A program made the translations under genes and the position numbers. From Oscillospiraceae bacterium (GTDB lineage Bacteria; Bacillota; Clostridia; Oscillospirales; Ruminococcaceae), in contig JAFXZM010000019.1 in the NCBI GenBank assembly GCA_017541275.1, positions 1 to 34,783 of the forward strand: 34,783 bases of DNA. Direction: 5' to 3'. How positions within the stretch are numbered: the first letter of the stretch is position 1; the number at the start of each line of letters is the position of its first letter. The notes under the pieces are model-generated. The model was not told the origin of the DNA and did not search any database. It saw nothing but the letters and a program-made list of their open reading frames with translations. Of this stretch, positions 1 to 34,783 are shown piece by piece.

Positions 1-49
1 ACTTTCCCCAAGCCCCTTTCTTCCCGTGCTGTAAGGCAAAAGAGTGTTT

Positions 50-87
50 CGCTCACTGCGGTGAGCGACCAGAGACGCTGTCTCTGG
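50..87. repeat. Two adjacent perfect palindromes
   Basis: Positions 50-56 and 61-67 form a 7-bp stem with loop TGCG. Positions 69-76 and 80-87 form an 8-bp stem with loop GCT. The hairpins are one base apart and continue the repeat at 82-146. No oligo-T tract follows on either strand, so they are not typical intrinsic terminators. A palindromic repeat unit is the better reading. Confidence 0.6.
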
Positions 88-146
88 ACTCTGCGAGCTT
101 TTTGAAAGAAAGCAAACGCCAGCAAAGCTGACGTACCAAAAACTTT
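82..146 (-). repeat. Interspersed intergenic repeat, copy 1
   Basis: Read on the minus strand, this 65-base block aligns with 32484-32547 on the plus strand. By hand count there are about 53 identities, 11 mismatches and one gap. Shared cores include TCAGCTTTGC, TTTTGGTA and TTCAAAAAGC. Two perfect small hairpins adjoin or overlap it: 50-67 (CGCTCAC/GTGAGCG, 4-base loop) and 69-87 (CCAGAGAC/GTCTCTGG, 3-base loop). It lies in non-coding DNA beyond the 3' end of the small gene at 268-450. It looks like a dispersed palindromic repeat family rather than a gene. Confidence 0.7.
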
Positions 147-171
147 GATTTAGGGTTTATCTACAAGCTGG

Positions 172-203
172 GGGGGAGAGAAAACAAGAGTTTTCTCTCC
201 CCC
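172..203. repeat. Long GA/TC hairpin
   Basis: Positions 172-185 (GGGGGAGAGAAAAC) and 190-203 (GTTTTCTCTCCCCC) form a perfect 14-bp stem with a 4-base loop. It lies 65 bases beyond the stop of the minus-strand gene at 268-450 and may end its transcript, but no T tract follows on either strand. A similar purine-rich hairpin occurs at 5498-5548. Confidence 0.55.
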
Positions 204-267
204 ATTACAAAATAAAATGTACCGCTCTTGTACAGACTGGTATTTGAACAATAAATCCCCGGAATAT

Positions 268-450
268 TCACTCCCGCACCGCAGAGGAGTGGGCAAGCCC
301 CGGCGTTTTATCCATATCCATGGAGCGTTCGACATAATCGGTCCATGCCGCATCCTGCATCACAGAATCGGCATTTGCAGCACAGACCGGGACAGGCATA
401 ACGGCTGCGATTGTCAGGACTGTGACAATGAAAGTCAGGAGTTTTTTCAT
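268..450 (-). CDS. Small exported protein of unknown function (60 aa)
   Basis: The start at 450 gives a 60-residue protein. Its first 24 or so residues form a classical signal peptide: MKK, a hydrophobic stretch LLTFIVTVLTIAAVMPVP, then V-C-A at about 22-24 as a likely cleavage site. The mature part would be only about 36 residues, acidic to neutral, with no recognisable domain. The cysteine is not in a good lipobox context, so a lipoprotein is unlikely. The gene begins 14 bases after the stop of the AraC-type regulator at 465, so it is probably co-transcribed and translationally coupled to it. The ribosome-binding site (GCGAAG) is weak. It could be a secreted peptide or the remnant of a longer exported protein. 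I do not recognise the family. Confidence 0.55.
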   Translation of the reverse strand: MKKLLTFIVTVLTIAAVMPVPVCAANADSVMQDAAWTDYVERSMDMDKTPGLAHSSAVRE

Positions 451-464
451 TGCTTCGCGCTTTG

Positions 465-1298
465 TCACAGCTTTTTCAGAGGGATGCAGATATAGCTGAC
501 GGTATCGGCAGGATTTTCCGCCGGCGGCAGATAGAATTCCAATGAATAATTGCCTGCCAGTGCATACCCCTGCAAATTCGGGAGCCATTCAGACCAGATC
601 TGCGTATTGACCTTCTGCATGCTGTCAGGGAGCGGGCCTTTGCACGGAAACAGCGCCCACAGTCCGCCGGGAATCTGATACGTGCAGCAGCCCTGCGGGA
701 TATCCTCCCACGGCTGATAGAGGTCAGCGATCCAGTAGTCAAAGCATTTGCCGTCCATGTCGGAGCAGATTCCGAACATACCTTTGAGCCCCTTCATGTC
801 AGACATCCACTCGCCCCAGAATTCGGGGATTTCCTTGTAGCTTGTCTCGGCATTGAACCGTTTTTTGATGCCGACAACCGTAAAGGGAGCCTTTTCAACA
901 ATTTTGTAATTCAGCATATTACCGCCCTCCAATGTGATTTTGATATGCAGCGGAGCAAATGACCGCAGATTTGCCCCGGATTCTCTGGCCTGTGCCGGTG
1001 AGATGCCGTGAAAGTTCCGGAAGGCTTTGGCAAAGCTGTCCGGAGAATCGTAGCCGTATTTGAGCGCAATGTCGATCACTTTACAGTCCGAGCAGGCCAA
1101 ATCCTGCGCAGCGCGCGTCATGCGGCGGGCACGGATATATTCACCGACGGTCATGCCGCACATAGCGCCGAAGATGCGCTGATAATAGAACGGTGACAGC
1201 GCAGCTTTTTTTGCAATCCGTTCGATATTCAGCTCATCCGTCAAATTTTGTTCCATATAATCAATGGAAGCCTGAAAGCCCTGGATCCAGTCAGTCAT
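465..1298 (-). CDS. AraC-family regulator with GyrI-like effector-binding domain
   Basis: A 277-residue transcription factor. Residues about 8-105 are an AraC/XylS double helix-turn-helix (IERIAKKAALSPFYYQRIF, then IDIALKYGYDSPDSFAKAFR). Residues about 125-277 look like a GyrI-like/AraC_E_bind small-molecule domain (YKIVEKAPFTVVGIKKRF near its start). This N-terminal HTH plus C-terminal effector order is that of Rob and many Firmicute multidrug or stress sensors. An upstream in-frame ATG exists at 1409, but 1298 has the ribosome-binding site (GAGGTG, 6 bases away) and starts at the expected N-terminus. An imperfect palindrome in its promoter suggests autoregulation. The ligand is unknown. It is followed closely by the small exported protein. 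Confidence 0.88.
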   Translation of the reverse strand: MTDWIQGFQASIDYMEQNLTDELNIERIAKKAALSPFYYQRIFGAMCGMTVGEYIRARRMTRAAQDLACSDCKVIDIALKYGYDSPDSFAKAFRNFHGISPAQARESGANLRSFAPLHIKITLEGGNMLNYKIVEKAPFTVVGIKKRFNAETSYKEIPEFWGEWMSDMKGLKGMFGICSDMDGKCFDYWIADLYQPWEDIPQGCCTYQIPGGLWALFPCKGPLPDSMQKVNTQIWSEWLPNLQGYALAGNYSLEFYLPPAENPADTVSYICIPLKKL

Positions 1299-1322
1299 CA
1301 CGGTCACCTCATTCCGATTCAA

Positions 1323-1354
1323 ATTATAACACATCGGGGCAAAAACTGCCCGAT
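1323..1354 (-). promoter_or_regulatory. Extended -10 promoter with overlapping palindrome (AraC-type gene)
   Basis: On the minus strand, TGTTATAAT (1331-1323) is an extended -10 box, with its -10 about 25 bases upstream of the ATG at 1298. No good -35 box is seen. Instead, 1333-1354 carries an imperfect inverted repeat, ATCGGGCA-N5-TGCCCCGAT, placed where a -35 box would sit. This is a plausible operator for the regulator or another factor. Confidence 0.6.
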
Positions 1355-1483
1355 TTTTTCTGCACGGTTTTTCCGGTTCCGAATTCATCGCGGTATAAAT
1401 GGGCAGCACCGTACAAAGCCCGCCTGACGGTTTGGCGGCACATCTGCCTGCATCTGTACCGCCGGCTCTGTGCTGTGCTGCTT

Positions 1484-1524
1484 AAAAAAGATGACAGCTT
1501 CTGAATAAAACCGAAGCTGTCATC
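1484..1524 (-). terminator. Intrinsic terminator after putP
   Basis: Positions 1490-1501 and 1513-1524 form a perfect 12-bp stem (GATGACAGCTTC/GAAGCTGTCATC) with an 11-base loop. On the minus strand it is followed directly by six T residues (1489-1484). It lies 57 bases beyond the putP stop codon. Confidence 0.9.
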
Positions 1525-1580
1525 AGATTGCAGACAAAAGATTTTCATACAAAGAAGACCGGCAGAATACAGAAAATCGG

Positions 1581-3143
1581 TTATTTCTTCAGCATTTCCC
1601 GAACCTCATCATATTCGGCCTGTACAGAATCCGCCGGCTTTCCGGTCACGAGCGAAACAATAATGATCGCGGCAAACGCGCAGAGGAAAGCGGGCAGCAG
1701 CTCATAGATATCCCATGCGCCGCCCATCGGACGAACCAAGAACTTCCAGATGAAGATCATTGCGCCGCCGACGACCAGACCGGCCGCCGCGCCCCATTTG
1801 TTCGAGCGCTTCCAGAACAGCGCAGAGAGCATGACCGGCCCGAATGTCGCGCCGAAGCCCGCCCAGGCAAAGGAAACGATCTGGAACACAGAGCTGTCGG
1901 GGTTCCATGCAAGCACCACGCCGGCAACTGCGATTACGACCAGAACCGCGCGGGCGACGAGCATGGAAGCCTTCTGGGAGAGCTTCAGGCCGAAGACACC
2001 CTTGAGAATGTTCTCAGACATACTGGAGGATGCCGCGAGGAGCTGTGAATCCGAGGTTGACATGGTGCAGGCGAGGATGCCCGCGAAGATCAGGCCGGCA
2101 ACGATTGCAGCAAGGAAGCCGTGCTTGGAGAGCAGCATCGCAATTTCCATCACGACGGTTTCCGATTTGTTTTCGCCCTGCTGATACAGCACGCCGATGC
2201 TGCCGTTTGCAGAAAGCTGATTGCCGATGAAGCCGATCAGAATTGCAACTGCCATCGCGATCACAACCCAGATGCTCGCGATGCGGCGGGAGGTTTTCAG
2301 CTTTTTTTCGTCCTTGATTGCCATGAAGCGGAGCAGGATATGCGGCATACCGAAGTAGCCGAGGCCCCATGCCATCGTCGAAACGATCGGAAGGAAGCCA
2401 TAGCGCACGCCGTTTGTGAATTCACCGGTTTCTGCGCTGAAGCTGCGGGTTACAGTCATCCGGAAATAATCCGGAATTTGCTTTGCGTTATCTGCAACAG
2501 CGCCCCAGCCGCCGGCCGTGCTGACGCCAAAGCAGACAATAATCACCAGCGCCGTTGTCATGATAATGCTCTGGATCAGGTCCGTAAAGCTTGCGGCAAG
2601 GAATCCGCCCATGCTCGTGTAAGCGATGATGATGACTGCGCTGACGATCATCGCGGGGCGGTAATCCCAGCCGAACAGCAGCGAAAAGAGCTTGCCGCAG
2701 CCGGAAAAGCCCGATGCCGTATACGGAACAAAGAAGATCAGGATAATGACGGCGGAAATGCCGGAGAGTATGTGATTTTTGTCATGATACCGGTCGGAGA
2801 AGAAATCCGGAATGGTGATCGAGCTTGTTTTTTGCGAATAGACGCGCAGGCGCTTCGCAACAAACAGCCAGTTGAGGTAAGTGCCGGCCGCAAGACCGAT
2901 CGCAGTCCAGCTTGCCTCTGCCATGCCGCAGAGATAGGCAACGCCCGGCAGACCCATAAGCAGCCATGAGCTCATATCCGAGGCCTCAGCGCTCATTGCC
3001 GAAACGAGCGGGCCGAGCTTTCTGCCGCCGAGGTAAAAATCGCTGACGTTTTTATTTTTTCTGGAAAAAACGGCGCCGATTGCGATCATGCCGGTCAGAT
3101 AGACAATGATCGTAACCAGAATACCGATGACATTATTCGCCAT
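1581..3143 (-). CDS. putP: Sodium/proline symporter (SSS family)
   Basis: A 520-residue, very hydrophobic inner-membrane protein with about 13 predicted transmembrane helices, the normal length for PutP. It begins with a helix, then the family-typical SDFYLGGRKLGPLVSAMSA segment (about residues 34-52) and SDMSSWLLMGLPG (about 55-67). IAYTSMGGFLAASFTDLIQ follows near 175-195, in the region linked to sodium binding. Such proteins import L-proline with Na+; related SSS members carry other solutes, so the substrate is a family inference. The ATG at 3143 follows GGGAGGTG. fhs ends 79 bases upstream with no visible terminator between, so read-through from the fhs promoter is likely. A clear terminator follows. 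Confidence 0.92.
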   Translation of the reverse strand: MANNVIGILVTIIVYLTGMIAIGAVFSRKNKNVSDFYLGGRKLGPLVSAMSAEASDMSSWLLMGLPGVAYLCGMAEASWTAIGLAAGTYLNWLFVAKRLRVYSQKTSSITIPDFFSDRYHDKNHILSGISAVIILIFFVPYTASGFSGCGKLFSLLFGWDYRPAMIVSAVIIIAYTSMGGFLAASFTDLIQSIIMTTALVIIVCFGVSTAGGWGAVADNAKQIPDYFRMTVTRSFSAETGEFTNGVRYGFLPIVSTMAWGLGYFGMPHILLRFMAIKDEKKLKTSRRIASIWVVIAMAVAILIGFIGNQLSANGSIGVLYQQGENKSETVVMEIAMLLSKHGFLAAIVAGLIFAGILACTMSTSDSQLLAASSSMSENILKGVFGLKLSQKASMLVARAVLVVIAVAGVVLAWNPDSSVFQIVSFAWAGFGATFGPVMLSALFWKRSNKWGAAAGLVVGGAMIFIWKFLVRPMGGAWDIYELLPAFLCAFAAIIIVSLVTGKPADSVQAEYDEVREMLKK

Positions 3144-3222
3144 TGAGGTGCACCTCCCTTTTTTTATGATTGTCTGGTTATTTTGGTGATTGATATTGAT
3201 TGTTCAGATGATTCACAGCAGC

Positions 3223-4890
3223 TCAGAACAGACCGGAAATCACGCCGTCCGCATCAACGTCGATATTTTCGGCGGCGGGCTTTTTCGGCAGGCCGGGCAT
3301 CGTCATGATATCGCCGGTGAGCGCGACGATAAAGCCCGCGCCCGCAGATACCTTGACATTGCGGATTGTGACAGTGAAGCCCTCCGGCGCACCGAGCACA
3401 TCCTTATCGTCGGTGAAGCTGTACTGCGTTTTTGCCATGCAGACCGGCAGCTTGTCAAAGCCCAGTGCAGTAAGCTGTGCAATCTGCTTCTGCGCGGCAG
3501 GCAGAATGTTGATGCCGTCGCCGCGGTAAACATTCTTCACAATCGCCTCGATCTTGTCTGCAATCGTGCCGTCCAGCTCATAGGAGAAGCGGAAATCGCC
3601 CTTTTCCTCCTCGCAGAGCCGCACGACCTCGCGGGCAAGTGCCTCGCCGCCCTTGCCGCCTTCCGCCCAGACATTCGACAGCACAACATTTACGCCGAGC
3701 GCCCTGCATTTTTCAATGACAAGCGCAACCTCGGCATCGGTATCGGTCGGGAAGCGGTTGATTGCTACGACCGACGGCAGACGGTATACATCCTTGATAT
3801 TGGAGACATGGCGCAGCAGATTCGGCAGACCTGCCTCCAGTGCCTTCAGATTCTCACTGCCGAGCTCTGTCTTGGAAAGACCGCCGTGCAGCTTCAGGGC
3901 GCGGATTGTTGCGACAATTACGACCGCGGACGGTGTCAGTCCGGCCATGCGGCACTTGATATCGAGAAATTTCTCCGCACCGAGATCTGCGCCGAAGCCT
4001 GCCTCCGTGATTGCGTAATCGCCGAGCCGGAGTGCGGTTTTCGTTGCAAGAACCGAATTGCAGCCGTGTGCGATATTCGCAAAGGGGCCGCCGTGTACAA
4101 GCGCGGGCGTTCCCTCCAGCGTCTGCACGAGATTCGGCTTCAGGGCATCCTTCAGCAGCGCAGTCATTGCGCCCACTGCATGCAGGTCTCCGGCCGTGAC
4201 CGGCTTCTCATCATATGTATATGCAACAACAATGCGGGAAAGGCGTTCCTTCAGGTCATTGACCGAGGTCGCAAGGCAGAATACCGCCATGATCTCCGAG
4301 GCGACCGTAATGTCATAGCCGTCCTCCCGCGGTACGCCGTTGATGCGGCCGCCGAGACCGTCCGTTATATAGCGGAGCTGCCGGTCGTTCATATCCACGC
4401 ACCGCTTCCATGTGATTCTGCGCGGGTCGATATTCAGTGCATTGCCCTGATAAATGTGATTGTCGAGCATGGCCGCAAGCAGATTGTTTGCCGCGCCGAT
4501 CGCATGAAAATCACCGGTGAAATGCAGGTTGATGTCCTCCATCGGGACTACCTGCGCATAGCCGCCGCCTGCCGCGCCGCCCTTGATGCCGAATACCGGC
4601 CCCAGCGACGGTTCCCGCAGCGCTACCATGACATTTTTGCCGATGCGCCGCATGCCGTCTGCAAGGCCGATCGTTGTTGTCGTTTTGCCCTCGCCCGCTG
4701 CGGTCGGATTGATTGCCGTGACAAGCACGAGCTTGCCGTTTTTGCCGGACTTGCTGAGCTTCCCAAGATCAATCTTGGCCTTGTATCTGCCGTACTGCTC
4801 CAGTGCTTCATCCGGTATTCCGGCGGCTGCTGCAATCTCCGTAATCGGACGCATTTCAACGGACTGCGCGATTTCAATGTCTGTAAGCAT
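3223..4890 (-). CDS. fhs: Formate--tetrahydrofolate ligase
   Basis: A 555-residue protein, the usual family length. It joins formate to tetrahydrofolate with ATP, giving 10-formyl-THF in the cytoplasm. This feeds purine and formyl-methionine synthesis and, in some Clostridia, acetogenic or purinolytic pathways. The nucleotide-binding loop [18 protein letters not shown] lies at about 66-83, and conserved [20 protein letters not shown] at about 93-112. An in-frame extension reaches 4962, but the ATG at 4890 follows AGGAGGTC at a suitable distance and the extension overlaps the promoter. The gene has its own strong promoter. No folate-cycle partner gene is adjacent; putP lies downstream. Confidence 0.97.
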
Positions 4891-4932
4891 AATAATGACC
4901 TCCTTGTGCTTTCTGCAAAATGATACAGATTC

Positions 4933-4962
4933 AGTATACCATAAAATGCACCCGCTTGTCAA
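4933..4962 (-). promoter_or_regulatory. Strong sigma-A-type promoter of fhs
   Basis: On the minus strand, a consensus -35 box TTGACA (4962-4957) is separated by 18 bases from -10 box TATACT (4938-4933). The -10 box is preceded by TGG, giving an extended -10. The leader to the fhs ATG at 4890 is only about 35 bases, too short for a folate riboswitch. Confidence 0.85.
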
Positions 4963-5480
4963 ACATTTTATATAAAAAATCCTCTGCTATATGAAAAAAA
5001 CGGGAAAAAGCATATGAAATAGGATTCAGTTGTCAAGGTTCTAAGATGCGCCCTGCATGAGCTTTGGATGACCTGCCCGCATCACTGATCTCAGCGCGAA
5101 CAGCTGACACCCGGTTCCTCTGTGCTGCCGGCGGTTTCCTATTTTGGCTGCTGCGGAAACTCGGCATCATAGCATCCTCTTATACACGGGTACAATTCGG
5201 CGGGATTTTGCATGTTTGCGTGCAAAGTATTTGATTTAAGTAATTGATTTCTCTGTTTTGTACAATGGCGATGCGTTTTTGCTGTGCTGTGTGTGGATGT
5301 TTTGACGGTTGCTTTTGTCATTTGGCTCAAAATATGGGACACAGCAAACGAATGAGAAGCTGCGATCAGCAGCGTGTATTTGGAAACTTGGGAGAATGAG
5401 CCTGAAAACATCGCATGATATGCCTTGATTTGACTTCCTGCTGCTGAAATCAGTTTCCATACGTCCTTTTCATCCTCGGA
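4963..5480. other. Gene-poor stretch upstream of fhs
   Basis: No convincing gene is seen on either strand. The stretch is more A+T-rich than the flanking genes, especially at 4963-5030 and 5200-5420. Open frames here (for example 5139-5522 minus) lack a good ribosome-binding site and a recognisable domain, and the longest runs into the inverted-repeat element at 5481. It may be decayed coding sequence, but nothing identifiable remains. Confidence 0.5.
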
Positions 5481-5855
5481 GTCGGGGGTGACAACCCAAG
5501 GGGGAAGGGAGATCGCTCCCAATGGTCGCTCATTCTCCCTTCCCCCTTAGGACGGAGCCCGTCTGGCAGTTTTCGCCCCCGAACCCCCGCTTTCCTGACC
5601 CCTTGACCCCCTAAGTTCCGCAGATTTTTCGTTATGCGCTTTTACTGCTTTTGTTGCCGTTATCGCAAAACGAAAACGCCGCAGATGTGCGTATGCTCCC
5701 GATTGTTGTTTTGCAGGGGAGTATGAGGTGAATTGCGGCGCACTCCTGCGCCGCTTGGCAAGACTTGCTGCGGAGAGTGAGCCTATGCGCTGCTTTAGCA
5801 AATCGCAGGCGGGGGCTCCCCGCGGGCTCCCCGCCCTTGGGTTGTCACCACCGAC
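5481..5855. repeat. Inverted-repeat-bounded, MITE-like intergenic element
   Basis: The ends match in inverted orientation. Positions 5487-5502 (GGTGACAACCCAAGGG) and 5834-5849 are perfect reverse complements over 16 bases. The match extends to about 22 bases (5481-5502 and 5834-5855) with one mismatch. Inside are a 15-bp-stem hairpin (5498-5548) and an 8-bp-stem hairpin (5735-5754, GCGGCGCA/TGCGCCGC). No transposase is encoded and no target-site duplication was established. The end motif recurs at 15930-15943. A short frame at 5547-5801 (minus) is probably spurious. Confidence 0.6.
5498..5548. repeat. Purine-rich 15-bp hairpin inside the element
   Basis: AAGGGGGAAGGGAGA (5498-5512) and TCTCCCTTCCCCCTT (5534-5548) are perfect reverse complements around a 21-base loop. 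There is no T tract, so termination is not implied. It overlaps the left inverted repeat of the 5481-5855 element. Confidence 0.65.
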
Positions 5856-5953
5856 CTGTGGGGAGAAGTAAGTCTTATGCTTTTACTGTTTTGATTGGGC
5901 GTATTTCTCCCGCAATTTCTGTTTCTATAACAAGAAAAGTAATATTAAAATTC

Positions 5954-5984
5954 GCGGAGCCCGGGCAAATCCCCCGGACTCCGC
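5954..5984 (-). terminator. Intrinsic terminator after the phospholipase-like operon
   Basis: Positions 5954-5965 and 5973-5984 pair over 12 positions with one mismatch (GCGGAGTCCGGG/CCCGGGCTCCGC on the minus strand) around a 7-base loop. A T-rich stretch (GAATTTTAATATT) follows on the minus strand. It lies 20 bases beyond the stop at 6004. Confidence 0.75.
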
Positions 5985-6003
5985 ATAATAATCAGATATC
6001 CTT

Positions 6004-7185
6004 CTATTTTACCAGAAACCTTACGCCCTCCGGCTTTTGATGCACCAGCACAAATGATACCTGCCGCGTAAATATCTCGGTCTGGAAATGCAGTCGGCGA
6101 TATGTACAATAAAGCTTTCCGCCTGAGATAATCAGCAGCCGCGCCGGATCTCCGTCAGGATATAGCGTCAGAAGCGGCTCGCGCCCGAACCGAAACCGCT
6201 TTGTCATGCCTGCCGGCTGCCAGGTCAGGCGCACTGCGCCCAGTTTGGATACCGCCAGATATTTTTTATCCTCCGAGGAAAGTGTAAAGGCTCCGTCATC
6301 CTCATAATGCAGATAAAGCGCTGCTTCGGATACCGCATACGGCTTGCCGACACCCTTGAGCCAGTAAGGACGCCCCTCCTCCCAGAACCGAAGCCGGCTG
6401 TCCGCTGCATCACGGTCAAAGGCCGCAAGCAATGCGGCTGTATTGGAAATGGATAACAGCACGCGCCGCGTGATCGACGCCGCCCGCGCTTCGTCGCTGC
6501 TGCCGGCTGCCGCAGGGATTTCTTCGGCTCCCGAAAGCGCCAGACTGTTGCAGAGCAGCGTCAGCTCGCCGCTCTGCCAGCGGCCGTCCTCCTGCGGACG
6601 GGTTCCGCGCAGAATATTCCTGTATGCCTCATACGGCACTGTGCCCGCTGCGCGCTTTGCCCACGCATATGACGCTGAGATTTCATCCTCTCCGTTCCAG
6701 AAAACCTGCTGCGCCTGACTCTCATATCGCTTGTGAACCGGCGCATATTTGGAAAAATATGTCATGCCGCAGCTATGCGGCGGACAGCAGATATCTGCAA
6801 GCATGTGCGCTGCCCGCGATAAGCTTTTGAGTGCCGCCGCTCTCCTTCCGCAGCGATATAGCGACAGCGCTGCCCGGTACTCCGCATCCATCATCGTCAG
6901 CGGTGAGGGTGCCGGCTGATTGTTTCCGTTGCAGTATCCGCCGAGCACCGGATGCTTCGGCATGGGGGCGCCGTCCGGCCGCACTGCACAGTAATAATGC
7001 ATGCCCTTTCCGTTCAGACGGTCGCCGGGGGTATCCGGTGCCGTGATCTCCCCGATCATGATTTCAAGATCGTCTGCTGTGAAGCGCTTTGCTGCGTTAT
7101 GCCCCTCAAGTCCCAGCAGCATAACGGCCGCCCGCAGAATCCCTCTGTGGACAGACGGCAGCGTGTGTTTATCGTATTTCGGCAT
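6004..7185 (-). CDS. Zinc-dependent phospholipase C / P1-nuclease-like protein
   Basis: A 393-residue protein whose residues about 10-160 resemble the all-helical zinc phospholipase C/S1-P1 nuclease fold. Candidate metal ligands are H127, D131, H137, H151 and E155 (AAHMLADICCPPHS, then VHKRYE). Their spacing equals, as I recall it, that of B. cereus PLC H118, D122, H128, H142 and E146. H63 or H78 may supply a further ligand. There is no signal peptide or membrane helix, which is unusual because classical members are secreted. The C-terminal half (about 180-393) is unrecognised and is probably beta-rich. The start at 7185 follows AAGGAGG. It is the last gene of an operon with two small membrane proteins. 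The substrate is unknown; phosphodiester or phospholipid cleavage is inference. Confidence 0.65.
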   Translation of the reverse strand: MPKYDKHTLPSVHRGILRAAVMLLGLEGHNAAKRFTADDLEIMIGEITAPDTPGDRLNGKGMHYYCAVRPDGAPMPKHPVLGGYCNGNNQPAPSPLTMMDAEYRAALSLYRCGRRAAALKSLSRAAHMLADICCPPHSCGMTYFSKYAPVHKRYESQAQQVFWNGEDEISASYAWAKRAAGTVPYEAYRNILRGTRPQEDGRWQSGELTLLCNSLALSGAEEIPAAAGSSDEARAASITRRVLLSISNTAALLAAFDRDAADSRLRFWEEGRPYWLKGVGKPYAVSEAALYLHYEDDGAFTLSSEDKKYLAVSKLGAVRLTWQPAGMTKRFRFGREPLLTLYPDGDPARLLIISGGKLYCTYRRLHFQTEIFTRQVSFVLVHQKPEGVRFLVK

Positions 7186-7207
7186 ATCAATGGCCTCCTT
7201 CTATCGG

Positions 7208-7687
7208 TTATTGCTGATTCTTTCCGCATTTCATGCAGAATTTATAGGGCGCTCTGAGCTCGGCCCCGCAGGCATAGCAATAGCGGTCCGGCGCATCGTC
7301 CGGGGAATCGTGACGGCGGTTTGCCGCCCCCTGCAAAAGCGGTCTGCCGTTCAGCGTTTTCTGAGGCGGCTTCGCCGGCTGCGGCTGCACCGCAGGCTGC
7401 CTGTTTCGCCCGAGCACCACTGACGGCGGAACATAGTTTGATACCGGCGGTTCCCAGATGCCCTCAAACCGCCAGATCAGCGGCTCCGGCTGCGGGGAGT
7501 TCTGGATTTTCTCATCCGCACGGCTGCGGTCGATGCCCTTTGCAACGCCTCTGAACAGGCCGTTTACCGCGCGGTTCACCAGCCACCGGATGGTCAGATA
7601 AACAACCGCAAAGATCGCAAAGACGACGATCATCCACAGATAGGTGTCTGCATCACCTGAAAAGAATAAGAAGCAGGCTGTCATCAT
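7208..7687 (-). CDS. Membrane-anchored zinc-ribbon protein
   Basis: A 159-residue protein. One strongly hydrophobic segment (about residues 17-37, YLWMIVVFAIFAVVYLTIRW) anchors it near the N-terminus. A proline/glutamine-rich linker (about 65-115) follows. The C-terminus has a zinc ribbon with CYACG at about 136-140 and CMKCG at about 151-155. This architecture (TM, disordered linker, zinc ribbon) is common in Firmicute proteins of unknown role. The start at 7687 follows GGGAGG by about 7 bases. The gene sits 11 bases after the gene at 7699-8289 and 22 bases before the phospholipase-like gene, so the three form one operon. I do not recognise a specific family. Confidence 0.75.
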   Translation of the reverse strand: MMTACFLFFSGDADTYLWMIVVFAIFAVVYLTIRWLVNRAVNGLFRGVAKGIDRSRADEKIQNSPQPEPLIWRFEGIWEPPVSNYVPPSVVLGRNRQPAVQPQPAKPPQKTLNGRPLLQGAANRRHDSPDDAPDRYCYACGAELRAPYKFCMKCGKNQQ

Positions 7688-7698
7688 CCGGCACCTCC

Positions 7699-8289
7699 CT
7701 ACAGAAACGGCGTTTTTGTATCAAAATCAACCGGCTCGGACTGCACCCATGCATTCCGGTCAAAGCAAAGAATGATCTTCTCGATCACCGTCAGGAGCTC
7801 GTTCATTTCCTCGGCACAGTTTGCGGTGCCGGAGGACTTGAAATGTGTGAACTGCATCCGGAACACGCTGTAATCCTCGCGGCCGTCCGGCGTTTCGCAT
7901 TCGCAGAATTCCGCGCCCCAGGCGTTATCGGACAAACGGTATCCCGGCCGGTATCCGCTTTCGATCTGCACGGTATAATTACCGACATAGTATTTCCATT
8001 TCCAGTGATTCTGAACGCTGCAGATCCGCTGCGCAATGTCGTTAAAATCTGTTTTCCGCATCGTGAAGATCTCCGCGTACTCCATAAAATCGACCGTGCG
8101 CGGCAGGATGATGCCTTCGCTTGCTTTTTCTTTTGTTTTTTTATGCTGCGCGACCCCAATAAAGATAAAAGAAGCAATGACGCCGATCGTCAGCAGAATA
8201 AACCATAACGGCCATTCATCTCCGCGAAAGGCGGAATACGGTCTGCGGTTCAGAGTAAGTGTGTATTGTAATACATTCACAGCAAACAT
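7699..8289 (-). CDS. Membrane protein of unknown function (196 aa)
   Basis: A 196-residue protein with one clear transmembrane segment at about 29-47 (WFILLTIGVIASFIFIGVA), then a basic KKTKEK stretch and a soluble domain of about 150 residues. The soluble part contains WKWKYYVGNYTVQIESGY (about 98-115) and ends in an amphipathic helix. I do not recognise the domain. The start at 8289 follows AAAAAAGGAGG. It is the first gene of a three-gene operon with the zinc-ribbon protein and the phospholipase-like protein, and it has its own extended -10 promoter. Positive-inside topology would place the soluble domain in the cytoplasm. Confidence 0.75.
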   Translation of the reverse strand: MFAVNVLQYTLTLNRRPYSAFRGDEWPLWFILLTIGVIASFIFIGVAQHKKTKEKASEGIILPRTVDFMEYAEIFTMRKTDFNDIAQRICSVQNHWKWKYYVGNYTVQIESGYRPGYRLSDNAWGAEFCECETPDGREDYSVFRMQFTHFKSSGTANCAEEMNELLTVIEKIILCFDRNAWVQSEPVDFDTKTPFL

Positions 8290-8322
8290 TGCACAATCCT
8301 CCTTTTTTCTGTGCCTGATATC

Positions 8323-8351
8323 ATTATACCACAGAAAAACGGTCTGCGCAA
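8323..8351 (-). promoter_or_regulatory. Promoter of the 8289-6004 operon
   Basis: On the minus strand, TGGTATAAT (8331-8323) is a perfect extended -10 box. TTGCGC (8351-8346) lies 17 bases upstream as a partial -35 box. The start codon at 8289 is about 33 bases from the -10 box, leaving a short leader with the AGGAGG site. The position separates this operon from the methyltransferase gene ending at 8376. Confidence 0.75.
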
Positions 8352-8375
8352 TACCCTTTCGGGTAATCGCTGTGA

Positions 8376-9026
8376 TTATTTCCGGCCCTCAACACAGATC
8401 CACGGCTTGCCGTCTTGACGCAGATGCACTGCCGTTTCCGCAAAGCCCGCCGCCGCAAACAGCGTTCGGAATGCCTCCGGCGTCGGGTTGAAAAGATTGT
8501 ATTTCCTTATGTTTTCACGCTCCTGCTCGCTGAGCTGCCCGCAGTCATATATATCCGCAATCAGCAGAAAACGGCCGCCGGGCTTCAGCACGCGCCGTAC
8601 CTCTGCCAGATTCTCTGCCGGTGACGGCCAGAAATAAAAGCTCTCGACCGTGATGATGCGGTCAAAGGTATCCTCTGCAAAGGGCAGCGCCTCGACGGAG
8701 GCCTCGATGATATCCATGCGCCCGGATGCGGCTGCCTCTGCATTGTATGCCAGCGCCGCTTCTACCGATACCGGCGAATAGTCCGCACCCGTCAGATGCC
8801 CCGCCGTGACGGTCTCTGCCATGCGGTGCAGTGCCGCTCCGCCGCCGCAGCCGATATCCAGTACATTGTGCGCAGGCTTCAGATCAAGAAAGCCAAGTCC
8901 CCATTCCGTGACTGCTGCATGGGATTCGTTCATGCGGCTGAGCATCAGCCGGCCGTATTCTCCCTCCGGTCTGCGCGGGTTGCCAAGCTCCGTGATATGC
9001 TCCGGCGCCGTCTGCTGCATACTCAT
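8376..9026 (-). CDS. Class I SAM-dependent methyltransferase
   Basis: A 216-residue Rossmann-fold methyltransferase of the UbiE/Methyltransf_11 type. Motif I (VLDIGCGGG) is at about 58-66, the acidic SAM-ribose position at GADYSP (about 80-85), ASVEALPF at about 108-115, and the post-motif III RRVLKPGGRFLLI at about 143-155. The first ATG (9032) lies one base from GGAGG and cannot use it. The ATG at 9026 is 7 bases away and is preferred. It is the last gene of the glycan cluster, starting 19 bases after the 800-residue glycosyltransferase. Sugar methylation is possible from context, but small-molecule methylation cannot be excluded. It is distinct from the methyltransferases at 17733 and inside 11960-14335. 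Confidence 0.82.
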   Translation of the reverse strand: MSMQQTAPEHITELGNPRRPEGEYGRLMLSRMNESHAAVTEWGLGFLDLKPAHNVLDIGCGGGAALHRMAETVTAGHLTGADYSPVSVEAALAYNAEAAASGRMDIIEASVEALPFAEDTFDRIITVESFYFWPSPAENLAEVRRVLKPGGRFLLIADIYDCGQLSEQERENIRKYNLFNPTPEAFRTLFAAAGFAETAVHLRQDGKPWICVEGRK

Positions 9027-9044
9027 TTTCATTCCTCCGTTCTG

Positions 9045-11447
9045 TTATGCCGTAATCACGGGAATCTCTGCGCGTGCTTCCCCGAATTCCAGCGTCAGCA
9101 GCCCGTGCAAAGGCATCGGCGGCAGCGCCAGCACCAGCTCCGGCTCGGTTCCCTCCGCCAGTCCGCAGAGCGCAAGCCGCTGCTCCGGTACGGCCTCTCC
9201 GCCGCCTGCCCTGACCCCATACACCAGCTCATGCTCCCGCTTCCTCACGGATTCATCCGTGCAGACGCGCAGACGCAGAACCGTATTCCGCGGCAGCTCC
9301 AGCAGTACCGGCACCGAAAATACCGCTTTGCCCTCCTGCTCCGTCAGCGTGATCTGCGGGAGCAGATGAAACCGGTTCAGCGAAAGCTCCGCAGAAAACC
9401 GCTGCTGCTGCTCTGCCGCATACTGCCTCCGCAGTGCGGCATTCCAGCGGGACTGCTTCTCGGCGCTGATCTCATAAAACCGCGCTGCATCGTATGTTTT
9501 CGGCAGCCCCTCAAAAATCTGCCCCCGCTCATACAGCACGTCATAGAAATTCTCAAATGCCGGTGTCCCCGGTTCGCACCAGAGCCGCCAATCACTGACC
9601 GTGCCCGGCCAGCAGGCGGTGCGGTAAGGCTGAACCGAAAAACAGTCTGCATGATATGCAATGCAGTAATTGAAATACGTGCTCCATTCGTCAAGACCCT
9701 GCGTCCGGATCTCCGGAAAGGCGCTGAGCAGCTCACAGTACAGCTTCCGGTCGATTGCCTGCGGCTGATGCGAGGAATATTGCAGCGCCGGCAAGCCCTG
9801 CTTTATCAGAAAATCCCGCGTCCGGAACATGCTCCGGTCATAAGACGTATAATTTCCCTGCGTTCCCTGCCATGCGCGGAGATCATAACAGACATACGCC
9901 TGATACCGGCCGTCCCGCAGGAAGAATTCCTCCGTCAGCGGGTACAGCGGACGGTAGTCGTCATCGGTCATGATGAATACACTGTCCAGCGGCGCTTTTT
10001 CCAGCATCAGGCAGCGCAGCAGAAAATTCCGCTCGGTATGATCCGCCGGGAGCGGCTGCCCTTCCAGCAGCTCCTCATCCGTGCAGAAGCGCAGCTTCAT
10101 CCGGCCGTGCCATGCCTCCGATAGTGCCTGCACGTTTTTCGCCGGACAGCAGACCAGCAGCTCCTCTATAAACGGCATGCAGGCATCCAGAAAGGGCAGC
10201 GTCCGCAGCAGATCGTCATTCCGTGCGGTCAGTACCGCCATCTGCCGGATATGCACCTCCGCCGGAACATTCCCTGCCTTTTTGCTGCATTTCTGCAATA
10301 CCTGCGACATTTCTGACGCGGTCTCATCCCATGTGCGCGGCCGGTAGGCACGGAGCCTCGCCCGCTTTTCGGCATACGCCGCCGGATCATCCAGCAGCGC
10401 TCTGACCGCTTTCACCAGCGATTCTACGCTCGTATTGTCAAAATAATCGGCGTATTCGCCGCCGACCTCGTGCAGCACAGGCAGATCGGATGCCAAAACC
10501 GGCGTGCCGTGCAGAAATGCCTCGACAACCGGCAGCCCGAAGCCCTCATTTTTTGTCGGGAATGCAACGCAGAGTGCATGTGCATACAGCTCTGCGACCG
10601 TTGCATCGTTCGGGGATTCCGCAAAGAAGAACCGTGTGCCGTTCAGCGGATGCGATGCCATTTTCTTCGCGAAGGCATCCATATTCCAGCCGATGCGCCC
10701 CGCAAATACAACCGATACATCCAGCGCCGCTAGCTGCTCCGCTGCATCCAGCAGCAGGGCATGATTCTTGCGCGGCTCAACCGTCCCGACCATCAGCACA
10801 TACCGGTGCTCCGGCAGCTTCGCCAGCAGCGCCGCATCCGGCTCCTCTGCGGATTTCGCGGCTGCGGCAAAGTCCGCACCCAGCGGAACAACCGTACACG
10901 CCGGCGCCGGTACGCCAAGCTCCCGGCACAGCCCGTGCAGCGCCGTCCGCGTCGCCTCTGCATTGCAGATCAGACGGTCTGCGGATCGCAGCACCGCATG
11001 CACCCAGAGCAAAAACTGCTGCATCGTCTGCGCGTGAAAATACTGCGGCTCTGTGACCGGAATCAGATCGTAAAGCTGCGACACGACCGTCACGCCCCGG
11101 CTCTTCAGCAGCGGAAACAGCCAGCCGCGCTGCATCGGCATATTCCACGCACTGTCCAGATCGAAAAATACTGCATCGGTCGGGATCTCCTGCGGCGTCA
11201 GCAGGCGCGGCGCTTCATCCTGAAACAGCGATGCCGCTCCGTCCCGGTATTTTGCCAGAAAGCCCGCCTCCGGAATCACACGCCATGTTCCGTGCGTGCC
11301 CGAATCGCTCAGCAGCGTGACCTCCAGTGCCGGATCCTTCAGAAAACGCAGTATAATCTCCTTCGCTACACGCTGGATGCCGGTCGTGAATTTCGTCAGG
11401 CAGAGGCGCGATACATCAACATATACACGGGTCTTTGACTGCTGCAT
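9045..11447 (-). CDS. Two-domain glycosyltransferase (GT4 plus Stealth/GT-A-like)
   Basis: An 800-residue cytoplasmic protein. Residues 1-390 form a GT-B, GT4-type glycosyltransferase. It has a TGIQRVAKE start region, VGTVEPRKNH at about 220-229, and the catalytic-type EX7E motif E301...E309 (EGFGLPVVE). Residues about 402-650 are a second domain. It has ITDDDY-like acidic residues D495-D497, SSHQPQAIDRK at about 558-568 and LDEWSTYFNY at about 585-594. This order recalls Stealth-type sugar-phosphate transferases or a GT-A fold, but the match is loose. Residues about 690-800 are beta-rich. The start codon at 11447 is 6 bases after the previous stop, whose last codons hold its ribosome-binding site (AAAGGAG). 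It probably adds more than one sugar to the exported polymer. Confidence 0.78.
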   Translation of the reverse strand: MQQSKTRVYVDVSRLCLTKFTTGIQRVAKEIILRFLKDPALEVTLLSDSGTHGTWRVIPEAGFLAKYRDGAASLFQDEAPRLLTPQEIPTDAVFFDLDSAWNMPMQRGWLFPLLKSRGVTVVSQLYDLIPVTEPQYFHAQTMQQFLLWVHAVLRSADRLICNAEATRTALHGLCRELGVPAPACTVVPLGADFAAAAKSAEEPDAALLAKLPEHRYVLMVGTVEPRKNHALLLDAAEQLAALDVSVVFAGRIGWNMDAFAKKMASHPLNGTRFFFAESPNDATVAELYAHALCVAFPTKNEGFGLPVVEAFLHGTPVLASDLPVLHEVGGEYADYFDNTSVESLVKAVRALLDDPAAYAEKRARLRAYRPRTWDETASEMSQVLQKCSKKAGNVPAEVHIRQMAVLTARNDDLLRTLPFLDACMPFIEELLVCCPAKNVQALSEAWHGRMKLRFCTDEELLEGQPLPADHTERNFLLRCLMLEKAPLDSVFIMTDDDYRPLYPLTEEFFLRDGRYQAYVCYDLRAWQGTQGNYTSYDRSMFRTRDFLIKQGLPALQYSSHQPQAIDRKLYCELLSAFPEIRTQGLDEWSTYFNYCIAYHADCFSVQPYRTACWPGTVSDWRLWCEPGTPAFENFYDVLYERGQIFEGLPKTYDAARFYEISAEKQSRWNAALRRQYAAEQQQRFSAELSLNRFHLLPQITLTEQEGKAVFSVPVLLELPRNTVLRLRVCTDESVRKREHELVYGVRAGGGEAVPEQRLALCGLAEGTEPELVLALPPMPLHGLLTLEFGEARAEIPVITA

Positions 11448-11453
11448 GCCGCC

Positions 11454-11933
11454 TCACTCCTTTCCCGCCAGCTTCTTCGCCAGCCTTTTCATCGGCCCGG
11501 GCATCCTCCGGTAAATGCGCAAAAGACGCTCCGGCATCGGCTGCGCCGCAACCTGCACCCGTACCCCTGCATCGGCATCCGTCAGCGGGAGCGGACAGCC
11601 CGTCAGCGGGCGCGAAAACATGTGGGCGGTGTATTCCTGCGAATGCAGAACCGAACGCAGCACTGCCGTCTGAAACTGCGGCCGCGGCAGGTCATACCGC
11701 CGGCTCCATGCTGCCCTTGTCTCTGCATCGACCGGCCGCTCCAGCAGCAGCAGAAATGCTGCCTCCAGAAAATCGGCATTCTCAAGACCCGCCAGCAGCG
11801 GATACCGCACCTGCTCCGGCTCTGCCTGCGACAGCACCGTGAATACCGCCGCAGAACAGGGCATCTCTGAACCCGCTGCGGCCATCCGCCGCGCTGCAAT
11901 CGCATACAGTGCGCCGGCTGTGTTCTGCTTCAT
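11454..11933 (-). CDS. Small DUF4214-like protein of the glycan cluster
   Basis: A 159-residue protein. Residues about 50-108 (ADFLEAAFLLLLERPVDAET, then QTAVLRSVLHSQEY) follow the pattern of DUF4214 repeats, in which a helix with LxRxxD precedes a helix ending in SxE. These repeats are often found attached to or beside glycosyltransferases. The C-terminal 30 residues are basic and proline/arginine-rich. I chose 11933 because the open frame upstream (to 11987) overlaps the preceding gene and lacks a better site; GGAAGG is in range. It is coupled to the 800-residue glycosyltransferase downstream. A scaffold or accessory role is inference. Confidence 0.6.
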   Translation of the reverse strand: MKQNTAGALYAIAARRMAAAGSEMPCSAAVFTVLSQAEPEQVRYPLLAGLENADFLEAAFLLLLERPVDAETRAAWSRRYDLPRPQFQTAVLRSVLHSQEYTAHMFSRPLTGCPLPLTDADAGVRVQVAAQPMPERLLRIYRRMPGPMKRLAKKLAGKE

Positions 11934-11959
11934 CGTTTCATCACGCCTTCCGTTATGTG

Positions 11960-14335
11960 TCAGTCTTTCTGCACGCAGGCAGTCCATGTCATCGGCTCAC
12001 TGCGGTATTCCGCAGGCAGCGGGTACAAGCCCTGCCCGACCGGAACCAGCGCCGTCAGCCGCAGACCGTTTGCCGCAAGCTCCTCCCGCAGCGTTTCCTT
12101 TGTCCAGAAAATATCGTAGATCGGATAATTTCCCCAGCCGTTCCGCGCACGGTGCGGCAGCTCGAAATTCCGGTTCGGTACATCAAACAGCAGCACACCG
12201 CCCTCCCGCAGCGCGTTCCGCAGCAGCGCCCAGAGCTTTTTCCGTGTGCCGTATTCATAATGCCGCAGGAACCGGAACACCGTGATCACATCAAACTTTC
12301 CCAGTATGCCGCCGCTGAGCAGGTCGGATTCCCGCAGCATGATCTCCGCATCCGGAAAGCGCCGCCGCAGTGCGCGCAGCATCGCCGGAGAGGCATCATA
12401 GGCACTGCATTTTCCGAACGGCAGCAGCTCCCCCAGTATGCGCCCCGTTCCGCTCGCGATATCCAGCAGCGTCAGGTCATTCCGGCTGCCGAAGAAATGC
12501 CGCAGCAGGCCGCGCACGCTCCCGCGCTCCATTATGTCAAAGCAGTTCTGCGGATAAACCGAAAATCGCTCCTCGGCATAGCCGTCCGCGACCTCCTGCC
12601 GCTGATAATATGCCTTCAGCGCTGCGGCACCCTTGACCAGATGCCGCTTTTCCAGCTTGAGCTGCCGGTTCCATTCATACAGCGTATGGACAGGCTCCGG
12701 AATCGCCGCCGCGATGATCTCCTCTGCCTCATGCACAAAGCCCGCCGCAGCGGTCAGCGCGTGCAGCCGGTTCTGCCGCCATGCCGCCGAAAATGCCGGA
12801 TACTGTGCCCGGACGGTTTTCAGCGCGGCTGTCAGTGCGGCGGCATCTGTGCCGTCTGCCGTCACGCCCATGCCGCAGGACGCAATCAGCTCCGAAATTC
12901 CCGACGCCGGCGACGCGGCTGCCGGTATGCCGAGCTGCATCGCTTCCAGTGCCGAAAGCGGACAGGCATGGTTATAATCTGCATCCGCATACGGAATCAG
13001 GACACAGTCAATTTCACTGTAAAATGCTGCCATGTCGCATTTGCCCGTGCGCAACTCGCAGTTTGCCGCTGTCTTCAGCACCTCCGGTACATGCACGTTC
13101 GTTTCATCCCGCCAGAGCACGATAAACCGCATGTCCGGATTCATCCGCACTGCTTCGCACAGTGCAGGAATGCCGCGGGATTCCGCCTGCTGCACCTCCA
13201 TCGGGGAGGACGCAAAGCCGACTGTGAACCGCTGCGGGTCAAATGCGCGCGGGGCTCGGTGCAGCACCGGCCGCGACGGGTCAATATACGGATACATCAC
13301 ACGCGGCCGCCGGAAGCCGTGCGATTCCAGCGTATCGGCGGCCTGTGCGGATGCGGTGTAATACCGGTGCAGGCCGTAGTCATTCAGATGCAGAAGCTCC
13401 TGCATGCGGCTGCCGCCAAGCCCCTGCGCGGGATTCTGCCCGCTGAGCCGCACGATCGCATTGCGCAGCAGCAGACAGTTATTCCCTGCCGTCAGCAGCT
13501 CCGGTGTGCTCTCGCAGATCACCAGCAGTGCCGGCTCATTGCGCGTGACCCATTCGCCCAGACGGTTCTCCGGCACCTTGCAGATATCACCCGCCTGCGT
13601 CACCTGACCGCCTGCCGGCTCGACCGATACCAGTACCGCCGGATACCGGCTCGCATGCCGCAGAAGCTGAAATAGATCATATGCCTCGTTGCGGATCGCC
13701 TCCATGCCCGCTGCGCTGCCGTAGCTCCGGCAGAGCACTGCAATCGGGCGCGCGCGCTCCGCTCCGACCTGCCGGCTCAGAAGCTCCTGAAGTGCGCGGT
13801 CATACTGTGTCTCCAATGCAGAAAGCGCTGCCTCCGAAGCGGCGGAATCCTCCGCCTTCTGTACTGCGTGAAATTCGCGGAACAGCGCCTCCGTTCCCAG
13901 CGCGGGCAGCTCTGTCAGCGGCTCTGTGCCCGCCTGCGTCCGGCTCTCCGGCGATGCCGCCGACAGCGTGCTGTCCAGCTCTGCCGTGAGCTGCTCCAGC
14001 GCCGCCTCCTGCTCCGCACGGCTAAGGCTCAGCGATTGCCGGTGCTCCTGCTTCAGCGTTGTCAGCTCCCGCACCGTCTGCTTCGTCAACTGCGCTACCT
14101 GCGCCTGCATCTCCGTCATCTGATCGACCAGCACGTTCATGACCTCAACCGCTGCCGCATTATAGCTGTTCTGCGCGGTGCCGAACGGCTGCACGTACCA
14201 CTCCGTATGCTTTTTGCCCATGCGCTGAAGCATCCCCGGCTTGTCATAGGGCGGAAGCTCCGAAAAGCTCGTTTTCAGCTTGTTCATCAGCTCCAGATTT
14301 CGCCGGATCCATTTCATGTCATCCTTCTGACTCAT
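11960..14335 (-). CDS. Coiled-coil / glycosyltransferase / methyltransferase fusion
   Basis: A 791-residue three-part protein. Residues about 55-120 are heptad-rich coiled coil (VEVMNVLVDQMTEMQAQVAQ, then QEAALEQLTAEL), with more helix at 150-190. Residues about 195-520 are a GT-B/GT4-like glycosyltransferase. The usual EX7E motif is altered: E464 is present (PLSALEAMQLG) but the first position is H456. Residues about 585-791 are a class I methyltransferase with LLDIASGTG at 623-631 and FDVITVFRFLRHYEYG at about 681-696. The ATG at 14335 follows AAAGGGGG; the frame further upstream is non-coding. By analogy with WbdD (methyltransferase plus coiled coil) and WsaE (methyltransferase plus rhamnosyltransferases), it may add a terminal sugar and a methyl cap that sets chain length. 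That role is inference. Confidence 0.8.
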   Translation of the reverse strand: MSQKDDMKWIRRNLELMNKLKTSFSELPPYDKPGMLQRMGKKHTEWYVQPFGTAQNSYNAAAVEVMNVLVDQMTEMQAQVAQLTKQTVRELTTLKQEHRQSLSLSRAEQEAALEQLTAELDSTLSAASPESRTQAGTEPLTELPALGTEALFREFHAVQKAEDSAASEAALSALETQYDRALQELLSRQVGAERARPIAVLCRSYGSAAGMEAIRNEAYDLFQLLRHASRYPAVLVSVEPAGGQVTQAGDICKVPENRLGEWVTRNEPALLVICESTPELLTAGNNCLLLRNAIVRLSGQNPAQGLGGSRMQELLHLNDYGLHRYYTASAQAADTLESHGFRRPRVMYPYIDPSRPVLHRAPRAFDPQRFTVGFASSPMEVQQAESRGIPALCEAVRMNPDMRFIVLWRDETNVHVPEVLKTAANCELRTGKCDMAAFYSEIDCVLIPYADADYNHACPLSALEAMQLGIPAAASPASGISELIASCGMGVTADGTDAAALTAALKTVRAQYPAFSAAWRQNRLHALTAAAGFVHEAEEIIAAAIPEPVHTLYEWNRQLKLEKRHLVKGAAALKAYYQRQEVADGYAEERFSVYPQNCFDIMERGSVRGLLRHFFGSRNDLTLLDIASGTGRILGELLPFGKCSAYDASPAMLRALRRRFPDAEIMLRESDLLSGGILGKFDVITVFRFLRHYEYGTRKKLWALLRNALREGGVLLFDVPNRNFELPHRARNGWGNYPIYDIFWTKETLREELAANGLRLTALVPVGQGLYPLPAEYRSEPMTWTACVQKD

Positions 14336-14361
14336 GTTTAACGCCCCCTTTGCGTCTTTTT

Positions 14362-14655
14362 TTACGATTGAACGGTATTGCGCCGGCTTTTCCGTTTCCT
14401 GTGTCTGTCTCCTGCTGCGAATGCAAGAAACAGAACAAGCGCCGGAAGTCCGATACATGAGGCAAATATGCCCTTTCGCGATCTCACTGTCTGTCGGAAT
14501 GTGAACAGAACTGTCGGCATGGAAGCTCCGCCGATGATCGGCTTGGAATATGCCTGAATCAGTGAATAACCGATCAGTAATAACAGATATATTATAAATA
14601 CTGCAAGACACAGATATTTCATCCGCTTGCCGTTCTTTTTTTCTTCCCTTTTCAT
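14362..14655 (-). CDS. Small two-helix membrane protein
   Basis: A 97-residue protein with two hydrophobic helices (about 14-35, LCLAVFIIYLLLLIGYSLI, and about 65-84, FASCIGLPALVLFLAFAAG) and very basic ends (KREEKKNGKRMK; RHRKRKSRR). Both termini are predicted to be cytoplasmic. Its ATG overlaps the stop codon of wzt (ATGA), so it is translationally coupled to the exporter ATPase. An earlier ATG at 14670 lies inside wzt and is less likely. I do not recognise a family. An accessory subunit of the Wzm/Wzt exporter is one possibility, from context only. Confidence 0.65.
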   Translation of the reverse strand: MKREEKKNGKRMKYLCLAVFIIYLLLLIGYSLIQAYSKPIIGGASMPTVLFTFRQTVRSRKGIFASCIGLPALVLFLAFAAGDRHRKRKSRRNTVQS

Positions 14656-15845
14656 TGCAGCCCTTCCCATGTGTGGCAGATGCGCGCGACGCCGGTTTCG
14701 TCGATCGTGTTGTATACCGTGAACTGCACCGCCTTTGCTGCATAATCATATGCAAACATATCCCTGCGGCGCAGTGCGGCATCAAACCAGTACCGCCCTG
14801 CAATCAGATTCACGGCGGTGAATTTGCAGCGGAGCTCCCCCGATGCCGCCGGCTTCAGATACGGCAGATGCTCCCGCTCCGTGTTCGTGCCGTAGCAGAG
14901 CACATTGTCTGCACGGTAAAGCGCCAGCCCGACCAAAACCGGCTCCGCTGCCTCCGGCTCTGCTTCATACCGCAGCACCAGCTCTGCGGCTTCGCCCGTG
15001 CAGAGGCGGTCGATCCGCTCGCCCGCTCCGTTTTCCAGATAAATCTCCGTAAAATGCACCGGCGATTCCGTTTTTTCCTCTGCCGCGGTCTGTGCCGGTG
15101 CCGCCGCGGGCTTCCGCTGCTGCCCCATGAATGCCATATATTCCGGATGCACCTCGTTCGGTGCGCCCTCTGCCCGGATACGGCCGCCGTCCAGCCAGAC
15201 CGTGCGGTCGCAGATGCGCTCTAACTGCGCCAGACTGTGCGACACAATCACGACCGTTGTGCCGGCTGCCTTGATCTCCATGAGCCGGTCAAAGCATTTC
15301 GCCTGAAACGCCGCATCGCCGACTGCGAGAATCTCGTCGATCAGCAGGATATCGGCGCTGACATGAATCGCTACCGAAAACGCAAGCCGCATATACATGC
15401 CCGATGAATAGGTGCGGACAGGCTCGTCCAGATACGGCTCCAGCTCCGAAAATGCGATGATCTCATCCATGCGCGCTTCGATCTCCCGGCGCGTCAGGCC
15501 GAAAATTGAGGCGTTCGTGTATATGTTTTCACGGCCCGTCATATCCGGGTGAAAGCCCGCGCCCAGCTCGATCAGCGAGCTGACCCGGCCGCTGCATGTG
15601 ACACTGCCTGCATCCGGATACAGAATACGGCTGATGAGCTTTAACAGCGTCGATTTGCCGCAGCCGTTTTTGCCGATCAGGCCCACTGCTTCCCCCTGCT
15701 TTACGGTCAGCGTGACGCCGTCCAGCACGGTGCGCTGCTCGTACCGCCGACGCTTCGGCGACAGTACCCTGTCCTTCAGTCCGCTGCCGCGGTCGCTGTA
15801 AATGCGGAAGCTCTTTTTCAGGTCTTGAATTTCGATCGCGGACAA
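14652..15845 (-). CDS. wzt: Polysaccharide ABC exporter ATPase, Wzt type
   Basis: A protein of about 397 residues. The nucleotide-binding domain (1-240) has Walker A GLIGKNGCGKST at about 55-66, the YSSGM signature at about 146-150, Walker B DILLIDE at about 165-171 and the H-loop VIVSHS. Residues about 265-397 are a beta-rich extension like the Wzt C-terminal domain, which in E. coli O8/O9a binds the modified end of the finished polymer. Start choice: GTG at 15854 overlaps the GGGAGG site, while TTG at 15845 lies 8 bases from it, so TTG is preferred; no in-frame ATG fits. It pairs with wzm upstream and overlaps the small membrane protein downstream. It powers export of a lipid-linked glycan across the inner membrane. 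Confidence 0.9.
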   Translation of the reverse strand: MSAIEIQDLKKSFRIYSDRGSGLKDRVLSPKRRRYEQRTVLDGVTLTVKQGEAVGLIGKNGCGKSTLLKLISRILYPDAGSVTCSGRVSSLIELGAGFHPDMTGRENIYTNASIFGLTRREIEARMDEIIAFSELEPYLDEPVRTYSSGMYMRLAFSVAIHVSADILLIDEILAVGDAAFQAKCFDRLMEIKAAGTTVVIVSHSLAQLERICDRTVWLDGGRIRAEGAPNEVHPEYMAFMGQQRKPAAAPAQTAAEEKTESPVHFTEIYLENGAGERIDRLCTGEAAELVLRYEAEPEAAEPVLVGLALYRADNVLCYGTNTEREHLPYLKPAASGELRCKFTAVNLIAGRYWFDAALRRRDMFAYDYAAKAVQFTVYNTIDETGVARICHTWEGLQ

Positions 15846-15854
15846 CGCATTCAC

Positions 15855-15986
15855 CTCCCTGCACGCCCAATCAATTACCGGCTTCTCCCTGCTGAATGAA
15901 ATATGCTTTGCGCTGCTTCATCTCCGGTATCGGGGGTGACAACGCAGTGAGACAGGTATTCCCGGAACGGCGGCATGCGTTATTTC
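15855..15986. repeat. Repeat-like gap between wzm and wzt
   Basis: This is an unusually long gap for the cluster. It contains TCGGGGGTGACAAC (15930-15943), identical to 5483-5496 by motif apart from the base that follows. It also contains CGCCCAATCAA (15864-15874), the reverse complement of bases near 5893-5903. Both motifs occur in the same order and orientation at the right end of the 5481-5855 element read in reverse. A degenerate copy or solo end of that family is the best reading. No terminator is visible. Confidence 0.45.
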
Positions 15987-16763
15987 CTATAATACCTCTG
16001 CAAAGCGCTTTTGCAGCTTCTCAAAAACCGCTGTGCCGATGCACAGCACCAGTATGCTCATGCCCGCTGCGAGCAGCAGATGCTTCCCGTCCGGCGCCTT
16101 CTGATAATACAAAATATCACGGTACGCCAGTATCAGCGGCGACATCGGATTCAGCAGATATACCCGCCGCCACTGCGCCGGAATGAACTCCATTCCGTAT
16201 ACGACCGGTGACAGATACATCCACGCCATGCTCAGTACGCCCATGATGTGCTCCAGATCGCGCAGATAGACCGTCAGCGCCGAGGTCAGCAGGTTCATGC
16301 CCAGCACCAGTATGAACTGTACGGCGATCACCGGAACAAGCCACGGCAGTGCCGCAAAATTGATGCCCAGATGCATCACCGCAATCACTGCAAACACAAT
16401 CACAAACGAAAACAGCATGCTGCACAGGCTGCTGACCGTATACGCAAGCGGCAGCACCGAACGCGGAAAATAAATCTTCCGGATCATGTTTTTCTGATCG
16501 AGAATCAGCTTCGCGCCCGTCGTCAGCGCTGAGGCAAAGTACATCCACGGCACCAGCGCGACAAATAAATGCAGATAATAATGCGGCACCGCACTTTTCA
16601 GAATTACCGAAAAGACCAGCGTATACACCAGTAATTGCAGCAGCGGGTTCAGGAATGTCCAAAGAAATCCCAGCACGCTGCCCTGATAGCGCCCCTTCAG
16701 ATCCTTGCGGACAAAGCTCGCAATCATCGTGCGGTACTGATACAGCTCACGGAGCCGACGCAT
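15987..16763 (-). CDS. wzm: Polysaccharide ABC exporter permease, Wzm type
   Basis: A 258-residue ABC-2 membrane protein with six predicted transmembrane helices. The family-typical N-terminus is RKDLKGRYQGSVLGFLWTFL (about 19-38), followed by the helix LVYTLVFSVIL. LNPMSPLILAYRDILY (about 202-217) lies before the last helices. It forms a homodimer channel with two Wzt subunits. An open frame extends upstream to 17207, but those residues overlap rmd in another frame; the ATG at 16763 has AGGAGG 6 bases away. The gene overlaps the 3' end of rmd by 17 bases, so the two are coupled. Confidence 0.92.
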   Translation of the reverse strand: MRRLRELYQYRTMIASFVRKDLKGRYQGSVLGFLWTFLNPLLQLLVYTLVFSVILKSAVPHYYLHLFVALVPWMYFASALTTGAKLILDQKNMIRKIYFPRSVLPLAYTVSSLCSMLFSFVIVFAVIAVMHLGINFAALPWLVPVIAVQFILVLGMNLLTSALTVYLRDLEHIMGVLSMAWMYLSPVVYGMEFIPAQWRRVYLLNPMSPLILAYRDILYYQKAPDGKHLLLAAGMSILVLCIGTAVFEKLQKRFAEVL

Positions 16764-17712
16764 GAAGTACCTCCTCCTTCGCATGCCGCAGCATGTCTGC
16801 GAGCGTTTCATGCAGCGGAATCTCCGGTGCCCAGCCGGTGTCCGCCGTGATTTTTCTGATATCCGCACACAGCAGCGGCGTTTCCGCCGGCCGGAATTTC
16901 TGCGGGTCGGTCTCAATGCGGAAATGCACGCCGGACAGCGCCCGGATCTCCTCCAGCAGCGCCGAGAGCGGCTGTGCTCTGCCGCTGCCGACATTATATA
17001 CCGCGCCTGCACTGCCACGCTCCAGCAGCAGCGCATAGGCACGGATGATATCACGGACATCTGTGAAATCACGCTGTACCGTGAGATTGCCCGTCCGGAT
17101 GACCGGCTCCCGCATGCCCAGCGCAATTTCCGCCGCCTGTCTGCAAAAATCAGCAAGCACAAACTGTGTGCTCTGCCCCGCGCCTGCATGGTTGAATGCC
17201 CGTACACAAATCACCGGCAGGCTGTACGCTCTGACATATACCCCGCAGAGCTGCTCCGCTGCCGCCTTCGTGGCTGCATAGATATTCCCCGGATGCAGCG
17301 GCGTTTCTTCGCCGACCGGACACTGCTCCGGCTTCAGTACCCCGTATTCCTCCGCCGACCCGATGCTCAGTATCCGCGGCATCCGCTCAAGCGCCCGCGC
17401 CGCTTCGAGCAGGTTGACCGTCCCCGTCACATTCACCTGCGCGGTCATTGCAGGACGCTTCCATGACAATGCGACCGAGCTCTGCGCCGCCAGATGCAGG
17501 ATGCAGTCCGGCTTTATTTCGTGCAGCAGGCCGCGCATCGCCTCTGCATCGGTGAGATCGGCGTCATGCACGGTGCAGAGCTTCTGTATCGCCTCCGGAA
17601 TGCGCTCCTGCGGCAGCTTCGCGGCATGAACCGCCATTCCCTGTCTGCCGGCAAAATGCCGGATCGCATATCCGCCGGCAAAGCCCGCCGCTCCTGTTAT
17701 CAGTATCCGCAT
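16747..17712 (-). CDS. rmd: GDP-4-dehydro-6-deoxy-D-mannose reductase (Rmd-like)
   Basis: A 321-residue extended SDR enzyme. The NAD(P)-binding GxxGxxG is at 7-13 (GAAGFAG), the LHLAAQSSV strand at about 72-80, catalytic Ser at 116/119 and Y145-x3-K149 (YAATK). RDFTDVRDIIRAY (about 216-228) and YNVGSG (about 242-247) are typical of GDP-sugar members. Rmd reduces the 4-keto intermediate made by Gmd to GDP-D-rhamnose. Closely related reductases make GDP-6-deoxy-D-talose, and the sequence alone does not fully separate them. No epimerase-reductase for GDP-L-fucose is seen. The start at 17712 follows AAGGAGG. It overlaps wzm and shares the cluster with gmd and manC. Confidence 0.82.
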   Translation of the reverse strand: MRILITGAAGFAGGYAIRHFAGRQGMAVHAAKLPQERIPEAIQKLCTVHDADLTDAEAMRGLLHEIKPDCILHLAAQSSVALSWKRPAMTAQVNVTGTVNLLEAARALERMPRILSIGSAEEYGVLKPEQCPVGEETPLHPGNIYAATKAAAEQLCGVYVRAYSLPVICVRAFNHAGAGQSTQFVLADFCRQAAEIALGMREPVIRTGNLTVQRDFTDVRDIIRAYALLLERGSAGAVYNVGSGRAQPLSALLEEIRALSGVHFRIETDPQKFRPAETPLLCADIRKITADTGWAPEIPLHETLADMLRHAKEEVLHASAP

Positions 17713-17732
17713 CCTGCCGCCTCCTTTTGATA

Positions 17733-18500
17733 TTATCGTTCGTCGTCCTCTGCTCTGAACAGCAGATTGCTCACCCGCTCCGTGATCCAGACCTCTGTTT
17801 CGCCGATTTCCAGCCCGTAACCGGCAATGACCTGCGCATTATGCTGCTTCAGCAATGCGTCCAGTCCGGGCATCTGCTCCGTTTTTCGCGGAAACCGGAT
17901 GCTGCTCTCAAACAAATCATGCAGCACAAGACCCTGCTCCCCGCAGAGCGCCTGCCATTCCGCCGCCGTGTAAAGCCGGATATGGCCGTCCGGTTTCAGC
18001 CGCATATACGCATCGGCAAAGCCGTTTTCATCGCCGGGATTCGGCGCGGGGTCGGAGAGGAAGAATGCGCCGCCCTGCTTCAGGACGCGCCGCACCTGCG
18101 CGATGCTGCCCCGGATATCCGGAAAATGATGCAGGGAATACCGCGTGATAACCAGATCGAATGCGGCGTCCGCAAACGGGAGCGTCATGCCGTTCCCGGC
18201 TACAAAATCAAGATTGTGCAGATGCTCCGCCGCTGCACGGATGCGGTTCTGTTCCAGTGTCTTCTCCGCGATATCCAGTCCGGTGACTGCGAGCGCCGGA
18301 TGCCGTGCCGCCAGCGCAAATGCCAGATATCCGCTCCCTGTGCCGAGGTCAAGAACACGCATCCCGCGGCGGAGCGGCAGAAACGCGAGAATCGCGTCCA
18401 GATGCGCCTGATCCTGCGTTTGTCTGTTGTAATAGCTGCCCTCGGAAAAGCGCGCCTCAAAGCTGGTTTTCGCAGCCTGAATGCTGTTTGCGGTCTCCAT
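17733..18500 (-). CDS. Class I SAM-dependent methyltransferase
   Basis: A 255-residue UbiE/Methyltransf_11-type enzyme. Motif I is VLDLGTGSGYLA at about 49-60, the acidic ribose position lies in VTGLDIAEKTL (about 73-83), motif II is FDLVITRYSLHHF at about 118-130, and RRVLKQGGAFFLSDP follows at about 142-156. The ATG at 18500 directly follows the stop of the upstream glycosyltransferase (CTGAATGG), with GGAGGA as ribosome-binding site, so the genes are coupled. The acceptor is unknown. Position inside the glycan cluster suggests methylation of a sugar, but the domain is of a broad small-molecule type. Confidence 0.85.
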   Translation of the reverse strand: METANSIQAAKTSFEARFSEGSYYNRQTQDQAHLDAILAFLPLRRGMRVLDLGTGSGYLAFALAARHPALAVTGLDIAEKTLEQNRIRAAAEHLHNLDFVAGNGMTLPFADAAFDLVITRYSLHHFPDIRGSIAQVRRVLKQGGAFFLSDPAPNPGDENGFADAYMRLKPDGHIRLYTAAEWQALCGEQGLVLHDLFESSIRFPRKTEQMPGLDALLKQHNAQVIAGYGLEIGETEVWITERVSNLLFRAEDDER

Positions 18501-19661
18501 TCAGTCCTCCGTTTTCCGCAGGATACCCTGCCCGCTGAGCAGAACCTCCCGCGTTTTTTGCATCACATGTGACAGCCGGAATTCCCGCAGCACCCGTTCA
18601 TGCGCTGCTGCGCCGTATTTCGCACGCAGCCAGTCATCGGCAAGCAGTGTGTCCAGCGCCGAAGCCAGTGCTTCGGCATCGCCGGGCGGAACCGTCAGGC
18701 CGGTCTGACCGTCAAGGCTCACAAGCGGGACACCCGTCGGCAGCGCGGTGTTGATGACCGGTTTGCCGTAGTACATTGCCTCAAGCTGCACAATGCCGAA
18801 CGCCTCGCTGTTTGCGACCGACGGCAGCACAAATATATCACAGTCTGCAAACATGTCGCGCAGCTCCGGCGTCATGCGGCAGCCCAGAAAATGCACGCGG
18901 TCTGCGATGCCGAGCGACTGTGCCTGCGCCCTCAGCTCCGGCTCCAGCACCCCGCCGCCCGCATAAAACAGTTCTGCATGCCCCTGCGTTTTCGCAAAGG
19001 CGCGCAGCAGAACGTCAGCGCCCTTGTAGTAAACCAGCCGCCCGGCAAAGAGAATCTTCTTTGCGGCTTTATCATGCAGCGCCGCATCGAGCGGATGCTG
19101 TCCGGGGCGGCGGTCATATGCCTGCGGGTCGATGCCGTAGGGGATGACGACGCATTTCTCCCGGTAATCGGGCAGGTACGGCGAGCTGTCGATATGCGCC
19201 TGCGTTGCGGTGATGATGACATCCGCTCGCTTCAGAAGCCGCTTCATCAACGGCTGATACAGCTTCAGCAGCTTCCTCTGCCGCACGACATCGCTGTGCC
19301 ATGCGACCGCCACGCGCCCCTTGTATCCCGAAAGCAGCAGCGATAAATCTGCGATCGGAAACGGCAGGTGCAGCTCGACTGCGTCCGAGACCATGACCCG
19401 CCGCCGGAAATCTCCGATATAGGACGGAGATACCGGACAGGAGGCCACTGTGCCGAGGCTCGATGAATACGTCACCGGGATGCCGTTTATTTTATCGCGC
19501 TTCGTCAGGCCCGCTCCGTCGCGGCAGCACAGGACACTGACCTTTGCGTATCTGCGCATGTATTCCGCCGTCTGCTGCATCACGGTCTCAATGCCGCCGA
19601 TATGCGGCGCATACGCCTTGCCCGCGATCAGCAGGCGCGGCTTCTCACTGTGTCTTTCCAT
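18501..19661 (-). CDS. Glycosyltransferase family 4
   Basis: A 386-residue GT-B enzyme. It has an N-terminal acceptor-side domain with PHIGGIETVMQQ (about 19-30), VAWHSDVVRQRK in the middle, then the nucleotide-sugar domain with FAGRLVYYKGADVLLRAF (about 202-219) and the EX7E motif SEAFGIVQLEAM (about 284-295). It resembles GDP-mannose-dependent mannosyl- and rhamnosyltransferases, which fits the GDP-sugar genes in the cluster, but the donor is inferred. The ATG at 19661 follows CGGAG by about 8 bases. An upstream ATG at 19682 lacks a site. It overlaps the end of the GNAT gene by 17 bases and abuts the methyltransferase downstream. Confidence 0.88.
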   Translation of the reverse strand: MERHSEKPRLLIAGKAYAPHIGGIETVMQQTAEYMRRYAKVSVLCCRDGAGLTKRDKINGIPVTYSSSLGTVASCPVSPSYIGDFRRRVMVSDAVELHLPFPIADLSLLLSGYKGRVAVAWHSDVVRQRKLLKLYQPLMKRLLKRADVIITATQAHIDSSPYLPDYREKCVVIPYGIDPQAYDRRPGQHPLDAALHDKAAKKILFAGRLVYYKGADVLLRAFAKTQGHAELFYAGGGVLEPELRAQAQSLGIADRVHFLGCRMTPELRDMFADCDIFVLPSVANSEAFGIVQLEAMYYGKPVINTALPTGVPLVSLDGQTGLTVPPGDAEALASALDTLLADDWLRAKYGAAAHERVLREFRLSHVMQKTREVLLSGQGILRKTED

Positions 19662-20220
19662 ATGCGCCGCTCCGGTATTCATCTGCCAGTATGCTGTACC
19701 ACACCTCATCGACAATCACGCCCCGCGCAAAGCCGTGCTGCCGCAGAACGCCCTCCTTCGTCATGCCGATCTTCTGCATGACGCGCCCCGATTTCGGGTT
19801 CTCAATGTTGTGTGTCGCCTCAATGCGCAGCATGCCGACTGTCTCAAACAAATAATCCAGCACCGCCTCTGCCGCTTCCGGCATATAGCCCTGCCCCCAG
19901 AGTGATCTGCTCAGGCACCAGCCCAGCGCGGCACAGGCTGTCTCTGCTGCGAAATGTGTGACCGAGATATTCCCGACCGGCATTCCGTCGGCTTTCCGCT
20001 CCAGCACCCAGTTATAGGTCTCCGGCTTTTCATAGTCCGCAATCCATATGTCCAGCAGTGCCGCCGTTTCTGCGGCGCTCCTGTGCGGCTCCCATGTCAG
20101 ATACCGCGCGACCTCTGCGTCTGACGTCCAGTTGTCATACACCCGCTGCGCGTCCTCCGGCCGGAACCGCCGCAGAATCAGACGCTCGGTTTCCAGTGTG
20201 ACAGTGCCGCTGTGCTGCAT
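19645..20220 (-). CDS. GNAT-family N-acetyltransferase (RimJ/RimL-like)
   Basis: A 191-residue GNAT of the Acetyltransf_3 type. It begins LETERLILRRFRPEDA (about 9-24). The acetyl-CoA loop lies around WGQGYMPEAAEAVLDYLFE (about 109-127), and NIENPKSGRVMQKIGMTKEG (about 139-158) is the typical C-terminal signature. Relatives acetylate ribosomal protein N-termini or amino sugars and antibiotics. Its place between two glycosyltransferase genes, overlapping one and 6 bases from the other, points to modification of a sugar or of an envelope component, but this is context only. The ATG at 20220 has GGGAG 9 bases away. Confidence 0.85.
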   Translation of the reverse strand: MQHSGTVTLETERLILRRFRPEDAQRVYDNWTSDAEVARYLTWEPHRSAAETAALLDIWIADYEKPETYNWVLERKADGMPVGNISVTHFAAETACAALGWCLSRSLWGQGYMPEAAEAVLDYLFETVGMLRIEATHNIENPKSGRVMQKIGMTKEGVLRQHGFARGVIVDEVWYSILADEYRSGAYGKTQ

Positions 20221-20226
20221 GATGCT

Positions 20227-21378
20227 TCACTCCCTTGCCAGCTCTTTGTATACGTTCAGCAGCTTTTCTGCTGCATTTTCCCAGCTCATTTCCTGTGCGC
20301 GGATGAATCCCCGCTGCCGCAGTTTCTCCCGCAGGCCGGTATCTGTCAGCAGCCGCTCCATGCCCTTTGCGATCGAAGCGGTGCTTTTTGCATGACAGTA
20401 CAGCGCCGCTTTCCCCGCCGCCTCCGGCAGAGATGCTGCATCGGATGTCAGCACCGGACAGCCGCAGGCCATTGCCTCCAGCGGCGGCATCCCGAAGCCC
20501 TCGTACAGCGACGGAAATACAAATGCCAGTGCGCCCGCATACAGCCCCGCCATATCGCCCGACGGGATATATGACGGGAACAGCACATGCTGCGTGAGCC
20601 GTTTCTCCCGCACCGCTTCAAAAATCTGCCCGTACTGCCAGCCCTTGCCGCCCGCAAGCACCAGTGAAGGTGCGTCTGCGTACTTCTCCCGCAGCTTTGC
20701 ATAGGCATGCACCAGCCGTACCAGATTCTTGCGCGGCTCCAATGTGCCGAGATACAGAAAATAGCGCTCCGGCAGGTGATGCGCCGCTTTTACGCGGGCG
20801 ATCTCTGCATCGGACGGCGGCGCAAAGCGTTTTGTGTCAACGCCGCAGGGCACGACCCGCACCTTTTCTGCGAATTCCGGGTAGTATTTTGCGATCTCCC
20901 GCCGCGAAAATTCACTGTCCGTAACAATGCGGTCTGCACGCTGCATCGAACGCTTCAGCCCCGTTTTCAGCAGAAGCCGCGTCCGTGTGCGCATCGTTTC
21001 CGGATAGGCGTGCAGTACCATGTCATGCACCGTCACGACCGTTTTTCCGTGAACCCCCGGCGGCACGATATAATTGAAAAAATGTGTGATATCTGCCCAG
21101 CTTCCCTGAAACATGCGGTACGGAACCGGCACGAAATTCGTCAGCATCCGATAGGCAAGCGGCGAAAACCGTGCAGGATGCAGCGGCGTGTTCTTCTGCA
21201 CAAACGGCTGCATCCGCCGCACCTTTTCCTCCGGACTGCGCAATGTGAAATATTCAAAACGGTACTGCATCTCCGGATGCAGCCGCGTCATTGCTGCCGT
21301 CAGGTTCGCCTCGCACCAGCCCACGCCGGAGATCAGATCGCCCGTAAGCGGGGAGGCGTCAAATGCTATATGCATCAT
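20227..21378 (-). CDS. Glycosyltransferase family 4
   Basis: A 383-residue GT-B enzyme of the mannosyltransferase-like GT4 group. Recognisable parts are VVTVHDMVLHAYPE (about 112-125), DRIVTDSEFSRREIAKYYP (about 148-166), YLGTLEPRKNLVRLVHAYAK (about 208-227) and the EX7E motif YEGFGMPPLEAMACG (about 293-307). Such enzymes often transfer mannose or rhamnose from GDP sugars in O-antigen and S-layer glycan pathways. The ATG at 21378 overlaps the gmd stop (ATGA), so the two are coupled. With the glycosyltransferases at 18501 and in the two large proteins, it gives the cluster at least four transferase domains. Confidence 0.9.
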   Translation of the reverse strand: MMHIAFDASPLTGDLISGVGWCEANLTAAMTRLHPEMQYRFEYFTLRSPEEKVRRMQPFVQKNTPLHPARFSPLAYRMLTNFVPVPYRMFQGSWADITHFFNYIVPPGVHGKTVVTVHDMVLHAYPETMRTRTRLLLKTGLKRSMQRADRIVTDSEFSRREIAKYYPEFAEKVRVVPCGVDTKRFAPPSDAEIARVKAAHHLPERYFLYLGTLEPRKNLVRLVHAYAKLREKYADAPSLVLAGGKGWQYGQIFEAVREKRLTQHVLFPSYIPSGDMAGLYAGALAFVFPSLYEGFGMPPLEAMACGCPVLTSDAASLPEAAGKAALYCHAKSTASIAKGMERLLTDTGLREKLRQRGFIRAQEMSWENAAEKLLNVYKELARE

Positions 21379-22391
21379 CGCTGCTGCTTCACCAGCGCCA
21401 GATCGTGCTGCACCATGCGCGTCACCAGCTCGTCAAAGCCGATCTCCCGCTTCCAGCCCAGCTCCCGCTCCGCCTTGGTCGGGTCGCCCAGCAGCAGCTC
21501 GACCTCCGCCGGACGGTAAAACGCCGGATTCACCCGCACGACCGTCCGGCCGCTGACCTCGTCTATGCCAATGGTGTGCATGCCGTCGCCCTGCCATGTC
21601 AGCTCCATGCCCGCGGCGCGGAATGCACATTCCGCAAATTCCCGCACCGACCGCGTTTCTCCGCTCGCTATCACGTAATCATCCGGCTTCTCCTGCTGAA
21701 GCATCAGCCACATCGCCCGGACATAATCCGCCGAATGCCCCCAGTCGCGCTTCGCGTCCAGATTGCCAAGCTCCACACAGTCCTGCATACCAAGCGAGAT
21801 GCGCGCCGCTGCATCCGTGATCTTCCGCGTGACAAATTCATAGCCGCGCCGCTCCGATTCGTGATTGAACAGAATTCCGCAGCAGGCGAACAGCCCGAAG
21901 CTCTCACGGTAATTCTTCGTGATCCAGTGGCCGTACAGCTTCGCGACACCGTACGGGCTGCGCGGGTAAAACGGCGTGTGCTCGTTCTGCGGGATCGCCT
22001 GCACCTTGCCGAACATCTCCGATGTTGAGGCCTGATAGAATTTCGCTGACGGCTTTACCGTGCGGATTGCCTCCAGCATGTTCGTCACGCCGATCGCGTT
22101 GATCTCGGACGTCGCTACCGGCTGCTCCCAGCTCGTCGCAACAAAGCTCTGCGCCGCCAGATTGTAGACCTCGTCCGCCTGCGAAGTGCGCATCGCCGCA
22201 ATCAGCGAGACCAGATCGGTCACGTCTGCATAGATAAACCGTACCTGCCCCCGCAGATGCGCGGCGTTGCCGTAGTCCGCAGAGCTCTTGCGGCGCATGA
22301 TGCCCCAGACCTCATAGCCCTTTTCCAGCAGCAGCTCCGCCAGATACGAGCCGTCCTGCCCTGTAATGCCGGTAATCAGTGCTTTTTTCAT
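21375..22391 (-). CDS. gmd: GDP-mannose 4,6-dehydratase
   Basis: A 338-residue extended SDR enzyme. It has the NADP-binding GITGQDGSYLAE at 8-19, YNLAAQSFV at about 76-84, the family-diagnostic catalytic Thr/Ser-Glu (STSEMFG, about 122-128) and Y147-x3-K151 (SPYGVAK). FNHESERRGYEFVTRKI is strongly conserved in Gmd. It converts GDP-D-mannose to GDP-4-keto-6-deoxy-D-mannose, the branch point to GDP-D-rhamnose, 6-deoxytalose or L-fucose; rmd in this cluster points to D-rhamnose. The frame upstream to 22565 overlaps manC, and the ATG at 22391 follows AGGAGGAAAACCG. It overlaps the next glycosyltransferase by four bases. Confidence 0.96.
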   Translation of the reverse strand: MKKALITGITGQDGSYLAELLLEKGYEVWGIMRRKSSADYGNAAHLRGQVRFIYADVTDLVSLIAAMRTSQADEVYNLAAQSFVATSWEQPVATSEINAIGVTNMLEAIRTVKPSAKFYQASTSEMFGKVQAIPQNEHTPFYPRSPYGVAKLYGHWITKNYRESFGLFACCGILFNHESERRGYEFVTRKITDAAARISLGMQDCVELGNLDAKRDWGHSADYVRAMWLMLQQEKPDDYVIASGETRSVREFAECAFRAAGMELTWQGDGMHTIGIDEVSGRTVVRVNPAFYRPAEVELLLGDPTKAERELGWKREIGFDELVTRMVQHDLALVKQQR

Positions 22392-22428
22392 CGGTTTTCC
22401 TCCTGTTTTCCAAATCATTGCGCCGCGA

Positions 22429-23502
22429 TCACAAAAGCTCGCCGCGGCCCTGCTCGCGCAGCATATCGGTGATCTTGCGGATGCTCTGCGCGGAATCCGC
22501 GTCGCAGACCAGCAGCGCATCCGGCGTATCGACCACGATGATGTTTTCCAGCCCGACTGCCGCAAGCAATCGGCCGCTGCTCTGCAAAATGCAGTTTTTT
22601 GTGCCGGCCGTCAGCACATCGCCGCTGCGGTAGTTGCCGTTCGTGTCGGTCTTGGCAATGCGGCGCAGCGCCGGCCAGCTCCCGACATCGTCCCAGCCAA
22701 AGCTCCCCGGAATCGTAAACAGCCGCTTTTCATGCTCCAATACGCCGAAATCGACCGAGATCGAAGGCATTTGCGGGAATTCTGCATCAAGCACCGCCCC
22801 GAATTCCGGCGTGCCGCTCGCTTCGTACAGCTTCTGCGCGATCTCGCCTACCGCCGGAAGATGCGTCCGCACCGCTTCGAGATAAACATCTGTGCGCCAT
22901 GCAAACATGCCGCTGTTCCACAGGTATTCGCCCGATTCGACATAGCGCCGCGCGGTCTCCGCATCCGGCTTTTCACGGAAGCTGTCTACCTGATAGACCC
23001 CCGCCGGCGCATCCGATGCGCGCGAAAATGCGATATAGCCATAGCCCGTTTCCGGATAGGACGGTGTTATGCCGATCGTCACAAGGCCGCGGGTTTCCTC
23101 GGCCGCCGCCGCCGCACGGGTCAGCGCGTCCGCACAGATCGCCTCGTGCCGGACAATGTGGTCTGCCGGCAGCACCAGCATCACACTGCTCCCGAACCGC
23201 TTTTCTATCACCGCTGCCGCATAGGCGATGCACGGTGCGGTATTCCGCGAGACAGGCTCCCGCAGCAGGTTCTCTGCGGGCAGCGCCGGAAGCTGCTCCT
23301 GCACCAGTGACCGGTATTCGCCGTTTGTTACCACAAATACACGCTCCGGCTGCATTAGCCCGCATACCCTGCGGAACGTCTTTTGCAGCATGGTCTCCCC
23401 GTCGCCCGTCAGCGACAAAAACTGCTTCGGGCAGTGCGCTCTGCTCTGCGGCCAGAACCGCTCACCGATGCCGCCTGCCATGATCACTGCTGTCTGATTC
23501 AT
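22429..23502 (-). CDS. manC: Mannose-1-phosphate guanylyltransferase
   Basis: A 357-residue GT-A-like nucleotidyltransferase that makes GDP-mannose from GTP and mannose-1-phosphate. The signature MAGGIGERFWPQSR-x4-PKQF is at 8-28, REPVSRNTAPCIAYAA at about 81-96, LPADHIV at about 110-116, GYGYI at about 153-157 and FREKPDAETA at about 174-183. The length fits the monofunctional type; the C-terminal phosphomannose isomerase domain of proteobacterial ManC is absent. The start at 23502 follows AAAGGAAG. It lies 37 bases upstream of gmd and supplies its substrate. Phosphomannomutase is not in the window, so mannose-1-phosphate must come from elsewhere. Confidence 0.94.
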   Translation of the reverse strand: MNQTAVIMAGGIGERFWPQSRAHCPKQFLSLTGDGETMLQKTFRRVCGLMQPERVFVVTNGEYRSLVQEQLPALPAENLLREPVSRNTAPCIAYAAAVIEKRFGSSVMLVLPADHIVRHEAICADALTRAAAAAEETRGLVTIGITPSYPETGYGYIAFSRASDAPAGVYQVDSFREKPDAETARRYVESGEYLWNSGMFAWRTDVYLEAVRTHLPAVGEIAQKLYEASGTPEFGAVLDAEFPQMPSISVDFGVLEHEKRLFTIPGSFGWDDVGSWPALRRIAKTDTNGNYRSGDVLTAGTKNCILQSSGRLLAAVGLENIIVVDTPDALLVCDADSAQSIRKITDMLREQGRGELL

Positions 23503-23563
23503 GCCGTTGCTTCCTTTCTTCTGCTGTGGGATGTATTTCGGATGCTGCCGGATTTCCGGTCTG

Positions 23564-24679
23564 TTAGCTGCTTATGCCGGGAACCAGTGTTTTCTTCCTG
23601 ATGCTTTGAATATCCGTGATGATCCAGTCGAAACGCCCGTTGATGATCGGTTTTCCGCAGCAGGGGCATGCTGTATCAGAACCTGCCTCTGCTGCCGTTC
23701 CGCAGCACGGACAAATCAGCGCTATCATCGGCACATCATGCATCCGCGTCAGCGCCCAGCTGTAGGTCATTTGCAGGCGTGCAGATTGACTGCCGCGCAC
23801 GACATGTCCGGTCGTGTCATTGACAACATAGTCTGTGATCTCTGCCGTGACCACATACATCAGAACATCAAACCCGTTGTTCTGCTGTATATCCGCAAGC
23901 CTGATATCGCTGACATTGATATTCGTGATGATGTTGGTTAAGCCGGTCTTACGGTACATTACCTCCAGCATCATGTCATATTTCCGGTAAGATTTGTCAT
24001 CCAGATACTGCCGGACACCGGACAGGTCTTTTTCCTGCCATCCTTTTTGCAGCGCGGTATAGACCTTCTCAATCCATTCATGCATTTTTGTTTCGGAATA
24101 GTCCGGAATCATCAAGCCTGCCTTTTCATGTGCGGCGATACTCATCTGCTTCTTATGCTTCTCCTTTGCCTTGTCTCTCAGAATCAGAATGAAGATCGGA
24201 GAAGCGAAAAAGCCGAACACACAAATCATAAAAATAAATTTCTTAATCGACGCAGACAATATGAGTGCAGGGTAAAAAGTTAATAACGGAGTCACAATGA
24301 ACAGCCGTTTGGAATACGGGCGGATGCTCTCCCGCGTGATCTTTCCGCCGAGACGATGAATTTTCCAAAGCCGCCGCAGTATGACAGCCGACCAGATCAC
24401 GATAAACCATATGCCAAACGCTGCCCACTGTTTTCCGGTCATAGGCTTGGAGGAATGGGAAGAAGACGAAGATGAATCAGAATCCCCGCCGTAGTAATTT
24501 CCGCCGCCGTAGTCACCGCCCCCGCCGTAATCTCCGCCGCCACCGTAGTCTCCGCCGCCGGCAAAGTCTCCGAAATCCGCTCGGACGGCGCGTGTGCCGG
24601 TTTTCATCAAAAGCCCCGCGCAGGGCAGCAGCGTGCAGACTGCAAGCAGAATGAGCAGCAGCTTCTGAAACCGTTTCAT
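23564..24679 (-). CDS. Tim44-like membrane protein with Gly-Asp-Tyr repeats and zinc ribbon
   Basis: A 371-residue membrane protein. An N-terminal signal or anchor helix (about 6-27) is followed by a glycine-rich repeat of GGGDYGG units at about 35-66 and a serine run at 69-77. Transmembrane helices follow at about 84-101 and 126-167. Residues about 195-315 (WIEKVYTALQKGWQEKDLSG, then RQYLDDKSYRKY) resemble the Tim44-like/TPR-free domain of bacterial proteins related to mitochondrial Tim44. Near the C-terminus, two CPCC motifs (about 323-326 and 338-341) form a zinc ribbon. The ATG at 24679 is preferred because the upstream ATG at 24715 lacks a site, but the AAAGG before it is rather distant. 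Its place among polysaccharide genes is unusual; the function is unknown. Confidence 0.72.
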   Translation of the reverse strand: MKRFQKLLLILLAVCTLLPCAGLLMKTGTRAVRADFGDFAGGGDYGGGGDYGGGGDYGGGNYYGGDSDSSSSSSHSSKPMTGKQWAAFGIWFIVIWSAVILRRLWKIHRLGGKITRESIRPYSKRLFIVTPLLTFYPALILSASIKKFIFMICVFGFFASPIFILILRDKAKEKHKKQMSIAAHEKAGLMIPDYSETKMHEWIEKVYTALQKGWQEKDLSGVRQYLDDKSYRKYDMMLEVMYRKTGLTNIITNINVSDIRLADIQQNNGFDVLMYVVTAEITDYVVNDTTGHVVRGSQSARLQMTYSWALTRMHDVPMIALICPCCGTAAEAGSDTACPCCGKPIINGRFDWIITDIQSIRKKTLVPGISS

Positions 24680-24737
24680 GATACAGTTCACATCCTTTCC
24701 GTATCTCCGGCGCATGAAAAGCAGCCGCCGGAAGCTC

Positions 24738-26102
24738 TCAGTTTTTTTTATGATTCTGCCGCGCCTCCCGCTGTGCCTCGTTGCTCTGCGGCGGGATGAC
24801 CGCGGTCTTTACCGTCATCAGCAGAATACGCAGATCAAGCAGCACATTGTACTGCTCGATGTACAGCAGATCCATTTTCAGCTTGTCAACCGGTGCGGTG
24901 TCATATGCCCCGAACACCTGTGCATAGCCGGTCAGCCCGGCCTTGACCTGCAACCGGTAGTCAAATTCCGGACACTGCTTCACGATCTCCGCATGCAGCT
25001 CCGGTCGCTCCGGTCGCGGCCCCACCAGCGACATGTCTCCCTTCAGGATATTGATGAGCTGCGGGAGCTCGTCGAGCCGGAACCGCCGCAGGATGCGGCC
25101 GACCTTTGTGATGCGCGCATCGTGCTCCGCCGCTGTCACGGCGATGCCGTCCGCCTCTGCGTCCGGCTTCATGCTCCGCAGCTTCAGAATCGCAAACTCC
25201 CTGCCGCTGCGCGTCAGGCGCTTCTGACGGTACAGCACGCGGCCGCCGTCCTCCAGATATACCGCCGCAGCACATATACACAGAACCGGCAGCAGCAGCA
25301 CCAGAAGCACCGCCGATACGATAATATCAAAGCACCGCTTCACAAACCGCTGCGTCAAAGTCAGACCCTCGTTCCGGCAGAGAATCAGCGGTGTATCGAA
25401 CAGCCGCAGCTCCTCACCGCCGCGCAGCAGAATGTCGGAGATCTCCGGCGATGTGTATGTCCGGATGCGCCGGCCGCAGCAATATTTCAAAAGCCGGCTG
25501 CGCAGCTTCGGCGGCAGATCGCAGAGAATTACACCGTCAAAATGCCGCACCGCCTTCGTAATCTGCTGCATGCCGACTGCACAGCTCACGCTCTCGCAGA
25601 TCATATACTTATCAACGCGGCTGCTCATTTTCATGACAAGCTCCGCCGCCTCCTCCGAGCCGTAGACGATCACCAGCCGCCGCGGCGGGTACAGCCGGAA
25701 ATATACCCGGCTGATCAGCGATGCCCAGAGCGCAATCGTCACAAAGTCCAGTCCTGTCAGCAGCACAATCGGCGACACCGCCATGAACCGGCGGCCGATG
25801 ACGCTGATCTGAAAATATGTGATGAAATTCACCAGCACAATGCCCGTAAGCTGATAATATACCAGATCGCTGCGCCGCAGATATCCGAACCGGAAACAGC
25901 GGTAAACCTGAAAAACCAGTGCCGTCAGCACCGTGTAAATCAGCACCACAACCCAGTTTCCGCGCCGGAAAAACGGCGCGATGATAACATCCGCGTAGTA
26001 CCGCCACCAGATGATGCCGTACCAGAGCGTCAGCAGCCCCAGCAGCAGCCAGCCTGCCGCGCCCGTCACCAGATGCCGGTATTTTGTCTCGCTGCGTCTC
26101 AT
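24738..26102 (-). CDS. Polyprenyl-phosphate sugar-phosphate transferase (WbaP/CpsE type)
   Basis: A 454-residue membrane enzyme that starts glycan synthesis by moving a sugar-1-phosphate from a UDP-sugar to undecaprenyl phosphate. The N-terminal half has about four helices and a CoA-binding-like cytoplasmic domain (VIVYGSEEAAELV, about 162-174). The catalytic domain (about 265-454) begins KRCFDIIVSAVLLVLLLP and contains LKLRSM at about 319-324, RRFRLDELPQLINILKGDMS at about 352-371, LVGPRPERPE and PGLTGYAQ-like KAGLTGYAQV. The sugar could be galactose, glucose or an amino sugar. The start at 26102 follows GGAGG by 8 bases; the upstream extension to 26168 has no site. It is the first gene of the glycan cluster proper. 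Confidence 0.93.
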   Translation of the reverse strand: MRRSETKYRHLVTGAAGWLLLGLLTLWYGIIWWRYYADVIIAPFFRRGNWVVVLIYTVLTALVFQVYRCFRFGYLRRSDLVYYQLTGIVLVNFITYFQISVIGRRFMAVSPIVLLTGLDFVTIALWASLISRVYFRLYPPRRLVIVYGSEEAAELVMKMSSRVDKYMICESVSCAVGMQQITKAVRHFDGVILCDLPPKLRSRLLKYCCGRRIRTYTSPEISDILLRGGEELRLFDTPLILCRNEGLTLTQRFVKRCFDIIVSAVLLVLLLPVLCICAAAVYLEDGGRVLYRQKRLTRSGREFAILKLRSMKPDAEADGIAVTAAEHDARITKVGRILRRFRLDELPQLINILKGDMSLVGPRPERPELHAEIVKQCPEFDYRLQVKAGLTGYAQVFGAYDTAPVDKLKMDLLYIEQYNVLLDLRILLMTVKTAVIPPQSNEAQREARQNHKKN

Positions 26103-26167
26103 GCCGCAGACCTCCTCTCTGACGACCGCTGCATGAAAATTCTGCCCGTTTTTTCGGAAAACATACA

Positions 26168-26200
26168 CAGCCCTTGCATTTCATCGGAACGCAAGGGCTG
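26168..26200 (-). terminator. Hairpin between metallophosphoesterase and glycan genes
   Basis: Positions 26168-26177 (CAGCCCTTGC) and 26191-26200 (GCAAGGGCTG) form a perfect 10-bp stem with a 13-base loop. It lies 18 bases beyond the metallophosphoesterase stop. On the minus strand it is followed by TGTATGTTTTCC, a weak T tract. It may be a partial terminator or attenuator upstream of the sugar-phosphate transferase. No strong promoter was recognised between here and 26102. Confidence 0.5.
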
Positions 26201-26217
26201 CTTTGTTCGGGTTCGTG

Positions 26218-27048
26218 TCATATAAGGGACTCCGCATCTGACCCGGAGATCACGCAGAGCTCCGGCGGATTGAACAGTCTGAGCTTGCCGAGCCCGCCGC
26301 TGACAATCATCACGGAGCTGCCCTCCGTAAAACAGCCCTTGTCATATTTCGGAAACAGCCTGCGCTCCGGCGACAGTATTCCGCCCGCCGCAGGCAGCCG
26401 CACCGCGCCGCCGTGAACATGTCCCGACAGTGTCAGTGCTGCGCCCCATTCTGCATACGCCGGAAACCACAGCGGATTGTGCGCCAGCAGAACTGTTCCC
26501 GGCATGCATGTCCCCAGCCGCCGGCGGAGCGTTTCCGCCGTCACGGCTTTCCTTCCGATAAAGCCGAACCGCCCGCCGCCTCTGTAATATTCATGCGGCA
26601 GCGCCAGCCCCGCAAACGGGATGCCGTGAATCAGCACGGTCTGATTCGCAAGCCAGACCGCGCCGCTTTCCCGCACGGTCTGCCGGTATGCCCTGTACAG
26701 CTCCGGCGGCAGGTCGGCCTCGTGATTTCCCGGTACCGCCAGCACCGGCGCAATGCCGCTCAGACCCCGCAGAAGCCGTCCTGTTTCCGTAAAATCACGC
26801 GCCGTCCGGGAGATCAGATCACCGGTTATCACGATCAGTTCCGGTCTGAGCGCCGCTGTTTTTTCCAGCAGGCGCCTCTGATGCGCGCCGAACCTGCGCT
26901 TATGCAGGTCGCTGATCTGCACAAGCCGCGGCAGTCCGCGCACCGGTACTTCATATTCCGCCGTACAAAGCAGCAGCGTGTTCTCCGCGATGCCCCATGC
27001 GCCGATTGCGGCGCCCGCCGCGCATGCAGTGATCTGTTTCCTGTTCAT
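26218..27048 (-). CDS. Calcineurin-like metallophosphoesterase (YkuE/YaeI type)
   Basis: A 276-residue protein with a short hydrophobic N-terminus (TACAAGAAIGAWGIAENTLLL, about 6-26) likely to anchor or export it. The full metal-binding set of the calcineurin-like fold follows: SDLH at about 46-49, GDLISR at about 76-81, GNHE at about 107-110, HNPLW at about 191-195 and GHVHGG at about 210-215. Relatives hydrolyse UDP-diacylglucosamine-like or other phosphoesters at the membrane; the substrate is not predictable here. The start at 27048 has AAAGGA upstream. It starts 34 bases after the activase gene and may share its transcript. A hairpin separates it from the glycan genes. Confidence 0.88.
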   Translation of the reverse strand: MNRKQITACAAGAAIGAWGIAENTLLLCTAEYEVPVRGLPRLVQISDLHKRRFGAHQRRLLEKTAALRPELIVITGDLISRTARDFTETGRLLRGLSGIAPVLAVPGNHEADLPPELYRAYRQTVRESGAVWLANQTVLIHGIPFAGLALPHEYYRGGGRFGFIGRKAVTAETLRRRLGTCMPGTVLLAHNPLWFPAYAEWGAALTLSGHVHGGAVRLPAAGGILSPERRLFPKYDKGCFTEGSSVMIVSGGLGKLRLFNPPELCVISGSDAESLI

Positions 27049-27082
27049 GGCCTGTGATTCCTTTTCCGTAATGCCGGATGCA

Positions 27083-30067
27083 TTACACCGTGACGGCCTC
27101 GCGCACGGCTGATGCCTGCTGCGCCGGCTTCTGCACCGGGGCTTCCTCCATCGCCGCGACCAGACTGCGCAGTCTGATTCTCGCCGCGCCGAGATTGTTG
27201 ATCTCGTCGATCTTGAGCTGTGTATAGAGCTTGCCGCCCTGCTCGAGAATGCTGCGCACCTCGTCCGTCGTCACCGCGTCGATGCCGCAGCCGAACGACA
27301 CAAGCTGCACAAGCTGCATATCCGGCTGCGAGCAAACAAACCGCGCCGCACGGTACAGTCGCGCATGATAGGTCCACTGGTTCAGCACGCCCAGCCTGCC
27401 GGTATGTGCCAGCGATGCGATCGAATCCTCGCTGATGACGGCCATGCCGAGACTCGTGATGAGCTTGTGAATGCCGTGGTTGATCTCCTTGTCGATATGA
27501 TACGGTCTGCCGGCCAGCACGATGATCTTTTTGCCCTCTCTGCGTGCCTGCGCGACTGTTTTCCGTGCCTCGCGTGCCAGCAGCATCCGGTATTCCGCCT
27601 GTGCGGTATAGGCCGCATCCAGCGCTTCCTTCAGATTTCCCGCATAATGATACCCGGCAAGCGCTTTTTTCAGCGTCTTCAGCATCCCCTTGGGACGGTT
27701 GAGATCAAGATACGGCATAATGAAATTCTGTGCGGTCAGGCGGCTGTTGTTTGCACGCAGCAGCTCCGGATAATATGCAACGACCGGACAGTTATAGTGA
27801 TTGTCATTTTCGCCCTCATCCAGATTATAGCCCATGCACGGCCAGAAAATGAAATTCACGCGCTTGCTGAGCAGATCCTCGATATGCCCGTGCGCCAGCT
27901 TGGCCGGATAGCAGACGGTATCGGACGGGATCGTATGCTGCCCCTGATAATAGACATCTCTGCTGCTTTCGCCGGAGAGCTTCACCGCAAAGCCCAGCTT
28001 CGTGAAGAACGTCGTCCAGAACGGCATCAGCTCGTAATAGGACAGCGCCAGCGGCAGACCGACCGTCGCGACCGGCTTGTATGCGGGCTTTTTCTCCGCG
28101 CATGCCAGTATTTTCTGGTATTTGTAATCGTACAGCGCCGGTATCTCATCGGTTTTCTTTTTGCCTGCGCCCTTTTCGCAGCGGTTTCCGGAGATATACC
28201 GGCCGCCGTCCGGGAAAATGACGATATTCAGCGCACAGTGCGCCGTACAGCCGCCGCACTTCGCACTGCGGGTCTTATATGAGAAATTCGCCAGCTTTTC
28301 TGCGGAGATCGTCGCAGTCTGCTCCGGCGCGTGCTCCTTCGCGTACAGCGCCGCTCCGAATGCGCCCATCAGGCCGGAAATCGCCGGACGGATTACCGGA
28401 CGCCCCAGCTCCGTTTCAAATGACCGCAGCACGGCGTCATTCAGAAATGTACCGCCCTGCACAACGATGTTTTTGCCCAGCTCCTCCACCGATTTCGCAC
28501 GGATTACCTTATATACCGCATTTTTGATGATGGATGCGGACAGACCTGCGGAGATATCCTCGACCGTTGCGCCGTCCTTCTGCGCCTGCTTGACCGAGCT
28601 GTTCATGAACACCGTGCAGCGTGAGCCGAGATCGACCGGATGCTTCGCAAACAGGCCGAGCTGTGAGAATTCTGCAATATCATAGCCCATTGCCTGCGCA
28701 AAGCTCTGGATAAATGAGCCGCAGCCCGATGAGCATGCCTCGTTCAGCATGATGCTGTCGATGCTGTGATTCCGGATCTTAAAGCATTTGATATCCTGTC
28801 CGCCGATATCCATGATGAAATCAACATTCGGGCAGAAATACGATGCCGCCTTGAAATGCGCGACGGTCTCAACAATTCCGAAGTCGATGCCCAGACCCGC
28901 CCGGATGAAGTCCTCGCCGTAGCCTGTGACCGCCGATGCACGGATATGCAGTGCGGGATTCTTTTCTGCATAGATATTCTGAAGCTGATGCACGATGCGG
29001 TCAAGCGGCTGACCGCGGTTCGCAGCATAATACTGATACAGCAGCTCACCTTTTTCGGTGATGAGCACGAGCTTTGTGGTCGTCGAGCCCGCATCAATGC
29101 CGAGGTAGGCATTGCCGGCCGCCGTATGGATATCGGCAAAGGGAAGATCGTTCGCCTTGTGCCGTTCAATGAATTTTTCGTATTCCGCCCGGTCGGTGAA
29201 CAGCGGCTTGCCCGTGACCGTATTGCCGCCGGTTTTCGCATTTGCGATCTTTTCACAGGTCTCCGCCAGCGGCAGCGGCTTCACCGTCTGCTCTGCGTAC
29301 ATCGCGCAGCCGTATGCAACAAAAACCGGTGCGTGCTCCGGAAAAACCGCATGCGCATCGTCGAGCTTCAGCGTCCGGACAAATGCCTGACGCAGTCCCT
29401 TCAGGAATGACAGCGGCCCGCCCAGAAACAGAACCGTGCCCTCGATTGTTCTGCCCTGCGCCAGTCCCGATACGGTCTGATCGACCACCGCCTGAAAGAT
29501 GCTCGCAGCGATATCCTCCCGCCTTGCTCCCTGATTCAGAAGCGGCTGGATATCCGATTTCGCAAATACGCCGCAGCGCGAGGCGATCGGATAACGCTTC
29601 TCCGCCTTCAGCGACAGCGCGTCCATGTCGTCGGCCGAAATGCCCAGCAGCGTCGCCATCTGGTCGATGAATGCACCTGTGCCGCCTGCACATGAGCCGT
29701 TCATCCGCTGCTCGACACCGCCGGTCAGGAAGATCATTTTTGCATCCTCGCCGCCCAGCTCAATGACCACATCGGCCTGCGGGTAATCCGCCTTTACCGC
29801 CAGAAATGCGGCATGCACCTCCTGTACGAATGCAACCCCGGCACTCTGTGCCAGTCCCAGACCCGCTGAGCCGGTTATGCACACGCGGAACAGCGCCTCC
29901 GGATACTGCTGCTGCAAATTGCCGAGCTGCTCCGTGACCGTTTCCCGCACCCGCGAGAAATGCCGCTGGTAACAGTGCGACAGTATGTTGTGGTTTTCGT
30001 CGATCACGACTGTTTTGACCGTCGTTGAGCCAACGTCAATGCCAAGGGAATACACCTGCTGCTTCAC
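27083..30067 (-). CDS. Acyl-CoA dehydratase activase, BadF/BadG type with DUF2229
   Basis: A 994-residue cytoplasmic protein with two ASKHA ATPase domains, at about 5-260 (GIDVGSTTVKTV) and about 316-575 (GIDAGSTTTKLV). Each has the cysteine motif that in HgdC holds a bridging [4Fe-4S] cluster: NGSCAGGTG at about 123-131 and NEACSSGCG in the second. Then come KCGGCTAHC (about 609-617) and a DUF2229 region (about 660-880). HgdC-type activases use ATP to drive an electron into 2-hydroxyacyl-CoA dehydratases. Long homologues, as I remember them, are about 1400 residues and continue after the SLVAAMEE region. Here a short Ala/Gln tail ends the protein. The start is GTG at 30067, after AAGGAGG. 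No dehydratase subunits are nearby, so its partner is unknown. Confidence 0.9.
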   Translation of the reverse strand: MKQQVYSLGIDVGSTTVKTVVIDENHNILSHCYQRHFSRVRETVTEQLGNLQQQYPEALFRVCITGSAGLGLAQSAGVAFVQEVHAAFLAVKADYPQADVVIELGGEDAKMIFLTGGVEQRMNGSCAGGTGAFIDQMATLLGISADDMDALSLKAEKRYPIASRCGVFAKSDIQPLLNQGARREDIAASIFQAVVDQTVSGLAQGRTIEGTVLFLGGPLSFLKGLRQAFVRTLKLDDAHAVFPEHAPVFVAYGCAMYAEQTVKPLPLAETCEKIANAKTGGNTVTGKPLFTDRAEYEKFIERHKANDLPFADIHTAAGNAYLGIDAGSTTTKLVLITEKGELLYQYYAANRGQPLDRIVHQLQNIYAEKNPALHIRASAVTGYGEDFIRAGLGIDFGIVETVAHFKAASYFCPNVDFIMDIGGQDIKCFKIRNHSIDSIMLNEACSSGCGSFIQSFAQAMGYDIAEFSQLGLFAKHPVDLGSRCTVFMNSSVKQAQKDGATVEDISAGLSASIIKNAVYKVIRAKSVEELGKNIVVQGGTFLNDAVLRSFETELGRPVIRPAISGLMGAFGAALYAKEHAPEQTATISAEKLANFSYKTRSAKCGGCTAHCALNIVIFPDGGRYISGNRCEKGAGKKKTDEIPALYDYKYQKILACAEKKPAYKPVATVGLPLALSYYELMPFWTTFFTKLGFAVKLSGESSRDVYYQGQHTIPSDTVCYPAKLAHGHIEDLLSKRVNFIFWPCMGYNLDEGENDNHYNCPVVAYYPELLRANNSRLTAQNFIMPYLDLNRPKGMLKTLKKALAGYHYAGNLKEALDAAYTAQAEYRMLLAREARKTVAQARREGKKIIVLAGRPYHIDKEINHGIHKLITSLGMAVISEDSIASLAHTGRLGVLNQWTYHARLYRAARFVCSQPDMQLVQLVSFGCGIDAVTTDEVRSILEQGGKLYTQLKIDEINNLGAARIRLRSLVAAMEEAPVQKPAQQASAVREAVTV

Positions 30068-30113
30068 AGGGGAACAACCTCCTTAACCGCATACTGCGGC
30101 ATGATACACTGCC

Positions 30114-30122
30114 ATTATAACA
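30114..30122 (-). promoter_or_regulatory. Extended -10 promoter of the activase gene
   Basis: On the minus strand, TGTTATAAT (30122-30114) is a perfect extended -10 box. The sequence 17 bases upstream (TTTCTT) is a poor -35 box. The -10 box lies about 46 bases upstream of the GTG start at 30067. It follows the tandem terminators of the previous gene. Confidence 0.7.
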
Positions 30123-30188
30123 TAATTCCGAAGAAAAAGAAAGTCCGCTGTGCCTTTTTTCATGAAATATTCATCTGGTAATGAATGC

Positions 30189-30218
30189 AAAAGAGGCAGG
30201 CCGGAGTCCGGCTGCCTC
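30189..30218 (-). terminator. Second intrinsic terminator after the coaE-M18 ORF
   Basis: On the minus strand, GAGGCAGCCGGA pairs with TCCGG-CCTGCCTC (30218-30207 with 30205-30193), leaving one bulged base at 30200. TTTT follows (30192-30189). It comes directly after the T tract of the first terminator, so the two act in tandem. Confidence 0.8.
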
Positions 30219-30289
30219 AAAAAAGCACCTCCGACGGATTCAAAATGGGGCCTGCTTCCTTGCAGCGCCTCATGATAAATCCGTCGGAG
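30219..30289 (-). terminator. First intrinsic terminator after the coaE-M18 ORF
   Basis: A perfect 12-bp stem joins 30229-30240 and 30278-30289 (CTCCGACGGATT/AATCCGTCGGAG) around a 37-base loop. GTGC then six T residues (30224-30219) follow on the minus strand. The stem starts 8 bases beyond the stop codon at 30297. The long loop is unusual for a terminator. Confidence 0.75.
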
Positions 30290-30296
30290 ATTCCGC

Positions 30297-32354
30297 TTAT
30301 GATTCGTTGAATGCGCGGATCGCTTCGTAGCACATGAATACGTCGAGCTTGCTGACGACCTCCAGCGGTGCGTGCATCGACAGCACCGGTACGCCCAGAT
30401 CGACTGTATCAATATTCAGATTCGCCAGATAGGCCGCGACCGTTCCGCCGCCGCCTGCATCAACCTTGCCCAGCTCGCCCGTCTGCCAGATCACGCCCGC
30501 CTCATCAAACAGCGTGCGCATCTTCCCGACAAATTCCGCCGACGCATCCGAAGAACCGCTCTTGCCCCGTGCGCCCGTGAACTTCATCATGCAGACGCCG
30601 CAGTTCAGATAGGCACAGTTCTTCCGGTCGTTCACATCGGAGAAAGTCGGGTCATAGGCTGCGGTCACATCCGCCGAAAGGCACTGCGATGCCGCAAAGA
30701 CCGTATGCGCCTGTGTGCCGAATGCAGCAGACAGATCCTTCATGAAATCATGGAAATAGGACGAGCAAAGACCTGTATTGCCCTCGCTGCCGATCTCCTC
30801 CTTATCCGTGAGAATCAGTACGGCCGTGTGCTGCGGGTGCTCTGCCGCAAGCAGCGCCGCCAGTGCCGGATATGCGCAGACCCGGTCGTCATGGCCGTAT
30901 GCGCCGATCATGCTGCGGTCAAAGCCGAGATCGCGCGCTTTGCCCGCCGGGACTGCCTCCAGCTCCGCCGAAAGGAAATCTGCCTCGGTGATGCCGTATT
31001 TTTCGTTCAATATCTGCATAATCCGCAGCTTGACCAGATCGCTGCCCTCGTCGCTCCGGAACGGCCGTGAGCCGATCAGGATATTCAGCTCCTCGCCCTT
31101 GATGCCCTGACCGAGCGTGCGCTTGACCTGCTCCTGCGCCAGATGCGGCAGCAGATCGGTTACGCAGAAAATCGGGTCGTTCTCATCCTCGCCGACCGTG
31201 ACCGGCACAGAAGTGCCGTCCTTCTTCACAATCACGCCGTGCAGCGCCAGCGGCAGTACCGTCCACTGATATTTCTTGATGCCGCCGTAATAATGCGTCT
31301 TGAACAGCGCCAGCTCACTGTCCTCGTACAGCGGGCACTGCTTCAGATCAAGACGCGGCGAATCAATGTGTGCCGCCGAAAGCCGGATGCCGGATTCCAG
31401 CGGGTCTGTTCCGATCACTGCTGCGACAATCGCCTTGCCGCGGTTGACTGTGTAGATCTTATCGCCCGCCTGTACCGCATCTCCGCGCTTCCAGAGCCGG
31501 AAGCCCTTTGCCTGAAGCTGTGCCGCCGCATATGCCGCGCCCTCACGCTCTGTCTTGCCGGCATTCAGAAACGCCTTGTAGTCCTCGCAGAATGCATCCG
31601 CCTGCGCGATCTTTTCATCGCTGAGAACCTGTGCCGCATTCTTTTTCTGCATCAGGAGCGTTTCCTTCAGCGCCTTGATCTCTGCTTGTTTGTCCATATC
31701 GGATTCCTCCTTCAGTATTTCATTGTGCTGTCCTTCCGGACATCGCGCCGCTTCCTGCTTCAGCCTGCCGATCACGGTGCGGGCGGCTGCCTCCAGCATC
31801 GCCGCGGTGCCGTTGTTTTCAATCACGGCATCGGAATGCGCACGGAAAAAAGCCTCCGTATGCTGCGCATTCATTCGCTGATCGGCCTGCGCCTCCGTGA
31901 GACCGTCGCGCTGTATGATGCGCGCCCGGCGGCATGCCCGGTCGGCAATGACCGAGACAATGCGCACACAGAAACGGTCGATGCCGCTCTCGAACAGCGT
32001 CGGTGCATCCAGCAGAATCAGCCGGTGACCCGCTGCGGCCAATGCCGCTGCCTCCTGCCGGACTGACTGCGTGATATACGGATATATGATCGCCTGATAC
32101 CGTGCCCGCGATGCTGCATCGCTGTAAATCAGCGCGGCGGCGGTACGGCGGTTCAGGCTGCCGTCTGCATGCAGGAGTGCTTCGCCGAATACCTGCCGCA
32201 GTGCCGCCAGACACGGCGTTCCCGGCGCGACGACCGCCCGCGCCGTTTCATCGGCGTTGATGACTGCAAAGCCGTTTTCGGCAAACATACGGCTCACCGT
32301 CGTTTTTCCCGCGCCGGTCTGCCCGGTCAGGCCGATCAGATGCAAGTGTTTCAC
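30297..32354 (-). CDS. coaE: Dephospho-CoA kinase fused in frame to M18 aminopeptidase
   Basis: One open frame of 685 residues. Residues 1-205 are dephospho-CoA kinase, which makes CoA: the P-loop GLTGQTGAGKTT is at about 8-19, INADETARAVVAPGTP at about 33-48 and a QRDGLTEAQADQRM lid region at about 147-160. Residues 220-685 are a complete M18 (aspartyl-type) zinc aminopeptidase. Its candidate metal and catalytic residues are in AAHIDSPRLDL, TDKEEIGSEGN, CLSADVTAAYDP and LSMHAPLE. The start is GTG at 32354, after GGAGG. The ATG at 31697 (residue 220) has its own perfect AAGGAGG 8 bases upstream, so a free 466-residue aminopeptidase is likely made as well. In the next frame a TGA (ending at 31715) overlaps that site. 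A lost base may therefore have joined two former genes; a true fusion cannot be excluded. Confidence 0.85.
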   Translation of the reverse strand: MKHLHLIGLTGQTGAGKTTVSRMFAENGFAVINADETARAVVAPGTPCLAALRQVFGEALLHADGSLNRRTAAALIYSDAASRARYQAIIYPYITQSVRQEAAALAAAGHRLILLDAPTLFESGIDRFCVRIVSVIADRACRRARIIQRDGLTEAQADQRMNAQHTEAFFRAHSDAVIENNGTAAMLEAAARTVIGRLKQEAARCPEGQHNEILKEESDMDKQAEIKALKETLLMQKKNAAQVLSDEKIAQADAFCEDYKAFLNAGKTEREGAAYAAAQLQAKGFRLWKRGDAVQAGDKIYTVNRGKAIVAAVIGTDPLESGIRLSAAHIDSPRLDLKQCPLYEDSELALFKTHYYGGIKKYQWTVLPLALHGVIVKKDGTSVPVTVGEDENDPIFCVTDLLPHLAQEQVKRTLGQGIKGEELNILIGSRPFRSDEGSDLVKLRIMQILNEKYGITEADFLSAELEAVPAGKARDLGFDRSMIGAYGHDDRVCAYPALAALLAAEHPQHTAVLILTDKEEIGSEGNTGLCSSYFHDFMKDLSAAFGTQAHTVFAASQCLSADVTAAYDPTFSDVNDRKNCAYLNCGVCMMKFTGARGKSGSSDASAEFVGKMRTLFDEAGVIWQTGELGKVDAGGGGTVAAYLANLNIDTVDLGVPVLSMHAPLEVVSKLDVFMCYEAIRAFNES
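31697..31714 (-). promoter_or_regulatory. Internal ribosome-binding site for the M18 aminopeptidase
   Basis: Within the open frame, AAGGAGGAA lies 6 bases before an in-frame ATG at 31697, where family M18 proteins normally begin (MDKQAEIKALKETL). The strength of the site equals that of the true gene starts in this window. It supports independent translation of the aminopeptidase. Confidence 0.75.
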
Positions 32355-32383
32355 GGCGGCACCTCCCTTCGCTTTCCAGTGCT

Positions 32384-32412
32384 ATTATACCACATAATAC
32401 GGAAAAGTTCAA
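32384..32412 (-). promoter_or_regulatory. Promoter of the coaE-M18 ORF
   Basis: On the minus strand, TTGAAC (32412-32407) is a good -35 box. It is separated by 17 bases from TATAAT (32389-32384), which is preceded by TGG as an extended -10. The GTG start at 32354 is about 29 bases downstream. Confidence 0.85.
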
Positions 32413-32483
32413 TGGGAGCCATGGAAAAAGATGCGGACATTCAGGGGGGGATTTTATAAGGTGATTTCCGCTGCTGCCAAAAT

Positions 32484-32547
32484 AAAGCTTTTGGTAACTC
32501 AGCTTTGCCGGCGTTCGCATTCCTTCAAAAAGCCCGCGGGTCGAGGG
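32484..32547 (+). repeat. Interspersed intergenic repeat, copy 2
   Basis: This 64-base block aligns with the reverse complement of 82-146 at roughly 80% identity by hand count. It lies between the coaE promoter and the terminator of the glycoside hydrolase. The surrounding 32413-32570 holds no convincing gene; an open frame at 32431-32625 (plus) runs through the repeat and the terminator and is rejected. Confidence 0.7.
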
Positions 32548-32570
32548 CGGCGCTGTGAATCATCGTGCAG

Positions 32571-32618
32571 ACAAAACAACACCTGCTGCATCCCGAAGGG
32601 GAAGGAATGCAGCAGGTG
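32571..32618 (-). terminator. Intrinsic terminator after the glycoside hydrolase gene
   Basis: A perfect 12-bp stem (32580-32591 with 32607-32618, CACCTGCTGCAT/ATGCAGCAGGTG) surrounds a 15-base loop. TTGTTTTGT follows on the minus strand. The stem starts 14 bases beyond the stop codon at 32633. Confidence 0.88.
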
Positions 32619-32632
32619 CTTCTGATTGATGC

Positions 32633-34783
32633 TTAGCTGAGGCTCCAGCTATCCATGGAAATATTGCTGTTGAATACAAAATAGAGGTTTGTTTTGCCGG
32701 AGAGACCGGATACAGCCGTCGTGATCTCCTGCATCGAGCCGCCTGCCGGAATCTCAATGTATGCAACCGGTGTACCGGATGCACTGCCGGTGCAGACCTT
32801 GATGATGCCGCCGCTCTGTGCGGAAGCCTTGACAGTAATCGCAGATGCGGATTTGCAGTCAACGCCGGTCACGCGGAACCAGTCGCCTTTTTCCGCGGCA
32901 ACGGTCGAGTTTCCGCTGCCTTCGATCTGAATGCCGCCCTCATGCGAGAAGGTTGCTGCTCGGACTGTCGTAAACGGATCAAGCGATTTGACCTGGGAAA
33001 CACCGGTCTTGGTGCCCTTGACCTGCTGCATCGTGCCGTCGGAATTCATGGTGATCTTGTCGATATGCGTGCTTCTGTAGCCCATATCCTTCAGATTCAT
33101 CACATCCTGGAGATACTGTGCATGATAGAACAGGTACCACTGTCCGTTGAATTCCATGATGGTGTGGTGATTGTTGCCGGTCGTGCCGAAGAAGTTGCCG
33201 ATATTCTTGAACACCTCGCCCTTATAGGTGAACGGGCCGAGGGGACTGTCGCTGACCATGTAGTCAATCGCGGCTGTGGAAAGGCCGTACTGGTTGCCGC
33301 CGGTGCTCCAGTTGGTGCAGTAGCTGTAGTAATACTTGCCGTTGTACTTGTGAATGCCGCTGTCCTCGAACATATACGGCGCATCAATGACCTGCGGCGT
33401 TCCGTCGATCGAGGTCATGCTGTCGCTGAGCTTGACGCAGCGGGCAGACTTCGGATGATCGGAGGGCTTGCCGTCCGTGCCGCCGCCGAAATACAGATAG
33501 CCTGTTCCGTCGTCATCGACAAGCACGGCGGGGTCAAAGACCCACGGGACATCGGTGCAGTTTGTGGTCTTGCGGTCGATCATTGCTTTGCCGTTCGGAT
33601 CGGACCACGGGCCGATCGGGCTGTCAGAGGTCAGCACGCCGATGCCGTTTGCGTTATTTGCAAAGTAGAGGAAGAACTTTTCCTTGCCGTTGATCTTTTT
33701 GTGGCAGGCGGTCGGTGCCCATGAGTTGCCTGCCCATTTTGCGATGCCGTTCTGACCGGCTGCATTGATGAGGCCGTGATCCGTCCAGTTGACGAGATCG
33801 TCGGAGGAAATGCAGCGCAGGCAGTTGATCGTGCTGTAGGTTTCCTTTGTGACCTGTCCGTTATTATACAGCAAATGGTCATCTGTCATATAGATGTAGA
33901 CTCTGCCGTCATATTCCATTACCCCGGGGTCGGCGCCGAAATAGTTGGAGATCAGCGGATTGAATTCGTTTTCGTTTTTATAGCTTTTTGCAAGGCTGAC
34001 GCTGCCGAATTTCTTTTCCATTTCCGTAAAGTCCACCTGCTGAATCTGCCGCTCCGGGAATTCTGCGGTCTGGCCGGTGAGGAACTGCACGAACCAGCTG
34101 ATGTCATCCTTGTCAACGGTGCCGCTGTAATTGACATCGGCTGCCTTTTCGGCTGCCTTTACTGCGAAGCCCTTGCGGATGCCGTACTTTGCGAGGGTCA
34201 GGTCGATCGCAGTGGTCTTGCCGTCGCCGTTGAGGTCAGCGAGCTTATAGTTGATCGGGGTCACACCCTTCGGGCCGTCGATCTGCGTGCCCTTCGGTGC
34301 GGCGATGACTTCATCGACGAGGAAGCTGCCGGTAGTGGATTCCGCTTCCACATAGATCTGGATATTTGTTGCATCAGACGGGATCGTGAACTCTGCGTTA
34401 TAGAGCTGTGCCCAGTCGCCTGCGGAGGAGACAGAAGCAATCTGCGGCCACTGTGTTTCGCCGCTTGCATCCTTGTATTCAAGGGTCAGGTGGAAGGTGT
34501 CGGAGCCGGTGGCGGGCTTTACGACTGCGCTGAAAGCGTAGGTCTCGCCGGCCTTGAGCTTGGAGGGCAGCGAATGAGTCGCACCGTTCCATGCAGCCTC
34601 ACGGCCCGTGCAGGACAGAGACTTGCTGCCTTCATAAGCATCGGAGCTGTTTGCGACGGAGGCGCTGCCTCTGCCGGAGAAGCCGTCGGTGCCGTTCTCG
34701 AAGGTGTAGTGGAACAGATAGCCGTTGGGATCGGGCTCTGCTTCGCCGGTCGAGATGACGAAGGTCGTCACGGACTGTGCCGG
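32633..34783 (-). CDS. Dockerin-containing GH43 xylan-degrading enzyme (5' end outside window)
   Basis: 716 residues are visible; the N-terminus, with its signal peptide, lies beyond the right edge. Numbered from the first visible codon, a CBM22-like module spans about 22-160 (YTFENGTDGFSGRGSAS). A type I dockerin spans about 180-238, with two calcium-loop repeats, DLNGDGKTTAIDLTLAK and DVNYSGTVDKDDISWFV. A GH43 five-bladed propeller (about 275-590) has likely catalytic D285 (GADPGV), D418 (FDPAV) and E473 (FEDSGIHK). A CBM6-like module ends the protein at about 595-716. GH43 enzymes are beta-xylosidases or alpha-L-arabinofuranosidases acting on arabinoxylan. The dockerin would plug the enzyme into a cohesin scaffold outside the cell. 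The internal position of the dockerin is unusual compared with Clostridium enzymes. A terminator follows. Confidence 0.93.
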   Translation of the reverse strand, partial: PAQSVTTFVISTGEAEPDPNGYLFHYTFENGTDGFSGRGSASVANSSDAYEGSKSLSCTGREAAWNGATHSLPSKLKAGETYAFSAVVKPATGSDTFHLTLEYKDASGETQWPQIASVSSAGDWAQLYNAEFTIPSDATNIQIYVEAESTTGSFLVDEVIAAPKGTQIDGPKGVTPINYKLADLNGDGKTTAIDLTLAKYGIRKGFAVKAAEKAADVNYSGTVDKDDISWFVQFLTGQTAEFPERQIQQVDFTEMEKKFGSVSLAKSYKNENEFNPLISNYFGADPGVMEYDGRVYIYMTDDHLLYNNGQVTKETYSTINCLRCISSDDLVNWTDHGLINAAGQNGIAKWAGNSWAPTACHKKINGKEKFFLYFANNANGIGVLTSDSPIGPWSDPNGKAMIDRKTTNCTDVPWVFDPAVLVDDDGTGYLYFGGGTDGKPSDHPKSARCVKLSDSMTSIDGTPQVIDAPYMFEDSGIHKYNGKYYYSYCTNWSTGGNQYGLSTAAIDYMVSDSPLGPFTYKGEVFKNIGNFFGTTGNNHHTIMEFNGQWYLFYHAQYLQDVMNLKDMGYRSTHIDKITMNSDGTMQQVKGTKTGVSQVKSLDPFTTVRAATFSHEGGIQIEGSGNSTVAAEKGDWFRVTGVDCKSASAITVKASAQSGGIIKVCTGSASGTPVAYIEIPAGGSMQEITTAVSGLSGKTNLYFVFNSNISMDSWSLS

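What the first reader, a model, noticed from the sequence alone, without database searches (positions are those of the whole stretch)
11960..14335. Coiled-coil + glycosyltransferase + methyltransferase protein as a possible chain-length ruler and cap
In E. coli O9a, WbdD joins a capping methyltransferase to a coiled coil that sets chain length, and the Wzt C-domain reads the cap. In Geobacillus, WsaE joins a methyltransferase to rhamnosyltransferases. This 791-residue protein carries all three elements in one chain, encoded just after a wzt with a C-terminal domain. The order (coiled coil first, methyltransferase last) differs from both. The transferase EX7E motif has His for the first Glu, so it may be specialised or inactive.
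Basis: partly seen in the sequence, partly recalled or inferred. Interest (0 to 1): 0.75.

Follow-up and report, generated by a model that had tools for sequence, protein, structure and literature searches.

The report
Coiled-coil sugar-chain capping enzyme
A gut bacterium makes one long protein with a rod-like helix, a sugar-adding part and a methyl-adding part, which probably finishes a cell-surface sugar chain so that its exporter recognises it; its active sites are altered where the exporter's reading part is missing or changed.

Summary
The gene lies on the minus strand, 11960-14335 (791 aa), just downstream of wzm and a wzt with Wzt_C. AlphaFold2 gives one helix (residues 34-127), a complete GT4-type GT-B domain with His456 for the first EX7E Glu, and a class I SAM methyltransferase. 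The order is not unique: the same N-terminal module was found in 12 other Bacillota genomes, 9 with a methyltransferase after it on the same protein, 10 with a wzt directly upstream. The GT between coil and methyltransferase is the unusual part.

New evidence for a cap writer: in 23 of 29 rows (window included) the His-x7-Glu site and SAM motif are intact, and all 23 have a conserved Wzt_C. In the other 6 the GT site is altered or gone (SAM motif in 4); their genomes have no Wzt_C (5) or a strongly diverged one (1), in about five lineages. So the His site is probably active, and this protein and Wzt_C probably act as cap writer and reader. The ruler role is plausible but untested. Unexplained: the protein survives in genomes that lost the pathway. 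New variant of a known kind.

The parts
11960..14335 (-). gene H: 791-aa N-module + coiled coil + GT4-type GT-B + class I SAM methyltransferase
14156..14254 (-). N-terminal module, residues 28-60 (family motif KRLGRKLTFWYVxPFGxxQNxFN); shared with other Wzt-linked proteins; membrane-proximal role inferred
   Evidence: hydrophobic moment ordinary
13955..14236 (-). single long helix / coiled coil, residues 34-127, about 14 nm if straight
12701..13753 (-). GT-B glycosyltransferase domain, residues 195-545
12944..12970 (-). His456-x7-Glu464, the EX7E site with His for the first Glu
11972..12715 (-). SAM methyltransferase region, residues 541-788
12440..12469 (-). SAM motif I, residues 623-632 (LLDIASGTGR)
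14652..15854 (-). wzt, ABC ATPase with C-terminal Wzt_C domain (cap reader by analogy; Wzt_C at 14682-15062)
15987..16784 (-). wzm, ABC-2 permease
   Evidence: Pfam; under the cut-off of the galactan model
16747..17712 (-). NAD-dependent sugar dehydratase/reductase family; GDP-4-keto-6-deoxymannose reductase by context (inferred)
   Evidence: family only; no equivalog cut-off reached
21375..22412 (-). gmd, GDP-mannose 4,6-dehydratase
   Evidence: over cut-off
22429..23502 (-). manC-like mannose-1-phosphate guanylyltransferase
   Evidence: 338 bits, under the cut-off of the longer fused model
24738..26168 (-). polyprenyl glycosylphosphotransferase (chain initiation)
   Evidence: over cut-off
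18501..19715 (-). GT4-like glycosyltransferase
   Evidence: family-level matches under the models' cut-offs
20227..21378 (-). GT4-like glycosyltransferase
   Evidence: family-level matches under the models' cut-offs
11454..11987 (-). 177-aa protein, no Pfam match; DUF4214-like by eye
   Evidence: no match
9045..11447 (-). 800-aa GT4-containing protein (J800)
17733..18500 (-). separate small methyltransferase
8376..9032 (-). separate small methyltransferase
   Evidence: family-level matches under the models' cut-offs

Best explanation
H is the chain-terminating cap writer of an ABC-exported, probably D-rhamnose-containing cell-surface glycan. Its N-terminal module holds it at the assembly site near the membrane (inferred). 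The 94-residue helix oligomerises and carries the GT and the methyltransferase at its far end (helix predicted; oligomer inferred). The GT, using His in place of the usual first EX7E Glu, adds a terminal sugar and the methyltransferase methylates it, a two-step cap comparable to WbdD's phosphate-then-methyl (inferred). Wzt_C reads the finished end and the chain is exported (by analogy). Co-loss of H's active site with Wzt_C is shown; the cap's chemistry and length control are not.
For: wzt directly upstream in 23 of 29 named loci. In L054, wzm-wzt-H stands without the other pathway genes in the 22 kb held. His-x7-Glu and SAM motif intact in 23 of 29 rows, all with a conserved Wzt_C; GT site altered in the other 6. 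Of those 6, five have no Wzt_C match in the whole genome, and the sixth (L057) has a Wzt_C 16.3 identity points below expectation from its ATPase domain (sd 3.9, next lowest locus -5.2). Tree: 5 changes, at least 4 forced; 4 of 4 independent pairs on well-supported branches go the same way. The N-module and the methyltransferase are each similar to those of distant Wzt-linked proteins (hhalign E 2.8e-10 and 4.8e-10). gmd and a manC-like gene lie in the same cluster.
Against: L034 and L050 lost only the GT site and keep the SAM motif. H persists in genomes without full-length wzt, rmd or J800 matches, with L032-L034 dN/dS of about 0.13-0.28 where dS could be estimated, so it has some use without the exporter. 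L057 keeps wzt next to an altered H. Four independent pairs cannot reach p < 0.05. The N-module is not notably amphipathic. No oligomer, chain-length or glycan data. The 29 named relatives are MAGs.
Confidence: 0.6

Rival explanations
1. WsaE-like: the GT builds the repeat or adaptor, and the methyltransferase caps it; the coil is a scaffold, not a ruler.
For: WsaE joins a capping methyltransferase to polymerising rhamnosyltransferases and is encoded next to wzt (PMC2943079, passages). The GT4 fold is complete. Methylation by WsaE was chain-length independent in vitro.
Against: WsaE has two GT domains and its methyltransferase N-terminal; H has one GT, with His at the EX7E site, and the cluster has separate GT4-like genes.
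Confidence: 0.25
2. H is chiefly a non-catalytic scaffold; its enzymatic parts are optional and decay often.
For: Genes with altered sites remain open. The N-module has the lowest dN of six domains in 5 of 6 compared pairs that include an altered member, against 3 of 9 intact pairs. Four same-genus genomes keep H without a wzt or rmd match.
Against: 23 of 23 rows with a conserved Wzt_C keep both sites intact; GT and methyltransferase are better conserved than the coil among them.
Confidence: 0.1
3. The methyltransferase decorates sugars along the chain rather than the end, and the Wzt_C link reflects shared inheritance of the cluster only.
For: Clusters are inherited and lost as blocks; the window cluster holds two further small methyltransferases.
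Against: Wzt_C diverged in L057 far more than its ATPase domain, and the GT site decays although the gene survives the block loss.
Confidence: 0.05

Closest known systems
Module-coil-methyltransferase proteins directly downstream of wzt in other Bacillota (L062, L063, L067, L068, L071-L073, L087) and in Pseudomonas asturiensis plasmid NZ_CP047266.1 (L074)
   Same: wzt-like gene upstream (Wzt_C scanned and found in L063, L074 and L087), N-module (Bacillota), long proline-poor stretch, C-terminal class I methyltransferase
   Different: No GT between coil and methyltransferase; uncharacterised as far as my searches show
WbdD (E. coli O9a)
   Same: Methyltransferase plus coil; cap required for Wzt-dependent export (PMC3482155, passages)
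   Different: WbdD is methyltransferase - kinase - coil, with the polymerase-recruiting part C-terminal; H has the reverse polarity and a GT in place of the kinase
Klebsiella O7 ORF6 and O12 WbbB
   Same: One chain with coil, terminator and GT modules (PMC11231755, abstract and passages)
   Different: Terminator N-terminal and polymerising GTs C-terminal; H has both GT and methyltransferase after the coil
WsaE (Geobacillus stearothermophilus)
   Same: Gram-positive; GT plus capping methyltransferase; gene next to wzt (PMC2943079, passages)
   Different: Methyltransferase N-terminal, two GTs; no coil mentioned in the passages read

Membership tests
Coiled-coil chain terminators (WbdD/WbbB/O7-ORF6 kind) | long coiled coil in the terminator protein | tested here: met
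   helix 34-127; periodicity over the family, peak 3.6; a cruder heptad test not significant for the window protein
Coiled-coil chain terminators (WbdD/WbbB/O7-ORF6 kind) | cap-adding enzyme at the far end of the coil | tested here: inconclusive
   GT and methyltransferase both follow the helix in the models; which end is at the membrane is not shown
Coiled-coil chain terminators (WbdD/WbbB/O7-ORF6 kind) | coil length sets glycan length | not testable with these tools
   needs mutants and glycan analysis
Coiled-coil chain terminators (WbdD/WbbB/O7-ORF6 kind) | linked to an ABC exporter (Wzm/Wzt) | tested here: met
WbdD family proper | kinase domain between methyltransferase and coil, methyltransferase first | tested here: not met
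   GT-B domain instead, reverse order
WbdD family proper | trimer through the coil | not testable with these tools
   only monomers can be predicted here
WsaE | N-terminal methyltransferase followed by two rhamnosyltransferase domains | tested here: not met
GT4 glycosyltransferases | GT-B fold | tested here: met
GT4 glycosyltransferases | EX7E motif | tested here: not met
   His456-x7-Glu464; built like a GT4, but a non-canonical member at most
class I SAM methyltransferases | class I fold with glycine motif I | tested here: met
   SAM binding itself not tested

The most novel reading that the evidence does not exclude
H defines a two-step cap writer in which a GT4-type enzyme with a catalytic His adds a terminal sugar that the fused methyltransferase then methylates, at the end of a ruler running in the opposite polarity to WbdD. 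It co-evolves with the Wzt_C cap reader. When reader and pathway are lost, the protein is repeatedly kept as an anchor-and-rod with its GT (and often its methyltransferase) disabled, serving a second, unknown role.
Probability: 0.3. Interest if true: 0.7.

Novelty: new variant of a known kind. Interest (0 to 1): 0.55.

Why it matters
The rules for chain capping, chain length and export quality control that I found in print come from a few Gram-negative O antigens and one S-layer glycan. Here a gut and rumen Gram-positive lineage offers natural losses: where the cap reader is missing or changed, the writer's active site is altered too, while the anchor and rod remain. That makes writer-reader matching testable from sequence, and suggests that rulers of opposite polarity recur in Bacillota.

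Tried and rejected
A fused-kinase (WbdD) reading: no kinase domain matched, GT-B instead. WbdD chains were not among the 60 of 88 PDB matches shown for the methyltransferase profile, nor among the 50 rows; neither excludes kinship. Phage origin: the distant relative P0002 had no match in 'phages'; H itself was not searched there. 'Dead GT': rejected as the main reading because the altered site is invariant in 23 of 23 rows with a conserved Wzt_C. 'Unique domain order': rejected. A simple a/d heptad test was weak and is reported; an earlier form timed out. Foldseek 'pdb' never ran; pdb_via was used. Literature: nine searches; none of the listed titles or abstract starts describes this protein or the N-module, I read passages of four papers only, and the library lacks most subscription journals.

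Full report
The gene. Window 11960-14335 on the minus strand encodes 791 residues (P0001). The frame stays open upstream to a TTG at 14803, but relatives start at the equivalent of the ATG at 14335. It follows wzm and a wzt with a C-terminal Wzt_C domain. The same strand carries a polyprenyl glycosylphosphotransferase, a manC-like gene, gmd, a second dehydratase/reductase, and GT4-like and methyltransferase genes. GDP-D-rhamnose as the precursor is my inference from gmd plus the second enzyme; no model at its cut-off names the latter.

Coil. In 29 rows the stretch is 53-122 residues long and holds no proline. Averaged over 23 non-redundant sequences, hydrophobicity peaks at a period of 3.6 (p 0.0005 over 66 columns), with hydrophobic columns mostly spaced 3 and 4 apart; per-sequence power is 5.56 against 1.71 (sd 0.24) after shuffling. 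A period of 3.6 fits an amphipathic helix as well as a coiled coil. A cruder a/d test was not significant for the window protein (p 0.33) and gave p < 0.05 in 4 of 29. Differences in length are often 4 or 8 residues, not 7. Oligomerisation was not tested.

Family. Close relatives occur in 24 of 29 same-genus genomes besides the window's own and in 29 named loci, all MAGs of Ruminococcus/Oscillospiraceae/Clostridia. wzt lies directly upstream in 23 of 29; L054 has wzm-wzt-H without the other pathway genes in the 22 kb held. L058 holds only the N-terminus and was dropped from motif counts, leaving 28 relatives plus the window protein (29 rows). L031 is cut within the methyltransferase after motif I and was kept.

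A natural experiment. In 23 of 29 rows both the NHACxxxAxE-type site and the SAM motif are intact. In six the GT site is altered or deleted: L032, L034, L050, L053, L057, L059; the SAM motif is lost in L032, L053, L057 and L059 but kept in L034 and L050. The genomes of L032, L034, L050 and L053 have no full-length wzt match at E 1e-40 and no Wzt_C match. That of L059 has an ATPase match without the C-domain, and no Wzt_C match. L057's neighbour keeps a Wzt_C over the family cut-off, but it is the outlier of the set: 30.9% identity to the window's C-domain with 68.6% in the ATPase domain, against 42-46% and 68-70% for the four other distant loci; its mean residual is -16.3 points, sd 3.9, next lowest locus -5.2. 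L056, intact but not next to wzt, has wzt on another contig. For L051, L052, L054 and L055 Wzt_C was seen in the locus, not by a genome search. On the tree the altered rows need 5 changes, at least 4 forced by supported branches; 4 of 4 independent pairs agree (5 pairs exist on the best tree), too few for significance (sign test 0.125). Fisher's test on rows (23/0 against 0/6, p 2e-6) and on full-length wzt in same-genus genomes (19/1 against 0/4, p 0.0005) ignores kinship. 'Wzt_C conserved' was scored by me after seeing L057; with L057 counted as wzt-present, there are 3 pairs, which agree in nearly all random pairings.

What remains. In L032, L034, L050 and L053 a metallophosphoesterase gene that flanks the cluster in the window lies within about 1.5 kb upstream of H, as if the cluster between them had been cut out. 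No rmd (E 1e-50) or 800-aa GT (E 1e-30) match was found in their genomes. H is not obviously a pseudogene: L032-L034 dN/dS is about 0.13 in the N-module and 0.18-0.28 in other domains where dS is finite. The N-module has the lowest dN of six domains in 5 of 6 compared pairs with an altered member and in 3 of 9 intact pairs (pairs chosen by me, some sharing members). Other same-genus genomes lack both H and full-length wzt (G009, G017, G025, G027); G025 kept the 800-aa GT without H; G026 has wzt near the start of a contig and no H. MAG completeness is 77-98% for these genomes, so single absences are weak.

Wider family. A profile of the N-module matches 5 of 291 class genomes, and two broader ones match 9 and 10 of the same 398 phylum genomes, own genome included. 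Without the window's genome these are 12 genomes (two genera twice); in 10 of 12 a wzt-like gene lies directly upstream. In G644 none was found in the 15 kb held, and in G548 the contig ends just after the module. Nine of the 12 proteins carry a methyltransferase after the coil: eight by Pfam, L072 by alignment to them. L061 and L070 run off the sequence held, and in L064 module and coil stand alone before a separate GT. The coil of these was judged by eye; in the eight aligned proteins 63-171 residues after the motif are proline-free. Profile comparison joins H to this family at both ends: N-module E 2.8e-10, methyltransferase E 4.8e-10. In Pseudomonas asturiensis plasmid NZ_CP047266.1 a Wzt_C ATPase is followed by a coil-methyltransferase protein, a GT and a GDP-mannose-dehydratase-family gene. 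So coil first, methyltransferase last is a recurring arrangement, and H is that arrangement with a GT inserted.

Mechanism. WbdD's cap is needed for export and its coil spaces terminator from polymerase (PMC3482155 and PMC11231755, passages). By analogy H's far end writes the cap and Wzt_C reads it. Shown: architecture (predicted), linkage, co-loss. Inferred: membrane end, oligomer, two-step sugar-then-methyl cap, length control. The N-module's hydrophobic moment is ordinary (0.31 in the window protein), so membrane contact rests on analogy.

Verdict. A sound observation; the capping idea gains support, the ruler idea is untested, and the order is less special than thought. The GT insertion with a conserved His, the co-loss with Wzt_C and the survival of H without its pathway are the interesting parts.

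Noticed in passing
L032, L034, L050, L053: The glycan cluster appears cut out between a metallophosphoesterase gene and H, with H (and in L032 and L034 a small methyltransferase) left behind.
   Followed up: partly
L033 6140-8029 and similar gaps in other relatives: Many relatives carry a gene of about 600 aa between wzm and wzt that the window lacks; the L033 copy has no Pfam match and looks polytopic by eye.
   Followed up: partly
window 11454-11987: 177-aa gene after H, no Pfam match, resembles DUF4214 by eye; a DUF4214 match (under its cut-off) also begins the Pseudomonas asturiensis coil-methyltransferase protein.
   Followed up: no
L064 1381-1830: A stand-alone 150-aa N-module plus coil between wzt and a separate GT4-like gene.
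   Followed up: partly
L057 wzt (8669-9964): Wzt whose cap-reading domain has diverged far more than its ATPase domain.
   Followed up: yes
window 32633-34771: Large secreted protein with dockerin-like repeats and a glycoside hydrolase 43-like part, by eye only.
   Followed up: no
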